Below, piece after piece: positions 1 through 64,000 of a DNA stretch of 64,000 nt (within the stretch, counting starts at the first letter, position 1; each line of letters starts with the position of its first letter). The notes beneath the pieces were generated by a model that was not told where the DNA came from, made no database searches, and worked only from the letters and a program-made list of their open reading frames with translations. The position numbers were made by a program, and so were the translations under genes. Origin of the DNA: Candidatus Kapaibacterium sp. (GTDB lineage: Bacteria; Bacteroidota; Ignavibacteria; Kapaibacteriales; UBA4661); NCBI GenBank assembly GCA_025455065.1, contig JALONG010000012.1:62001-126000 (forward strand). The letters are read 5' to 3'.

Positions 1-1
1 G

Positions 2-580
2 AGGAATCTTCGCGCAAGAGAAATTTCGCCGCGTGGTGTGCGAATCTCGTGGGACGCGCCCACAAGCGCCCGTGACGGCGATACGGCAGTGAAATACGTT
101 GTTTACCGTTTCCCCGATACAGAGCAGGTCAATATCGCCAATGCCGCGTCAATCTTTGCCGTTACGCCACTGACGATACTCACCGACACGATGCCGCCTT
201 TTCGCACGATTCCCGGCGCTGTGCGCTACGCCGTTACCGCGCTTGACCGTTTGAGTAATGAAAGTGAGCCTGTGCAGGTTGTTTACGGTACAACAAGTAT
301 TTCCTCTGGGAACCTCTTCCATACTGCTTTACAGAGTATCACCCCCAACCCCGCACAAACACAGGCAACTGTCAATTTTTCGCTGGAACGCCCCGCAATG
401 GTGAATGTGGTCATCGTGGACAATCTTGGGCGCACAGTCGCTGTGCCGCTTCAAGAGCAGCGCAGCGCCGGAGAGCATCATCTGGATATTCAGACGGAAG
501 GCTTTGCAAGCGGGGTATATGCTGTGCAGATGCGGGTGGGGACGGTAGTATTGACGCGGCTTTTGGTGGTGCAGAAGTGA
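2..580 (+). CDS. C-terminal part of a secreted protein with type IX sorting domain (5' truncated)
   Basis: The reading frame is open from base 2, so the gene begins before the window; the GTG at 38 is probably internal. The first ~85 visible residues read like the end of a GHL10-type (family 10-like) glycosyl hydrolase with an Fn3-like strand pattern (ISWDAP, then YAVTALDRLSNESEP). The last ~80 residues form a type IX secretion C-terminal domain: SITPNPAQTQATVNFSL, LGRTVAVPL, GEHHLDI and a final SGVYAVQM...LLVVQK. Proteins with this tail are exported by Sec, crossed over the outer membrane by the Por system and attached to the surface or released. The sorting domain is clear from sequence. 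The hydrolase identity is inferred from the closing motif only and could equally be another modular surface protein. Confidence 0.75.
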   Translation, partial: RNLRAREISPRGVRISWDAPTSARDGDTAVKYVVYRFPDTEQVNIANAASIFAVTPLTILTDTMPPFRTIPGAVRYAVTALDRLSNESEPVQVVYGTTSISSGNLFHTALQSITPNPAQTQATVNFSLERPAMVNVVIVDNLGRTVAVPLQEQRSAGEHHLDIQTEGFASGVYAVQMRVGTVVLTRLLVVQK

Positions 581-627
581 GTTTTTTTTAGTGAAATTTG
601 GAAACCCGTTCTTTGTGGAAACCCGTT

Positions 628-647
628 CTATCGCTCGGAAGCGATAG
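628..647. terminator. Hairpin between convergent genes
   Basis: The 8-bp arms CTATCGCT and AGCGATAG enclose a 4-base loop between two convergent genes. It is preceded by a 13-base direct repeat (GGAAACCCGTTCT at 600-612 and 617-629). No long T tract follows on either strand, so a termination role is an inference from position. Confidence 0.35.
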
Positions 648-667
648 GACGGCGTGCGATGTATCTT

Positions 668-2437
668 TCAGGCAAATTCCTCTGCTTCTTTGTACACCTG
701 TGGTGTGGTCAGTGCCTTGTATAGTATATCGGCAAGGGATTCCAAGGCTTGTTCCCATGCGGTGTTTTGCATATAGAGAAATAAACCGTCGTTGCGGTGT
801 TGGTAAATCCAACTTGCAATAATGCGGATTTCGTCAATTTCTTCTTTGCCTGCGTGGGAAGGCGCACTCATGCTTTCGCCATAGACATCCCGCAAAGCCC
901 GCTCCAGTTCTTTCATTGGGAGCTTTTTTCCCACCAAACGCTGAAATTTCAAGCGCCCGTGTCGAATAAAAAACACCTCGACTTTTTTGTCATATTCTTC
1001 GGTCGGAATCACGATTATCACATTATTGTCGTTGATTGAGGATGAAATCTGGCGTTGCCGAAAGAAAATTCGTTCTAATTCCTTCATCCGATTGCGGAGC
1101 AGCGCCGCTTCCTCGAACTCCAAACGCTCGGAACTCTCTTGCATAGCCGTTTTCAGCGCAGCCACAATGCCGATACGCTCTCCGCTCAGGAATTTCCGCA
1201 CGGTGTCGGTCTCGCGCTCATATTCTTCGCGGGATTGCAAAAGCGCACAAGGCGCATGGCAGCGTTTGATTTGGTAATAAAAACACGGCGTAAAGTCGTC
1301 GCTCGGCGTGAAAGGTTCGTTGCATTTGCGCAAGAAAAATGTGCGGTTGATAATATCCACAACCGCTTCAGCAGAGCCGCGTGAGCCGAAGGGACCGAAA
1401 TACTCCGCACCGTCGTCCTCAATTTCAAACCGAATGTCGAGCCGCTTAAAATCTGCATCGGACGTAGAAAAACCATGCGCAGGCGCACCCAAACGTAAAA
1501 AGGGATACCGCCGATATTTTTTGATAAGCGTGTTGTACTGCGGTTTGTGGGTTTTTATTTCTTTTGATTCCAGCAATAACGCCGATAATTCCGTTCCTGT
1601 CGTCTGCCACTGAATATCACGCACTTGGCGCACGAGGTCTTTGATTTTTCCCGTGTGCTGTGCCGACGGCAGAAAGTACGAATTGACGCGATTTTTGAGC
1701 GATTTTGCTTTACCGATGTAGAGAATATTGTCGTGTAAATCACGAAAAAAATACACACCCGGTTCATCCGGCAACAAACGCAACTGCTCTTGCAGCGCTT
1801 GAATAGATTTCGGAATTTTCTTGAAATTGTCGAGGCGCTTGTTTTGGAAGGTTAAAAGTTCATCCAGCGTTTGCACGTTAAATTGCTCTTGCAGCAAATC
1901 CAGCATCCGAATGAGTGTTTGTGCGGTTGCAAAGGCATCACCGTGTGCGCGGTGTCGGTTGGCAATGGAAATATCGAAATATCCGGCAAGAGCGCCCAGA
2001 TTAAGTTTTGTGCGTTTTGGAAAAAGGCGTTTTGCGAGTTTGTAGGTGCAAAGGCGCGGTAATTCTCGCACGGCGAGGTTTTCACGGGTGAAGGTATTCC
2101 ACACAAACGACCAATCAAACGCCACATTATGCGCCACAAACACTGCATAAGGCTGCGCGAACAAGGGGCGCAAACGCCGCATCACATCAGGTGTTTCGGG
2201 CGCACTATACACCATGCCGTTGGAGATACCCGTGATTTGGGAGACCATTGTGGGAATATGCTGGTGGGGATTGACAAGCGACGAAAATTCTTCGATAATT
2301 TCCCCGTCACGCACGACAATACACGCGATTTCGGTGATGCGATTGTCTTTGCCGCTTGGTCCGGTGGTTTCAACATCAACAACGAGGAAGGGAACTTCGG
2401 AGAGGTGAATATCGTGAAAGTCGGCGGGTGTGTCCAT
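668..2437 (-). CDS. DEDDh 3'-5' exonuclease fused to GIY-YIG (UvrC-like) nuclease
   Basis: A 589-aa fusion. Residues ~15-180 are a DnaQ/epsilon-type exonuclease: exo I is VVDVETTGPSG, with the later exo motifs HNVAFDWSFV and HRAHGDA. Residues ~210-290 are a GIY-YIG endonuclease (PGVYFFRDLHDNILYIGKAK, with R and Y of the family core). A Cys cluster (RKC, TPC, KRCHAPC) like that of UvrC follows, then a UVR motif (EEAALLRNRMKELE). The UvrC C-terminal RNase H-like nuclease and HhH domains are missing, as in the Cho group and known DEDDh-GIY fusions. It probably acts in nucleotide excision repair or processes branched DNA. The ATG at 2437 is chosen because the upstream extension to 2611 is translated from the GAGGAT repeat and begins with low-complexity MLRMLRMLY. 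It lies downstream of uvrA, yfiR and a kinase on the same strand. Confidence 0.85.
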   Translation of the reverse strand: MDTPADFHDIHLSEVPFLVVDVETTGPSGKDNRITEIACIVVRDGEIIEEFSSLVNPHQHIPTMVSQITGISNGMVYSAPETPDVMRRLRPLFAQPYAVFVAHNVAFDWSFVWNTFTRENLAVRELPRLCTYKLAKRLFPKRTKLNLGALAGYFDISIANRHRAHGDAFATAQTLIRMLDLLQEQFNVQTLDELLTFQNKRLDNFKKIPKSIQALQEQLRLLPDEPGVYFFRDLHDNILYIGKAKSLKNRVNSYFLPSAQHTGKIKDLVRQVRDIQWQTTGTELSALLLESKEIKTHKPQYNTLIKKYRRYPFLRLGAPAHGFSTSDADFKRLDIRFEIEDDGAEYFGPFGSRGSAEAVVDIINRTFFLRKCNEPFTPSDDFTPCFYYQIKRCHAPCALLQSREEYERETDTVRKFLSGERIGIVAALKTAMQESSERLEFEEAALLRNRMKELERIFFRQRQISSSINDNNVIIVIPTEEYDKKVEVFFIRHGRLKFQRLVGKKLPMKELERALRDVYGESMSAPSHAGKEEIDEIRIIASWIYQHRNDGLFLYMQNTAWEQALESLADILYKALTTPQVYKEAEEFA

Positions 2438-2486
2438 TGTGGGAGTGGCTATGTTCAATTCGTAACTGTTGAGGTCTTGCGTAATG

Positions 2487-2629
2487 GGAACGCGGATTAT
2501 GAGGATTATGAGGATTAGAAAGATTATGAGGATTGTATTGCAGAAATTATTACCAAGCAGCGATGGAACCTTGCCGTACAGCATCCTCAACATCCTCAAC
2601 ATCCTCTTCATCCTCAGAATCCGCGTTCC
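2487..2629. repeat. Palindromic element with 9-base GAGGAT periodicity
   Basis: The outer arms GGAACGCGGATT (2487-2498) and AATCCGCGTTCC (2618-2629) are perfect inverted repeats. Inside each arm the motif GAGGAT recurs about every nine bases: GAGGATTAT units on the left, and CATCCTCAA units on the right, which are the complement. The middle (~2536-2581) is not repetitive. The element fills most of the gap between the sensor kinase stop and the exonuclease-UvrC start. It may end or attenuate the upstream transcript, or be a non-autonomous mobile or REP-like repeat. The inverted, phased arms are seen directly; function is unknown. Confidence 0.7.
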
Positions 2630-2660
2630 TCTCTTTTTAACAAACAGTGCATTTGTTCTC

Positions 2661-4970
2661 TCAATTCAACGCCAGATTCGCCTCTGCAACAGGCTTATTA
2701 ACAAGCGGCAAGCGCACCGTAAAGACCGAACCCTCATTCTGGCGTGTTTCAACGGAAATCGTGCCTTTATGCGCTTCGACAAACTCTTTCACAATCGAAA
2801 GCCCAACGCCGGTGCCGGAAATGGTGGTGGTATTGGAGGCGCGGAAAAACGGCGTGAACAGTTTTTCCATATCTTTTTCCGGTATGCCGATGCCTTTGTC
2901 GGCAACGCTCATCACAAACCAGCCGTCTTCACAATACGCATTAACCGACACGGGCGCATCTTTGGCAGAATACTTAATCGCATTTGCCAACAAATTGCGC
3001 ACGACATAGCGCAGGAGTTTAATATCGGCGTTGAGATAGCCTTCGGGAACGCTGATAGTGCGATGAATACGGGAACGCGACGTTGCCGAAGCGATAAATT
3101 CCATTTCGACGCTGAGTTGCTTGATAAAATCACCAAGTTCCATGATTGTAGGTTTGAAGCGCCCGACAACAGATTGCGATTCGCTTTGCGCAAGGAAATC
3201 GTTCATCAAATCCGTCAATTCGTTAATGCGCACACGAATTTTGTGCAGTTCTTCCACCCGCTGATTCGCTGGCATACGGTCGAAATAGCGCGTCAGCAAA
3301 TCCACCGAAAGCAGCATCCCCGCAAGCGGTGTGCGGAACTCATGCGAAACCGTCGAAACGAAGCGGGTTTTGAGTTCATTGACTTGGCGTTCTTTGTCGA
3401 GAGAAAGTTGTAACTGCACTTCGGATTGCTTTTTCTCATCAATATCCATAAGCGCTTGAATAATAATAATTTCTCCCGAATCTAGGTGTAATTTTGTGGT
3501 ATAGTCATCAAACCAACGATATTCCGGCTCAAGGCGGGGTTTCGTGTCTTTTACGACTTGCAAACGGTAAGTGCGGCGCAGCAGCACATCAGCATCATTC
3601 ATCACCCATGCGCTCCAGGCTTCATCGGCTTGTGTACGGTCGCTTTCGTGAATTGGCAGACGAATTCCGTCGCTATTTTGCATTTCGGCAAACATTTCCA
3701 TCGAAAAGCCTGTCAGATTAACAAACTCGCCGTTCACAAACTCCACGTGCAAGCCGCGCTCACCACTGACACTTTGGATAATTCCCACCGGCAAGCCCTG
3801 AATAAGCGCCCTGTAACGCTGTTCGCTAATGCGTAAGCGGTTTTCCGCCTCTTTTTGCGAGGAAATATCCACTGTGGAGCAGACCACCTCACGCACACGC
3901 CCGTCTTCGATAATAGGTACGAGAAAGTTCAGATATATTGCGCCATAGAGTTCCGATTCAAAGCGCACGGTTTTTCCCTGAAACGCCGAATCGAAGTGCT
4001 TTTGGTAGAGCGCTTGCATTTTCCGCCCGAAAATATCAGTCAGCGATTTCCCGCGAATCGTCTCGGTATCAAGCCCGAAGGTAGAAGCAATGCGCCCTTC
4101 AAAGAGTGAAACCAAATACTCACCGTTTTCGCTTTTGTAAGCGCGAATCACCAAGTTTTGCAAATTGCGCACTGTTTCGCGGAAATCCTCGCGGAGCGCC
4201 GTTTCAAGCGCTGCACGGGCTTTGTCGCGTTCTATTTCACGGCGTTGGAGTTGGTCTAAAAGCCCGTTAAAACCTGTGGTCAGTTCTCCGATTTCATCAT
4301 CGCCGCCTTTGCGTTCAAAGCGTTCCGAAAAATCGCTCGTTGCCGACAAATGCTGCATGAATCCCGCTAAGGACAAAATTCGCCCCGAAATAAGGCGCTG
4401 AAGCCAAAGCGCCAGAACGAGTGAAGCAAGCGTTATAGCCAATCCTACGCCCGTCATGGTAATGCTGTAAGAGCGAATACGCGCGTCAAGTTCCAGCGTG
4501 GAAACCCGCAACAAAATCGTACCTTCGAGTTCATTTTTCCCGATAATGCGCCGATACATCACAAGTTCATCACCGCGAAATTCAGAAAAACCGTGTGTTG
4601 TCGTGTCAAACACAATCGCCTCCGAAAGCGTTCCTTCGCGGTTGATATTCGTGCGCTGGTTGGGGCGGATATACTCGGCAAAAAGTTTGTTTTCTTTGTC
4701 GTAAATGCAGGCATAGCGCACCGTTGCTATTGCGGAAAGCCTGCTGAGTGCTTCTGTGGCATCGGGTTGATTCTGAAAAGCAAGCGCACCGATGTTATTA
4801 TCCCCGATGACCTGCGCCAAAACGCCTGTATTCCGCACCATATCTCGCTTCAAAGCACGAACATTCGCAATGCTCACCAGCGTAAAGCCGATAGCAAGAG
4901 CGGACATCGTGCAAAGAAGAATGATACCGAGCAGTTTTGCGCGTATAGACAAATTGGCAAGCCATCTCAT
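2661..4970 (-). CDS. CHASE8-type sensor histidine kinase with PAS domains
   Basis: A 769-aa membrane kinase. TM1 spans ~15-37. A periplasmic segment (~38-170) with the pattern VRNTGVLAQVIGDNNIGALA then ATVRYACIYDKENKLFAEY matches the CHASE8 domain known from YfiN. TM2 lies at ~172-195, followed by HAMP, a first PAS (~265-370), a second PAS (~385-510), HisKA (VSHEFRTPL, phospho-His at ~543) and HATPase_c (N box NAIKYS, DKGIGIP, GTGVGLSIV). ATG 4970 is preferred over the TTG at 4985 because GGGAG precedes it at suitable spacing. It follows the YfiR gene by 63 bp on the same strand. In the known YfiBNR system the CHASE8 partner is a diguanylate cyclase; here the output is phosphotransfer. No receiver gene is adjacent. 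Confidence 0.9.
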   Translation of the reverse strand: MRWLANLSIRAKLLGIILLCTMSALAIGFTLVSIANVRALKRDMVRNTGVLAQVIGDNNIGALAFQNQPDATEALSRLSAIATVRYACIYDKENKLFAEYIRPNQRTNINREGTLSEAIVFDTTTHGFSEFRGDELVMYRRIIGKNELEGTILLRVSTLELDARIRSYSITMTGVGLAITLASLVLALWLQRLISGRILSLAGFMQHLSATSDFSERFERKGGDDEIGELTTGFNGLLDQLQRREIERDKARAALETALREDFRETVRNLQNLVIRAYKSENGEYLVSLFEGRIASTFGLDTETIRGKSLTDIFGRKMQALYQKHFDSAFQGKTVRFESELYGAIYLNFLVPIIEDGRVREVVCSTVDISSQKEAENRLRISEQRYRALIQGLPVGIIQSVSGERGLHVEFVNGEFVNLTGFSMEMFAEMQNSDGIRLPIHESDRTQADEAWSAWVMNDADVLLRRTYRLQVVKDTKPRLEPEYRWFDDYTTKLHLDSGEIIIIQALMDIDEKKQSEVQLQLSLDKERQVNELKTRFVSTVSHEFRTPLAGMLLSVDLLTRYFDRMPANQRVEELHKIRVRINELTDLMNDFLAQSESQSVVGRFKPTIMELGDFIKQLSVEMEFIASATSRSRIHRTISVPEGYLNADIKLLRYVVRNLLANAIKYSAKDAPVSVNAYCEDGWFVMSVADKGIGIPEKDMEKLFTPFFRASNTTTISGTGVGLSIVKEFVEAHKGTISVETRQNEGSVFTVRLPLVNKPVAEANLALN

Positions 4971-5033
4971 GCGTGATACTCCCAAGGGGGATTGTGCGTG
5001 TGGAACGAGTGTTTGTGCGGGTTTACGGGCAAA

Positions 5034-5630
5034 TTATTCTTTCGCTTTGGAATACTGCCGCCCGTGCCGAAGTAATTGCGAACTGCACCGAAGTTTTCCG
5101 GCAGCGATTTCATCGCTGTTATATTCAAAACGAACTTTTGCGTTGTCAATATAAAAATTCATCATACCGCCGCGCAACAAAAAATCACTATCAATGCCGA
5201 TTGTCAAAATACTTTTGCCTTTAGTCTTTGTGAGAATCTGCGGCAAACGGCTGTTTTCGGATTGCGCAACAAAAACCACCTGACACCGTGCAACCTCGTC
5301 CAGCGACGTTATTCGCCGCGTTTCTATTGCCTGACCGCTTGCCAATCGCTTTTGACGAACAATATCCGCAAAAAAATTCTCCACACGGCTTGACCCCACA
5401 AAGCCCACAACAAAGGATTCATGCGGGCTGGGAAACTCGATAAACTCCAAAAATTTCCAAATAAATGCTGCGATAATTTTTTCTTCTTCCGCTTGAATTT
5501 GCTGCGTTCCGAGCGTCAATGCCCCTACGTGCGTATCGGACGCAGAAGCAGCATACCAAGCCACATTCAGGCTTAGTACCGCAGCAAAAATGATGCTGCA
5601 AACACGATATAGTCGGCGGTGAAGAAGCAT
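5034..5630 (-). CDS. YfiR family (DUF4154) periplasmic protein
   Basis: 198 aa with an N-terminal signal peptide (hydrophobic ~10-30, ending near ASASD). The mature part starts with the family pattern EEEKIIAAFIWKFLEFIEFP and ends with RGGMMNFYIDNAKVRFEYN, typical of DUF4154. YfiR in Pseudomonas is a periplasmic repressor that binds the CHASE8 domain of YfiN; here the next gene encodes a CHASE8-like kinase, so a sensor-repressor pair is likely. The start codon overlaps the uvrA stop (TAATG arrangement), which implies translational coupling to uvrA. Two Cys residues (RCQVV and LRCSS) could form a disulfide, as YfiR is known to do. No YfiB/OmpA partner is seen. Confidence 0.85.
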   Translation of the reverse strand: MLLHRRLYRVCSIIFAAVLSLNVAWYAASASDTHVGALTLGTQQIQAEEEKIIAAFIWKFLEFIEFPSPHESFVVGFVGSSRVENFFADIVRQKRLASGQAIETRRITSLDEVARCQVVFVAQSENSRLPQILTKTKGKSILTIGIDSDFLLRGGMMNFYIDNAKVRFEYNSDEIAAGKLRCSSQLLRHGRQYSKAKE

Positions 5631-8600
5631 TATTTTTTCGATGCTTTTGTCTTGGGTTTGGTTTCTTTGGGCTTGGTTACTTTGGGCTTGGTTACTTTGG
5701 GCTTGGTTGCTTGGGACTTGGTTGTTTGGGGCTTGGTTGCTTGAGATTTGGTTGCTTTTATTGCTGTTTTTGTTGCTGTTTTTGTTGCTGCTTTGGTTGT
5801 TGTTTTTTTCGTTGTTTTGGTTGTTGATGTCTTGTCGGCGTTTGAGGCTTGTTCGGGCTCTTCAGCGAGACTGAATGCGGTTTTCGGGGAATATGCCCGT
5901 TGCAAAATACTCGTGCCGTTGGCTTTCAAAAGTGCTGCATCGCGGTCTAATTCTTCCTGCAAATACCGCCCTGTAAAACTGCCTGTGACTGTGCGGTCTT
6001 TGGCAACATTTTCCGGCGTACCCTCAGCAATGATGCGCCCTCCGTGTTTTCCGCCTTCGGGACCCAAGTCAATAAGCCAATCGGCGGTTTTTATCACGTC
6101 TAAATTATGCTCAATCACTACCACTGTATTTTTCTTCTCGACAAGTTTATGCAGAAGTTCCAGCAAAATGTTCACATCCTCGAAATGTAGTCCCGTTGTG
6201 GGTTCGTCGAGGATATAGAGCGTTTTTCCGGTAGAAATTTTCGCTAATTCGGTTGCTAATTTCACGCGCTGCGCTTCGCCGCCGGAGAGCGTCGTTGCTT
6301 GCTGCCCAAGGTGAATATACCCCAAACCTACTTCTTGCAACGTGTTGATTTGACGCGCAATTTTGGGAATATCGCGGAAAAATTCCACCGCTTCATCCAC
6401 CGTCATTTCCAGCACATCCGCAATAGACTTGCCTTTGTACTTGACTTGCAGAGTTTCGGCGTTGTAGCGTTTGCCGTTGCAAACATCGCAGGGGACATAC
6501 ACATCCGGCAGAAAGTTCATTTCGATTTTTTTTACGCCATCGCCCTCACAGGCTTCGCAGCGACCGCCGCCTCTGGTTGCATCCACGTTAAAAGAAAAAC
6601 GTCCGGGTTTGTAGCCGCGAATATTCGCTTCGGGAAGTTGGGCAAAGAGGTCGCGGACAAGCGTAAACAAGCCCGTGTAGGTGGCAGGATTGGAGCGCGG
6701 AGTGCGCCCAATCGGGGACTGGTCAATTTCAATTACCTTGTCAATATGCTCCAAACCCTTGATTCCACCGTATTGCAACGGCGCAACAAGGGAATCGTAA
6801 AAATGCCGTGACAAAATCGGATAAAGCGTATCATTGACAAGCGAAGATTTGCCGCTTCCGCTCATGCCCGTTATACACGTAAAGGTTTCAAGCGGTATGC
6901 GGAGCGTTACGTCTTGCAAATTATTCCCCGTCGCATTTTCCAAGACCAATTCTTTGCCGCTTCCTTCGCGGCGCGGACGGTCGCTGGGAATAATTCTTCG
7001 CCCCGCAAGGTAATCCGCCGTGAGTGAGCCTTCTTGCTTTTTCAATTCGGCTGCCGTTCCGGCAAACATCATTTCGCCGCCGTGAACGCCGGCGCGTGGT
7101 CCCAAATCAATCACATAATCGGCTTCTTCAATCATTTCGCGGTCGTGTTCCACTACAATCACCGTATTGCCCAAATCGCGCAAACGCTTGAGCGAACCGA
7201 TAAGTTTACGATTGTCGTGCTGATGCAGACCGATGCTCGGCTCATCCAGCACGTACATCACGCCCGTCAGTTGCGAACCAATTTGCGATGCCAAGCGAAT
7301 ACGCTGCCCCTCGCCGCCCGAAAGCGTCCTTGCGGCGCGGCTGAGAGTGAGATACTGCAAACCGACTTCTTCCAAAAATGCTAAACGCGAAGTGATTTCC
7401 CGCAAAATAAGCCGTGCTATCGTTTCTTCGCGCTCGGTCAGGTGCAATCCGCGAAAGTGCATCAATGCTTCGCTCACAGCCATTTCGCCCACCTCAGCAA
7501 TCGTTTTTCCGCCAATGCGCACATTCAAACTTTCAGGTTTTAAGCGCCCTCCACCGCAGGTGTGGCAAGGAACGGAGGACATATACTGCTCAATCGTAGC
7601 ACGAATCGCTGTCGAAGAGGTCTTGTCGTATTGGTCTTGTAAATTCGCCACAATGCCCGAAAAACGCTGGCGGTAGGTGGTTGTGCGCCCGCTTGAAAAG
7701 GTGTAATTCACGGCAAAAAGTTCCGTTCCCGCGCCGTACATCAGCAATTTTATCTGCTCCGATGTAAGTTTCCCGACGGGCGTGGAAAGTTTAATGGAAT
7801 ACTCTTTGCAGACCGCCTCGACTTGCCGCCAAAGCCACGTATCGCGCTGCTTTCCGAGCGGTGCAATGCCGCCGTCCTCAAGCGTGATTGATTTGTCGGT
7901 GATAAACAAATCCGTGTTAAAATCACGAATTTCACCCAAACCCTGACACGCCGGACACGCACCAAATGGCGAGTTGAAGGAAAACGCATTGGGCGCGGGA
8001 AGTTCGTAGGAACGCTGGCATTTGGGGCAGGCGTTGGATTCGCTGTAAAAAAGTTCGCGCCGCACCGGAAGCCCGATAACGCCCGTCTTTCCTTCTTCTG
8101 CGGGTGCTGTTTCTTCGGTTAAAACCGTCAAAACACCTTCACCCATTTTCATTGCCAAGGTGCAGGATTCGCGCAAACGCTGTTCTTGGTCGGGAGCAAT
8201 GGCGATGCGGTCTATCACGACTTCAATCGTGTGAATTTGGTAGCGCTGAAGTTGCATTCCGTCGGTGATTTCCTGCAAACGCCCATCCACACGAACCCTT
8301 GTAAAACCTTGCTTGCGGAGCTGTTCAAACTGCTCGCGGTAATGCCCTTTGCGTCCGCGCACAATGGGCGCGAGGATATAAATTTTCGTGCCGTCGCCCA
8401 AAGCTAAGATATTTTCAACGATTTGGTCAAACGATTGCTTTTTAACGGGCATATCGGGATGATCCACACAATACTGCACACCGATTTTCGAGTACAGAAG
8501 CCGCACGTAATCATACACTTCCGTCACTGTGCCGACGGTGGAACGAGGATTCGAGCCGACGGTCTTTTGTTCAATCGAAATCGCCGGAGACAAGCCGTCT

Positions 8601-8902
8601 ATCGCATCCACTTCGGGCTTTTCCATCATGCCCAAAAACTGCCGTGCGTAGGGCGAAAGCGATTCCACGTAGCGGCGCTGCCCTTCGGCATAAATCGTGT
8701 CAAAGGCAAGCGAGGATTTACCTGAACCCGACAAACCCGTCATCACGACAAGCTGTTCGCGGGGAATATCCACGCTGACATTTTTGAGATTATGCTCTTT
8801 TGCGCCACGCACAATAACGTGCGTAAATTCGCCTGCAAGCGCTGTGTCGTCAAGTTCGGCGTATAGTTCTTCGGTCATGGTATGGTGAAACGGTGTGTCC
8901 AT
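5630..8902 (-). CDS. uvrA: UvrA excinuclease ATPase with Lys/Thr-rich tail
   Basis: A damage-recognition ATPase of nucleotide excision repair, which works as a dimer with UvrB. It has two ABC ATPase halves: Walker A at 56-64 (GLSGSGKSS) and ~680 (GMSGSGKSS), with signatures LSGGEGQR and LSGGEAQR. Zinc-binding pairs are visible (CPKC...CPAC and CEAC...CDVC). The conserved body ends near residue 965, as in other UvrA proteins (~940-950 aa). An extra tail follows, and residues ~1024-1090 consist almost only of K, T, A, P and Q in short repeats. The tail is basic and presumably disordered; it might bind DNA, but this is inference. It is first in a minus-strand group with yfiR and the CHASE8 kinase. 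Confidence 0.97.
5633..5833 (-). repeat. In-frame low-complexity repeat encoding the UvrA tail
   Basis: Short repeats of the type CTTGGTTACTTTGGG and CTTGGTTGCTTGG (plus-strand reading) encode TKPKV, TKSQA and KTATKTA units. Copies closest to the stop are the most regular, while those further in are degenerate, which suggests slippage-driven growth at the gene end. Confidence 0.8.
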
Positions 8903-9011
8903 TGGATTTCAAAAGTTCGCGTGTATTGGAGTTTGCTGTACGGATGCTTTTGCGTAAATTGTGGCTATGAATAGCGCAAAAAGAATTTGGTAAAAAGCGG
9001 TAAAGAATCTA

Positions 9012-9092
9012 AGTGGCATAGACATTTTTGTTTGTGCGAAGTAAGTCGTAATCAGCATTAAATCACGCACAGACAAAAATGTCTGTGCCACT
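9012..9092. repeat. Paired CACAGACA inverted repeat
   Basis: Two 27-base arms (9012-9038 and 9066-9092) are inverted copies of each other, AGTGGCAyAGACATTTTTG and its complement. Each arm also contains its own small palindrome (CAGACA...TGTCTG). It sits in the 300-bp gap upstream of uvrA; apart from this repeat, nothing gene-like was seen in 8903-9202. The same unit recurs in the MITE-like elements at 13710 and 61847. A REP-like or MITE-core nature is inferred. Confidence 0.75.
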
Positions 9093-9202
9093 GATAATTC
9101 CTATCAACATTTTGATTATTGAGCTTAATTCTTCAGGCAGCTATTGCCTCGCGTTCCACACATTCAAGCGATTTTCCTGCATTTTGCCCGTAACATAGCA
9201 AG

Positions 9203-9775
9203 ATGCCAAAATTTCGGCATTTCATCAACAAGGAAATAACATTTTGTGAATTTTTTATGATGCAACGTTTGTTGAACAATCTTCGGTTTAAGCTGCTTCA
9301 AGCGCGTGGTTTGACCGAACTTCCCGTATTACCGTCCACCGTAGCACCATCGTCGCGCACACTGGATGAACGCGAGATGTATCCGCATTTGTTCCCCAAT
9401 TACCACCCCGAACCTGTGCCGGAAATTACGGTCGGGTCTATCATTCTCTGGGTGTTGCTGAAATTGGCGGTGCTTATTCCAGCAATGTGGTTTTTGATGG
9501 AGCGCTACAAATGGCATCAATACTGGTTTGCAGCGCTTGGCATTTTGTGGCTTGTGGTTGTTTATCCTGCGTTTATGCAATACCAGCAATTCAAAGCACA
9601 AACACACGTTTTGGAGAAAAATGCGCTGTGCGCTAAATGCCGCCATTTCGACGAAACCGGACATTTTTGCAAACTCTTGGATGAACACGTCAGCGTCCAG
9701 CACACGCCCTGCGGCGGTGAACGCTGGGAAGCGCGTCAATCCTTCGGTTCAGATGACGATGAGACGTTTTCGTGA
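9203..9775 (+). CDS. Small membrane protein with C-terminal four-Cys cluster
   Basis: 190 aa, not recognised. A Pro-rich, probably soluble N-terminal third is followed by two hydrophobic helices (~80-98, ILWVLLKLAVLIPAMWFLM, and ~108-124, FAALGILWLVVVYPAFM). A C-terminal tail then carries CAKCRHFDETGHFC and, 15 residues later, CGG. The spacing of the four cysteines suggests a zinc or Fe-S site facing the cytoplasm. Start is uncertain: ATG 9203 gives the longest form, while ATG 9257 or 9260 (MMQRLLNN) would remove a poorly conserved-looking stretch; neither has a clear ribosome site. Downstream (9771-9800) a 13-base unit TGATTGTTTTCAT is repeated twice. Confidence 0.7.
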   Translation: MPKFRHFINKEITFCEFFMMQRLLNNLRFKLLQARGLTELPVLPSTVAPSSRTLDEREMYPHLFPNYHPEPVPEITVGSIILWVLLKLAVLIPAMWFLMERYKWHQYWFAALGILWLVVVYPAFMQYQQFKAQTHVLEKNALCAKCRHFDETGHFCKLLDEHVSVQHTPCGGERWEARQSFGSDDDETFS

Positions 9776-9968
9776 TTGTTTTCATGATTGTTTTCATGTT
9801 TTTTCGAGAATAATTGCCCACGAATTGCACAAATCCTCACGAATAAACAACATTCTGAACACTTTTTGATTCAAAATAGTATAAGATTCGTCTCAATTCG
9901 TGCGATTCGCGGATAAATTGTTGTAAAACCTGACCAATGACCTTTCTCTTTCATTTCCACCAACCCCC

Positions 9969-10553
9969 ATGACCAACAACAACGACGAATACTATAATCA
10001 TCCTGAGCGCGTCGGCTTTGGAAAGCGCTTTCTTGCTACGCTCTTGGACAATATGATTGTGGCAATTATCGCTACAACACTTGTCTTTACCGTCGGCACG
10101 AAACTTTTGGAAGTGCTGCACTTAGACGATGAAACCGAGTTTAGCATTTTCAGCGACAACGAAGCGGACGACGAAGCGGAAGAATTTCTGCAATCGCTGA
10201 ACATTAATCCGAATATGCTTTTTGCGCTCACGATGCTCAGTAATCTCACAACGCTGCTTTACAGCATGAGCGAGCTTTTCACCAATGCTTCGCCCGGCAA
10301 GCGCATTATGGGGATTGCTATTGGCAGCGATATGGGCGAACCAGCTTCCAAAGCATTACTGGCGCGGCGGTGGGCGCTGCGCTATGGCTCATATTTGCTT
10401 GCACTTTTTGCTCTAACAGCCACGCTCGGATCGATTCTCAGTTTTCTGGTAACGTGCGGGTTTCTCCTTGCGCTGGGCGCACAGCGTCAAGCGTTGCACG
10501 ATATGGCGGTTCATTCGGCAGTGTATTACCGGGAAGATATTGCAGCATCCTAA
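9969..10553 (+). CDS. RDD family membrane protein
   Basis: 194 aa. The N-terminal motif VGFGKRFLATLLDNMIV is the RDD-family opening (here R, D and following D), followed by TM helices at ~25-43, ~80-98 and ~135-165 and the typical SPGKRIMGIAI and RRWALRYG loops. An acidic insert (EADDEAEEFLQSL) lies between the first two helices. Family members are small membrane proteins of unknown or ion-transport-related function. It ends 11 bp before the xylanase start codon, so the two may be co-transcribed, though a functional link is not obvious. Confidence 0.85.
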   Translation: MTNNNDEYYNHPERVGFGKRFLATLLDNMIVAIIATTLVFTVGTKLLEVLHLDDETEFSIFSDNEADDEAEEFLQSLNINPNMLFALTMLSNLTTLLYSMSELFTNASPGKRIMGIAIGSDMGEPASKALLARRWALRYGSYLLALFALTATLGSILSFLVTCGFLLALGAQRQALHDMAVHSAVYYREDIAAS

Positions 10554-10564
10554 ATTTTCGCCTC

Positions 10565-11962
10565 ATGCCCAACCGACGCACATTTTTGCGGCAATTAGCC
10601 GCCTCCGGTCTTACGTTGCCGACTTTCTACCACACGCTTCAGGCGCAAACAGACGGTCTGCGCTACCGTGCGGCAGCGAAAAATATGTTTTACGGCGCTG
10701 CTACTTCCGAAGACCGCTTGCGGACTGATGCGGCGTACCGTCAAGCAATGATTCGTGAATGTGGGATTATCACGCCCGAATATGAAATGAAGTGGGATAG
10801 GATGCGGCCTTCCGCCACAACGTATAATTTTGTTGATTCGGATTACATCGTCAATTTCGCCCGTCAAAACGGAATGCTCGTGCATGGGCATACGCTCTGC
10901 TGGCATAGAGCGCTTCCGAGCTGGTTTTTCGGCACGGTGAACCGCTCCAATGCCGAACAATTCTTGCGCGACCACATTCAAGCCGTCGTGGGCAGATACA
11001 GAGGGCAGATACACTCGTGGGATGTGGTAAACGAAGTGATTGAAACGCAAGACAACACGTTCAATAAACTGCGTAACAGCCTGTGGTATCAGTATTTGGG
11101 CGAAAATTACGTGGACATTGCCTTTCGCGCAGCCGCGCAGACAGACCCTTCGGCGCTTTTGGTCTATAACGAATACGGTGTGGAATTTGACGACAACGCG
11201 AGGCGTGATGCGATATTGGGCTTACTCCAACGCCTCAAAGCACGGCGCGTACCTATTCACGCTCTCGGCATACAAGGGCATTTGCGCACGGCAGATTCTG
11301 CAAAATTTAATGCCAACACAGCCGCCTTTCGCAAGTTTTTAAGCGACGTTGCGGCACTTGGCTTGAAAATTATCATTACCGAATTTGATACGGATGACCG
11401 CTCACTCCCCACAAACACGCAACAGCGCGATGACGGCGTAGGGCGACTCTACGGTGATTTTTGTTCGGTTGTGATGAATAATCCGGCTGTCATCGGCTTC
11501 ATTACTTGGGGTTTGACGGATAAATATACCGAACTCAATACCTCCGCACCACGCCCTGACCGCCTGCCGCAGCGCCCACTGCCGCTAGATTTGGCAATGC
11601 AACGCAAAAGTGCGTGGTATGCACTTGAATGGTGGTTCAATAACACATCTGCCAGACCTCGTACCGTTACAAGTGTTACCGCCGAAGCCTTACAACAAGC
11701 GCCCCTTGATAATGTGCGTTGTGCGCCGAATCCGGTTTCGTCATGGCTGGATATACAATTTCGTCTGGAAGGTTCATCACAACTGAGTGTCAGCATTATT
11801 GATTCACGTGGCAGAGTCATTGCGACGCTTGCAAATGAGGTCTTTCAAAGTGGAGAGCATCATATTCGCTGGGACGCACAAGAGTCTGTAAACGGATTGT
11901 ATTGGTGTTCGCTGAAATCGTTGCAGGGACAAACAGCAATTCCTGTTGTTGTGGCACGATAA
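10565..11962 (+). CDS. GH10 endo-1,4-beta-xylanase with Tat-like signal and type IX sorting domain
   Basis: 465 aa. It hydrolyses internal xylan beta-1,4 bonds. The export signal NRRTFLRQLAASG resembles a twin-arginine signal and is followed by a short hydrophobic region ending near LQAQ. The GH10 barrel (~35-375) shows GHTLCWH, the acid/base Glu157 in WDVVNEV, and the nucleophile Glu273 in IITEFD, plus GFITWGLTD. The last ~75 residues form a type IX secretion C-terminal domain (APNPVSSWLDIQF, SGEHHIRWD, NGLYWCSL). ATG 10565 is used instead of the upstream frame extension because it starts the signal peptide and follows the RDD gene. The enzyme is expected on the cell surface. Family assignment is firm; substrate within GH10 (xylan versus related glucan) is inferred. 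Confidence 0.93.
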   Translation: MPNRRTFLRQLAASGLTLPTFYHTLQAQTDGLRYRAAAKNMFYGAATSEDRLRTDAAYRQAMIRECGIITPEYEMKWDRMRPSATTYNFVDSDYIVNFARQNGMLVHGHTLCWHRALPSWFFGTVNRSNAEQFLRDHIQAVVGRYRGQIHSWDVVNEVIETQDNTFNKLRNSLWYQYLGENYVDIAFRAAAQTDPSALLVYNEYGVEFDDNARRDAILGLLQRLKARRVPIHALGIQGHLRTADSAKFNANTAAFRKFLSDVAALGLKIIITEFDTDDRSLPTNTQQRDDGVGRLYGDFCSVVMNNPAVIGFITWGLTDKYTELNTSAPRPDRLPQRPLPLDLAMQRKSAWYALEWWFNNTSARPRTVTSVTAEALQQAPLDNVRCAPNPVSSWLDIQFRLEGSSQLSVSIIDSRGRVIATLANEVFQSGEHHIRWDAQESVNGLYWCSLKSLQGQTAIPVVVAR

Positions 11963-12045
11963 AGAAAAGTATGAATAATAAAGCATGAAGTATAAAACAG
12001 GCTTGACGCTTGATATAGTGCGGATTGTGGAGCATTACACCAACA

Positions 12046-13158
12046 TTACGGCTTTGGCAAAAATACTTGCACTATCGTTCCCACGTTTGGTGTACTGCTT
12101 ATGGTGAGACTTCCGCCATGCAGTTCCACGATGCGCTTCGTGATTTCCAGCCCCAAACCTTGTCCCTGCTGCTCATGGCGGTCACGGTCAAATTGCATAT
12201 ACGCACCGATATTCGCAATCTGCTCAGGTTTCATGCCGCGCCCTTCGTCTTGAATCGAAATCACGTAAAAATCACCTCGCTGCTCACCAGCGAGTGTAAT
12301 TGTTGATTTAGGCATGGAAAATTTACACGCATTACTCATCAGTTCGGCGATAATTTTCCGCAAATAGGCATCGGAAATGCGCAAATCAGCCGGAGCAAGG
12401 TTCATCACAACACGATGCAAATTCCCGAAGCCCATCGCTTGATGTTTGGCGGTTTCCTGCATAATTGCCTCTGCACCGGGTAGGATAAACGAAGCGAGTT
12501 CCTCGTTTACTCCTGCTTGTCCCGCCATAATTTCCAACCGTGCCAGATAAATAAAATTCTCCACCAAAGCACTAAGGCGGTGTCCCGACGAGACAATCGT
12601 TGAAATCATCTCCATTGCTTGTTCGCGGGTGAGACGGTCATAATCGCCTGCCAAAAGCTCGCCAAAAACGATAATTGAACTGAGCGGAGTACGGAACTCG
12701 TGCGGAAGCCGCATAGCGATACTGCGGCGAAGCTGCTCCAATTGCTGCGAGGACTGCTGAACGATTTTTTCGCGCTGTGTGATACGCACTTCGATACAAC
12801 GCAGTAAATCTTCCGTTGAAAAGGGTTTTGTGAGGTAATCGTCAGCACCAAGTTTCATTCCGTGCCTGATTTCATCGGGGTCGCGGCGGGCGGAAAGAAG
12901 CAGCACGGGAATAGTCGCTGTGGCGGCATGGTTGCGGAGTTCGAGCAGCACTTCGTAGCCGCTCATTCCGGGCATCATCACATCACAAAGGACAATGTCA
13001 GGCTGTGTACGGTTAATAAGGTCAATCCCCTCGCGCCCTGTGGCAGCGCCAAAGGTTACATAATCATACGCTTCTAAAATACGTTCAATAGTACGCAGCG
13101 TGGTTTCGTCATCATCAATAACGACTATTTTTTTACGGTTGGTGTTCATTTCACTCAT
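12046..13158 (-). CDS. Receiver domain-histidine kinase hybrid
   Basis: 370 aa, soluble. An N-terminal receiver (~10-125; acidic pair IDDDE, phospho-Asp in PDIVLCDVMMPGMSG, Lys in DYLTKPF) is linked by a coiled segment (EKIVQQSSQQLEQLRRS) to a HisKA-like region (RLPHEFRTPLSSI). A HATPase_c domain follows (NACKFS, DEGRGMK, GQGLGLEITKRIV). The architecture is a receiver-first kinase that would be tuned by an upstream kinase. No partner gene is adjacent; the upstream neighbour is a long non-coding stretch, and xylanase converges on the 3' side. The start could be ATG 13158 or ATG 13149; the frame also extends to 13203. Confidence 0.88.
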   Translation of the reverse strand: MSEMNTNRKKIVVIDDDETTLRTIERILEAYDYVTFGAATGREGIDLINRTQPDIVLCDVMMPGMSGYEVLLELRNHAATATIPVLLLSARRDPDEIRHGMKLGADDYLTKPFSTEDLLRCIEVRITQREKIVQQSSQQLEQLRRSIAMRLPHEFRTPLSSIIVFGELLAGDYDRLTREQAMEMISTIVSSGHRLSALVENFIYLARLEIMAGQAGVNEELASFILPGAEAIMQETAKHQAMGFGNLHRVVMNLAPADLRISDAYLRKIIAELMSNACKFSMPKSTITLAGEQRGDFYVISIQDEGRGMKPEQIANIGAYMQFDRDRHEQQGQGLGLEITKRIVELHGGSLTISSTPNVGTIVQVFLPKP

Positions 13159-13464
13159 GGTTTTGATGCTGCTTTGGTTGCCTTGCTGACGTAATCGCCC
13201 CACCCTTTATCAACCAAGTGTTTATCGGTATTTCGCATATGCTGACGATTGCGACATACTCTCTCTGTTCCTACAAACTACTCACTTATTCTATTTTTCC
13301 CAAATTATTTGCTCGGCATAGCTTTTGAGGCTTGCAGAGGCTAAGCATGGCTATGCACTACGTAAGAAAGAGTGTTTGTTCCACAAAAGGCTTTACAAAC
13401 TTTTGCTACAGCGACAAAAGTGTTGTTGCTTTGTACAGTTTTCTTCCGAGTTTGGTAGAGGTAA

Positions 13465-13582
13465 TACCAATTTGAGTTGATAACTGTGCAGAAAATTCGG
13501 CTTCAGTGGCACAGACATTCTTGTCTGTGCGAGTATTTGTGCTGTTTCCAGAGAAAAGCATAATCTTCAACGTAAATTGGTA
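13465..13582. mobile_element. MITE-like element with TACCAATTT ends
   Basis: The 16-base ends match as inverted repeats at 14 of 16 positions: TACCAATTTGAGTTGA (13465-13480) and the complement of TCAACGTAAATTGGTA (13567-13582). Inside is a single CACAGACA...TGTCTGTG palindrome (~13504-13531). At 118 bp with no coding capacity it fits a miniature inverted-repeat transposable element, with ends different from those of the 13710 element. Confidence 0.55.
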
Positions 13583-13709
13583 TAAATTCAAGCCACAAGC
13601 CCGAAAATCCTACCCATTAACGAAAATCATGCACCGAACCAATGCGGCTTGTCGAAAGGTCAAGGAGCAACCCTGTCAATTTTCTCAAGGCTTAGGTTTT
13701 GGTTCTCAA

Positions 13710-13894
13710 TAGACATTATACGGATTAGTTTTTTTTGAGACTAGAAGTAAATTGAAGGGCGCATAAAATCTAGCTTTCGTGGCACAGACACTCTTGTCTG
13801 AGCAGAATACCCGCTTTGCCGCATCAATACTCGCACAGACAAGAGTGTCTGTGCCACCGAAGCCTGAAAAAATGCTTCTTCTGTATAATGTCTA
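13710..13894. mobile_element. MITE copy 1, TA-flanked, GACATTATAC ends
   Basis: This 185-bp element is bounded by TA dinucleotides. The ends are inverted repeats: TA-GACATTATACGGA on the left and the complement of TGTATAATGTC-TA on the right. The core carries a pair of inverted CACAGACA palindromes (~13780-13804 and 13832-13857). A second copy with the same ends, size and core lies at 61847. TA flanks and short terminal repeats are the mark of IS630/Tc1-mariner elements, so a MITE mobilised by such a transposase is inferred; none is encoded here. Confidence 0.7.
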
Positions 13895-13971
13895 ATGATT
13901 GTAGTTAGAAATAATTAATTATTGTATCGAATAGCGAACCACGCAATAAACAAGGCTTTGGTCCCATAGTC

Positions 13972-14086
13972 TAGGGCTATCGCATGAACACCTGAAACCA
14001 GCATAAAATCTTGCGATAACAACAAGGGTTTTCAACCCCACAACATGAGTATTCAAGCCGTTCAAAAACTTTCATGCGATACCCTA
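13972..14086. repeat. Imperfect inverted repeat TAGGG(C)TATCGCATGAA
   Basis: A 17-base sequence TAGGGCTATCGCATGAA (13972-13988) is matched in inverted orientation by TTCATGCGATACCCTA (14071-14086), with one base missing. The space between contains smaller repeated words (CAACAAGGGTTTTCAACCCC). It could be another small non-autonomous element or a structured RNA. Evidence is limited to the symmetry. Confidence 0.4.
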
Positions 14087-14403
14087 TCCCTTAATCTTCT
14101 GTTTAGGCAAGGCAAGGGTTAAAAAGCCCTTATTCCAAGGACTGCTTCAAACCTTGCATTAGATATAAGCTATTGCAATTTTTTGACCAACTGAAATTCT
14201 TGAGAATCTATTTATCAACAAATCTCCGCAGCGCTCAAATACGTTCTTTAAGCGTATAGTTTGATGAATGTTTGTACGCCAAAACCAAGTAAATTTTTTC
14301 TGCAATCGCAATTTTACACCCGTTATTTCCCTCATAAACGCTATATTCGGTATGTACAACAACAGTATTTTTGTGTGAATGTTTTTTCAAGGAGACCCCA
14401 ATT

Positions 14404-15441
14404 ATGCGTATGCGAGTGAGCAAACTAGTAACAATTGAGCGCCATATTGCAGAGGAAGAACATATGCGACGTGGTGCAACGGGCGAGTTTTCACGCCTGA
14501 TGCGGGATATGCTATTAGCCATCCGCTTGATTTCCCGTGACGTGCGTCGCGCTGGATTGAACGACGTTTTAGGTATCACCGATGGCACCAATGTTCACGG
14601 TGAGCAAGTAAAAAAACTTGACCAAATAGCGCATGATACTATATTTCGTGCAATGGATCACGGTGGGCATCTTTGTGTGATGGCTTCAGAAGAATCTGAA
14701 GAACTTATCCCCATTCCGCCGGAGTACGCACGCGGTAAATACGTTCTTCTCTTCGATCCTTTGGACGGCTCGTCAAACATTGATGTGAATGTTACTATCG
14801 GCACAATTTTTTCCATTTACCACCGCGTTACACCTGATTATGTCGGCGACGGCACATTGGATGATGTTTTGCAGCAGGGTGCGCGGCAGGTGGCGGCGGG
14901 GTATGTTTGCTACGGTAGCAGCACCCAACTCGTTTACACGACCGGAAACGGAGTGGATGTTTTCACCTATGACCCGACTATCGGTGAATTTTTGCTTAGT
15001 GATGAAAAAATTCAAATACCCAGCAGAGGAAAGTATTACAGCGTGAACGAAGGTAATTCCACGAAATGGGACGATAATTTGAAAAAGTATATCAATTATT
15101 TGAAAACGCCCTCTGCCGACAAACGTCGCCCGTACTCACTGCGTTATGTCGGTACAAGCATTGCTGATTTACACCGAACAATTATGTACGGAGGAATCTT
15201 CATGTATCCCGCCGACAAGAGCAGCCCTAAAGGCAAGTTGAGACTTATGTACGAGTGTAATCCTTTGGCAATGATTATTGAGCAAGCCGGCGGTCGAGCA
15301 AGTGATGGTGTTAATCGCATCTTGGATGTTCGCCCCACAGCTATCCACCAGCGTTCGCCGCTCTACATCGGCAGCCGTGATGATGTCTTGGAGGCTGAAG
15401 CCTTTCTCCGTGGTGAATTTCCATCAGATGTTGTGGAATGA
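14404..15441 (+). CDS. fbp: Class I fructose-1,6-bisphosphatase
   Basis: 345 aa. It removes the 1-phosphate of fructose-1,6-bisphosphate in gluconeogenesis. The metal and substrate motif FDPLDGSSNIDVN is intact, as are SEESEE earlier (metal-binding acidic cluster) and KLRLMYECNPLAMIIEQAGG near the end, the family signature for sugar phosphate binding. ATG 14404 is chosen because AAGGAG (14389-14394) lies nine bases upstream; the frame extends 33 bases further without support. The gene stands alone between repeat-rich gaps. Length matches the family (~330-350 aa). Confidence 0.97.
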   Translation: MRMRVSKLVTIERHIAEEEHMRRGATGEFSRLMRDMLLAIRLISRDVRRAGLNDVLGITDGTNVHGEQVKKLDQIAHDTIFRAMDHGGHLCVMASEESEELIPIPPEYARGKYVLLFDPLDGSSNIDVNVTIGTIFSIYHRVTPDYVGDGTLDDVLQQGARQVAAGYVCYGSSTQLVYTTGNGVDVFTYDPTIGEFLLSDEKIQIPSRGKYYSVNEGNSTKWDDNLKKYINYLKTPSADKRRPYSLRYVGTSIADLHRTIMYGGIFMYPADKSSPKGKLRLMYECNPLAMIIEQAGGRASDGVNRILDVRPTAIHQRSPLYIGSRDDVLEAEAFLRGEFPSDVVE

Positions 15442-15450
15442 GATGATGTA

Positions 15451-15646
15451 TTAGGATAGGACTTTCGCAAATGAGTGTGGTGAAACGATTGTGGACACAG
15501 ATTGAACGATGATGATATTGATGGAAAATGATACAAGTATGCAGCGTAAGGCGTTATTTTACGGTACTTTTACCAATCATCTTCAACACCAATACGACAT
15601 CGTACCATCTGTGTACTTTCCTTCTTTTGCGAAAGCCCTATGCTAA
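15451..15646. mobile_element. MITE-like element with ATAGGnCTTTCGCAAA ends
   Basis: The first and last 21 bases are inverted repeats matching at 19 positions: TTAGnATAGGnCTTTCGC continuing AAA. The element is 196 bp, has no coding capacity and sits between fbp and the GNAT gene. The outer TTAG/CTAA could be a duplicated 4-bp target, as in some IS5-type elements. The symmetry is directly visible; the IS-family link is inference from memory of similar ends. Confidence 0.6.
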
Positions 15647-15710
15647 TGAATTTATTCCTTTTCGGGAGATCGAAACTGTCGTTGCACAGACAAGATATGC
15701 CTTTTGTACA

Positions 15711-16298
15711 TTATTGTTCTGCTGTTTTCCCGCGAAAATCCTCCGCAAGGATGCTCATAACGACCGTATCCACATAGCGACCATTTGTCAGCATTTCTTG
15801 CCGCAAGCGCCCTTCTTGCACAAAACCGACTTTTTCATAACTCCGAATAGCAGCAGTGTGTTCTGCATGGACACCTAAATAAATTTTGTTCAAACTTAGG
15901 CGCTCGAACCCATGTTTGACAAGAAGTAGGCAGGCTTCTGTGCCGTAGCCTTTGCCCCTTGAGGCGTTGTCGCCTATCATAATGCCAAATTCTGCTTTGC
16001 GATTCAAAAAATCTATATTGCTCAGACTGACCACACCAACGATAGTATCCATACCGTTTGGAACAATTCCAAGCTGAATTTTCGTGGAAGAATTTGCAAT
16101 ACCGGAGCGGTAAAATTCCAGTTGCTTTTGCAAGGTATTCGGGAAATAACGCTGCTGCACGAATTCCGTCGCTTCCTCACTATTAAACCAGCCGTACCAG
16201 CCGCTTTGCAACACATCGTTTTCACTGAGTGCTTTGAGAATGATGGTTTTTCCACGAAGAAAAATATCACGTTCATCCAGATTTGATAAGCCTTGCAT
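15711..16298 (-). CDS. GNAT family N-acetyltransferase (RimJ/RimL type)
   Basis: 195 aa. It likely transfers acetyl from acetyl-CoA to an amine. The N-terminal LRGKTIILKALSENDV strand and the acetyl-CoA loop (IMIGDNASRGKGYGTEACLLL, i.e. R/Q-x-x-G-x-G) fit the GNAT_3/RimJ group, with the downstream NKIYLGVHAEHTAAIRSYEKVGF. ATG 16298 is preferred: GGAG lies eight bases upstream, and the longer frame overlaps ftsY. It starts 25 bp after the ftsY stop and is probably the last gene of an rpoD-ftsY-GNAT group. The substrate is unknown; ribosomal protein, antibiotic or nucleotide sugar are all possible. Confidence 0.88.
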   Translation of the reverse strand: MQGLSNLDERDIFLRGKTIILKALSENDVLQSGWYGWFNSEEATEFVQQRYFPNTLQKQLEFYRSGIANSSTKIQLGIVPNGMDTIVGVVSLSNIDFLNRKAEFGIMIGDNASRGKGYGTEACLLLVKHGFERLSLNKIYLGVHAEHTAAIRSYEKVGFVQEGRLRQEMLTNGRYVDTVVMSILAEDFRGKTAEQ

Positions 16299-16323
16299 GA
16301 TGTTTCTCCAAAATTGTTCGATT

Positions 16324-17391
16324 TCAGGATTCTTGCCCAACGGCTTCCGATGCTTCGCCTTCGGTTTCAAAAAGGACGTTCACAAATTCCGTCGGGTTAA
16401 ATTCTTGCAAATCGCCGATTTTTTCGCCTACGCCGATGTAGCGCACAGGGATTTTGAACTCGTTAGCGATTGCAATAACAACACCGCCTTTTGCCGTGCC
16501 GTCCAACTTCGTCAAAACCAAGCCCGTAACGGGTGCAACTTTGGTAAATTCTTTTGCCTGTTGAATTGCGTTTTGTCCTGTCGTTGCGTCTAGCACAAGC
16601 CAGACTTCATCAGGTGCGGAGGGTTTCAGTTTTTTCATTACGCGACCAATTTTTTCCAACTCCGCCATCAAGCCCGTTTTGTTATGCAAACGCCCTGCAG
16701 TGTCAATCAACACACAGTCTGCATCACGCGCAAGTGCGGCTTGCAGCGTATCAAAGGCAACGGCGGCGGGGTCTGCGCCTTGTTGTTGCGTGATAATTGG
16801 CACTTCGGCGCGTTCCGCCCACACTTCCAACTGCTCTGTGGCAGCGGCACGAAACGTGTCGGCAGCGCCAATCAGCACGTTTTTTCCGTCGTCTTTGAAA
16901 TTCGCGGCTAATTTCCCGATACTCGTGGTTTTGCCAACGCCGTTTACGCCCACGACCATAATTACAAATGGCTTATTTTCGTCAAACGGCTTGATTCCTT
17001 CTCGCCCTTGTTGCAAAATGACGAGAATTTCCTGCTTGATAAAATCATACAACTCGGCAGCATTATCCAAACCCTCTTTGCGAACACGAGTGCGCACCGC
17101 AGTTATGAGCGCATTGGTCGTCTTTACGCCAATGTCCGCCGTGATGAGGATTTCCTCAATTTCGGAAATAAGCGCTTCGTCAATCTTGCGTCCGGGCAGT
17201 AGCACTCCGGCGAGGCGATTGACAAGATTGGTACGGGTTTTGGTCAGCCCTTCACGGAGGCGCGTGAATTTGAGTTTTTCTTTGGTGTTCGAGACAGCCG
17301 TGCTGACTTTTTCGCGGGTTTCCGCCATTTTATCCGCTACTTTTTCTTTCGCGGTACTGACTTTTTCTTTGAATTTGTCGAATAATGCCAT
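16324..17391 (-). CDS. ftsY: Signal recognition particle receptor FtsY
   Basis: 355 aa. This SRP-receptor GTPase docks ribosome-nascent chains at the membrane translocon. A short Lys/Glu-rich amphipathic N-terminus (FDKFKEKVSTAKEKVADKM) replaces the long acidic A domain of E. coli. The N domain is followed by a G domain with P-loop GVNGVGKTTSIGKLA, ADTFRAAA, DTAGRLHNKTG and TKLDGTAKGG, all canonical. The start ATG 17391 gives the usual MALFDKFK opening. It lies downstream of rpoD on the same strand with a hairpin in between. Confidence 0.97.
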   Translation of the reverse strand: MALFDKFKEKVSTAKEKVADKMAETREKVSTAVSNTKEKLKFTRLREGLTKTRTNLVNRLAGVLLPGRKIDEALISEIEEILITADIGVKTTNALITAVRTRVRKEGLDNAAELYDFIKQEILVILQQGREGIKPFDENKPFVIMVVGVNGVGKTTSIGKLAANFKDDGKNVLIGAADTFRAAATEQLEVWAERAEVPIITQQQGADPAAVAFDTLQAALARDADCVLIDTAGRLHNKTGLMAELEKIGRVMKKLKPSAPDEVWLVLDATTGQNAIQQAKEFTKVAPVTGLVLTKLDGTAKGGVVIAIANEFKIPVRYIGVGEKIGDLQEFNPTEFVNVLFETEGEASEAVGQES

Positions 17392-17416
17392 AGTTCGCAA
17401 CAAAAATTATTGAACA

Positions 17417-17456
17417 AGAAAAACCCGAAAAGCAAGATTTGGTCTTGTTTTCGGGT
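17417..17456 (-). terminator. Terminator downstream of rpoD
   Basis: Minus-strand hairpin: ACCCGAAAA.CAAGA and its complement (17423-17437 and 17443-17456), followed by a short T run. It lies ~145 bases after the rpoD stop and 26 bases before ftsY, so it would separate or attenuate the two. Confidence 0.55.
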
Positions 17457-17601
17457 CTGCAAGTAGGATGATACCTAAATGAAGTAGGGGAAAAAGGGAC
17501 GGCAGGAGAACACAACGAACCCGCTGCCAAGCCCTGATAGTATGGGCATTTGAGGTATGTTTTATTGGGAAAAGCAGTTACAATGCTCCATTCAAGCCTC
17601 A

Positions 17602-18465
17602 TTAACCCAAATACGCGCGTAGTGCCTTTGAACGCGAGGCATGACGCAAACGGCGAATTGCTTTTTCCTTGATTTGACGCACCCGCTCACGGGTAAGATT
17701 AAAGCGCTCACCGATTTCTTCCAGCGTCAAAGAATGTTCATTATCCAAGCCAAAATAAAGACGCACAACTTCCGCTTCGCGCTCCGAAAGCGTCGAAAGC
17801 GCACGACGCACTTCCACGCGGAGTGATTCTGCCATAAGACCATGGTCCGGCGGCGGTTGCTGCTCATTGGGCAGAACGTCCAATAGGCGGTTATCCTCGC
17901 CGTCGTTGAAGGGTGCATCTACCGACAAATGACGACCGGAAATTTTAATCGTGTCGGTCACTTCGCTCATGCTCATATCAAGCTGCTCGGCGAGTTCGGC
18001 GCTCGTGGGTTCGCGCTCATATGCTTGCTCCAACTCGCTGTATTTTTTACCGATTTTGTTGAGCGCACCAACACGGTTGAGCGGCAGACGAACAATACGT
18101 GATTGCTCCGCCAATGCCTGCAAGATAGATTGACGAATCCACCAGACGGCATACGAAATGAACTTAAACCCGCGTGTTTCGTCGAAGCGCTTTGCGGCTT
18201 TAATCAAGCCCAAATTGCCTTCGTTGATAAGGTCACCAAGCGACAGACCTTGATTTTGATATTGCTTTGCCACCGACACCACGAAACGAAGATTTGCTTT
18301 TGTCAGGCGCTCCATAGCTCGCTGACCTTCTTCGCCGCCTTTTTTGATTTGTTTTGCAATTTCGATTTCCTCGTCACCAGTCAAAAGTTCAACGCGCCCG
18401 ATTTCTTGCAAATATTTGTCGAGCGACTGACTTTCGCGGTTTGTGTATTGTTTTGTTATGCGCAT
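17602..18465 (-). CDS. rpoD: Primary sigma factor RpoD/SigA, short Bacteroidota type
   Basis: 287 aa. It directs RNA polymerase to housekeeping promoters. Region 1.2 ([20 protein letters not shown]), region 2 ([45 protein letters not shown], broken here only by description), WWIRQSI, region 3 and region 4 ([21 protein letters not shown]) are all present. Region 1.1 and the non-conserved insert are absent, which is the normal form of the Bacteroidota/Chlorobiota primary sigma factor. That in turn supports the taxonomic reading of the window. Confidence 0.96.
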
Positions 18466-18550
18466 AACAGTTGAAAACGTCTAAAATATGTTGTATGCTT
18501 GGGGTAGCGGAAAAGAGTACAATGCGTTGTAATAGGTACAATCACTTGAC

Positions 18551-18581
18551 ATTATACGTGATAATCACCAATGAGGTTCAA
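18551..18581 (-). promoter_or_regulatory. Candidate rpoD promoter
   Basis: On the minus strand TTGAAC (18581-18576) is followed after 19 bases by TATAAT (18556-18551), about 85 bases before the rpoD ATG. The spacing is slightly long, and Bacteroidota promoters often differ from this consensus, so support is moderate. Confidence 0.35.
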
Positions 18582-18778
18582 ACCAAGAAGGTTTAATTTC
18601 CCTAAACATTCAGAGCAAGAAGTCTGAAAAGACAAACTTTAAAACTACGGATTTCAAAGAATTGTACCAAAGATTTTTTTGCACTCTTTGTTCTTTCTTG
18701 TATAAACGTCTGACGGGGAGTTTTATTGGAAGCAACAACACAGCATGGCAAACAACGCAAGAAAGACAGCGTAATAAC

Positions 18779-18814
18779 AAACGCCCGCTTATCAGCAGTG
18801 ATAAACAGGCGTTT
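18779..18814 (-). terminator. Hairpin downstream of TPR gene
   Basis: Nested arms AAACGCC/GGCGTTT and TTATCA/TGATAA form a stem 57 bases past the TPR gene stop on the minus strand. The following T tract is interrupted (TTTGTTATT). Confidence 0.5.
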
Positions 18815-18870
18815 AGTGAGGGCAAACGAGTTTTGTTAGAAGCGCACCGTATTGGCGGCATTTACTCTTT

Positions 18871-21615
18871 TTACTCTTTTGGTGTTTCAGAAAATTTGTG
18901 GCTCAGATATTTCTTGATTTCTTGAATGGTTCTAAAGCCCTGCAACCACGGAGACGGCGTACTTTGAGAAGGCGCAACCAGTTGCGGGGATTCCGTGATA
19001 CTATGTTGCGATAACCGTCGGTCAATATCTTGTTGCGTTTGTTCTATCGGCGTATTCAAAACACTCCATCTAATGGCTTCATCGTATTCATTTTTGCTCA
19101 TCATTGCCGAGGAAAGTTTACTCTGATTACTGCTTGGTCTTGAAACATTAACACAGATGATATGTAGCTTTTTGACCAATTCTTCCAGAGTATTGTCTCC
19201 TTCTTTTTGGACTACTGCATAGAGCAAATGAATGTCACAGAAAAAAGGCAGGCTTTTATCTGTTATGTTCTGCAACGAACAAGCATCGGTAAATTGTTTG
19301 TATGACTCGCTACCAAGCGCGATAGTATTGCCGCTAGCTGAAATTCGTTCCGATACGAAGCGTTGTTCAATCACTTTGACCAAGGTCATTATCGCCTGTC
19401 GGCGCTCAGTCTGTGTCTCCATTGCTGTTCGAGCATATTTTGGGATGTATCCCACGCACTTCTCTTCCAGCGTTGAATCTGCCTTCGGATGTCCCATTTG
19501 TGCTGCTAATGACCAATCATCACAAGAGGCTTGAAACAGTTTCATATTGTAGTTGGCTGCTCCTCGGCAAAAGACCGCTTGCGCACTTGTCGGAACAACA
19601 CGCAAAGCGGCAGTGAAATCATTCTTTGCGTCCAAGAATTGCTGCATTTCAAAATTGACCATGCCGCGACGGAAATAGGCTTCATACGATTCATTCAAAG
19701 CAAGGGAACGAGTATAATCACGCTGTGCCTCCGGCAAATGCTTCATTACTTTGTTCAGATTACCCCGCACCGTAAAGAGCGCCGCCGATTGCAGCAAAAG
19801 CAAGATACTATCTGCTTTTTGTAAAGCGGATTGATATGCCTGTTTTTTGACAAGCCGTTGAATTTCCTTCGGACAATCACTCGTGCGAAATTCTTCCGGC
19901 AAAGTAGAATCGGCGATAACCGCGTCGGAACTATCAACAACATCCGTGTCAAGACTCCGAATCGCTAATGAAATCTCGTTTGAGTCTGTATGAACTTTAT
20001 ATTCATCACGGAAATATCGGATTGCTTGATCAATAACTCTCAATGCTTCCTGATTCCTGATTCGGGGTGCTTGTTTAAGTGATTGTTCATTTTGCACTTG
20101 ATTGATATTCCGCACCATTGTCTGGCGCATTTTCTTACTTTGCAAATCTTGAATTTTCTCCGTGCCGCCGCCATTCTGTACTTCTTTTGCTATGAGTTGG
20201 TCGTAATCACGCCCATCATCACGCAAAGCGGGGTTATTATCTTGCTGCGGGGATTTCTGCTGACCGGAATTTTGGAAGGCAAGTGAAATAACGCTTTGGT
20301 GAAGGTTTTTGCAATACACCATGAAAATCCCGTCTTGTTGCTCGTGTGCAAATCGAAACAGATAATGGATGTTGCAGACAAGCGCACTACCCTTACGGTT
20401 TAGAGCCGAGGCCGTTCCACATTCTGCGCCTAATTGACTATAGGAATTGGAATCAAGGCGTATTTTGTTGATATTCGTCGGCACGTGTTCCAAGCTCAAG
20501 ATTTTTTCGACCTCTCTCATTCTACGGAATATATCGGATACTTTTTTCTTCTCCTCGTTGATTGCCGTGCGGACATAGCTGGGGACATAGCCTATACAGC
20601 TCACACTCATCACCGAATCTGCTTTCGGATGTCCCATTTGTGCGGCGAATGACCAATCATCACAAGCCTCTTCAAAACGCTTCATGGCGTATGACGAGGC
20701 AGCCCGCAAAAATACAGCCTGACTATCGCGTGGCTTTATGCTGAGCGCAGTGTTAAAATCTTTCCACGCTTCTTGCGGTTTGTTATTATCCAAAAGCAAG
20801 CTCCCACGCGCCATGAAAAGCGCCCCGTCAGGCTCAATAGCAAGTGATTCTTCGTAATCATCAATCGCTGCCAGAGTGTTTTTTAAGAGCAGTTGCATAT
20901 GACCGCGCAAGGCGTAATTTCGCGCTGTTTGAGCAGAATTGACCAAACTGTCTGCAATCACCAAAGCGGCTTTGAATCTACGTTCTGAAAGTGCTTTTGC
21001 CAGATTTTGGGGCAGAGCTATTCCCCGAACAATCTCCGGCAATAATGAGTCCGCAGTAGCGCTATGCTGTACTTCAGCCTCCACCAATGCTGCGGTTGTC
21101 GAGTTGGACGGTAGAGCAGTATTCGACAAAAACTCGCTTCTGGTGCGTTTCAGCACACTCCCTTTTGTAGGCTTTGCGGCTAATTGCCTTGCCGCGAATT
21201 TGGTATTTGCTGCTTGCGCACGTTGGTTTTCCGATTCCGGACGGATGCTTGGCGCGTCGGTGCGAGACGACACAACAGCATTGGATCGCTCTGTTATTAC
21301 TTTTTCGCGCTTGAGCAAAAAATATCCGGCACTTGCAAGAGCCAAAAGACCAATAGCTACAATGGCACTTTTTACAGCAACGGACACAGTAGCTGTTTGA
21401 TGCAAAACCGCATGAGAGGCAGACAGCGATGCTGATGAAGACAGAGAAGAAGCCGCTTCTACGGCATGAGAAGAGGAAGGATGTTCGCCGACTTGCTGCA
21501 TCATTTCCATATCTGCTCGCTCCATCGCGGCATTGAGTATATTCTGCAACTGCTCTTCGGACGAAGGCGGCTGCTCGGTTTGAAGCATTTGAAAATATTC
21601 TTGAAGATTCGGCAT
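18871..21615 (-). CDS. Membrane TPR protein with internal duplication, partner of ECF sigma factor
   Basis: 914 aa. The N-terminal ~90 residues are cytoplasmic and Ser/Ala-rich. A single TM follows (VKSAIVAIGLLALASAGYFLL, ~106-126), with the rest presumably periplasmic. Two ~255-residue copies (coding ~20270-21045 and ~19140-19905) each hold about three TPR units ending in CDDWS.AAQMGHPKADS. Each then has an unassigned block with the signature C.GY.P.Y.RTA and a later C.IH.L..... . The gene follows an ECF sigma gene by 35 bp, so the cytoplasmic N-terminus may act as an anti-sigma element and the TPR part as sensor; this is inferred from position. ATG 21615 is preferred over TTG 21630. Confidence 0.8.
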   Translation of the reverse strand: MPNLQEYFQMLQTEQPPSSEEQLQNILNAAMERADMEMMQQVGEHPSSSHAVEAASSLSSSASLSASHAVLHQTATVSVAVKSAIVAIGLLALASAGYFLLKREKVITERSNAVVSSRTDAPSIRPESENQRAQAANTKFAARQLAAKPTKGSVLKRTRSEFLSNTALPSNSTTAALVEAEVQHSATADSLLPEIVRGIALPQNLAKALSERRFKAALVIADSLVNSAQTARNYALRGHMQLLLKNTLAAIDDYEESLAIEPDGALFMARGSLLLDNNKPQEAWKDFNTALSIKPRDSQAVFLRAASSYAMKRFEEACDDWSFAAQMGHPKADSVMSVSCIGYVPSYVRTAINEEKKKVSDIFRRMREVEKILSLEHVPTNINKIRLDSNSYSQLGAECGTASALNRKGSALVCNIHYLFRFAHEQQDGIFMVYCKNLHQSVISLAFQNSGQQKSPQQDNNPALRDDGRDYDQLIAKEVQNGGGTEKIQDLQSKKMRQTMVRNINQVQNEQSLKQAPRIRNQEALRVIDQAIRYFRDEYKVHTDSNEISLAIRSLDTDVVDSSDAVIADSTLPEEFRTSDCPKEIQRLVKKQAYQSALQKADSILLLLQSAALFTVRGNLNKVMKHLPEAQRDYTRSLALNESYEAYFRRGMVNFEMQQFLDAKNDFTAALRVVPTSAQAVFCRGAANYNMKLFQASCDDWSLAAQMGHPKADSTLEEKCVGYIPKYARTAMETQTERRQAIMTLVKVIEQRFVSERISASGNTIALGSESYKQFTDACSLQNITDKSLPFFCDIHLLYAVVQKEGDNTLEELVKKLHIICVNVSRPSSNQSKLSSAMMSKNEYDEAIRWSVLNTPIEQTQQDIDRRLSQHSITESPQLVAPSQSTPSPWLQGFRTIQEIKKYLSHKFSETPKE

Positions 21616-21650
21616 AATCTTTCTCAACAAAGTCGGTAAATGTGGTAGTT

Positions 21651-22175
21651 TTATTCAGGAAGAGCTTCTGCGCCAAGTATTTGCGCGAGTTTTTCACGCC
21701 CTCGTTTTAATCGTTGCTTCACGGCAGAAAGAGAATCACTCTGCATTTCCTGAATTTCGGCGAGGGAAAAACCATACACCTCAAACAGCAGAATTGCTTC
21801 TTTTTGCTTTGCCGGAAGCCGCTCCAGCGCCTCATGCAGGAAGGAAACATCAGCTTTTTGGTCAGGTAACGAGTTGTAATCTTCAAATCCCTCATCATGG
21901 TCATCCGTCAGTTGTTCCATGCGTTTATTCTTTTGGAGCGTTTCGTAAAATTCACGTCTGGCAATAGTAAAGAGCCACGATTTCGCAGCATTGGGTTCTC
22001 GGAGCGCATCAAAATTTCGATAGGCTCTGTAGAACGTTTCTGCCAAAATATCGTTGGTTACTTCCGCATCACGTGTCATTGAGTGGATAAAGCGCTGTAA
22101 ATCTGCCATGTATGGTTTGATGACAGACTCGAAACGTTTATGCCGCTCATGAATGGTTGAATCGTGCATGGACAC
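21651..22175 (-). CDS. ECF-type sigma-70 factor
   Basis: 174 aa. Region 2 (LQRFIHSMTRDAEVTNDILAETF and SWLFTIARREFYE) and region 4 (LERLPAKQKEAILLFEVYGFSLAEIQ and SLSAVKQRLKRGREKL) are clear, with no extra domain. Such factors switch on a small regulon, often including their own operon, when a membrane anti-sigma factor releases them. The next gene encodes a single-pass TPR protein, the likely regulator. The start may be the first ATG or the ATG two codons later (MHDSTIH). Confidence 0.93.
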   Translation of the reverse strand: MSMHDSTIHERHKRFESVIKPYMADLQRFIHSMTRDAEVTNDILAETFYRAYRNFDALREPNAAKSWLFTIARREFYETLQKNKRMEQLTDDHDEGFEDYNSLPDQKADVSFLHEALERLPAKQKEAILLFEVYGFSLAEIQEMQSDSLSAVKQRLKRGREKLAQILGAEALPE

Positions 22176-22495
22176 TGAAAAAACATGAAAAAAGGCTCTT
22201 CAACAACAAAACTCTTCGACAAATACAAGGACGAATTTCTCAAGAACACGTATAAATAAGCGTAGGCAAATTGCCTCCGAACTTGATACACAAAGGAGAG
22301 CGTTCTACCCTCAAAAAAGTTACATTTGGCTTGGAAAATCCGCACAACAGCATGACACAAAGACACTTATCGCCATAAAAAAAACACCAAAGGCTGCACA
22401 ACGCTTGAAAACAAGCAACTGTACAGCCTTTGATGTTCTGGAAGGAGTTGTATTGAGACGCGAAAAATTCCGAAGAGGTATGTGTTTTTTAGCGA
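22176..22495. other. Gene-free region upstream of the ECF sigma gene
   Basis: About 320 bp with the presumed promoter of the sigma-TPR pair and, at its far end, the terminator of the DUF2807 gene. No coding frame is credible. Confidence 0.6.
22377..22432 (-). terminator. Strong intrinsic terminator of DUF2807 gene
   Basis: On the minus strand, CAAAGGCTGTACA pairs with TGTGCAGCCTTTG (13-base arms with one G-T) around an inner CTTG...CAAG stem, followed by eight T residues (22384-22377). It lies ~65 bases after the gene end. Confidence 0.8.
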
Positions 22496-23230
22496 TTATT
22501 CGCCTTTTTTCGAGACGCTGCCTGCGCCGGAGACTTCTTTGCTGACGCGCCCCGGATTGCCGTAATAGCGCACATCGCCTGCACCGGAGACGCTCACGCG
22601 AAGTTCTTCGCTCACGCGCACTTCCACATCACCTGCGCCGGAAACGTCTATTTTTGCGGTTTTTGTGGCAAGGTCGCGGGATTTAATTTCCGCAGCACCG
22701 CTTGTTTCTACGTCAAGAATATCCGCCATCCCACTGAGAAGTACATTCCCGGCACCGCTTGTTTCCACAAAAAGTTTTTTTGTGCGCACGTCTGCTTTCA
22801 CGGAACCAGCACCGCTTGTTTCTATGCGGAGTTCGGGCGATTGAACGTCGTGCAGCACCAAATCACTCGCACCGGAACTTTGCACATCTTCCAGCGTTTT
22901 TGTGGTAATGCGCAGACGCAATTTGACTTTGGGCGAGATATTTTGCTTTGTTTCGATGTAGAGCGTATTGCCGCGCACGGTGGTTGCAATATCTTCGAGC
23001 AGGTTATCGTCCGCCGTGAGTTCCAATCCAGCTTCTTTGCCGCACGTAACGTCCACATCGAAAGCGCCACCTACATCAATGCGGGTGAACTCGCTGATAT
23101 TGCGTGTTTCCGAGCGTTCAACGCCGCTTCCGCGCTTGCCCCAGCCCCACCAGCCGTCATTGTTACTTTTGAAAGCATACAGTATTACGCCCGAAATGAG
23201 CAGTCCGAAAAACAGTATTCTGCGAATCAT
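22496..23230 (-). CDS. Secreted GIN-domain (DUF2807) protein
   Basis: 244 aa with an N-terminal signal or anchor (IRRILFFGLLISGVILYAF). The body is a DUF2807 beta-helix made of repeated strands with the recurring tetrad SGAG/SGAA (VQSSGAS, ETSGAGSV, ETSGAGNV, ETSGAAEI, DVSGAGDV, SVSGAGDV, EVSGAGSV), which is diagnostic. Family members are periplasmic or outer-membrane-associated proteins, called putative autotransporter adhesin heads in databases, but function is unproven. It stands alone, with its own terminator. Confidence 0.9.
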   Translation of the reverse strand: MIRRILFFGLLISGVILYAFKSNNDGWWGWGKRGSGVERSETRNISEFTRIDVGGAFDVDVTCGKEAGLELTADDNLLEDIATTVRGNTLYIETKQNISPKVKLRLRITTKTLEDVQSSGASDLVLHDVQSPELRIETSGAGSVKADVRTKKLFVETSGAGNVLLSGMADILDVETSGAAEIKSRDLATKTAKIDVSGAGDVEVRVSEELRVSVSGAGDVRYYGNPGRVSKEVSGAGSVSKKGE

Positions 23231-23555
23231 ATTCCACCTCGTTTATCAAAAAAATGTATCAAAAAGGTTGTCAAGAATGAATCAAGAAATGACTATCAAT
23301 TTTTTTCTCATTACGCTTTGGTCTCGGAAAAGTTTCACACTCAACACGAAAGTTTTCGTAGAGCAAAAACACAGGAGAAAAATAATTCGCAGAAATGCAG
23401 AATTATCCTTGTAAAGCGTCGGATAAATCGTAACTTTGCAATGTTCTTATTGTTTTTGCGCGGCAGTAAGCACCGTCAGGCTTCATTGGTAGCTAGTTTT
23501 CAGAAGTTTTGATGCGATTTTTCTCGATTTTCCGCGCTGTTTGAGGTTTTTTTGT
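23231..23555. other. Divergent intergenic region
   Basis: 325 bp between the divergent DUF2807 and RRM genes. It is AT-rich near both starts and must hold two promoters. No gene or clear repeat was seen. GAGG at 23543-23546 is a plausible ribosome site for the RRM gene. Confidence 0.5.
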
Positions 23556-23903
23556 ATGAATATCTACGTAGGCAACCTGCCTTACAGCACCGATACGGAG
23601 CAACTCCGTTCCATGTTTGAACCGTATGGCACGGTTGATTCATCGTCCGTCGTGATGGACAAGTTCACCGGTCGTTCACGCGGCTTCGGCTTTGTTGAAA
23701 TGAACAACGAAGATGAAGCAAAAGCGGCAACCGACGCAATGAACGGTATGCAAATCAACGGACGTGCCTTGGTAGTAAACGAAGCTCGTCCCCGCGAAGA
23801 GCGTCCGCGTCGTGATTTCCGTCCGCGCGGCAATAGTGGTGGTGGTGGTGGTCCTCGTGGTGGCGGTTTCCGTCAGCGTGAAGGTCAGGGTGAGCGCTTC
23901 TAA
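23556..23903 (+). CDS. RRM RNA-binding protein with Arg/Gly tail
   Basis: 115 aa. A single RRM covers residues 1-80: RNP2 is IYVGNL and RNP1 is RGFGFVEM. A basic RPREERPRRD linker and a Gly/Arg-rich tail (GGGGGPRGGGFRQ) follow. Such small RRM proteins are common in Bacteroidota and cyanobacteria and are often cold-inducible RNA chaperones. ATG 23556 gives the usual MNIYVGNL opening. Strand and context: single gene with its own terminator at 24069. Binding of single-stranded RNA follows from the intact aromatic RNP residues; targets are unknown. Confidence 0.93.
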   Translation: MNIYVGNLPYSTDTEQLRSMFEPYGTVDSSSVVMDKFTGRSRGFGFVEMNNEDEAKAATDAMNGMQINGRALVVNEARPREERPRRDFRPRGNSGGGGGPRGGGFRQREGQGERF

Positions 23904-24068
23904 TTTCTGTGCTTCGGCACAGTTATTTGGAAGCATTGACCTGAGGTTATGCTGAAAATTCGACGGAAAGATTTCAGTTGTAGATTCTTCACAGTGCGCC
24001 CGGTATTCCTTGGTTTTTCTGTATCTCTGCATCTTGAGGGTGTCTTGTCGTTTTCCAGCCGACTTTGC

Positions 24069-24106
24069 AAAAGCGCATGGTTACTTACTTGTAGCCATGC
24101 GCTTTT
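24069..24106 (+). terminator. Terminator downstream of RRM gene
   Basis: Arms AAAAGCGCATGG (24069-24080) and CCATGCGCTTTT (24095-24106) are perfect inverted repeats followed by CCTTT. They lie 166 bases after the stop. Nothing else was recognised in the 335-bp gap 23904-24238. Confidence 0.7.
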
Positions 24107-24238
24107 CCTTTGAACAAATAGTTGATATATCAACATTATCAAATCGTAACCTTGCCAAATGAAACAAGTGTGCGAATTTTGCGTAACCAAACTCACACAA
24201 GGTAAGTTTTACAGACGTTTCACTTTAGGATATACCCA

Positions 24239-25036
24239 ATGTCTTCCAATATCGAACTTCTCGAAGTTCCCACTGCAACAAGCGCAACACGAACAAGCGC
24301 TGCAACAGCGACAATTCCTGCGTCTCGCTACGGAGCAAGCGAACTCAAACAATTTATCCCCCAAGCAACTTTTCGCGGCTTCACTGCTGCTATCGTCAGT
24401 GCTTCGCTGCTCTTGGGCGGCTATGCAGGATTCCTCGCAAGCTCTTCAATGAGCAAAGCAAAAGGTCCGGCTATCAACAAAATGCGCCTTACACAACTTC
24501 CTCCGCCACCCGCACAAAATGAGGCTCCGCCGCCACCGCCCACAACAGCACCCGGTCCTGCCGCACGTGCAGGTACGCCTGTGCCTGTGCCGGATGCGCT
24601 CATCGCACCCGACGTAAAAGATTTCGCTAATGTGGATGAAATCTCGCGTGCAAGCACCGTTGGCGGAAGCGGCGAAGATTCGGGATATTTGGGCTTGGCA
24701 TCGGACGTTACCGAAGAAGTCCGCGATGGCGAACCTGATGCCTACGAATTTATGGCGGTAGATAAAGAACCCTACATTGACCTCGCAGAACTGCAAAAAA
24801 GGGTTGTTTATCCTGATATTGCTCGCCGTGCCGGCATTGAAGGTACGGTCAATATCCGCGTATTGATTGACAAAAAAGGCAATCCGAAAAAGTATATCAT
24901 CGAAAGCACGGATTCTGATTTGCTCAATAAAGCAGCGATTGATGCTGTGATGGCATCCCGCTTCACACCGGCTATTCAAGGCACAACGCCGCTTGATTGT
25001 TGGGTGAGCATCCCGATGAACTTCCGCATGAAATAA
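24239..25036 (+). CDS. TonB-family energy transducer
   Basis: 265 aa. A cytoplasmic N-terminus, one TM (~43-62, FTAAIVSASLLLGGYAGFL), a Pro-rich periplasmic spacer (PPPPAQNEAPPPPPTT) and a C-terminal TonB domain (~190-265; VVYPDIARRAGIEGTVNIRV, SRFTPAIQGTTPLDCWVSIP) are visible. It passes proton-motive energy from ExbBD to outer-membrane TonB-dependent receptors such as SusC. No exbB/exbD is adjacent, so it must work with genes elsewhere. It ends in a strong terminator shared with the convergent gene. Confidence 0.92.
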   Translation: MSSNIELLEVPTATSATRTSAATATIPASRYGASELKQFIPQATFRGFTAAIVSASLLLGGYAGFLASSSMSKAKGPAINKMRLTQLPPPPAQNEAPPPPPTTAPGPAARAGTPVPVPDALIAPDVKDFANVDEISRASTVGGSGEDSGYLGLASDVTEEVRDGEPDAYEFMAVDKEPYIDLAELQKRVVYPDIARRAGIEGTVNIRVLIDKKGNPKKYIIESTDSDLLNKAAIDAVMASRFTPAIQGTTPLDCWVSIPMNFRMK

Positions 25037-25055
25037 GCACGGAGATTGTTATGAT

Positions 25056-25099
25056 AAAGGCTCTCAACCCCTGTATTTTCTTGGGTTGAGAGCCTTTTT
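25056..25099. terminator. Bidirectional terminator between tonB and phzF-like gene
   Basis: Perfect 15-base arms AAAGGCTCTCAACCC (25056-25070) and GGGTTGAGAGCCTTT (25083-25097), flanked by T runs on both strands, lie between convergent genes. Confidence 0.88.
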
Positions 25100-25103
25100 C
25101 ACT

Positions 25104-25946
25104 TCAAACTTCAATCGTGCCTTGCAAATATGCCGCTCCATGTCCGCCCATCATCACGCGGTCACCGCGCAATTCACAAAAAAGTTGTCCACCCCGCTTG
25201 GAGACTTGCTGCGCAATGAGTGTCGTTTTGCCTAATTTTTCTGCCCAATAAGGAACTAAAGTACAATGCGCCGAACCCGTTACGGGGTCTTCAAAAACTC
25301 CCGCAAATACGGCAAAATACCGCGAGACAAAATCCACAACATCGCACTGCATGGCGCTTTGCTGATCATTGGAAAGGCTGTTCGGAACGGCAGCGCTCAC
25401 AATAATTCCATGTTCGCTGAAAAAAGTTTTATCACCACTAAAATCCGGCGTAAGATTCAGCACCTCACGCGGCGATTCCAGCACAACAAGGTAATTCATG
25501 GCGCTGCGATAGGTTTCACGTGGCGTAATGCCCAGAGCATTGATGATACTTTGTGGCGTTTCGATGCGCTCCAAACCACGCACGGGGAAATCCAGCGTAA
25601 ACAAATCCCGTCCATTCCGCACAGATTTACTCACACGCAGTTCGCCACTTTTACTTTGAAACCCTACCATTGCTTGCTTGTAGCCGAGATAGTTGTACAG
25701 CACAAAAGCGCTTGCTAAGGTCGCGTGTCCGCAAAGCGGGATTTCAATTTCGGGTGTAAACCAGCGTAAATCGTAATTCCCTTCTTCAAGCGGAACAAAA
25801 AATGCCGTTTCCGCAAGATTATTTTCTGCAGCGATATTCTGCATCACATCATCCGGCAGCCACTCCGCAAGCGGCACAACAGCAGCCGGATTCCCGCGAA
25901 AAACTTTGCTTGCAAAGGCATCAATTTGATAGATGTCCAGTTTCAT
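25104..25946 (-). CDS. PhzF family isomerase/epimerase-like protein
   Basis: 280 aa. It opens with MKLDIYQIDAFASKVFRGNPAAVV, contains the catalytic-site Glu region AAENNLAETAFF and the IPLCGHATLASAFVL motif, and ends with FAGVFEDPVTGSAHCTLVPYW. All are hallmarks of the PhzF fold (diaminopimelate-epimerase-like). The family includes phenazine-pathway PhzF, but most stand-alone members have unknown substrates. The ATG at 25946 is chosen over the longer frame to 26303, which runs through the divergent K+ channel start. Confidence 0.93.
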   Translation of the reverse strand: MKLDIYQIDAFASKVFRGNPAAVVPLAEWLPDDVMQNIAAENNLAETAFFVPLEEGNYDLRWFTPEIEIPLCGHATLASAFVLYNYLGYKQAMVGFQSKSGELRVSKSVRNGRDLFTLDFPVRGLERIETPQSIINALGITPRETYRSAMNYLVVLESPREVLNLTPDFSGDKTFFSEHGIIVSAAVPNSLSNDQQSAMQCDVVDFVSRYFAVFAGVFEDPVTGSAHCTLVPYWAEKLGKTTLIAQQVSKRGGQLFCELRGDRVMMGGHGAAYLQGTIEV

Positions 25947-26211
25947 CGTGTCATTCCAAAGTCGTTCAACAATCGTTGTATTCGCTACAAAACTATGGAT
26001 TTTCGCCAAAGCATAACAGATACAAAAAACATCTTTTTCAACATTACAGTTATGTGTTTTTCTACGCATATTGGCAAAATCTACATCAGGAGCAATCACC
26101 ATAAAGAATTGCGTGATATTCCTTTGTTTAGCATCTACGAAATTGCTATTTTCCCCTCCATCATTCAAAGTTGCTGCCGATATTCCTACTACCGTTCTCT
26201 GACGCTGCACT

Positions 26212-27228
26212 ATGACGCTTTTGCCGATTGTCGAAAAACTCGCTCGATTTATCAACGAGAAACGCCCTTTGTTTGCCTTTGTTATGCTGGCAATTATTCC
26301 CATTATCGGAACGGCAGGATATATGCTGGTCGAGGGCTGGTCAATGTTCGATGCGCTCTACATGACGACAATCACCATGACCACCATTGGCTACGGAGAA
26401 ACGCACCCTCTTTCGCATAATGGACGGATATTTACCATAGTCTTTATCATCGTTGGTGTCGGCATTGCGGCATATTCGCTTTCTATTTTGGTGGAAGCGC
26501 TTTTGCGACCGGAACTTATCAGCAACGGTATTTTGAAACGAAAATTACGCAAAATGAATCATCACTATATTATTTGCGGCTATGGTCGCTCTGGAAGCCG
26601 TATTGCGCGGGAGTTACGCAGTTTGGGCAAGCCCTTTGTTATTGTCGAACAAAATGCAAGCGTACTCAATTCTTTGAGCAACGAAGGATTTATTGCTGTT
26701 ATCGGCGATGCCACCAATGAAGAAATTTTACTGAAAGCAGGTATTGAGCGGGCGGAGGGCATTGCTATTTCACTCGACAACGACGCGGCGAATATCTTTG
26801 TAACGCTGACGGCACGCGGTCTGAACCCGGATGTGTATATCGTTGCCCGTGCCGATGAGTTCTCCTCGCAAAGCAAACTCAAACGCGCCGGCGCAGATGC
26901 CGTGCTGTCTCCGCAGGAAATAGGCGCTGTGCGGATGACGCATATGCTTTTGCAACAAAACGTCATTGATTCCTTTGAACTCGTTACACGCCGCATTGCG
27001 CTTGATGTGTCGGTGAAGGAGTTGCAAGTGGCGGATTATCCGCAGTTTATTGGTCAGACGATTGAGCAATTACGCCTCGTGCAGCGTTTTAATGTAATTG
27101 TCTTTGCCCTGAAACTCCCCGATGAAACCGTGCAGTTTCCGGCACAAGCAAAAACCGTTTTGGAGCAAGGAATGACGCTTATTTTGGCGGGTGTGAGTGA
27201 TGATATGATGCGGCTGACGATTGCGTAA
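26212..27228 (+). CDS. Two-TM potassium channel with RCK (TrkA-N) domain
   Basis: 338 aa, MthK-like in layout. TM1 (~20-40), a pore helix with the selectivity filter TMTTIGYGE, and TM2 (~70-95) are followed by an NAD/ligand-binding RCK domain starting HHYIICGYGRSGSRIARELRS (GxGxxG). A TrkA-C-like segment (~255-338) completes it. It would form a tetrameric K+-selective pore gated by ligand binding to the cytoplasmic ring. It is divergent from phzF with a 265-bp gap, and its 3' end converges on the gene at 27240. Confidence 0.93.
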   Translation: MTLLPIVEKLARFINEKRPLFAFVMLAIIPIIGTAGYMLVEGWSMFDALYMTTITMTTIGYGETHPLSHNGRIFTIVFIIVGVGIAAYSLSILVEALLRPELISNGILKRKLRKMNHHYIICGYGRSGSRIARELRSLGKPFVIVEQNASVLNSLSNEGFIAVIGDATNEEILLKAGIERAEGIAISLDNDAANIFVTLTARGLNPDVYIVARADEFSSQSKLKRAGADAVLSPQEIGAVRMTHMLLQQNVIDSFELVTRRIALDVSVKELQVADYPQFIGQTIEQLRLVQRFNVIVFALKLPDETVQFPAQAKTVLEQGMTLILAGVSDDMMRLTIA

Positions 27229-27239
27229 CATCAGCACAA

Positions 27240-27998
27240 CTACTCCAAACACTGCTCAATCGAACATTCCCACAACCCCGAAACCGCTGCCATCTGCCCT
27301 TCACGAACACGTTCCTCTGCACACCGCACTATGACTTGCTTGAGAGAATACGCCTCCAACATCGCCTCCGAGCGAAGGCGCTCTATCTCGTGCTGCAATT
27401 CCACATATTTTTCAAACGTTCCGCCGAAAAAGCGCCCTTTCAGCGTTAGCGGTTGCACATTGGGAAATTCATCGTCATACTTGCGGAGCGGTTTTAATGC
27501 TAGTGCCTGAGCAAATGTCGCGGGAATATCTTCCTCAAAACGCTGAACGGCAATATCTCCTTCAAAAACAGCACGATGCGCCCAGCGCCACAAAAAAAAC
27601 TTCCACGCCGAGCGAAACACGATGTTCTCCGGCACAACGCCCTTTTCAAGCGCTTCTCGCACTTCGGGATAGGTGTGAGCAATGCCGCAAATAGTCTGCA
27701 ACGCCCGCTCCGGCGTTATCGGCAAAGCAGCAGGCGAAAACTGCTCCCAAACACCCCATGACTCCATGCGTCCGCGCAGTGCGGCAGACCGATACTGCAA
27801 GGGTTCTATACTTGACGCGAATGCTCCGTACAGCGCTTGGAGCGCTGTAACGGCTTCGGGGAGAGTTTCCACCTTTGCGGACGTTTGGCGAGGAATCAGG
27901 GTTGAAGAAGCAAGAGAATCTATGAGAGAGCGCATAAACACTGAGGTTTCAGCAGACAAAAACTCCGGCAGTGCAGTAAATGTGGCGTGAATGTGCAT
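27240..27998 (-). CDS. Unrecognised 252-aa soluble protein
   Basis: I do not recognise a family. It has no signal peptide or TM helix. The sequence is mostly helical and rich in E, A, R and aromatics (WKFFLWRWAHRAVFEGD, FGGTFEKYVELQHEIERLRSEAM). Three cysteines lie in the last ~30 residues and the middle. Codon use matches its neighbours, and it is the only open frame of this strand here, so it is likely real. It is divergent from the MCE gene (196-bp gap) and converges with the K+ channel, so context gives no clue. Confidence 0.7.
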   Translation of the reverse strand: MHIHATFTALPEFLSAETSVFMRSLIDSLASSTLIPRQTSAKVETLPEAVTALQALYGAFASSIEPLQYRSAALRGRMESWGVWEQFSPAALPITPERALQTICGIAHTYPEVREALEKGVVPENIVFRSAWKFFLWRWAHRAVFEGDIAVQRFEEDIPATFAQALALKPLRKYDDEFPNVQPLTLKGRFFGGTFEKYVELQHEIERLRSEAMLEAYSLKQVIVRCAEERVREGQMAAVSGLWECSIEQCLE

Positions 27999-28194
27999 TT
28001 ATGAACGGCGATTGTGGGCAATACAATATCTCGTCTGCGGCTTACAGAACAAGCGCAACAAACCAATATCGCAAAAAGCAGACAGAGTACAAACACAGAG
28101 TACAAACAGTACACAAAAAAACTACTATTTCCGCGTAGTATTTCGTAAGTTTGAAATCGCTTTCAAACAAGCATTTCCCACTTTTTACAGCATC

Positions 28195-29154
28195 ATGGCG
28201 CATCAATCCTCGAAAGGTCTTTCCGCAGAAGTTAAAGTTGGCGCAGTTACGCTGCTTTCGCTTATTCTTCTTTTTGCAGGCATTATCATCGGTAAAAGCG
28301 TCTTGGCGCGAACCGGTTTCACGACAATCACGATGTTTTCCGCTTCGTCGGGTGGTGTGGAAATTGCTTCTCCCGTTTTGGTGAACGGCGTGAAACGCGG
28401 CTCTGTTACTCGTATTCAGCCCGTTAATGGCGGCGTTGTGATGACGGCTTCCATGGACAATATCGCCGATTTACACAAAGACGCGCTGGCGCGGATTATG
28501 ATTTTAGAAATCACCGGCGGTCGAAAAATTGAAATCACTCCCGGAACAGCCGCAGAGCGCCTTGCAGAGAACGACACTGTGCGAACACTCTACACAGGCG
28601 ATTTGGCGGACTTGATTGCCATTATTGGCGAAGTTGGTCCCGATTTGAAAAATATCGTTCGCAAACTCGACACTATCGCCAACGCAGGAACGGCGCTGCT
28701 TGCAGACGGGAAAGTCGTCAGCGACACGCGCAAAGCACTCAAAAATCTTTCCGAAGTCGCCGAATCAGCAAATACGCTTGTGGAGCGCAACAAAGGCAAT
28801 ATCCAGACCATTGCGAACGACCTCACCGACATTACCCGCGACCTCCGCCAAACCGTCAAAACCAACACGCCCAAAGTGGATAAACTCGTCGCGCAGCTTG
28901 ATTCTACCTTGCTTGAAGCACGAAAACTTATTACCACCGGCGACAAAACCGTGAAAAATGTGGACGGGCTTGTGAAAAATGTGGACGACTTCATCAGCGA
29001 TGCACGAAACAAAGACAATCTTATTCACAAACTTGTCTATGATGCCGAGTTTAATCGCCGTCTGGACAGCACCATTAGCCACTTGCAGGTCTTTTTGGAT
29101 AATTTACCGCAAAACGGCATTAACGTCAATGTCCGCTTAGGTTCGCGCCCATGA
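28195..29154 (+). CDS. MCE/MlaD family lipid-transport protein
   Basis: 319 aa. One N-terminal TM (~15-37, VGAVTLLSLILLFAGIIIGK) is followed by an MCE domain (~45-125; ITMFSASSGGVEIASPVLVNGVKRG) and a long helical tail (~150-300) with repeated heptads (LSEVAESANTLVERNKGNIQTIANDL). MlaD-type proteins form hexameric rings that pass phospholipids between membranes, driven by an MlaEF ATPase, which is not in the window. ATG 28195 starts the MAHQSSKGLSAEVKVG opening; the longer frame upstream is not credible. Its stop overlaps the next start by four bases (ATGA). Confidence 0.9.
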   Translation: MAHQSSKGLSAEVKVGAVTLLSLILLFAGIIIGKSVLARTGFTTITMFSASSGGVEIASPVLVNGVKRGSVTRIQPVNGGVVMTASMDNIADLHKDALARIMILEITGGRKIEITPGTAAERLAENDTVRTLYTGDLADLIAIIGEVGPDLKNIVRKLDTIANAGTALLADGKVVSDTRKALKNLSEVAESANTLVERNKGNIQTIANDLTDITRDLRQTVKTNTPKVDKLVAQLDSTLLEARKLITTGDKTVKNVDGLVKNVDDFISDARNKDNLIHKLVYDAEFNRRLDSTISHLQVFLDNLPQNGINVNVRLGSRP

Positions 29155-29798
29155 AATACGTGCCACTCACCGAAGCGCTTCATTCCTACATTTGCGAGAC
29201 CTTTCCCGCAGAAGACGAGTTTTTATGCCGCCTGAAAACTGAAGCAGACGAAGCAGGCTTGCCGCCGATACACATTGCACCGGAGCAGATTGCCTTCCTG
29301 CAAGTGTTGATGCGGTCTGTGGGTGCGCGGCGTGTGCTGGAAATAGGTACTTTGGCGGGGTATTCCGCAATCGCCATAGCACGTGCGCTGCCGAATGACG
29401 GGCGTTTGCTCACCCTTGAGCGCAACCCCCTTCACGCAGAATTTGCCCTGCGAAAAATCCGCGAAGCTGCATTGGAACACGTTATTGAAGTACGCACGGG
29501 CAGTGCAAAAGAACTTTTAGGAGAAATCCGGGAAGAGCCGTTTGATGCGGTATTTATTGATGCTGACAAAGCCGGATACGGCACTTACCTTCAAAAGGCG
29601 CTTCCACTCTTGCGTTTGGGCGGTTTGGTGATTGGCGATAATACGCTTGCGTGGGGAAATATCGCCGACGCAACAACAGAAGACAAAACCGTGCAGGCGC
29701 TTCGCCGCTTCAATACTGCCATGAGCGCTCATCCGCAGCTACAATCCTGTCTTGTGCCGATTGCCGAAGGAATGACGATTGGGGTGAAAATTCGGTAG
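29151..29798 (+). CDS. Class I SAM O-methyltransferase
   Basis: 215 aa, of the catechol/caffeoyl-CoA O-methyltransferase type (Methyltransf_3). The SAM site is VLEIGTLAGYSAIAIARALP, followed by LTLERNP, the metal-ligand Asp region FDAVFIDADKAGYGTYL and VIGDNTLAWG. It needs a divalent cation and methylates a hydroxyl of an unknown small molecule. It overlaps the MCE gene (ATGA), so it is translationally coupled to it, but a biochemical link is not evident. Confidence 0.93.
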   Translation: MKYVPLTEALHSYICETFPAEDEFLCRLKTEADEAGLPPIHIAPEQIAFLQVLMRSVGARRVLEIGTLAGYSAIAIARALPNDGRLLTLERNPLHAEFALRKIREAALEHVIEVRTGSAKELLGEIREEPFDAVFIDADKAGYGTYLQKALPLLRLGGLVIGDNTLAWGNIADATTEDKTVQALRRFNTAMSAHPQLQSCLVPIAEGMTIGVKIR

Positions 29799-29820
29799 GG
29801 GTTTCCCCAAAATCTTATTC

Positions 29821-29841
29821 TCAAGGTTCATCTTACCTTGA
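29821..29841. terminator. Hairpin between convergent genes
   Basis: TCAAGGT and ACCTTGA flank a 7-base loop between the O-methyltransferase and ABC exporter stops. The stem is short and has no strong T tract. Confidence 0.3.
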
Positions 29842-29854
29842 ATAATTTCACAAT

Positions 29855-31777
29855 CTACATATACCCTTTCTGCTGCAAACGAAACAGCTCCGCATACCGC
29901 CCGTCAGCAGCGAGTAATTCCTCGTGAGAGCCGATTTCACAAGGTTTTCCGCCTTCCAGAACTAAAATGCGGTCAGCCATGCGCACGGTCGAAAAACGGT
30001 GCGAAATAAGCACCGCCGTTTTTCCTGCCGTCAGTTCGGTAAAGCGCTCAAATACTTCGTGTTCGGCTCGTGCGTCAAGTGCGGCTGTTGGTTCATCCAA
30101 AATCAACACCTGTGCATCCCGCATATATGCTCGTGCCAAGCCCAATTTCTGCCATTCTCCGCCGGACAAATCCACACCTTTTTGGAAATACCGCCCGACC
30201 ATTTGCTCGTACCCTTCGGGAAGGCGCTTGATGACAGTATCGGCGAGACTTTGTGCGGCGGCGTGGTCAATGCGCGGCTTATTCTCTCGCTCGGAAATGC
30301 GCCCCACAGCGATATTCACCACTGCTTGCATTTGGTAACGAATAAAATCCTGGAAAATTACGCCGATTTCGGAGCGGAGTTCGTTCACATCGTACTCACG
30401 TAAGTCCCGCCCGTCCAGTAAAATCCGCCCTTCCGTCGGGTCGTAGAGCCGCGCAAGCAATTTCACCAACGTTGTTTTTCCTGCACCGTTTTCACCCACG
30501 AGGGCAAGTTTTTCTGCGGCTCTCAGTTCAAATGATACATTTCTGAGCGCCCAGCGTTCCGCATTGACATACTTAAACCCGACATTCTCAAACACAAATC
30601 CCTCACGAATCGGGCGCGGCAGCGCAAACAGTTTTTTCTCAGAAGCAAGCATTGGTGCGGCATGAGAAGAATGTTCCGTTAGTTGTTCAATGCGCGGTTT
30701 GAGCGCAAAAAAATCGAACAAATCTTGCAAATACAATGCCCCTTCGGCAATCCCCGCAAAGCGCCCCAGAACGCCTTCCAGCGTCCCGCGCAAACTACGA
30801 AATGAACCCGCAAGAAAGGTCATATCGCCCAGAGAAAGTTTTCCCGCAATGGTTTCGGCAATAATGACAATATATGCCGCGTAATAACCAGCCGTTCCAA
30901 GCATTGCCAGCACTCCCCCCCACGAGGCTCTGCCGATAACAAGAGCGCGATTTTCCAAAAAATACTCATCCGAAACAGTTTTGTAGCGGTCTGCGAGGTA
31001 ATTTGCCAAGCCAAAAATTTTCACCTCTTTTGCCGTTTCATCACTCGCCCCAATGTAGCGCAGATAGTCGAGTTCACGCCGCTTTGGAGTCCAAGAATTC
31101 ATCAGCGAATAGCTTTTTTGATTGAAACGTGTTTCGGAAATAAACGCGGGAATGACCGTTATGAGCAATAACGCCAACAGCCAAGGCGCAAATGCTGCAA
31201 GCCCGCCAGCCAAAACCAGCATGGATACTAGATCCTGAGCCTGTGCCAAACTTTGTGTCATTAGCGAAATGCGCGATGTTGTCTGCCGACGTGCTTTTTC
31301 CAATTTGTCGTAAAACGTGGAGTCCTCGAACATTTCCAAATCCAACGTAGCTGCATAGCGCATCAAATCTACCGATGTGGCATTGGTGAATAAATCTCCC
31401 AAAAGACTGTCTAAAAGCGCAATGGCGCGGTTCAGCACATCGGAAACAACGGCAATCCCAAACTCAATCGCCACAAGTTGCCACAAATGCTCCGCCGAAT
31501 GGCTTGGCAAGCGCGTCAGCATCACAACTTCATCCACAATCAATTTTCCCACGTACAGCGCCAAGACAGGCACTGCCGCCCGCCCAACGCGCAAGAGCGT
31601 TGTTGCAAGCATCATCGGCGGACTGACCTTCCAAATCAGTGCAAAAAAGCGCGGTAAATTGCGGAGTGCAAAAAAGCGTTCGCGGTAGCCTTTTGCACCA
31701 CCGGGCGTAGTATCGCTTGCAGGGCGCGTAAAAAGGGCGCGGAGAAGGCGGTCGAACAGATTTTTGAAAACGTTCAT
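29855..31777 (-). CDS. ABC exporter, fused permease and ATPase
   Basis: 640 aa. It has six TM helices (~50-340) and a C-terminal nucleotide-binding domain with Walker A GENGAGKTT, Q-loop IFQDF, a signature LSGGEWQK, Walker B VLILDEPTAALD and the switch His in LISHRFST. The Trp after LSGGE is a known variant of lantibiotic/peptide and HlyB-like exporters. It works as a homodimer or with another half-transporter. Substrate is unknown. It starts 49 bp after the AGE gene on the same strand. Confidence 0.92.
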   Translation of the reverse strand: MNVFKNLFDRLLRALFTRPASDTTPGGAKGYRERFFALRNLPRFFALIWKVSPPMMLATTLLRVGRAAVPVLALYVGKLIVDEVVMLTRLPSHSAEHLWQLVAIEFGIAVVSDVLNRAIALLDSLLGDLFTNATSVDLMRYAATLDLEMFEDSTFYDKLEKARRQTTSRISLMTQSLAQAQDLVSMLVLAGGLAAFAPWLLALLLITVIPAFISETRFNQKSYSLMNSWTPKRRELDYLRYIGASDETAKEVKIFGLANYLADRYKTVSDEYFLENRALVIGRASWGGVLAMLGTAGYYAAYIVIIAETIAGKLSLGDMTFLAGSFRSLRGTLEGVLGRFAGIAEGALYLQDLFDFFALKPRIEQLTEHSSHAAPMLASEKKLFALPRPIREGFVFENVGFKYVNAERWALRNVSFELRAAEKLALVGENGAGKTTLVKLLARLYDPTEGRILLDGRDLREYDVNELRSEIGVIFQDFIRYQMQAVVNIAVGRISERENKPRIDHAAAQSLADTVIKRLPEGYEQMVGRYFQKGVDLSGGEWQKLGLARAYMRDAQVLILDEPTAALDARAEHEVFERFTELTAGKTAVLISHRFSTVRMADRILVLEGGKPCEIGSHEELLAADGRYAELFRLQQKGYM

Positions 31778-31826
31778 TGCGATTTGGAGAAGTCAATGGA
31801 TAAAATCTTCGGACATTCTGCATAAC

Positions 31827-33041
31827 TCATGTGTTCTGCGCAATGGCTTCAAAGGTCTTCCAGCACTGAAACAACGAGCGCGGCACGTGAAATGCGCCTT
31901 TCCACTTTCCGCCTTTAAGTGGCAATAACACTTCGCCGCGACGGTTCAAATACCCAAACCACTCGCCTTCAAATTCCCCTGCTTCGCTGTCGCGGAAATG
32001 CTGCCATGTATAATCGTGAATAACCTGTAACCAGCGTAAAACCTCGTTATTACCTGTATAGCGATATGCTTTGGCGAGGGCAACAAGCGTTTCGACGTGT
32101 ACCCACCATAATTTTTGGTCCCATTCGAGTTGCTGCGGCGGATGCCCCAAAACATCCAGAAAATAGTAAATACCGCCATACTCCTTGTCCCAAGCGTGTT
32201 CCAAAATGCGGAGTGTTGTCGCAGTACATTCATCGATAAGCTCCCTGTCACCGCGCCGCGCAGCAATGTCCATGATAAACCACATCGCTTCTATGCCGTG
32301 TCCCGGGTTGAGCAAGCGTCCCTCATATGAGTCGGAAAAACGCCCGTCCGGTGCAACGTTTTCAAGAATTAAGCCTTTGCCTGCACCATTGTTGCCAACG
32401 CCGTCTTTTTGCAAAAATACCGTCATCACATCGTGAACGCAGGTATCAAGCGTCGTTTCAACCTGTTCTTTCGTTAGGCTGTCTTCAAGTTCGAGCGTGA
32501 GATTACTCAGAATCATCGGTAACGAAAAATTGCGCAAGGGACGTGTTCCCGGATATGCCTTGTTGTAAGCGCCTTTCCAATTATGCTGCCGACGCAGAAT
32601 ATTGGCAAAAATTGTCGTTGCCAAATGGCGATAGCGTTCATTCTGCGTTGCCACGCCAAGTTGCGCAAACGCCATACACGCAAAGCAGTCCGAAAAGATA
32701 TTGTACGGCTGCACAAGCGGCTTCCCGTCTTGTGTCAAAGAAAAATAGTAATTCCCTTCGCTGTCTGCACCGTGTTGTTCCAAAAATTTCGCTCCGTGCA
32801 GCGCTGTTTCAAGCCATTCTTCACGCTGTTGAACGCGGTTATAGAGCATAGCAAACGTCCACACCTGCCTACCTTGCAGCCACACAAACTTGTCGGTGTC
32901 ATAGATTTTACCTTGCTTGTCCAAGCACGTAAAAAAGCCGCCGTACTTGTGGTCGAGCGAGTTGTGGAGCCAAAAAGGAAGAACGTTATCAAGTAGTTCA
33001 TCGCGGTATTGCGTGGCGAGGGCAGAAAAATTGAGGCTCAT
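31827..33041 (-). CDS. AGE-family epimerase (N-acylglucosamine 2-epimerase type)
   Basis: 404 aa, (alpha/alpha)6 barrel. [11 protein letters not shown] carries the catalytic His region. [17 protein letters not shown] and [11 protein letters not shown]...[10 protein letters not shown] are the conserved blocks of the renin-binding/N-acylglucosamine epimerase branch, rather than cellobiose epimerase. It interconverts GlcNAc and ManNAc, or a similar 2-epimer pair. It is downstream of menC-menE on the same strand but biochemically unrelated to them. Use with the glycan island further along is possible. Confidence 0.9.
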
Positions 33042-33132
33042 AACAATGGGGAATCAAAAGTGATTGAGAAGAGAAGTAAGCGTATGAAGTTTCATCACGC
33101 AGCAAAGATAGCAAAATTCTTCGCGTGAGAAC

Positions 33133-34572
33133 TCAATTCTTCTCTGAAAATTGTGCTTCTAAAAACAGTGATTCCGCGAGTGTTTGTAATGCGCGTCGGC
33201 TTGGTTTGAAGCCGCTTGCAAGAATGTCCGGCGGGAACGCCACAATACCATCGGGAATAGCAAAACGCGGCAACATCTGAGCCAGATATTCCCGAAGATG
33301 CAGTATCCATACCTCTTCCAAAGGGAGATTCTGCTCACGTTGAAGAAAAGCAATCGGTCGTGAACCGTAGATAGGATGCGGCACCGGGACAACAATCGCT
33401 TGCACAATGTCCGTGCGCTCCAGCAGCGCAGCTTCTATCATTTCGGGATGAATATTTTCACCGCCGGAAATAAACATATTGTCCAAACGCCCCAGCACCA
33501 GCAAACGCCCCGCCTTATCCAAACGCCCTTTGTCGCCGGAGTGATACCAAGAGTCATCGCCTGTAAGCAGCTCTATTCCTTGCTCTGTAACCCGCCCTCG
33601 CGCAAGAGTTTCGCCACGCACCAAAATTTCCCCTGTATCGCTGATACAAAGTTCCCTGTGCGGCAAAACACTCCCGGAGGTGCGTAATTGCTCACGTTCC
33701 GGCGCTTCAGTTGTGGTAATTTGCGAAGCCATTTCGGTTGAGCCGTAGGAAGTGTAAATACTCAAACCCCGTTCCAATGCTTGCTCAATAAGCGATTCAG
33801 GAATAGCGCTGCCGCCGAGCAGAATTGCCTTTAGGTTGCGAAGCCTCTCCACAGCAGGCGGGAAGCGCAATGCGTGATACAAATGCGTAGCAACAAATGA
33901 ACAATGTGTTACGGGAAGCCTCTCCAAAACGTCGGTTAAAAGCCGGATGTCGAAAGAAGTGTAATGGGGCAACGCCAAAGCAGCCCCGCCCGCAAGCGCT
34001 CGGATGAGGGTAGCGTATCCCCCGACGTGATACAAGGGCAACGATGCAAGCCAACAATCTCCCTGCCCAAACGGGATATTTGCCGCAGCCCCAAGGGCGC
34101 TTCGATAGTGCTGTTCTGCGGTGTGGAGAAACATTTTCGGAATGCCTGTGCTGCCCGATGAACACAGTATTGTTGTGTCGTGGTGAAGCGGCGGCACGGG
34201 AAGAATATTGACAGACGAGGCAACACCATTTGATGACACTAACGCAGAAATATCGCTCACAAACCGTGATCCGGCTTGCTGTACAAGCTGTTCACGGGTC
34301 GAAAGCGGAAAGCGGGGACTGAGGGGCATTGCCGTAACGCCGGCTCGGAGGCAGCCAAGCAGCAGCAATACGGTGTTTTCGTCGGTCTGTGCCACAAAAG
34401 CGCAGCGCTCTTCCGACGTAAAACCATTATCGCGCAACGCAGCAGCAATGCGCTCTGCACGTTCATGCACTTCCCCGTACACCATTGTCGCCGCTTGAAC
34501 GCTATTATGCGCAGAGCGAAGCGAATACAGCGCCGGAGCGCTTGGAGACTGGTGAAACAAGGGGTTATTCAT
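33133..34572 (-). CDS. menE: o-Succinylbenzoate-CoA ligase
   Basis: 479 aa, ANL superfamily. It activates o-succinylbenzoate with ATP and CoA in menaquinone synthesis. The P-loop TTILCSSGSTGIPKMFLHT, YTSYGSTEMA, and the hinge YHSGDKGRLDKAGRLLVLGR and SGGENIHPEMIE are present. The closing catalytic Lys is expected in SGFKPSRRALQ. It starts 23 bp after menC on the same strand, which settles the identity within the broad ANL family. menF, menD, menH and menB lie ~20 kb away on the other strand. Confidence 0.93.
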   Translation of the reverse strand: MNNPLFHQSPSAPALYSLRSAHNSVQAATMVYGEVHERAERIAAALRDNGFTSEERCAFVAQTDENTVLLLLGCLRAGVTAMPLSPRFPLSTREQLVQQAGSRFVSDISALVSSNGVASSVNILPVPPLHHDTTILCSSGSTGIPKMFLHTAEQHYRSALGAAANIPFGQGDCWLASLPLYHVGGYATLIRALAGGAALALPHYTSFDIRLLTDVLERLPVTHCSFVATHLYHALRFPPAVERLRNLKAILLGGSAIPESLIEQALERGLSIYTSYGSTEMASQITTTEAPEREQLRTSGSVLPHRELCISDTGEILVRGETLARGRVTEQGIELLTGDDSWYHSGDKGRLDKAGRLLVLGRLDNMFISGGENIHPEMIEAALLERTDIVQAIVVPVPHPIYGSRPIAFLQREQNLPLEEVWILHLREYLAQMLPRFAIPDGIVAFPPDILASGFKPSRRALQTLAESLFLEAQFSEKN

Positions 34573-34595
34573 GGAGAAAAACGTCTATACCGCCT

Positions 34596-35663
34596 TTACG
34601 CCAAACGGGTGAGCGCATTGTAACGCAGTTCCGTTTGTCGCAAAAAAACGTCGGGAAGGCTTACAAAACCTTGCTCGGCGGCAAATGGTGTTTGCAGAAC
34701 ATCTTCTGCTAAAAATTTGAAGGTGTCCAAACCGCAAGGAATAAGGCGGTGGTGATTCCATTGTGCCTGAAGCATCGCATAAAAACCAAGTGCAATGCCT
34801 GTTTCAAACACACTGCTCACAACGGCATCCAAATTCCGCGTTGCGGCTTCTTCGGCAAGTGCTGTTGCGGCGTGTATGCCGCCAATCAGGGAAGGTTTCA
34901 GAATGTACGCCGCCAAAGCATCATCAGGAATGGCAAAACGCCGCAAACGCTCCTGTTTATCGGGCGCATACAACATTTCATCAAGCCCGACGCGAATGGT
35001 TGTGTTACGAAAAAATTCCTCAATATCATCAGGATTCCGCACGGGTTCTTCGATGTACTCAATATCACAATCAGAAAGCGCTCTGCCCAGCACTAATGCC
35101 GTTTCCAGCGCCCATGTGCGGTTAGCATCCAAGCGAATCCGCACCGCAGAGCCGATTTCTTTTCGCACAGCGCGGACGTTGGCTATATCATCTTCGAGCG
35201 AATGTCTGCCAACCTTGATTTTAAGCGTCGTATAGCCCTCTTGTACGGCAGAAACGGCGCGACGAAGAATCGTGTCTTTTGTCCCGGAAACAAGCGCGTT
35301 CAACGGTACACGAGCAGAAGGCAGCGCTGCTGTGTTGATGCGGAATTTCAGCGATTGCAGCGCCATTTCAACGCCGCACCGCACTGACGGCAAGAGTGTT
35401 TGCGACAACGCCGTTAGCGATAAATGCTCATTCGCAAGCACAAGCGGTAGTGCCGAAAGCAAGTTGTGTTCAGCCTCAATAAAGGTTTCGTCGTGCAAAC
35501 CCTGTAACGGTGCGATTTCCCCAATACCTATTGCCCCTGCATCATTGACGCAGCATATAAGCAAGCCCTCGCGCCGAGCAAGTGCGCCATTCGGGATAGT
35601 AAGCGGCTCTCGAAGCGGCAGGGAATAGCGCCAGCACTCAAGGCGGGTGATTGTTTGCGACAT
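34596..35663 (-). CDS. menC: o-Succinylbenzoate synthase
   Basis: 355 aa, enolase superfamily. It dehydrates SHCHC to o-succinylbenzoate. Active-site elements are intact: the KIKV lysines, metal ligands in RLDANR, EYIEEPV and GLDEML, and the second catalytic Lys in YILKPSLIGG. ATG 35663 (MSQTITRLECWRYSLPL) is favoured over the frame to 35699. It is followed closely by menE. Upstream, a CACAGACA repeat fragment separates it from rho. Confidence 0.93.
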   Translation of the reverse strand: MSQTITRLECWRYSLPLREPLTIPNGALARREGLLICCVNDAGAIGIGEIAPLQGLHDETFIEAEHNLLSALPLVLANEHLSLTALSQTLLPSVRCGVEMALQSLKFRINTAALPSARVPLNALVSGTKDTILRRAVSAVQEGYTTLKIKVGRHSLEDDIANVRAVRKEIGSAVRIRLDANRTWALETALVLGRALSDCDIEYIEEPVRNPDDIEEFFRNTTIRVGLDEMLYAPDKQERLRRFAIPDDALAAYILKPSLIGGIHAATALAEEAATRNLDAVVSSVFETGIALGFYAMLQAQWNHHRLIPCGLDTFKFLAEDVLQTPFAAEQGFVSLPDVFLRQTELRYNALTRLA

Positions 35664-35730
35664 ACAGGTTGATACTACGTTGAGGTAAACATTGCGCATT
35701 TGTCACATCAAGCTGTTATCTTCCAAACCC

Positions 35731-35790
35731 CATCAATACTGCACAGACAGGAATGTCTGTGCTACGGAAGCCTGATTTTATGCACTATGT
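35731..35790. repeat. Fragment of the CACAGACA repeat family
   Basis: The palindrome GCACAGACAGGAATGTCTGT continuing GC (35741-35762) is flanked on the left by CATCAATACT and on the right by GGAAGCCTGATTTTATGC. Both flanks also occur beside the repeats at ~13830 and ~59396, so this is a partial copy of the same element. It lies just past the rho gene 3' end and may help end its transcript. Confidence 0.65.
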
Positions 35791-35808
35791 GATTCGCTCA
35801 AATGAGGT

Positions 35809-37119
35809 TTAACTACTCATGCTGCTCAAAAACTCAGCGTTATTGCGTGTAGATTTTAAGCGGTCTTGAAGCAATTCAATTGCTTCCATCGGTGTATATT
35901 CGTTGAGCAATTTCCGCAAAATCCAGATGCGATTCAGTTCCGCGTGAGGGATAAGCAGTTCTTCGCGGCGAGTACCGGAGCGGTTTACATCAATAGCAGG
36001 ATACACGCGGCGTTCAGCCAATTTGCGGTCAAGCACAAGTTCCAAATTACCCGTGCCTTTGAATTCCTCGAAAATCACTTCGTCCATACGACTGCCCGTA
36101 TCAACAAGTGCTGTGGCGATAATCGTCAGCGAACCGCCTTCATCCACGTTCCGCGCTGCACCGAAAAAGCGCTTGGGCTTGTGCAGAGCGTTGGCATCCA
36201 CACCGCCGGAGAGAATCTTGCCGGAGTGCGGAATCACGGTATTATGCGCTCTGGCAAGGCGTGTAATCGAATCCAGCAGCACAACCACGTCCTGACGCGC
36301 TTCCACAAGACGTTTTGCTTTTTCCATGACCATATCCGAAACCTGTACGTGGCGCTCCGGTGGCTCATCGAAGGTGGATGCGACAACTTCCGCATTGACG
36401 GACTGCTGCATATCGGTCACTTCTTCGGGGCGCTCGTCAATGAGCAGCACGATAAGTTTTACTTCGGGGTGATTGCGCGTGATGCTGTTTGCAATTTTCT
36501 GTAACAAAATGGTTTTACCCGACTTCGGCGGCGACACAATCAAGCCGCGCTGCCCTTTGCCGATAGGCGAGAGCATATCAATAATCCGCATATCCAGTTC
36601 GCCGGGCGTTGTTTCCAACTTGAGACGTTTTTGCGGATAAATCGGCGTAAGGTTGTCGAAAATAGTGCGGTCACGCATAACTTCCGGGTCCACATAATTC
36701 ACCCTGTCCACCTTCAAAAGCGCAAAAAAGCGCTCTCCTTCTTTCGGCGGACGCACTTGCCCCGTAACAGTGTCACCAGTGCGCAAACCGAAACGCTTGA
36801 TTTGCGATGGTGAAACGTAGATGTCATCAGGCGAGGAAAGGTAGTTGTAATGCGGCGAGCGCAAAAATCCATAGGCATCGGGCAACACTTCCAGCACACC
36901 TTCGTTGAAGGTCATCCCGTTGGAAGGGTCGTATTGCTGTGCCTGCATGACGGCGGCAGCTTCAGTGATTTTGAAAATCAAGTCTTGCTTGCGCAAATCG
37001 GTAAAATTCGGCACACCGAGTTGCTTTGCAATGCGCGTTAATTCGGCGATTTTTTTCATTTGCAAATCGCCAATATCAAGATGTGCCGGGTTAATATCGG
37101 CAAACTGCTGTTGAGGCAT
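35809..37119 (-). CDS. rho: Transcription termination factor Rho
   Basis: 436 aa, the ATP-dependent RNA helicase that ends transcription. Rho N-terminal region ([16 protein letters not shown]), the cold-shock-like RNA-binding domain ([24 protein letters not shown]), Walker [29 protein letters not shown], the Q/R loop [11 protein letters not shown] and secondary-site [21 protein letters not shown] are all intact. Many Bacteroidota Rho proteins carry a long charged N-terminal insert; this one does not. ATG 37119 is used; the frame to 37197 adds nothing conserved. Confidence 0.97.
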
Positions 37120-37588
37120 GAATATACCTGTATGTGAAGATAAAAATTGATGGGAAGGATTACGTTGCAGAGGGCATAAAAACAGTATTTTCAGCAAAAA
37201 AAAACAGTACCCGCATAGTGCGGAGGAACGATGAACACAACCGAGTAAGAACCCCGCGAATACACGAACGACAGTCTCGACACCGGACAGTGCCGCAATA
37301 TCACGTGAAAATGCAGAACAAGGTTAAAAGAACCAATCTGGGGGAAGTGTAGTTGCTGTCAGGATTGAATCAACAGGCGCGAAAAGTAATATGCAGAGCA
37401 AACTGCCCGAAAAAGGGTTTTCCGTTGTCAAGAAAGAGAACTGGAATAGGGCGTTGGTGCGAGGGGTAGAGCGACTGTTGGGGCGCGGCTGAAAACGCTG
37501 CTTTGCTGAAGTATGACGCGCAAATATACTCTTTTTTTTGGAAATGGCAAGTTTCAAATCACGAGAGTATTTTTTTTTTATCTTCTGC
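37120..37588 (-). promoter_or_regulatory. Gene-free leader region of rho
   Basis: Nearly 470 bp precede rho with no credible gene. A long leader is common where rho autoregulates its own transcript by premature termination, but no specific structure was recognised here. A T-rich run (37570-37580) belongs to the neighbouring terminator. Confidence 0.4.
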
Positions 37589-37638
37589 AAAAAGCTGTGC
37601 CTGCACAGACAAGAGTGCCTGTGCAGGCACAGCTTTTT
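37589..37638. terminator. Perfect 20-bp-arm terminator derived from the CACAGACA repeat
   Basis: Arms 37589-37608 (AAAAAGCTGTGCCTGCACAG) and 37619-37638 are exact inverted copies with a 10-base loop. On the minus strand the hairpin begins 9 bases after the symporter stop and is followed by TTTTT. The loop and inner stem read CACAGACAAGAGTGCCTGTG, the scattered repeat motif, so a mobile repeat appears to have become a terminator. Confidence 0.85.
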
Positions 37639-37647
37639 GGTAACATC

Positions 37648-39468
37648 CTACTCCATCGTATCCCACCAATACCGCTTCAGAAGCCATGTTGTGAGCAAAA
37701 AGACTGCCAGCGTAATACCACACTGAAGCCACATTCCAAAGACCAAATACATCGGCAAAATCACCTGCGTCATTTGCCACGTCATGCCCACTGCCACGTT
37801 GAACATATCACGCCCAAAGTCCTTGTTTTCTTGGAATGAAGGGTTTTCTGCTTTAATTTTCGCAATAACGGGCTTCCAAAAGCCCCACGGGCGCACTCTG
37901 CGGTAAAATTCCATCAGCGTTTCGTCGTCTTCGGGTTTGGTCAAAAGTGTTCCCAAAACTGAGCCTGTGAGCGCAATGAGAAAAATAATCGGAAAGGCAT
38001 TCAGCGAAGAAATATCAGGCAGCAACTTCGGAACTATCATCGAACCTGCCAAACCCGCCAACATTCCCCAGAAATAACCATAGCCGTTAAACCGCCACCA
38101 CACCCATTTCAGAACGTTTGATGCGGTGTAGCCGCCGTAAAGCGACGCAACAATCCATTTGGTGAGCATGTCAATGGATTCCACAAAAAAACCGAAGAAA
38201 ATACCGATAAGCACAAGCGTAACTGAGGACACGTAGGAAAGCCGTACTGAGGTTTTATCGCTTGCGTCGGGCTTGATGTAGCGTTTGTAAATATCGTTCA
38301 CAACGTAGGCAGGAGCCGCGTTCACAAATGCCGCAAAGGTGGACATGAATGCAGCAATCAAGCCTGCAAGCAAAACCCCTTGCCAACCAATCGGAATAAA
38401 ATTGCGAATAGCAAGCGGCAAAATCAACTCAAAGTCAATGCCCTTGCCCATTGCAGCCATTTCCTTCGAGAAAAAGACCACTGCAAGTGCCGTCAGCCCG
38501 GCAACCATGAAATAGCGCGGCATATACAGCACAAGTATCGTAAAACCGCTCATCTTTGATGCTTCTGCGGGGCTTTTTGTTGCCAAAACGCGCTGCATAT
38601 CGTAGCTGGGAACAGGTCCGGCGGTGCTTGCGAGCAGCCCTTTGAAGACCATGAGCATTATAGCCCAGCCGAACATATCGAAACCATCAGATTTAATGCG
38701 CTCGTTCACTGCCGGAAGCGTTGATGACCAATCCAAATTCAAATTCCACCCAAACCAAAAATCCTTCCAACCCGCAGGAATATGCGCATTGATAAGTTCC
38801 GGCTGCACGTTCATCATGGCAATTATCCCGACCACAATACACGCAACGGTCATCAGCACAAACTGCATCATTTCCGTCAGCACGACGCTGTACATCCCGC
38901 CTTTGATGCAGTAAAGCGTCGTGAGTGCCATTATCACCAGCGCGTAGCCTTCTTCGCTTGTGAAAGCGCGTCCGAAGGCGTGAAAGGAGAGATTCCACGG
39001 CAAAAATATCGCGGCAAATTTCCCAACGCCCTCGAAGCCGTAGGCAATGAAGCCAATCACCGTGATTAACGCAAAAACCACCACGACAATATGCGACAAC
39101 TGCGCACCACGCCCCGCGCCAAAGCGGAAGGTAATCCATTCCGCGCCTGTCATTACGCCACTTCTGCGCATCCAAGCGGCGAGGAAAATCATCACAAACA
39201 CTTGATTCCAAACGGGCCAGAGCCAAGGAATCCACGCACTTTTCAGCCCATAAATGAACGCGATGGAAACTGTCCACATCGTGCCGGAAATATCGAACAT
39301 TCCCGACGCATTCGACAAACCGAGATATTTCCAATCAAGGCTATTATCCGCCAGAAAGTACGATTTTAGACTCTTTGAGGCGCGTTTGGAAATCACAAAA
39401 CCAATGACGATAGTGCCAATCACATACGCAATGATGATGGCGAGGTCAAGAGGGTGTAAACTGTGCAT
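37648..39468 (-). CDS. Sodium:solute symporter family transporter
   Basis: 606 aa, SSS/SLC5 family, with about 13-14 hydrophobic helices from residue 7 on. Typical features are LDLAIIIAYVIGTIVIGF, the unwound first helix region and SNASGMFDISGTMW near helix 2. ASTAGPVPSYDMQRVLATK is the sodium-site helix. It brings in a sugar or organic acid with Na+. Position at the end of the glycan island, after GH92, suggests uptake of a released sugar. The C-terminal ~80 residues extend beyond the core, as in sialic-acid or inositol-type members. Substrate cannot be read from sequence. Confidence 0.9.
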   Translation of the reverse strand: MHSLHPLDLAIIIAYVIGTIVIGFVISKRASKSLKSYFLADNSLDWKYLGLSNASGMFDISGTMWTVSIAFIYGLKSAWIPWLWPVWNQVFVMIFLAAWMRRSGVMTGAEWITFRFGAGRGAQLSHIVVVVFALITVIGFIAYGFEGVGKFAAIFLPWNLSFHAFGRAFTSEEGYALVIMALTTLYCIKGGMYSVVLTEMMQFVLMTVACIVVGIIAMMNVQPELINAHIPAGWKDFWFGWNLNLDWSSTLPAVNERIKSDGFDMFGWAIMLMVFKGLLASTAGPVPSYDMQRVLATKSPAEASKMSGFTILVLYMPRYFMVAGLTALAVVFFSKEMAAMGKGIDFELILPLAIRNFIPIGWQGVLLAGLIAAFMSTFAAFVNAAPAYVVNDIYKRYIKPDASDKTSVRLSYVSSVTLVLIGIFFGFFVESIDMLTKWIVASLYGGYTASNVLKWVWWRFNGYGYFWGMLAGLAGSMIVPKLLPDISSLNAFPIIFLIALTGSVLGTLLTKPEDDETLMEFYRRVRPWGFWKPVIAKIKAENPSFQENKDFGRDMFNVAVGMTWQMTQVILPMYLVFGMWLQCGITLAVFLLTTWLLKRYWWDTME

Positions 39469-39553
39469 AGATGCTGGGGTTATGGGGGATGAAGAATAAT
39501 GGCAGAGATGATGGCAAAGATAGTACGCTGAAATTCATCAAGGATTCCCTGCA

Positions 39554-39853
39554 TCATGAGAACAATTCCCGTCTGTCCTTGGTAAATGCTCGCACTGCCG
39601 CGATTGCCGCATCCCATTCGATGCTGTCATCTTCCCTCTCAAGCAATGCTGGGTGCGCTATTTGGTGAAATTGAGCGCAAAATGTCGCATAGTTCATACC
39701 ATATTTTGCTTCATAATAATCAATGCGACTTTGGTAATAGGCTATCTTCTCGGAAACAAGTATTTGTGCTTGTTTTAGGGCAAAATCCCATACATCCGAA
39801 TAGCCGAAACTATGAAGGGTTTTCAAAATTTGTTGTTCTTGAACTGCGCTCAT
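39554..39853 (-). CDS. Small acidic antitoxin-like protein without partner
   Basis: 99 aa if started at ATG 39853 (MSAVQEQQILKTLHSFGYSD). It resembles small proteins often annotated as antitoxins in cyanobacteria and Bacteroidota: a helical N-terminus, then YYEAKYGMNYATFCAQF, then an acidic EREDDSIEWDAAIAAVRA end. No toxin-like gene lies next to it; the neighbours are GH92 and a transporter. The longer frame to 39955 would overlap GH92 and is not needed. Family assignment rests on pattern memory and is tentative. Confidence 0.6.
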   Translation of the reverse strand: MSAVQEQQILKTLHSFGYSDVWDFALKQAQILVSEKIAYYQSRIDYYEAKYGMNYATFCAQFHQIAHPALLEREDDSIEWDAAIAAVRAFTKDRRELFS

Positions 39854-39924
39854 AATACCATTATTATTCTGTTCGACATCTGCATTGACACGAAAAATAC
39901 AGTATTTCGTAAAAATCCCGATAC

Positions 39925-42321
39925 TTATTTTTTGTTCCCCCACAACCCGCTCCACTTCTCGCCCATCTCTAATTCCAATTTCCCGCCCCGCATCATCACC
40001 TCATGCGCAATGAGCGGCTTCTGAAGCGGCTTCCCGTTTAATCGTGCAGTGACAATGTAGGAATTTTTCTCTGATATTCCTTTTGCCGTAATCGTAAAAA
40101 CTTTCCCTTTTCCAACGTGTATTCGTGCGCTTTCTACGAGTGGCGCAGTAATCATGTATTCCCCGCTTGCAGGATTCATCGGGTACAAGCCCACCATATT
40201 CCACACGAGCCATGCCGACATCTGTCCGCAATCGTCATTGCCGCAAAGCCCGTCGGGACGAGGGTTGTAAAGGGTGCGGATGATTTGCCGTGTGCGCTCT
40301 TGGGTGCGATTGGGTGCGCCTGCAAGCGTGTAGAGATGCGCTATGTGGTGGCTTGGTTCGTTGCCGTGCGCGTATTGACCAATCAAGCCGGAAATATCCG
40401 CAGAAGCATTCGTGCCGCTTACTGCCTGTTGCAAGGTGAATAACGTGTCCAACTTCCGCACAAATGCTTGCTTTCCGCCATACTGCTCTATCAATCCCGA
40501 AACATCATGCGGAACAAACCACGCATAATGCCACGCATTGCCTTCGGTGTATTCAGCATCGAAGCCATGTTCGGAGTGCAAAGGGTCGAAGGGGAGTTTC
40601 CATGCGCCTTGCGCATTTGCGTCATTGCTGAGTTTGCCGCGCATAAAGCGTGTTTCCTTGTCCACGATGTTTTTCCAATACCGAGAACGTTCACGAAAAA
40701 CACGCTCATCATCCTTTTTACCCAGTATTTGTGCGGTCTCGGCAATACACCAATCGGCAAAAGCGTATTCCAGCGTCTTGGTAACAGAAAAACCGTCTTT
40801 GTCGTGAGGAACGAAGCCGTATTTACGGTACAAATTCACGCAGAGCGTGTCCTCGTTTGCTGATGCCTTCATTGCCGCAAAAGCGCGTTCTGCCTCACCT
40901 CCACGCAGCAGACCTTTCCGAATAGCATCCGCCAAAACGGGAACACCGTTGTAGCCCGTCATGGTCTTGGTTTCTGTTCCCCAAAACGACCACACGGGCA
41001 AAACGCCGAAACTATCGTAGTGGTCAAGCATAGAACGGAACATAGCCGGGATGCGCTCTTGCTGAACAAGTGTAAAAAGCGGATGCACGGCGCGGAAGGT
41101 ATCCCAGAGCGAAAAAAGGTCGTAGCGAATAGTGTTGGTGCGCTTTACAGGAAAACGCTTCGTCTCCGGTGCGGTAAAGACAAAATTAAAGCGGCTTTCC
41201 TCGTATTCCCCTTTTGCATCTGAAAAGCGCACCGGCGCGAGAAACGAGTGGTAGAGCGCAGTTGCGAACATTGTTTTATCATCCTCGCTCGCACCCGAAA
41301 TTTGAATTTTGCTGAGTTCTTTGCGCCAAGAGTTTTGCGTTTCTGTGCGAATTTGGTCGAAGGATTTGCTGCGCACCGCATCCAAAGCCGCAAGTGCGCC
41401 TTCTTCGCTTACGGAAGAAAGGGCGACTTTGACGGTAATCGGCGCGAGGGATTGGCTGGTAAATTCAAAGTATGCACCAATATCCCCTCCCCAATCAATA
41501 ATGTTAGCTGGAGGATGTGCATCCATCAGTATATTTTTCAAGCCTTTGGATTTAACAAAATAAAAAGGTCTGGAAAACTCTATTGCAAAAAATACCCGTT
41601 GCAATCTTGCCCAACCACTAGAAAATCTATATCCTGTTACCACTGTTTTGGAGCGCTCTATAATCCTAGCTCTAACAGTATTATCCCAATTCACCGCAAA
41701 ACCTAAATCTATCACCAAACCAGCATTTACACTATTCGGGAAGGTATAACGATGAACACCGACAAGTTCCGATGCTGTGAGTTCAGCAATGATGCCGCTT
41801 GCAGGGCTTGGTTTGCCAAATGGTTTACCAAAGGTTTTCTCAGCAAATTTCACACGGTAATACCCCGCCGTTGCTGTTTCGTCGGCGTGAGAAAACTGCG
41901 CTGACCAATCCGTCATCCGTCGTGCGCCTTCTTGACGTGTTCCCTCTTTGGCAACATCTTTTCCGCCTACCCAACGCACAGAAGCGAGATTTGGTCTCGT
42001 GTTTGCGTCATTGACATTCACCGGCATTATCGAAATATCCAGCAAATCCCCAATTCCCGTTCCGCTAAAGTGCGTGTGGCTGAAGCCCGCAATAATGCTG
42101 TCTCCGTAGTTGTAACCGCCGCACCAATCCCATGCTTCTACGCCGTTATCGGGGCTGAGTTGAATCATACCGAAAGGCGCAGTTGCGCCCGGATACGTGT
42201 GTCCATGCCCTGCTGTGCCGATAAACGGGTTCACATAGCGGAGAATATCGTTTTTGGGCTTTTGTTGCGACCAACAATGGGAAGCAACAAACAGTACAAT
42301 GATTGCTAAAGAAATTCTCAT
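39925..42321 (-). CDS. GH92 exo-alpha-mannosidase
   Basis: 798 aa with signal peptide (~1-18, ends CWSQQ). GH92 enzymes are calcium-dependent inverting exo-alpha-mannosidases. The opening RYVNPFIGTAGHGHTYPGATAPFGMIQLSPDNG and later GYNYGDSIIAGFSHTHFSGTG, LYHSFLAPVRFSDAKGEYEE, LWDTFRAVHPLFTL, EGNAWHYAWFVPHD and GNDDCGQMSAW are the family blocks. It overlaps the FAD oxidoreductase stop by four bases. A patch encoding residues ~190-270 (41515-41745) is clearly more AT-rich with different codons than the rest, as if replaced by recombination. Linkage specificity (1,2 / 1,3 / 1,4) cannot be told. Confidence 0.95.
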   Translation of the reverse strand: MRISLAIIVLFVASHCWSQQKPKNDILRYVNPFIGTAGHGHTYPGATAPFGMIQLSPDNGVEAWDWCGGYNYGDSIIAGFSHTHFSGTGIGDLLDISIMPVNVNDANTRPNLASVRWVGGKDVAKEGTRQEGARRMTDWSAQFSHADETATAGYYRVKFAEKTFGKPFGKPSPASGIIAELTASELVGVHRYTFPNSVNAGLVIDLGFAVNWDNTVRARIIERSKTVVTGYRFSSGWARLQRVFFAIEFSRPFYFVKSKGLKNILMDAHPPANIIDWGGDIGAYFEFTSQSLAPITVKVALSSVSEEGALAALDAVRSKSFDQIRTETQNSWRKELSKIQISGASEDDKTMFATALYHSFLAPVRFSDAKGEYEESRFNFVFTAPETKRFPVKRTNTIRYDLFSLWDTFRAVHPLFTLVQQERIPAMFRSMLDHYDSFGVLPVWSFWGTETKTMTGYNGVPVLADAIRKGLLRGGEAERAFAAMKASANEDTLCVNLYRKYGFVPHDKDGFSVTKTLEYAFADWCIAETAQILGKKDDERVFRERSRYWKNIVDKETRFMRGKLSNDANAQGAWKLPFDPLHSEHGFDAEYTEGNAWHYAWFVPHDVSGLIEQYGGKQAFVRKLDTLFTLQQAVSGTNASADISGLIGQYAHGNEPSHHIAHLYTLAGAPNRTQERTRQIIRTLYNPRPDGLCGNDDCGQMSAWLVWNMVGLYPMNPASGEYMITAPLVESARIHVGKGKVFTITAKGISEKNSYIVTARLNGKPLQKPLIAHEVMMRGGKLELEMGEKWSGLWGNKK

Positions 42322-44381
42322 TTACGTTTCGGAATAAAATTGCCTTGTAAATCAGTATCCATGCGCTCAAACGGCTTAAATGCCATATCCAGCATCAACA
42401 CACAATCGCGGCGAATCAGATATTGCGTATTGTTCTCAAAGAGCGACCACACCTTGTTTTCTGTGCCATCAACAACCTCTTTTTGCACATACCGCAAATA
42501 CATCAATGCTTCAGGAACGCTGATTTGTGCTTGTCGTTTGATAATGCGCTTAGGGATGAGTTTCAGTACGTCTTTATTGGGAACGACATTCGCCAAAGCT
42601 GCATAAAAATCTTCGTGGGTAATGGAATAATCGGGATAAAACCACGTTTGGTTCGCCCATTTGTAGGGAATGCCCGTTCCCTGCATTGCTCCAATCACGC
42701 CAATTTTCTGAATCGGCTGGAAATAACGACTTTCCGGCGAAATATCCATGAACGGCATAAGCCAGCATTGTGCATCTAAAAGCGACTGCTGTACAGAGCG
42801 CACCGATACTTGCACAGGGGCAATCGTGTCTTTGACCGACAAGGCAGCAAGCGCACCTGCCGCTTGACCAATCAGCATAACGCAAGGCTGAAGCCGCGTA
42901 GAACCGTTGATGATATTGCTCACCGAAATACATTTTTCTGCTGCAATAAGATTACCAAGTTGGTTGCTTGGTTGCTTGGTTGCTTGGGTACTTGGTTGCT
43001 TGGTTGCTTGGGTACTTGGTTGCTTGGGGCTTGGGGCTTTACTTCCTTCATTCGGAATGAGTGCGCCGAGCGGAATAGAGAAGGACGGAATCGGCGGAAA
43101 ATCTATGGTTGGGAGCTTTTTCGGATTGGGATACTTCGCGTGATGATGGTCCACCGGATAATCACCAACAGCAATCGCTGTGCGGTATAAATTGTTGGAA
43201 TACGGCTTCAATGCTTCATTGATTGTCATCCGCGTAACGCCCTGTAAACGCCGTGCTTCTCGGTGATAGGGAATAAGCGCGAGCGAATCGGGCGTAGGAA
43301 ATTCATCATCAGGCAAGCCCAAATACTTGAATCCAAGTGTTGTTTGGATGTGGTAGATAAAGCGCAGCGTAACTTGTTTCGCCTCTTCGTACCCTTTCAT
43401 GCGCTCTTCACGGGTTTTGCCTATCGGATTGAAGTAATAATCATTACCTTTGCGGGGCCAATTCAGCATATACTTTGCGCCTTTGCCCGTGCGGATAAAA
43501 TCAGGAGTTGGAATACGCCCATATTCCAGCATTTTTAGAGCATCCACAAGTTTTGCCGCGCTGTCCGGCGGAATGGAATAACACGATTCTTTGCAGCAAC
43601 CGTCAAATTCTTTCGGGTCGTAATTTGCGGGTTTGGGTATGCGGCGGTCAGCTTTTTCACCACGTTCAACGCGGTAATCTTTCAAAACAGCAACCCACGT
43701 CAGGTCTTGAATAATATCATTTGCCTTTTCCGGCGCACATTCTTCCTTCGTTTGGGTGCGGCTTTCCATGCCGACATCGAACTTTATGCCCGAGAGCGCA
43801 AGTAGGTCGCCGAGTTCAGTCGCATCAATCACGACCACACCTGTAAGGCTCATCGTTGCACGGGTTTTGGTGCTATCAAGGTTCACGCTTTCAAATTTGA
43901 CCGATGTAATCCGCTTGCCGTCTTTTTCCACCGCAATAGGATACCAACCGTGCAAGATGGTCAGGTTTTGTGCCTCTTTGAGTGCCATTGCTTTCCAAAT
44001 GCTATCACCGATGCGCGGCTCGAAGAGCGTATTACTCACCCAACCTGTTTCGACGTTTTTTGCCCCGCCGTAATATGCACGAAGTTTTTCACGGAACTCG
44101 CCCCACAAGCCGCTTGGGAGGTTGTTATTACCGTCTATCGCCCCCACACCTGCACTTGTGAGCATACCGCCCAACCACGGTGTTTCCTCGACGATGACAA
44201 CTTTTGCGCCCATTCTCGCGGCTTGTATGCCTGCGGTGATGCCGCTTGCGCCACCGCCGATGATGAGAACATCGGTTGTTGTAAGAACGAAGGCATTGGT
44301 TGTAAGAACTACTTGAGCCGAAGCGCAATAGAGACTCAAGAAAAAGAGGCAAATGGAGAAAAAACGTTGTACCATGAACAT
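42318..44381 (-). CDS. Secreted FAD-dependent oxidoreductase (PF12831 type)
   Basis: 687 aa with signal peptide (QRFFSICLFFLSLYCASAQ). The Rossmann motif is VLIIGGGASGITAGIQAARMGAKVVIVEE, and the closing FAD-binding block is IPLGALIP...NLIAAEKCISVSN, both typical of the FAD_oxidored family found next to glycan-degradation genes (xanthan-lyase-like annotation). Between ALIPNE and NLIAAE about 31 residues of Ser/Lys/Gln/Pro-Ala-Thr repeats (KQPSTQAT units) interrupt this normally short loop. Expected in the periplasm or on the outer membrane. Redox substrate unknown. Coupled to GH92 by a 4-base overlap. Confidence 0.88.
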   Translation of the reverse strand: MFMVQRFFSICLFFLSLYCASAQVVLTTNAFVLTTTDVLIIGGGASGITAGIQAARMGAKVVIVEETPWLGGMLTSAGVGAIDGNNNLPSGLWGEFREKLRAYYGGAKNVETGWVSNTLFEPRIGDSIWKAMALKEAQNLTILHGWYPIAVEKDGKRITSVKFESVNLDSTKTRATMSLTGVVVIDATELGDLLALSGIKFDVGMESRTQTKEECAPEKANDIIQDLTWVAVLKDYRVERGEKADRRIPKPANYDPKEFDGCCKESCYSIPPDSAAKLVDALKMLEYGRIPTPDFIRTGKGAKYMLNWPRKGNDYYFNPIGKTREERMKGYEEAKQVTLRFIYHIQTTLGFKYLGLPDDEFPTPDSLALIPYHREARRLQGVTRMTINEALKPYSNNLYRTAIAVGDYPVDHHHAKYPNPKKLPTIDFPPIPSFSIPLGALIPNEGSKAPSPKQPSTQATKQPSTQATKQPSNQLGNLIAAEKCISVSNIINGSTRLQPCVMLIGQAAGALAALSVKDTIAPVQVSVRSVQQSLLDAQCWLMPFMDISPESRYFQPIQKIGVIGAMQGTGIPYKWANQTWFYPDYSITHEDFYAALANVVPNKDVLKLIPKRIIKRQAQISVPEALMYLRYVQKEVVDGTENKVWSLFENNTQYLIRRDCVLMLDMAFKPFERMDTDLQGNFIPKRK
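42955..43040 (-). repeat. In-frame CTTGGTTGCTTGG repeat inside the FAD oxidoreductase
   Basis: Two nearly exact 24-base units (plus-strand reading, GGTTGCTTGGTTGCTTGGG followed by TACTT) with flanking partial copies encode the KQPSTQAT stretch. The same word CTTGGTTGCTTGG occurs in the uvrA tail repeat at ~5680-5750. Confidence 0.8.
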
Positions 44382-44439
44382 TCCAAAAGAACAAAAAATA
44401 GTGGTAAAAAAAACAGTAGTGAAAATAGGCGAAATAATC

Positions 44440-45930
44440 TCAAGTACGCCAGAATATACGCCGTCTCGTGAACAATTGCGTTATCACAACAACCAATCCC
44501 GTAAACAGCACACCGCGAAGAAACCCAAGCCACGCGCCGCTAAATGCCTCATTATACCAAGGGAGAAGCCCCGTTAAACCCAAAAGCGGCAACAATAGCA
44601 TCCCACCGGTAACGTAGGCAATCATTGGGTTTTGACCACATTCGATGATGCTGGTCAAAATCACCTGAAAGCCTCGCCATAGCTTACATTCCTCCGTAAT
44701 GACATGGAGTGTGATAAGCAAGAACAATGCCAAACCGTTTGTTAGAAAATAATACGACAGCGTTGATTTGTCCTTTTTGATGCCGCCCTCGAATACTTCA
44801 AACGCCAAGCCCAGCAAAAGCCAATAAACGCCCCAATTCCACAGATTTTTGTGCAGTTTTTCTGCTGGTGAAAACGCATTTTTTGTGGTAAACAGCCAGT
44901 AACCAAGACCTATAAGGGCAAGGTTTGCCGCAAAATTCCACCACAATTCCCGTGTAAAAAGTCCTACCAAATTCACGGGAATAAACAGGAACGGAATGAT
45001 TACCCTGAGCGCAAGGTTTGATAAGGCTTTTGGCGTTTCATCATGTATTGCTGTTTCATCGTGTATTGCGACTTTATGCTGTTCTTGCATTGCTTTGACG
45101 ATAAGTTCACCTGCAACCGTACCGACGAGAGCAATAAAAAGGTATTGCAGAAAATACACTTTGAAAAGCCATGCAGCCGGAGTTGCAAACCAGAACCAAT
45201 GTTGCCACGAGCCGATAAACGCGGCTTCGTTTTGGGATAATCTGAGGGCGAGGTAAAAACCAAGCAGCCCCATTCGGAGCAGCGTATTTGTGCGGGTGAG
45301 AAGCCATAGCAACGTTCCAAAAACCGCAACATTTGATAGCACGAGCAAAATAATATCGCTCCTTTGCGGATTCCAACTCATTCCAAAACTTGGATGCTGT
45401 GGGTATTGGAGAAAAATCATCAATCCCGCAGAAAGCGCAATACCGCTTGCTGGCAGGATATTTTCCCATTGCGCTGATTTAACGAGCGTTTTCGGAAAAC
45501 GAGTGAATGTCAAAAACAAGAGCGCGTAGCCCAGAAGCCCGACGCAATGCGGCATCCAAGCCTGTTCGTTTGTTGAATACGCAAAAACTTTGCAATGCTG
45601 CGTAAAAATGGCAAAGAATGCCAGCAGCAGACCACGTTTCAGAATGGTACGCCCATGAGCGAGGTATTCACGCCATGTTTCCGGCAAAGCGCGATGTTGA
45701 AAAGCAAGCGGAATCGCTGCGCCCATCGAAAAAAGGAAAAATGGAAAGACCAAATCTACCCACGTTATGCCCGGAAGCGTAGGCACAAAACGGTGTTCAG
45801 GTGGAGGCACTTGTGCGTGATACATCCACGCGGGAAGGCTTCCGGCGAAGGTAATACTGCCTGACAAGACCATTCCAATAATTGAAAGCCCACGAAGAGC
45901 ATCAAGACTGAGTGCGCGGGATTGTTGCAT
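44440..45930 (-). CDS. HGSNAT/DUF5009-like membrane acetyltransferase
   Basis: 496 aa with about 11-12 TM helices. The N-terminus SRALSLDALRGLSIIGMVLSG and the next loop with PGITWVDLVFPFFLFSMGAAIPLA are the family pattern. The human relative acetylates terminal glucosamine of heparan sulfate across the lysosomal membrane; bacterial members sit in glycan-utilisation loci and probably acetylate (amino)sugars of imported oligosaccharides. ATG 45930 (MQQSRALSL) replaces the longer frame to 45990. It lies between susD and the FAD oxidoreductase on the same strand. Confidence 0.85.
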   Translation of the reverse strand: MQQSRALSLDALRGLSIIGMVLSGSITFAGSLPAWMYHAQVPPPEHRFVPTLPGITWVDLVFPFFLFSMGAAIPLAFQHRALPETWREYLAHGRTILKRGLLLAFFAIFTQHCKVFAYSTNEQAWMPHCVGLLGYALLFLTFTRFPKTLVKSAQWENILPASGIALSAGLMIFLQYPQHPSFGMSWNPQRSDIILLVLSNVAVFGTLLWLLTRTNTLLRMGLLGFYLALRLSQNEAAFIGSWQHWFWFATPAAWLFKVYFLQYLFIALVGTVAGELIVKAMQEQHKVAIHDETAIHDETPKALSNLALRVIIPFLFIPVNLVGLFTRELWWNFAANLALIGLGYWLFTTKNAFSPAEKLHKNLWNWGVYWLLLGLAFEVFEGGIKKDKSTLSYYFLTNGLALFLLITLHVITEECKLWRGFQVILTSIIECGQNPMIAYVTGGMLLLPLLGLTGLLPWYNEAFSGAWLGFLRGVLFTGLVVVITQLFTRRRIFWRT

Positions 45931-46067
45931 TGATTTATTTGACTCCAAAATGCCAACCAATAAACCAGAGTGTGAGTTGGTGAAAAGCAAGTTTTATCTA
46001 ACAAAATAAACAAAGTTGCAACCCGCTCCAAATGCAGGCTGCAACTTTGTTTCATGCTCTGAATAAT

Positions 46068-47597
46068 TTACGGTCTATCCCACCACACTCGGGCAAGAAA
46101 GACGTTGTATTCGTTGATATTCACCCGTCCAAGTGCCGCCGTTACTTGGTCGGGATTGAAAATCTGCTCGCTTTGCGGATATTGTGAGCGGCGAGGTACA
46201 AGTCCGCCTGTTACATTACCTGCGGGATTGAGTGTGCGCAGGCGTGGGAAGCCCGTTCTACGCCATTCCGCATACGGCTCCAAACCGTCTAAGAAAAGTG
46301 CTATCCACTTTTGCGTGATGATTTGCTCCAGCGCATTGGCTTGGTTGTATGCTATACGCGGTTGTGCGATGTAGGCATCAATTTGAGCTGTTGTCGGAAT
46401 TGGGGGATTATTCGGACAAATAGAGTATTGTGTCATTGCGCCGCGAATCCCTGCTTCGTAATGTTCACGCGCCGAGCGCGGTGTTGTCCAGCCGCGAAAG
46501 GCTGCTTCTGCCATGAGGAATTCCACTTCCGCGTAGGGAATAAAAATCGTTGGAGAATCACGGTTCGGCGAGGCAAGGTGCGTTCCAACACGGGCAAGCG
46601 TGTTGGAGTTCAACGCTTGACGCTGTGCAGACGTAATACCATTCGGCAAACCGCGATTCGGGCGCACCGTCTCGTTATTGATGATGCGGAGACGAGGGTC
46701 ATTCGTGCTGTCTAAAAGGCTTACAAACGTTTCGCTGAGGCGGTAATCATCGAATTGATTGAGTGTTTGCCATGTGTTGGATTGCTGAATCCGAGCGCCG
46801 TTTGCTTGGTCAATCCAAGCCATATCTGCGTTGTTCTGCATGACACCAGCCGCAATCGCAGATTCTGCTTCGCTTCGTGCCAATGCAGGATCTACTTTGG
46901 AAAGGCGCATTGCAAGGCGCAAACGCAAGGAATTGGCGAATCTGCGCCATTTTACGAGGTCGCCTCGGTAAACACCGTCGTTGGTGGTGAGTGTGCGCTT
47001 CGTTGCATCAAAAGCGGCAACTGCCTCGCGGAGTTCTTTGAGCATATCTTTGTAGATTGCTTCTTGTGTATCGTATTTCGGTGTGAAGTTGCGGTCATAA
47101 AAACCGCGTCCCGCCTCAAAGTACGGTACATCGCCAAACAAGTCAGTAATACGGTGAAACACGAATACCTTCCAGATGCGCCCTGCCGAAAGGATGTTAA
47201 TATCAGCAGGATTCTGTTTTGCACGCTCTACGATGTCCGTTGCAAATTTCACCACACCCGGCTGCCCGATAATACCGCGCCCCGCATACCACCATTCCCA
47301 CTGTGCATTCGGCATACCGCGATACATCTCGGCGGCAAACTCGGCTGTTTTTGGAGAAAGGTGCTGTACTACGCATGAAATGGCGGTATAGTTGTAGGTT
47401 TGCTGCTCGAAGTTGTCCCCCGCCGTGCGAAGCTGCATATTGGAGAACATGAGAAGCGGGTCCACCGTTGTTACTTGCGTGGGATTAGTGTTTAATTGCT
47501 CGAAACCTGCCGTACACCCCGATAACCACACACCGAAGGTGGTTACAAGCGCAAGACTCAAGGTTTTGAGCGGTCGAAACGAAAATTGTGTTTTCAT
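46068..47597 (-). CDS. SusD/RagB-like outer-membrane glycan-binding lipoprotein
   Basis: 509 aa. The lipobox LSGC puts the lipidated Cys at residue 28. FEQLNTNPTQVTTVDPLLMFSNMQL begins the SusD-like fold; TPR-like helices and a RXGXPR-type end (EWRRTGFPRL) follow. SusD proteins form the lid of the SusC pore at the outer surface and hold the oligosaccharide. Its SusC partner lies just upstream but is broken, so this copy may have lost its normal partner. Spacing to the susC remnant is 54 bp. Confidence 0.93.
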   Translation of the reverse strand: MKTQFSFRPLKTLSLALVTTFGVWLSGCTAGFEQLNTNPTQVTTVDPLLMFSNMQLRTAGDNFEQQTYNYTAISCVVQHLSPKTAEFAAEMYRGMPNAQWEWWYAGRGIIGQPGVVKFATDIVERAKQNPADINILSAGRIWKVFVFHRITDLFGDVPYFEAGRGFYDRNFTPKYDTQEAIYKDMLKELREAVAAFDATKRTLTTNDGVYRGDLVKWRRFANSLRLRLAMRLSKVDPALARSEAESAIAAGVMQNNADMAWIDQANGARIQQSNTWQTLNQFDDYRLSETFVSLLDSTNDPRLRIINNETVRPNRGLPNGITSAQRQALNSNTLARVGTHLASPNRDSPTIFIPYAEVEFLMAEAAFRGWTTPRSAREHYEAGIRGAMTQYSICPNNPPIPTTAQIDAYIAQPRIAYNQANALEQIITQKWIALFLDGLEPYAEWRRTGFPRLRTLNPAGNVTGGLVPRRSQYPQSEQIFNPDQVTAALGRVNINEYNVFLARVWWDRP

Positions 47598-47651
47598 AGA
47601 ATTAGTAGTTTTTGGTTTTTAGTTGTTGGTTGGTGGTGTTTGTGCAGCTCG

Positions 47652-48818
47652 TTAAAACTTTAATGAGAGATTCACACCATAACTGCGTGTGCTGGGAAGC
47701 GAGTTGTATTCAAGCCCCTGAGCATTGCCATTGCTGTAATTCGATTCCGGATCCACGTTGGGAATATTGGAAAGCAAAATTGCTGCATTACGCATAACCA
47801 AGGAAATACGCGCTCCGGTGAGGATTCCGCTTAAAAACGAATTTTTGAGCATATCACCGGTAATCGTGTAACCAAGCGTGATTTCGCGCAGTTTTACAAA
47901 ACTTGCGTCATACATAAATGCTTCGGTAACACCACCATAGCTTGACCAGAAGTCTTGCACGTAGGCACGGCGCGTGTTCGGAACATACATCGGCGCAGCC
48001 GTCGTACCAACGTTCATTACGCCCACAGCCAAGATGCTGTCCGGACGTGCGCCTTCGCGTCCTTGCAATGTGCCTTTGTGCTGTCCGGTAATATAGCTGT
48101 TTGCATTCGTAAGCGAGTAAATTTTGCCGCCAAGACGGAAATCCACCAGCGCAGAAAGCGTAAAACCGAAGAAGTTGAAGGTATTCGACCAACCGCCGAT
48201 AGCGTCAGGGATTGCATTGCCTAAGTCCTTTGCAATCGGGTCACGCACGGGCAAGCCTGTACGGGCATCATACACAATCGGAAAGCCTGCTTGCGAAGAA
48301 TCACGCAAAAATGCCGTTCCGCGAATAACGCCGTACGCCTGACGCTCAACCGCCAAGACCGTAGCACCGACGCGGGCTGAGCCGATGTCGAGATTACGAA
48401 TACCCGGAAATAATTCCGCAACATTATTCCAATTCCGCGCAATGTTAAACGACGTTTCCCAGGTAAATTCAGGTGTTTTGACGGGAACGCCCGTTACCAT
48501 GACTTCAACGCCTTCATTCGTGATGCGTCCGGCATTGATGAGTGCGCCCGTGAAGCCCGTTGTTGGAGAAATGGTAATCGGGATAATCTGATTACGAACA
48601 TCTTGCTGATAGTACGTGAAATCAATACCCAAGCGACCTTCAAGGAATTTCAAGTCAAATCCAGCTTCGATATTATTGGAAATTGTCGGCAAAAGATTCG
48701 AGTTCGGGATATTGAACTGCGGTGCTTGTGCCAAAATCATGTTCGTATTGCGTCCGGCGGTGTAGGGAAGTGCTGCAAAAGAGTACAGAAGTTGCAACTG
48801 ATACGGGTCTGTATCATG
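47652..48818 (-). pseudogene. SusC-like TonB-dependent receptor, C-terminal remnant
   Basis: A 388-codon frame, without a proper start, that begins after an in-frame TAG at 48819. It encodes the last strands of a SusC barrel (FLEGRLGIDFTYYQQDVRNQI, FVKLREITLGYTITGDML, ending GVNLSLKF). The first part of the same gene is at 49582-50187 on the same strand. About 400 or more middle codons expected for a ~1000-aa SusC are absent, and the intervening ~0.77 kb is foreign in strand and composition. It cannot make a complete receptor. Confidence 0.88.
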
Positions 48819-48849
48819 CTAGTGCTAGAAAAATCTCCGTGTTTGGTCA

Positions 48850-48877
48850 TTGACAGATTATATTTTTTTTGTATATT
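48850..48877 (+). promoter_or_regulatory. Candidate promoter of the inserted lipoprotein gene
   Basis: TTGACA (48850-48855), 16 bases of spacer and TATATT (48872-48877) precede the lipoprotein ATG by ~48 bases, in a strongly AT-rich context. It lies inside the inserted segment. Confidence 0.5.
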
Positions 48878-48924
48878 TAGGGCTAATTTTTTTTTACTAA
48901 CCTTTCCGTAAATAGGTGTGTTTT

Positions 48925-49509
48925 ATGCATCCCCAAAAAATTGTTTCTGGTGCCATAATGGTTTTTGCCGTTGCCATCATAAGTTCCTGTACAACTAATC
49001 TTCTTGATACTCCGCCACTTCCACAAAGTGTAACAAGTAAAGTTGCCGCTGTAACAAATAAGCAACAAGACAATATGCGACAAGGAATCTTTATAAATGG
49101 TACTTTAATAAAACCTATTCCTAAAGAGGAATATCTAGCTAGAATGAACAAGTCTAGCTCGACTGTAAATAGTAACTATAACCCTAATGCGATTATTATT
49201 CCTCTTCTCAATACTTCCTATCCATATGTAGAGGGATCTCGTAGAATACTCTTTACCGAGACGCGATATGAGATTGTAAATTCAAATGGAGGAGATCCCG
49301 CATCAGCAGAAATTTTTGTAGCAATCACAGACAATACTTATATCCCCGAACAAACTGTTTATTATCCTTTAGGAGTTCAATCTGGCGCAAATGTCTTTCC
49401 TTATGACTTTGGCATTCAACAGCCTGGGACTGTATCTAGTACCATTACATTAACTTCCCCTAATTGCCCCGGCTCTGCTTCTGCTTCATATTATTATACA
49501 TTTCAATAA
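48925..49509 (+). CDS. Predicted lipoprotein of unknown family inside susC
   Basis: 194 aa. A signal peptide (VSGAIMVFAVAIISSC) ends in a lipobox with the lipidated Cys at ~19, followed by TTNLLDTPPLPQ. The rest is Asn/Ser/Thr/Tyr-rich and beta-prone (YPYVEGSRRILFTETRYEIV, SSTITLTSPNCPGSASASYYYTFQ), without recognised domains. Codon use (many AT-ending codons such as ATA, AGA and TTA) differs from neighbours, pointing to transfer. ATG 48925 has AGG nine bases before it. It has its own promoter-like sequence and terminator and runs opposite to the surrounding operon. Confidence 0.75.
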   Translation: MHPQKIVSGAIMVFAVAIISSCTTNLLDTPPLPQSVTSKVAAVTNKQQDNMRQGIFINGTLIKPIPKEEYLARMNKSSSTVNSNYNPNAIIIPLLNTSYPYVEGSRRILFTETRYEIVNSNGGDPASAEIFVAITDNTYIPEQTVYYPLGVQSGANVFPYDFGIQQPGTVSSTITLTSPNCPGSASASYYYTFQ

Positions 49510-49545
49510 TCCTGACCTTACTATAAGCATAATAAATAAGTGAAG

Positions 49546-49575
49546 AGCAAGTTCTTTGGAGAACTTGCTTTTTTT
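49546..49575 (+). terminator. Terminator of the inserted lipoprotein gene
   Basis: Perfect 10-base arms AGCAAGTTCT and AGAACTTGCT around TTGG are followed by seven T residues. It ends ~6 bases before the broken end of the susC N-terminal fragment. Confidence 0.88.
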
Positions 49576-49581
49576 CTATTA

Positions 49582-50187
49582 TTAGCACAACTCAACACAG
49601 AGAATCCCATCCACAACGTAGAGCGGCTGGTTATTGCCCGTAAGTTGCTTCTCACCGCGAATAATCACGCGGCTCGAACCCCCAACGCCTGTTTGACCAA
49701 TGTTTACGCGCACTCCGGCAACTTTGCCCACAAGTGCGTTTGCAACGTTGAGTTCGCGGGCTTGGGTGAGTTCTGCGCCTTGAACGGTCGAAATGGCATA
49801 ACCAAGCGACTTTTTCTCGCGTTCAATACCGATAGCTGTTACGACAACTTCATCCAAAAGCACGTCGTCAATAGCTAATTCAACGTTCAAAGCGCCTTCT
49901 TGCGGCACTTTGACTTCTTTTTTCAAAAAGCCGATAAGTTGGAACACAAGCGTCGTGCCGGGCTGCGCGTTCAGAGTATAATTCCCTTCGCGGTCAGCGA
50001 TTGCACCTTTTAATGTTCCTTTCACAAGGATTTTTGTCCCGCCAAGCGGCTTTCCGTCGCCTTTGGCAGTAACCTTTCCTGTTACGGAACGGTTTTGCGA
50101 AAATACCTCCCCGTTCAAAAACACTAATGCCGCAATAAGCAACATACAGCGCATCAAAAGAGAAGTACGAAGAAACAAACTGTTCAT
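49582..50187 (-). pseudogene. SusC-like TonB-dependent receptor, N-terminal remnant
   Basis: A 201-codon frame from a proper ATG. It has a signal peptide (MLLIAALVFLNGEVFSQ), a CarboxypepD_reg-like domain (VTGKVTAKGDGKPLGGTKI ... GTLVFQ region), the DEVVVTAIGIEREKKSLGYA link and the start of the plug domain (VIIRGEKQLTGNNQPLYVVDGI). It then leaves the family after VVDGI with LCVELC and a stop at the edge of the inserted segment. The C-terminal part is at 47652-48818. Transcription from the GHL10 gene upstream (78-bp gap) would produce only a truncated plug. Confidence 0.9.
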
Positions 50188-50265
50188 AGAATATGGATTG
50201 GGTGATGAAAATGGTGGAAATTTGACAAGAACTCTCGATTACTCTCAATTAGTCTCGACTATTTG

Positions 50266-51492
50266 CTACGGTCTCAAAAGCGAATCCCTTGGAAACGCAG
50301 CATCCAAGCGATAGACACCCTGCCGCAACGCGCGTGCAGTCTCGTTATTATTCGGTGTAAGTGCCTCGTGGAAGAAAATGACCGAGCCAATCATTCCCGC
50401 TTGCCTATTCGCCGTAATGCTCTCGGAAAGCAGTTGCGCAGTGGAAATATACGGGTCTGCCCTGCCAAGAACACCCGGAGCTATCTTGCGGCGAGCATTT
50501 GCGGGCATTTGCGACTGCAACTGCGTGAGAAGCCCTTGATATGCGGGTAAATCTCGCCGATATAGCTGCGTACTCAGCAAATCTACCAAGCCGCGCTGCA
50601 TCCACGTTGGGGAATCCTGCAAATATTCGACATTCCCAAACGGAAACGGGCTTGGCGACATGGCAAACACTAAATTCGGCTTTCGCGCTTTCACTGTCTG
50701 ACGCAAGCGTGCAAGCCAGTCGGTGAGTTTGTCAGCGCGCCATTTTACCCATGCTGCTTCTTTGAAATCTTGCGGGGCAGCCATGCCTGTTTCGCGGCGA
50801 TACCGAGCGACGGTTGCTGTGTCATAACCGCCTTCGGTGGGCATAGCGGGCATACGGTCGTCGCCTTGAATCCCGTCAATATCGTAGCCGTTCACCACTT
50901 CCATTACCAAATCAGTGATAAAATTCTGCACATTGGAATCAAGCGCATTCATCCAATAAAACCCATTTTTGACCACAACCTGCCCATCGCGCCCGATGCT
51001 TGACCATTGCGGATATTTGGTGAGAATTGCTCCGGGCGGCGTACCTAAGCCACTATTGAACGACGAAAAACCATACTCAAACCAAGGAATAACCGTCAAG
51101 CCTTGTAACCGTGCCTCTTCAATAGTTTCTCGCAACACATCGCGGTCGCCGAACTGCGCACCAATCGGCAAATTAAACTCACGCTGCATCCTTGCCGAAC
51201 GCCACATTGTATAGCCGCACAACCAAACGACCGGAAAGACTGTATTGAAGCCGTTTTCCTTGAGTGTTCGCATAGCGAGCGCGATATTTTGCCGCGAATC
51301 AAACACGGTGCTTCCGGCAACCGTCAGCCAGACACCGCGTACTTCGGGGCTTGCAACGCTTGGTGTTGTGGGGCGCGTTGTGTCGGGTGGGCGTGTAACA
51401 ATCTGCGGACCTTGATTTTGCGGCGTACAGGCAATGGCGCTAAGAAAAAACGCTGTGGCAGTCAAGCACAACGCGAAGTTGAGACGAAGCAT
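50266..51492 (-). CDS. GHL10-family (DUF187-like) glycosyl hydrolase-like lipoprotein
   Basis: 408 aa. A lipobox (LSAIAC, Cys22) follows the signal. The domain starts EVRGVWLTVAGSTVFDSRQNIALAMRTLKENGFNTVFPVVW and shows NGYDIDGIQGDDRMP and WKADKL-like helices, the family pattern of a TIM barrel related to GH-H clan enzymes. Activity is inferred as endo-acting on polysaccharide or peptidoglycan-like glycans; few members are characterised. It is the first gene of the minus-strand glycan island, just before susC. Confidence 0.88.
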   Translation of the reverse strand: MLRLNFALCLTATAFFLSAIACTPQNQGPQIVTRPPDTTRPTTPSVASPEVRGVWLTVAGSTVFDSRQNIALAMRTLKENGFNTVFPVVWLCGYTMWRSARMQREFNLPIGAQFGDRDVLRETIEEARLQGLTVIPWFEYGFSSFNSGLGTPPGAILTKYPQWSSIGRDGQVVVKNGFYWMNALDSNVQNFITDLVMEVVNGYDIDGIQGDDRMPAMPTEGGYDTATVARYRRETGMAAPQDFKEAAWVKWRADKLTDWLARLRQTVKARKPNLVFAMSPSPFPFGNVEYLQDSPTWMQRGLVDLLSTQLYRRDLPAYQGLLTQLQSQMPANARRKIAPGVLGRADPYISTAQLLSESITANRQAGMIGSVIFFHEALTPNNNETARALRQGVYRLDAAFPRDSLLRP

Positions 51493-51708
51493 AAATTGTT
51501 ATGGGATTGGTGGAGTGTTTGGGGGAGAGGGCAAGAACACACAAAATATTCACACGTTTCACTCCGAATATACAAACTGTTCGCTATAAGCGCAATTTTT
51601 CTTGCGAAAAAACCATAAAGTTTTTTGGGATAGTTTCGGCACGAGATTTTTTGTAATTTTTGGGGAAACAAATTTTCACCATTTCATGCGAACATTTTGC
51701 GAATAATT

Positions 51709-52047
51709 ATGGTGCAAGTACCTCAAACACAGGAAGAAAAATTTCTGCTTCAGCGCATCAAATCTGCTATTCAGGAAATTGAGCCAAATGCAGAATTGTA
51801 CCTTTTCGGCTCCCATTCTCGCGGTGATGCAACCGAAGAATCGGATTGGGATGTACTGGTGTTAGTGGATGGTGAAGTAACGATGAATAGAAAATTGCCC
51901 ATTTGGAATAGTGTATATCCTTTAGAACTAGAATACTCAATTTGTATAGGTCTTAGCGTCAGAGGCAAAGATGATTGGCGTAATGAGGGATTTATTCTCT
52001 CAACTCCATTCTACCAAATCTTCAGCAAAGATGTTATTCTGATGTAA
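51709..52047 (+). CDS. Orphan MNT-type nucleotidyltransferase domain protein
   Basis: 112 aa. The polymerase-beta-like motif is ELYLFGSHSRGDATEESDWDVLVLV, i.e. GSxxRG followed by DxD, so catalytic residues are intact. Such proteins normally pair with a HEPN toxin-like RNase and silence it by adding AMP residues. No HEPN gene follows or precedes; the next gene is DUF4434. The 3' half has more AT-rich codons than surrounding genes, hinting at transfer. ATG 51709 is used in place of the TTG at 51697. Confidence 0.85.
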   Translation: MVQVPQTQEEKFLLQRIKSAIQEIEPNAELYLFGSHSRGDATEESDWDVLVLVDGEVTMNRKLPIWNSVYPLELEYSICIGLSVRGKDDWRNEGFILSTPFYQIFSKDVILM

Positions 52048-52071
52048 TTTTTTTAACTGAGTTACATAACC

Positions 52072-53040
52072 ATGCTCATCTCCGCAACTTTCCTCGACGA
52101 AATTAGCCACGACATACCGCATCAAAACTGGGGCGAAGCCGAATGGGATGCCGACTTTCAAGCTATGAAGCGCATCGGTATTGATACCGTTGTTCTCATT
52201 CGCTCCGGCTATGGGCGTTGGGCGACGTACCCAAGCGAGGTACTTACCCGCGAAGAAAGTATTTATGAGCCTCCGGTGGATTTGGTCGAAATGTATTTGC
52301 GCTTGTCGGAGAAGTACGGCATGAGGTTTTTCTTTGGAACATATGATTCAGGGCGGTTTTGGCATGATGAGAACTATTGGAAAACGACGGCTTTTGAGCG
52401 CGACAACGAAGTCAATATGCGCGTTACGGAGGAAGTGTGGCGTAAATACGGCTCCAGTCCTGCTTTTGGTGGGTGGTATTTATCCTTGGAAATAAGCCGC
52501 AAAACAGGGAAAATTGTGGATATGTTTCATAAACTCGGCAAGCATTGTAAAGATCTTTCAGGCGGGCTTCCTATTTTAATTTCACCCTATATTGACGGCA
52601 CAAAAGCTGTTTCGCAATACGCAGCAACGCTCACCAAAGAACAAACTACCACACTCGAAGAACATGAGCGCGATTGGAATGAGATTTTAAGCGGCGTTCA
52701 AGGCGCAGTGGATATTTTGGCGTTTCAAGACGGACACGTGCATTATCACGAATTAGCAGATTATCTCGTCATCAACAAACAGCTCGCAGACCGCTACGGA
52801 ATGCGCTCTTGGACGAATGTCGAATCTTTCGACCGCGATATGCCAATAAAATTTTTGCCCATCAAATGGGAAAAATTGCGCTTAAAGCTGGAAGCCGCAC
52901 AAAAAGCTGGTGTGGAGAAGGCAATAACGTTTGAATTTTCGCATTTTATGAGTCCGAACTCGGCGTATATTCAAGCGCATCATTTATACAACCGTTACCG
53001 CGAATACGCACAAACACTCAATCAATCATTCTCATCATAA
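52072..53040 (+). CDS. DUF4434 domain protein
   Basis: 322 aa, no signal peptide. The order of strands and helices fits a TIM barrel: FLDEISHDIPHQNWGEAEWDADFQAMKRIGIDTVVLIRSG at the start, FGGWYLSLEI, PILISPYIDGT, VDILAFQDG and RSWTNVESFDRD later, matching DUF4434. Conserved acidic and Trp residues line up as in glycosidase barrels, so a glycan-processing role is likely but unproven. It is followed by a peptidoglycan LD-carboxypeptidase gene (15-bp gap), which may indicate a wall-turnover link. Confidence 0.85.
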   Translation: MLISATFLDEISHDIPHQNWGEAEWDADFQAMKRIGIDTVVLIRSGYGRWATYPSEVLTREESIYEPPVDLVEMYLRLSEKYGMRFFFGTYDSGRFWHDENYWKTTAFERDNEVNMRVTEEVWRKYGSSPAFGGWYLSLEISRKTGKIVDMFHKLGKHCKDLSGGLPILISPYIDGTKAVSQYAATLTKEQTTTLEEHERDWNEILSGVQGAVDILAFQDGHVHYHELADYLVINKQLADRYGMRSWTNVESFDRDMPIKFLPIKWEKLRLKLEAAQKAGVEKAITFEFSHFMSPNSAYIQAHHLYNRYREYAQTLNQSFSS

Positions 53041-53055
53041 CTCATTTCTGCCAAC

Positions 53056-54138
53056 ATGACAACTCGCCGCAATCTTCTTACATCAGTCGCAGGTGCAGCA
53101 ATAGCCTATCCACTACTCGCTTCTGAGGCTTTTGCACAGAAAAAATCTTCTGCAAAAGCAAAAAACACAAAACCGCTCAAACTTTTGAAACCTAAAGCAC
53201 TGCAAAGTGGCATGACCATTGGCTTGGTCTTCCCTGCGGGGTGGACAAAAATGGAAGAAGTCGAGTTGGGAAAGGCATATTTGGAGAAATTAGGCTACAA
53301 GGTTGTACTGGGACAAAATGCCGGAAAACAGCTTGGGTACTTGTCTCAAGATGACAAATCACGCGCTGCGGAATTTATGACCGCCGTTGAAAATCCCTCT
53401 ATTGACGCGATTATCTGCGCACGGGGCGGTTACGGCACAATGCGAATGCTCGAAATGCTTGATTACACCTCAATTCGTAAGCATCCGAAAATTATTTCAG
53501 GCTACAGCGACATCACGGCACTTATCAACACGATTTACCAGCGAAGTGGCTTGGTTACATTCCATGGACCGGGTGCGCTGGCTGCATGGAATGAATTTAC
53601 CGAAAAAAGTTTTTTGGAAATTGCGACAGCCAATGCTTTGACCGATGCGGAACGTGCGAAAAAGCCCTTCCAACCAATAGTGATGCCGCCTACAGAAGGT
53701 TGGAAAACGATGACAACGGGAAAAACAGGTAAAGCAAAAGGGCGTTTGGTAGGAGGCAATCTCACGCTGCTGTCCATGACGACGGGAACATCACTTGAAA
53801 TCAACACCAAAGGCGCATTGCTCTTTTTTGAGGATGTTACCGAAGAGCCGTACCGTATAGACCGCATGATTACGCAACTTTTGCTTGCCGGAAAGCTGCA
53901 AGAGTGCGTCGGGATTGCGATTGGGCAGTTTACCAAATGCGAAGCCGAAGACGCGGCACATTCATTCACCGTGCAGGAAGTGTTGGAAGACCGCTTGAAA
54001 GGCTTGGGAATACCGATTGTTACAGGATTGCAGTTCGGACACGTCGCGCAAAAATACACCTATCCGATTGGCGTACAAGCTGAATTAAACACCGAAACAG
54101 GCACATTAACGCTGTTGGAATCGGCGGTACAAGGGTAA
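53056..54138 (+). CDS. S66 LD-carboxypeptidase with Tat signal
   Basis: 360 aa. The N-terminus TTRRNLLTSVAGAAIAYP...AFAQ is a twin-arginine signal. The S66 core follows: GLVFPAGW, ARGGYGTMRMLEMLDY, the nucleophile Ser in ISGYSDITALIN, FHGP, the Glu in LLFFEDVTEEPYRIDRM, and the His in QFGHVAQKYTYPIG. S66 enzymes cut the L,D bond of tetrapeptides released from murein and are classically cytoplasmic. An exported form is known in some Bacteroidota and would act in the periplasm. A stem-loop sits just after the stop. Confidence 0.93.
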   Translation: MTTRRNLLTSVAGAAIAYPLLASEAFAQKKSSAKAKNTKPLKLLKPKALQSGMTIGLVFPAGWTKMEEVELGKAYLEKLGYKVVLGQNAGKQLGYLSQDDKSRAAEFMTAVENPSIDAIICARGGYGTMRMLEMLDYTSIRKHPKIISGYSDITALINTIYQRSGLVTFHGPGALAAWNEFTEKSFLEIATANALTDAERAKKPFQPIVMPPTEGWKTMTTGKTGKAKGRLVGGNLTLLSMTTGTSLEINTKGALLFFEDVTEEPYRIDRMITQLLLAGKLQECVGIAIGQFTKCEAEDAAHSFTVQEVLEDRLKGLGIPIVTGLQFGHVAQKYTYPIGVQAELNTETGTLTLLESAVQG

Positions 54139-54140
54139 AT

Positions 54141-54209
54141 CCGCAAAAAGTACAAGGATTAATCCACAAAAAAAGGCAGAGAATTTCAGGAATCCTTGTA
54201 ATTTTGCGG
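54141..54209 (+). terminator. Large stem-loop after the S66 gene
   Basis: CCGCAAAAAGTACAAGGAT (54141-54159) pairs with ATCCTTGTAATTTTGCGG (54192-54209) with one mismatch or bulge. It starts two bases past the stop codon. There is no T tract after it, so it may stabilise or pause the transcript rather than end it, or be a repeat remnant. Confidence 0.45.
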
Positions 54210-54296
54210 TGGAACTTTCCGCCAAAAAACGAATGTTTAGCGTAAACAATTCACGCATCCCAACGATTGGTTTTGTAGCACTCAAAAGCCGCATCA

Positions 54297-55778
54297 ATGC
54301 TTCATTTTGACACTGACGACACAGCAGAACTCACCTTTGCTTCATCTCACGCCACCATCTTGGAAGCGCTTCGGCAGCGTATTCCGACGATTACTCCACA
54401 AATTTGGCAATCTTCAACGCACGTATTCATGCGCTTTTCAAGCCCTTTGAACGCGCTCATCGGTGAGGAAGTGCTGGAAGATTTTTCGCTGTTGGATTGG
54501 CTGCAAGATATTTCCGTTCAGGATGTTTCCGGTCAGGATGCTGCCGCAGCGCATAAAATCTACTGGCGTAACCGCATGGAAACCTACGAAACAGCAGGAT
54601 ACGGCATTGCGCATATCATCCAAGGCAGCAGCACTAACATTTCCTCGCTTCTCCGCCTTGTGCATGATGCAACCGCCGAAGCGACACCAAACATTCGTTA
54701 TTATGGCGGAACACGATTTTATGCGCCTTCCAAAGCAGATGCTGTTTGGCAGAATTTCCCCGATGCGGCATTTGTCCTGCCGTTTTTGGAATGTGATTCC
54801 GCAGAAGACGTTGTTTTCCTGCACTGTACCGTTGCCATGCCGTTGGGTAGTAGTCTTGAAGCGGCTTACAGCAAAGCAGAACAAAAATTACGAGCATTGG
54901 AACAATCTCGAAACAATGCAATAAAGCCGGATTTTACGCCATATTTCAACGCTATTCCCTACAAAAGCCGCACCAATGTTCCTTCTAAAGTACAGTGGGA
55001 GCGTAGCATTGATGCGGCATTGAAAGAATTTTCTCGTGAACGCTTAGAGAAAGTTGTGTTAGCAAGACGCGCAACCGTAGAATGTACCGAAAACATAGAT
55101 TCTATAACGCTTCTGCGTGAGCGCCTTCGTAAAGCACCACGCGCAACGGCTTTTTTGCTACAATTCGGCACGGACAGTGCATTTTTCGGCACAACGCCTG
55201 AACTGCTTTACCAGCGTGAAGGGCGCACTATCTCTACCGAAGCGATTGCCGGCACACGAAGGCGCAGCACCAATGACCGCGAAGATGAAGCCATTGCCGA
55301 TGAACTGCTCAATTCCGACAAAGACCGCCGCGAACACGCATCAGTTCAGCGTTTTATCGCCTCGGCGCTCGACGAACTTACCGAATCCTTTACCATCGGC
55401 ACGGTGGACATTCTCAAACTCTCGAATGTACAGCATTTGTACGCCGTTTTTACGGGCAAACTCCGTGCAACAAGCGATGATGCGCATATATTGGAGCATC
55501 TTCACCCAACGCCTGCTGTCGGGGGAACGCCGCGCCGCAAAGCGGTAGAATTTCTGCAAAAGCACGAAGGATTTGACAGAGGCTGGTACGCAGCGCCCGT
55601 CGGCTGGGTTAATGCTCATGGGGCAGAGTTTGTTGTGGCGATTCGTTCCGCGCTCATCACGGGAAACACAGCGCATTTATTCTCCGGCGCAGGCATTGTT
55701 GCTGGCTCAGAGGCAGAAAAAGAATGGCAGGAAATTGAAATTAAAATTGCTCCGCTTTTGGAATTATTTCAAGGTTAA
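54297..55778 (+). CDS. menF: Isochorismate synthase
   Basis: 493 aa, chorismate-binding family. It converts chorismate to isochorismate, the first committed step to menaquinone. The core ELLYQREGRTISTEAIAGTRRR, ELLNSDKDRREHASV, HLHPTPAVGGTPRRKAVEFL and GAGIVAGSEAEKEW contains the Mg and substrate residues. Context (menD 15 bp downstream) separates it from anthranilate or salicylate synthases. It is the first gene of menF-menD-menH-menB. Confidence 0.95.
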   Translation: MLHFDTDDTAELTFASSHATILEALRQRIPTITPQIWQSSTHVFMRFSSPLNALIGEEVLEDFSLLDWLQDISVQDVSGQDAAAAHKIYWRNRMETYETAGYGIAHIIQGSSTNISSLLRLVHDATAEATPNIRYYGGTRFYAPSKADAVWQNFPDAAFVLPFLECDSAEDVVFLHCTVAMPLGSSLEAAYSKAEQKLRALEQSRNNAIKPDFTPYFNAIPYKSRTNVPSKVQWERSIDAALKEFSRERLEKVVLARRATVECTENIDSITLLRERLRKAPRATAFLLQFGTDSAFFGTTPELLYQREGRTISTEAIAGTRRRSTNDREDEAIADELLNSDKDRREHASVQRFIASALDELTESFTIGTVDILKLSNVQHLYAVFTGKLRATSDDAHILEHLHPTPAVGGTPRRKAVEFLQKHEGFDRGWYAAPVGWVNAHGAEFVVAIRSALITGNTAHLFSGAGIVAGSEAEKEWQEIEIKIAPLLELFQG

Positions 55779-55793
55779 ATCTCGAAAGACCGC

Positions 55794-57632
55794 ATGAATA
55801 CAGCATCGTCAGCTACTTTTGCACAGTCCGAAAATCTCAATATTCTCTGGGCGCGTTTGATGATTGAGGAGTGTATTCGCTGTGGTGTGCGGATGTTCTG
55901 TGTGTCGCCCGGCTCTCGTTCTACGCCGCTTGCAGTGGCATTGCAAAGGGCTTCGGAGGAACATTCGGGAGTGCAAATCGTTGTTGGAACGGATGAGCGT
56001 GCCGCAGCATTTTACGCCCTTGGCTATGCCCGTGCAACCCGCATTCCTGCTGTGCTTCTCTGCACATCGGGTACTGCCGTAGCGAATTATCTGCCTGCTG
56101 TTGTGGAAGCCGCTCAAGATGCCGTTCCCATGCTGCTTCTGACCGCAGACCGCCCGCCGGAATTACGCGATAACGGCGCAAATCAAACTATCCGACAACC
56201 GCATATTTTCGGTGATTATGTGCGCTGGGAGTTCGATATTCCCTGCCCTTCGGAAGAAATTTCGCCTGCGTTTCTTCTTTCAACCGTTTCCCATGCGGTT
56301 TTTCGTGCTTCCACATCCCCAGAAGGCGCTGTACACCTGAATTGCCAGTTTCGAGAGCCGCTTGCGCCCACGCAAAAAGCATTTTCACCCGATTACCTTG
56401 AACCTGCTCAGAAATGGCTTGAATCCTCACACTCTTGGACAATCCATGCGCCAAGCGTTATCACGCCATTTGATGCCGTAATCCGCAACATCGCACAAAC
56501 CCTTGCTTCCGCACAAAACCCGCTTATATCCGTAGGGCGCTTGAACACTCGCTCCGAGCGCGATGCAGTGCTGCAATGTGCGTATATGTGGCGGATGCCG
56601 ATTGTCGCAGATGTAGCTTCAGGACTGCGTTTGCATGATGTTCCGAACACAATTCCCTATTTCGACCAAACGCTGCTTCTGCCCGAAATGTACGATGGCA
56701 TCAAGCCTGACGCGGTGCTGCACATCGGCGGTACGTTCACATCCAAACGCTTGCTTCAATGGTTTGCCGCCATTCAGCCGACTTCGTACATTGCGATTGA
56801 ACATTCTCCTTTTCGCCATGATGCAAATCATCAAGTAACTATGCGGGTTCAAGGAGATATTGTCGCTACGATGAATCGGCTTTACAAAGCGGCAAGTGGC
56901 ATGAATACTGAATCCGCCTTTGCGGTGAAAGCCTTCCACGCTTCGCAGGAAGTGGAAAGTATCATCGAATCGTATATCGCTGAGGCACTCAACGCGAATA
57001 CTGCCATTTCCGAAATCACCGCAACGATGCTGGTTTCTAAGCATATTCCGTCGGAATCGGGATTGTTTCTTTCCAATTCAATGCCTGTGCGCGATATGGA
57101 TATGCTGGCGCTGACACAGCACGAAAGCGGCTTTATCCACGTCGGGACAAATCGCGGTGCAAGCGGGATTGACGGGATTTTGGCAACGGCGGCAGGCTTT
57201 GCCGAAGGAATCAAAAAGCCTGTAACGCTGATGATAGGCGACCTTGCGCTTATTCACGATACAAACTCTTTGCTGCTTGCCGCAAAGAACAAGACACCGC
57301 TTATTATCATCGCTATCAACAACAACGGCGGCGGTATTTTTTCGTTTCTGCCCGTTGCGTCTGATAACGCAGGGCTTTCCACGCAAGCATTTGAACGCTT
57401 TTGGGGTACGCCGCATGGTGTCTCATTCAAAGCATTAGCGGAGTTTGCCGATATTCGCTACGAAGCACCAACAACAACGCAAGATTTTGAAACGTCTTAC
57501 AAACAAGCATTAGAGCGCTCTTTGGGGGAATCCAGCTCGACGCTTATTGAAATTCGCACTGACCGCACAGCAAACGTCCAAGAACACAAAGCGCTGCAAG
57601 CCTTGATTATATCATGCCTTCAGGCTTTGTAA
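55794..57632 (+). CDS. menD: SEPHCHC synthase MenD
   Basis: 612 aa, thiamine-diphosphate enzyme. It joins isochorismate and 2-oxoglutarate. The catalytic Glu is in VVGTDERAAAFYALGYA. The Mg/ThDP motif is GDLALIHDTNSLL with INNNGGGIF, and SNSMPVRDMD is typical. Length is slightly above the E. coli enzyme (556 aa). It sits between menF and menH with short gaps, and so is co-transcribed. Confidence 0.96.
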   Translation: MNTASSATFAQSENLNILWARLMIEECIRCGVRMFCVSPGSRSTPLAVALQRASEEHSGVQIVVGTDERAAAFYALGYARATRIPAVLLCTSGTAVANYLPAVVEAAQDAVPMLLLTADRPPELRDNGANQTIRQPHIFGDYVRWEFDIPCPSEEISPAFLLSTVSHAVFRASTSPEGAVHLNCQFREPLAPTQKAFSPDYLEPAQKWLESSHSWTIHAPSVITPFDAVIRNIAQTLASAQNPLISVGRLNTRSERDAVLQCAYMWRMPIVADVASGLRLHDVPNTIPYFDQTLLLPEMYDGIKPDAVLHIGGTFTSKRLLQWFAAIQPTSYIAIEHSPFRHDANHQVTMRVQGDIVATMNRLYKAASGMNTESAFAVKAFHASQEVESIIESYIAEALNANTAISEITATMLVSKHIPSESGLFLSNSMPVRDMDMLALTQHESGFIHVGTNRGASGIDGILATAAGFAEGIKKPVTLMIGDLALIHDTNSLLLAAKNKTPLIIIAINNNGGGIFSFLPVASDNAGLSTQAFERFWGTPHGVSFKALAEFADIRYEAPTTTQDFETSYKQALERSLGESSSTLIEIRTDRTANVQEHKALQALIISCLQAL

Positions 57633-57642
57633 TGCGTTTGTT

Positions 57643-58446
57643 ATGACTGTTCTCGCACATAATTTTAGTGTTCAAGTTCATACCTTTGGCAAACCCGAAG
57701 CCGCACCGTTCCTCATGTTGCATGGTTTTTTAGGAAGCGGTGAGGATTGGAGCGCTCTTGCAGAAACGCTTTCGAGTGATTGTTTTTGCATTGCGCCGGA
57801 CATTCCGGGACACGGTGCAACGCAGCCCCAAAGCGCTTTTGCGGAGTACACGATGGAAAATGTTGCAAGGGTGATAATCGCTTGTTTGGATGCGCTCACG
57901 TCGCAGAAAGCCATTCTCTGCGGATATTCCATGGGCGCGAGATTGGCTCTCTACCTTGCCTTGAGCTACCCTGACCGCTTCCAATCGGTGTGTATTCTTT
58001 CCGGCACAGCAGGTTTACGCACCGAAGAAGAGCGTTTGGCACGACGGAAACACGACGAAACACTTGCCGTAAGATTAGACACAGAGCCATTTTCAGAGTT
58101 TTTGACCTTTTGGTACAATCAAGCGCTTTTTGCTTCTTTTCGGTCGCACCCAACCTTTTCGCAGATTGTTTCCAAGCGCTCAAGCGCTTCACCGCACGAA
58201 GCCGCCAAGTCCTTACGCGGCATGGGAACAGGCTCGCAACCGAATCTTTGGGGCGAATTACCCCAAAACACGCTCCCCATCACGTTTGCAGCCGGCGAGT
58301 TCGACGCAAAATTTGTAGCACTTGCGCGAGAATTGCATGATTTTACGCCACATTCGAGGCTTTTGTGTATTCCCGGTGCAGGACACGTTTTGCATCACGA
58401 AGCGCGTGAAACCGTGATTCGTGAGTTAAAAACACTTCATTCGTAA
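57643..58446 (+). CDS. menH: SHCHC synthase MenH, alpha/beta hydrolase
   Basis: 267 aa. It removes pyruvate from SEPHCHC. The alpha/beta hydrolase fold has HGFLGSGEDW (oxyanion), nucleophile Ser in LCGYSMGARLALYLA, Asp in AAGEFDAKF and His in PGAGHVLHHE. The operon position between menD and menB, 10 bp after menD, makes MenH the best call over other hydrolases. Confidence 0.92.
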   Translation: MTVLAHNFSVQVHTFGKPEAAPFLMLHGFLGSGEDWSALAETLSSDCFCIAPDIPGHGATQPQSAFAEYTMENVARVIIACLDALTSQKAILCGYSMGARLALYLALSYPDRFQSVCILSGTAGLRTEEERLARRKHDETLAVRLDTEPFSEFLTFWYNQALFASFRSHPTFSQIVSKRSSASPHEAAKSLRGMGTGSQPNLWGELPQNTLPITFAAGEFDAKFVALARELHDFTPHSRLLCIPGAGHVLHHEARETVIRELKTLHS

Positions 58447-58490
58447 AATGATTTTTTCTACTTCATTCCCCACAACACAAGGAATTATCT

Positions 58491-59339
58491 ATGTCCAAGA
58501 CACCAAGCACTATCAAACGCGCCCTTGATTGGAAGTCGGCGGGCGATTTCACCGATATTATCTACGAAAAAGCCGAAGGTATTGCCAAAATTACGATTAA
58601 CCGCGCCGAAGTGCGGAATGCGTTTCGCCCGATTACCGTGCAAGAGATGATTCGCGCTCTCGACGATGCGCGTGACGATACATCTATCGGCGTGATTATC
58701 CTCACAGGCGCTGGTGATTTGGCGTTTTGCTCCGGCGGAGACCAGAGAATACGCGGCGATGCGGGCTACAAGGACGATGCAAAACACGTTGAGCGCCTCA
58801 ACGTTCTGGATTTTCAAAAAGACATTCGTGCCTGTCCGAAGCCGATTGTTGCTATGGTTGCGGGCTATGCGATTGGCGGCGGACACGTGCTGCACGTGAT
58901 GTGCGACCTTAGTATTGCGGCGGATAATGCCATTTTTGGACAAACCGGTCCAAAAGTCGGCTCATTTGACGGCGGCTATGGTTCGAGTTATTTGGCGCGG
59001 ATTGTCGGGCAGAAAAAAGCGCGGGAAATTTGGTATCTCTGCCGTCAATATAATGCCCAGCAAGCGCTTGAAATGGGGCTTGTGAACACTGTCGTTCCGC
59101 TTGAGGAATTGGAAATCGAAACGGTGAAATGGTGCAAAGAAATGCTCGCCAATTCCCCGATTGCGCTCCGTGCCTTGAAAGCCGCTCTGAACGCCGATTG
59201 CGACGGGCAAGCGGGCTTGCAGGAACTCGCCGGAGTAGCAACAATGCTCTTTTACATGAGCGAAGAAGGTCAGGAAGGGCGCAATGCCTATCAGCAAAAG
59301 CGTAAACCGGATTTCAGCAAATTTCCCAAACGACCGTAA
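58491..59339 (+). CDS. menB: 1,4-Dihydroxy-2-naphthoyl-CoA synthase
   Basis: 282 aa, crotonase superfamily. It closes the ring of o-succinylbenzoyl-CoA. [50 protein letters not shown] and [17 protein letters not shown] are the MenB signature blocks, including the active-site Asp and Tyr region. AAGGAATTATCT leads into the ATG, a fair ribosome site. It is the last of the menFDHB run. menC and menE are near 34 kb on the other strand; menA is not in the window. Confidence 0.97.
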
Positions 59340-59371
59340 CAGCATACATTTGGATTTTTGAACAAACCATT

Positions 59372-59440
59372 CGCAAAGACAAGAATATCTGTGCCACCAA
59401 AGCCTGATTTTATGCCGTAGTGCAGATATTTTTGTCTTTT
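59372..59440. repeat. Degenerate paired CACAGACA repeat
   Basis: AAAGACAAGAATATCTGTGC on the left and the inverted GCAGATATTTTTGTCTTTT on the right frame the conserved flank AAAGCCTGATTTTATGC. It is 33 bases past menB and resembles the copies near 13830 and 35740. Confidence 0.6.
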
Positions 59441-59561
59441 CTGCATGATAATTCCCAAACTACTCTTCAAAAGCATCGTGCATTTTTGACTTGCACAGGT
59501 CAAATTTTCTTGGTAAATGTGGGAAAATAATTCCGTCCCATTCATCCCTCTCATGGTTATC

Positions 59562-61760
59562 ATGGGTAAACAAAGCAAATGGTATTCGCCATGTATGGCG
59601 CTTGTTTGGCTGCTAACGTGTCAGTTTGCGGCATACAGCCTTTCGGCGCAAAACAAAGCCGTTATTGACAGTTTGAAGCGTGAACTCACCGCAGCACAAG
59701 GGCAGAAGCGGGTTCAAGTGCTGAATAATCTTTGCTGGGAATACCGCACATTTGACCAAAATAGGGCGATTGAGTACGGGCTGCAAGCACTTGGCTTGGC
59801 TGAACAGCTTGGCTGGAAGCAGGGTATGGCAAGTTCGCTGAATAATTTAGGCATTGTCTATCGTCGGCGCGGGAATTATCCGCAAGCGCTGGATTATCAC
59901 TTCAAAGCGCTGAAAATCAGCGAAGAAACCAAAGATTCCGCCGACATTGGGCAAGCACTGAACCGCATCGGCTTAATTTATCAAGGGCAGGGCAATTTTG
60001 CTGCGGCATTAGAGTATTTCCAGCGCTCACGCGCCGTGTATGAAAAAATTGGCGATTTGTCGGGTGTCGGAAAAGCTATGACCAATATCGGTGAAATTTA
60101 TTCCCGTCAAGGGTTGTATGCCCTCGCGTTGGAGTATCTCGTAAAAAGTCAGGCAATGGCAAGTACCGAAGGAACAAAGGACTTGGAAGGTGTTGCCGAA
60201 TCAGGCTTAGAAATTGGTGTGGTCTATGGCAAGCAAGGAAATACCACACTTGCATTGGAATATTTTCAGCAGGCGCTCAAAATCTACGAACAAATTGGTA
60301 ATCGCTCAGGAGTGGCGCAAACACTCAGTGCAGTCGGAGCAACGTATTTACAAATCGGCAATGTCAAACAAGCCGAAGAATTTGCGACACGCTCCTACAA
60401 CTATGCCCGCGACATCGGTGAAATCGAATGGATTAAACAATCCAGCAAAACACTTTCCAGAGTATTTACCGCAAAAAAAGAATTTGAAAAAGCGCTTGAA
60501 TACGAACTCACCTACTCACGCTTGAAAGATTCCACGACGGGGGAAGAAAGTGTGAGGAAAATAGCGGATTTGGAGGCAATGTTGGCTTCGGAAAAACGCC
60601 AAGCACAAATCGAACTTTTGACCAAAGAAAACCAAATTCAGCAGCTTATTCGCAACAGTCTCGCAGTGGGGCTGGTTCTCGTATTTGTCATTGCCTACGT
60701 GCTGTTTCGTGCGAATCACCAACAGAAAAAAGCGAATCGCCTGCTTTCGCAGCAAAACGAAGAAATTTTGCGTCAGCAAAAAATGCTGGAAGAACAGGCA
60801 AGCGAAATTCAACTCGCCAACACCGAACTCCATGAAGCAAACCTCAATCTCAAGCGCCAGCAGGAGGTTTTGGAAGAGCAGACACGCGAAATTGAACTGG
60901 CAAATAATGAACTTCTCGAACTCAATATCAATCTTGAACGCAATCAGAGAATGTTGGAAGAACAAGCCCACCAGATTGAATTGGCAAACAGCGAAATGCA
61001 GATGCGCAATTTGCAACTGAAGGACATCAACGACCAAATGAACGAGTTTTTAGGTATTGCTGCGCATGATTTGAAAAATCCGCTTGCTTCGATTGTCATG
61101 TCTTCAAGCGCTATTCGGCGTTATTACGACCGCATGAGCAAAGAAGAAATTATTGAGAATTTGAGTGGCATCGAAGTTATTGCCGAGCGTATGCGTTTGA
61201 TTATTCATAACTTACTCGAAATCAACAAAATCGAATCAGGTAATTTACACATCGCTTCCGAACCCGTTTCACCGGGAGAAATCGCTGACCAATTAGTCGA
61301 AGATTGGACTCCCAAAGCCTCAGCAAAATCTATTTCGCTGCGTTTTGACAATCAAGCGCCCGATAAATTTTTTATCGGCGACCCCAATGTTTTGTACCAA
61401 ATTCTTGAAAATCTCCTCTCGAATGCCGTCAAATACTCGCCTCACGGCAAAACAGTCTGGGTACGTGTTATTGCTTCCGAAATTTCTGCCTTGGGCGGAA
61501 CACCGCAAAACGGCTCACAAAGCCATATCCGCATGGAAATTCAGGACGAAGGACCGGGTTTGAGTGCTGAGGACAAAGCCAAACTTTTTGAGAAATTTGC
61601 ACGACTTTCCGCACAGCCCACAGGCGGTGAACACTCGACAGGATTAGGGCTTTCGATTGTGAAAAAACTTGTCGAAATGATGCAAGGGCGCGTCTGGTGC
61701 GAAAGCAAACTCGGCAAAGGCTCGACGTTTATCGTAGAAATGCCCGTCGCATCGGTGTAA
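59562..61760 (+). CDS. TPR-domain sensor histidine kinase
   Basis: 732 aa. It carries a signal or anchor (MALVWLLTCQFAAYSLSAQ) and six to seven TPR units (~45-340; pattern ALEY...AL.IYE..GN.SGVAQ). One TM (~375-393, SLAVGLVLVFVIAYVLF) is followed by a long coiled coil with three ~38-residue repeats (QQ.MLEEQA.EI.LAN.EL.E.N), then HisKA (AAHDLKNPLASI) and HATPase_c (NAVKYSPHG, DEGPGLS, STGLGLSIVKKLV). The TPR part is extracytoplasmic. No receiver is nearby. Start: ATG 59562 gives the best signal peptide; ATG 59553 and the frame to 59517 are alternatives, none with a clear ribosome site. Confidence 0.9.
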   Translation: MGKQSKWYSPCMALVWLLTCQFAAYSLSAQNKAVIDSLKRELTAAQGQKRVQVLNNLCWEYRTFDQNRAIEYGLQALGLAEQLGWKQGMASSLNNLGIVYRRRGNYPQALDYHFKALKISEETKDSADIGQALNRIGLIYQGQGNFAAALEYFQRSRAVYEKIGDLSGVGKAMTNIGEIYSRQGLYALALEYLVKSQAMASTEGTKDLEGVAESGLEIGVVYGKQGNTTLALEYFQQALKIYEQIGNRSGVAQTLSAVGATYLQIGNVKQAEEFATRSYNYARDIGEIEWIKQSSKTLSRVFTAKKEFEKALEYELTYSRLKDSTTGEESVRKIADLEAMLASEKRQAQIELLTKENQIQQLIRNSLAVGLVLVFVIAYVLFRANHQQKKANRLLSQQNEEILRQQKMLEEQASEIQLANTELHEANLNLKRQQEVLEEQTREIELANNELLELNINLERNQRMLEEQAHQIELANSEMQMRNLQLKDINDQMNEFLGIAAHDLKNPLASIVMSSSAIRRYYDRMSKEEIIENLSGIEVIAERMRLIIHNLLEINKIESGNLHIASEPVSPGEIADQLVEDWTPKASAKSISLRFDNQAPDKFFIGDPNVLYQILENLLSNAVKYSPHGKTVWVRVIASEISALGGTPQNGSQSHIRMEIQDEGPGLSAEDKAKLFEKFARLSAQPTGGEHSTGLGLSIVKKLVEMMQGRVWCESKLGKGSTFIVEMPVASV

Positions 61761-61800
61761 TCTTTCGGCAGCCCTGCTGCGGTGCTGCTGCTGCTCACTC

Positions 61801-61830
61801 GCTCTTTGCTTCGTCGCTCTTTGCTTCGTC
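61801..61830. repeat. Two tandem 15-base units after the TPR kinase
   Basis: GCTCTTTGCTTCGTC is repeated exactly twice between the kinase stop and the MITE. CTGCTG-type repeats lie just before it. It is of low-complexity type; function unknown. Confidence 0.6.
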
Positions 61831-61846
61831 AATGTTGCTTGAGTAT

Positions 61847-62029
61847 TAGACGTTATACGGATTAGTGGTTTGGGAGAATAGAAACTCATGTAAAGCACAT
61901 TACTACTGATGTTTAGTGGCACAGACATTTTTGTCTGTGCGTAACCCCAAAACACAGTACCAAACCTCGCACAGGCAGAAATGCCTGTGCCACTGAAAGG
62001 TTCTCAACAGGTAATCTGAATAATGTCTA
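61847..62029. mobile_element. MITE copy 2, TA-flanked, GACrTTATAC ends
   Basis: 183 bp with TA at both ends, left end GACGTTATACGGATTAG and right end complement GACATTATTCAGA. The inner pair of 27-base inverted repeats is at 61915-61941 and 61968-61994 (AGTGGCACAGACATTTTTG type). Ends, size and core match the element at 13710. The right end overlaps the first codons of the next reading frame. Confidence 0.72.
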
Positions 62030-63144
62030 TTATCTCATTTGCATTTTCCCTTGATTTCATGCCGCTTATCGCTTCTCCTGATTCTCCTGCATTTGCCGTT
62101 TCCGCGCCGCGTATCGCAGTAATTGGCGCGGGACATTTGGGGACCATTCACGCTCGGCTTTGGTTGCAACACGAAAACGCCGCGCTGACGAGTGTTTACG
62201 ATATTCACCCGGAACGCGCACAAAACCTTGTTGCAAAACTCAAAGAACAATTTCCGCAAACAACGGTTTTTGCAGCACAAAGCCTTGAAGAGGCGCTTGA
62301 AAGCTGCGATGCCGTAACGATTGCGACTCCCACGTCGAGCCATTTTACCGTTGCCGAGGCAGCCTTGAAAGCGCACAAACACTGCTTTATTGAGAAGCCC
62401 ATTGCAGCGAATCTTGCAGAAACAGATGCCCTTCTCAGCCTTGCCACCAAAACATCCGCCATTGTTCACATCGGACACGTCGAGCGCTTTAATCCTGCCT
62501 TTGCCCCTATTTCCCCGCACAATCTTCATAACCTTCGCTATATCGAATCGCATCGTCTCGCACCCTTCAAACCTCGTGCGCTGGATGTTTCCGTGATTTT
62601 AGATTTGATGATTCACGATATTGACATTGCGCTTTGGCTTGTGGCATCTCCCGTAAGCCATATCTCCGCTAATGGCGCATCAATGCTTACTCGCCATACC
62701 GACATGGGGGTTGCGCGGTTGCACTTTGAAAACGGCTGCGCCGCTCAATTCCACGTTTCGCGCCTTTCTCCTCAAACGCGGCGCATAATGGCGCTCTACA
62801 CCGCCAAACAGCATATAACCGTTGATTTTGCCACACCGTCTTTAGAGATTGTTCATTTCTCTGAACACAGTATAAAACCAAGCCCCTTCGCAACAAACAG
62901 CCCCGAATTGCTCCCTGCAACCATGCTGGGCGATATTGCAGCCGCACACATCGGCACAGCGTGGCAGGAAACACCGCCATTACAGCCAACCAACGCTATT
63001 AGCCAAGAACAACAAGCATTTTTGGCAGAAATCCGTACACCGTCTGCACGTGTTCAACGGGCAACACACATTCACGAAGCACGAGAATCCATGCGCATTG
63101 CAGAGGCAATCACCGCACAAATAATGACCGCAACAATTTCATAA
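62023..63144 (+). CDS. Gfo/Idh/MocA family oxidoreductase
   Basis: 373 aa from ATG 62023, or 361 aa from ATG 62059. The NAD(P)-binding motif is RIAVIGAGHLGTIHARLWLQHEN, followed by SCDAVTIATPTSSHFTVAE, FIEKPIAANL (catalytic Lys) and the C-terminal substrate domain with IHDIDIALWL. It oxidises or reduces a sugar or related substrate with NAD(P). The first start codon lies inside the right end of the MITE, so insertion may have created a longer N-terminus (MSIISFAFSLDF). The conserved part only begins ~30 residues in, so translation could instead use the later ATG. Related to UDP-N-acetylglucosamine 3-dehydrogenase-like members by layout; substrate uncertain. Confidence 0.88.
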   Translation: MSIISFAFSLDFMPLIASPDSPAFAVSAPRIAVIGAGHLGTIHARLWLQHENAALTSVYDIHPERAQNLVAKLKEQFPQTTVFAAQSLEEALESCDAVTIATPTSSHFTVAEAALKAHKHCFIEKPIAANLAETDALLSLATKTSAIVHIGHVERFNPAFAPISPHNLHNLRYIESHRLAPFKPRALDVSVILDLMIHDIDIALWLVASPVSHISANGASMLTRHTDMGVARLHFENGCAAQFHVSRLSPQTRRIMALYTAKQHITVDFATPSLEIVHFSEHSIKPSPFATNSPELLPATMLGDIAAAHIGTAWQETPPLQPTNAISQEQQAFLAEIRTPSARVQRATHIHEARESMRIAEAITAQIMTATIS

Positions 63145-63166
63145 AACCTTCCTTTCTGCATACACA

Positions 63167-64000
63167 ATGAACAAAAAGTTCGCTCCGTTCTTCCTACTAG
63201 CGCTGCAAAGTTTTTGCGCATTTTGCACCGTCATTCTTCAATGCAACACAGCCACACTTTTCGCTCAAACTCATGATGCACTGGCGCTTGTAGCCGATTT
63301 GCATAATCAATATCGCATTATTGCGAATCAACCCTATCTCACGCAAGGCAGCTACGAGTGCAAATTGGATATGTACTTGCCCAGAAGCACCACCAAACCT
63401 ACGCCGACGGTGATAATGATTCACGGCGGCGGCTGGGTGAGCGGCACGAAGGAAATTACGCAAATGCACATCGCACCGTACTTGGCAATGGGCTTTGCGG
63501 TGGTGAATGTGGGATACCGTCTTGGGCAGATTGCACCTGCTCCGGCGGCAGTAGAGGACGTGCGAGCGGCACTGCGCTGGATTGGACGCAACAGCAAACA
63601 ATACCTGCTGGACACCGCACAAATCCTTGTTACGGGGCATTCCGCCGGAGGGCATCTTGCGCTGATGGTCGGGATGCTGCCACCGAATAGCGAATTTGAC
63701 CGCATTGGCGGTGTAGATGACACGCCGCCCCGCATTGCGGCTGTGATTAACTGGTTTGGCATTACTGACGTAGCGGACCAAATCGAAGGTGGCGCAAACA
63801 AGCGTGATTATGCGGTGCGCTGGTTCGGGCGCGAGCAGAATCAAGACTTGGCACGGCGCGTATCGCCTCTCAGCTATGTTCGCAAAGGGCTTCCTCCCAT
63901 TCTCACCATTCACGGCGATGCAGACCCCGTTGTACCGTATTCGCATGGTGTTCGTTTGCATGAAGCACTCACGAAAGTACAGTCTCCAAGCCGATTACAC
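63167..64000 (+). CDS. Secreted alpha/beta hydrolase (esterase/lipase-like), 3' truncated
   Basis: The frame runs from ATG 63167 through the end of the window (278 codons seen) without a stop. A hydrophobic N-terminus (FAPFFLLALQSFCAFC...LFAQ) suggests export. The oxyanion loop is MIHGGGWVSG, the nucleophile Ser is in VTGHSAGGHLAL, and the acid is in IHGDADPVVP. The catalytic His should follow just after the window edge. It belongs to the BD-FAE/carboxylesterase group, whose members often remove acetyl or feruloyl groups from plant polysaccharides. It is 22 bp after the Gfo/Idh gene. Confidence 0.9.
   Translation, partial: MNKKFAPFFLLALQSFCAFCTVILQCNTATLFAQTHDALALVADLHNQYRIIANQPYLTQGSYECKLDMYLPRSTTKPTPTVIMIHGGGWVSGTKEITQMHIAPYLAMGFAVVNVGYRLGQIAPAPAAVEDVRAALRWIGRNSKQYLLDTAQILVTGHSAGGHLALMVGMLPPNSEFDRIGGVDDTPPRIAAVINWFGITDVADQIEGGANKRDYAVRWFGREQNQDLARRVSPLSYVRKGLPPILTIHGDADPVVPYSHGVRLHEALTKVQSPSRLH

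Follow-up and report, generated by a model that had tools for sequence, protein, structure and literature searches.

How does a gene for a SusC-type receptor come to hold, in its middle, a lipoprotein gene with control signals of its own? This question is raised by a locus in a 64,000-nucleotide stretch of DNA (the window) from Candidatus Kapaibacterium sp., a member of the order Kapaibacteriales. An earlier note, made from the letters of the window, had described a susC gene split by AT-rich DNA and had offered three explanations: a cassette moved by a recombinase acting in trans, a hotspot for swapping surface-protein modules, and an assembly artefact. We compared the locus with its counterparts in relatives, analyzed the composition and edges of the intervening DNA, and weighed the routes by which it could have arrived.

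A susC gene in two pieces

The host gene belongs to the SusC/RagA family of TonB-linked receptors (TIGR04056), from whose other members it differs in lying in two pieces and in lacking 476 central codons. The N-terminal fragment (positions 49582 to 50187, minus strand; 201 amino acids; PF13715 and PF07715), assigned by its orthology to genes on L039 and L040 of two related genomes, comprises the signal peptide, the carboxypeptidase-regulatory-like domain and roughly one half of the plug domain, and its final five residues (LCVEL, after VVDGI) are encoded by the inserted DNA. The C-terminal fragment (47652 to 48818, minus strand) represents the barrel part (PF00593) and stays open for 388 codons without a native start; it shares 90% and 87% identity with the two intact orthologues. 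On the 981-position TIGR04056 model, the N piece covers positions 2 to 161 and the C piece positions 618 to 981, with scores of 158.7 and 166.3 bits, respectively, both below the family cut-off of 368.25 bits. The split of susC at these coordinates is therefore confirmed, since both pieces are SusC/RagA fragments by TIGR04056. The susD partner next to it (46068 to 47597, minus strand; 509 amino acids; PF12771 and PF12741) is intact and 86 to 87% identical to its orthologues.

An intact allele, for which a search among relatives had been proposed, is present in two genomes of the same genus: G003 (L039, positions 9824-13018; 1,064 amino acids) and G005 (L040, positions 4375-7554; 1,059 amino acids). 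In both of them, as in the window, susC lies between susD and a GHL10 glycosidase gene. Aligned to these two alleles, homology stops at 48815/48816 and restarts at 49602, so that the replaced segment spans approximately 48816 to 49601 (about 786 bp). The susC sequence lost in exchange amounts to 1,429-1,430 bp, or 476 codons, and extends from just past the plug motif LYVVDGI to just short of DTDPYQL. The earlier note was thus right that AT-rich DNA lies between the pieces and that receptor codons are missing, and its sizes needed revision, slightly for the segment (from about 0.77 kb) and for the loss from a somewhat low estimate of about 400 codons. Each flank keeps an even level of sequence identity as far as its junction, and we rejected a recombination tract in the susC flanks because identity does not change near either junction. 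The deleted segment has no copy elsewhere in the assembly, where its best matches are paralogues at 34 to 36% identity.

The surviving parts of the gene show no decay. Amino acid changes unique to this genome make up 2.6% of the C-terminal susC fragment, 4.0% of SusD and 3.8 to 5.7% of the other neighbors. From this lack of decay in the surviving fragment it follows that the break is recent, or is not fixed in the population, or is not real.

The surroundings of susC (window positions 39925-54138, compared with L039 and L040) form a neighborhood common to the three species, with genes for a GH92 protein, an FAD oxidoreductase, an acyltransferase-like membrane protein, SusD and SusC, a GHL10 protein and a peptidase, whose order and orientation have been rearranged. 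In G005, an open reading frame (ORF) for an IS200-like transposase (L040 7866-8444, minus strand; Y1_Tnp, PF01797; 192 amino acids) lies between susC and the GHL10 gene and is absent from the corresponding place in the window. The window has a small ORF with a nucleotidyltransferase domain (51697-52047, plus strand; PF01909), whose third-position GC content of 0.35 is below that of its neighbors and which is unmatched at the corresponding place in the DNA of both relatives. The FAD oxidoreductase ORF (42318-44381, minus strand) contains, at about 42940-43020, the short protein repeat KQPSTQATKQPSTQATKQPSNQ that is missing from the G003 orthologue and that may be a small in-frame tandem expansion.

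The replacement segment, its lipoprotein gene and its edges

The segment that replaces the middle of susC is foreign in composition. Its GC content is 0.358, and no 786-bp stretch sampled across the window goes as low (mean 0.481, standard deviation 0.031). Within it lies a lipoprotein gene (48925 to 49509, plus strand; 194 amino acids), whose product has a signal peptide ending in the lipobox-like ISSC and whose GC contents at the three codon positions are 0.446, 0.440 and 0.244, the last of these against roughly 0.5 in most neighbors. Two other low-GC stretches of the window, at 13.5 and 18.4 kb, were considered as further lipoprotein cassettes and set aside, as they are largely intergenic or consist of host genes.

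The gene is preceded by a match to a sigma-70-like promoter (TTGACA-16-TATATT, 11 of 12 positions; 48850 to 48877, plus strand), which is weak evidence given that such matches are no more numerous in the region than in shuffled sequence. It is followed by an intrinsic-terminator-like stem of 14 pairs with a T-run (49542 to 49573, plus strand). The description of a whole, foreign-looking lipoprotein unit within a broken susC accordingly holds, with a strong terminator and a weak promoter-like match. A search against Rfam gave no match.

No convincing relative of the lipoprotein was found in its own genome, in 98 relatives, in 395 genomes of the phylum, or among viral contigs, phages, plasmids, Pfam, PHROGs, NCBIfam or the PDB; the profile search that had been proposed for the 194-amino-acid protein (Pfam, PHROGs and NCBIfam) placed it in no family. 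A scan of 84,980 species genomes with peptide patterns, which reaches close relatives only, was also negative. A distant family could escape such collection scans. Searches at the DNA level likewise found no relative of the insert in its own genome, the 98 relatives, the 395 genomes of the phylum, or the collections of species genomes, viruses, phages and plasmids. One partial match to a human-gut phage contig (36% identity, E = 0.1) involved a 209-amino-acid ORF of phage type without a signal peptide, and we took it as due to chance. A single-sequence structure model of the lipoprotein was unusable (mean pLDDT 29.6). The most that can be said of the protein is that it is an orphan, anchored at the surface or in the envelope, with its own control signals; its expression is probably independent of susC.

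Near the ends of the segment lies an imperfect inverted repeat, with a left arm TGCTAGTGCTAGAAAAA at 48817 to 48833 (plus strand) and a right arm TGCTAATAATAGAAAAA at 49571 to 49587 (minus strand). Of its 17 positions, 14 are complementary, and it heads the list of inverted repeats in the region 48700-49750. The short inverted words previously reported at the edges are indeed there (GTGCTA at 48822-48827 and TAGCAC at 49583-49588). On the left, the arm sets in no more than 1-2 bases from the susC junction; on the right, it stops 14 bp short of the junction. The repeat is rarer than expected by chance: an equal repeat equally near the ends occurred in 0 of 2,000 dinucleotide shuffles of the insert and in 2 of 3,000 random segments of the window, and a test that kept the A/T runs in place as anchors put the probability at about 0.001 per register, figures that apply to a repeat noticed before it was tested and composed in part of the terminator's T-run.

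The repeat pair has no second occurrence in the genome assembly; a whole-genome search allowing up to one mismatch returned one further single site, equal to the control. Single hits in the 98 relatives were no more common than with the reversed control. The flanks of the insert contain no target-site duplication. We also asked if the deleted part of susC could be the source of the 14 bp next to the right junction; its best alignment, to the opposite strand, agreed at 11 of 14 positions and was unconvincing. The attC recombination site that an integron gene cassette carries 3′ of its gene was not seen: inspection by eye of 49507-49601 revealed no paired attC-like core sites, and the sole strong fold there is the terminator stem.

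Routes to the exchange

We favor a recent event that joined an insertion to a deletion, the foreign DNA having probably been captured by illegitimate recombination, and give this reading a probability of roughly 0.62. Incoming linear foreign DNA would have been captured by illegitimate recombination of the homology-facilitated type, as in competent bacteria. About 0.8 kb of AT-rich DNA with the whole lipoprotein gene would in this way have displaced 1.43 kb of central susC sequence. The gain of about 786 bp and the loss of 1,429-1,430 bp at a single place, with collinear flanks, fit an insertion-deletion of this origin, as do the intact orthologues between the same neighbors, the foreign composition, the even identity of the flanks and the lack of a stored copy of the lost segment. 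Published products of illegitimate recombination have gained about 1 kb and lost 1 kb on average, mostly with micro-homology of 3-10 bp; a point against this reading is that the same study found the route very rare during conjugation in Escherichia coli (PMC3240628). Short coupled insertion-deletions, known as dimorphic small variable segments, are common between bacterial strains (PMC2884548). The class of event, an insertion coupled with a deletion, is already described in bacteria, and the locus resembles both kinds of case in its gain of about 1 kb, its loss of about 1 kb and its collinear flanks.

The locus differs from homology-facilitated illegitimate recombination in the inverted repeat at the ends of its insert, which that route does not predict and which counts against it. 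No donor of the insert was found in any collection searched, and the homologous anchor at one end and the micro-homology at the other are presumed. The genome encodes ComEC, which is compatible with DNA uptake but is widespread and no proof of competence. Ku was not found in the genome, and Ku-dependent end joining was rejected for this reason.

The inverted repeat is also what lends weight to a weaker explanation, unlikely in our view yet still credible, in which the segment is a non-autonomous cassette moved by a transposase acting in trans. Mobile insertion cassettes carry a passenger gene, have no transposase and are flanked by inverted repeats. The element here would span 48817-49587, with ends of the TG...CA type, imperfect inverted repeats of 17 bp at its termini and the lipoprotein gene as passenger, and an adjacent deletion from its left end would have taken out the middle of susC. 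Consistent with this are the rarity of the repeat, the start of its left arm almost at the susC junction, and the complete transcription unit between the arms, whose only ORF is the lipoprotein gene. The likeness to the MIC231 type, named for a cassette of Bacillus cereus to which two papers refer in citation (PMC2266710 and PMC6542083), is that a passenger gene lies between inverted repeats without a transposase. The differences are that no resident element sharing its ends was found, that the repeat is imperfect and its pair single-copy (repeated sequences can drop out of draft assemblies), that no target-site duplication exists, and that a deletion is coupled to the insertion. The 98 relatives show no excess of the repeat over the control, the right arm stands off from its junction, the loss of 1.43 kb leaves no clean empty site, and the T-run of the terminator forms part of the repeat. 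Of the earlier proposal of a cassette moved in trans, the inverted repeat survives; a second copy, a signal in relatives, a target-site duplication and an intact site do not. A bolder version, that a transposase-less lipoprotein cassette with promoter, terminator and TG...CA-ended repeats moves in trans among the Kapaibacteriales, knocking out outer-membrane receptors and possibly shielding cells from phages or toxins that use them, appears to us improbable.

We also consider it unlikely that the structure is an assembly artefact or reflects a strain mixture, in which a foreign or variant segment was joined into susC or a minority allele was chosen. The assembly is fragmented (5.6 Mb in 131 contigs; estimated 99.5% complete with 0.31% contamination), the nearest relatives with names, in which this locus is also present, are metagenome bins (called "Candidatus Kapaibacterium" and "Ignavibacteria bacterium"), and an artefact would accord with the undecayed susC parts and with a segment that is foreign in composition and has no relatives. 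Against this, two false joins would be needed, collinear and inside one gene; a 1-kb search across the segment revealed no repeat common to the junctions and the rest of the assembly; the contamination estimate is only 0.31%; and the lost part of susC is on no other contig. Misassembly driven by repeats, and with it the artefact proposed in the earlier note, is thus unlikely.

The hotspot explanation, a programmed exchange of surface-protein modules by a shufflon or a phase-variable receptor, at which some of the literature hints in discussing receptor loci of gut Bacteroidales alongside phase variation, is very improbable: the replacement was seen once, both relatives with the locus carry plain intact genes, no recombinase gene is found among the ORFs of 42-56 kb, and the assembly has no silent susC segment as a shufflon would require, which largely refutes it.

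Consequences for the receptor locus

The explanation that is most likely is hence an ordinary one, in which a receptor gene was broken by the coupled gain of foreign DNA and loss of resident sequence. With 476 codons gone from its center, the SusC receptor would be inactivated and its SusD partner left stranded. The locus offers a clear, recent case in which one and the same event breaks a receptor gene and delivers an orphan lipoprotein gene of foreign origin, along with control signals of its own. The setting is a little-studied order, and on present evidence the event is a single one. If it were true that the segment recurs at receptor genes, it would represent a new way of exchanging surface proteins.
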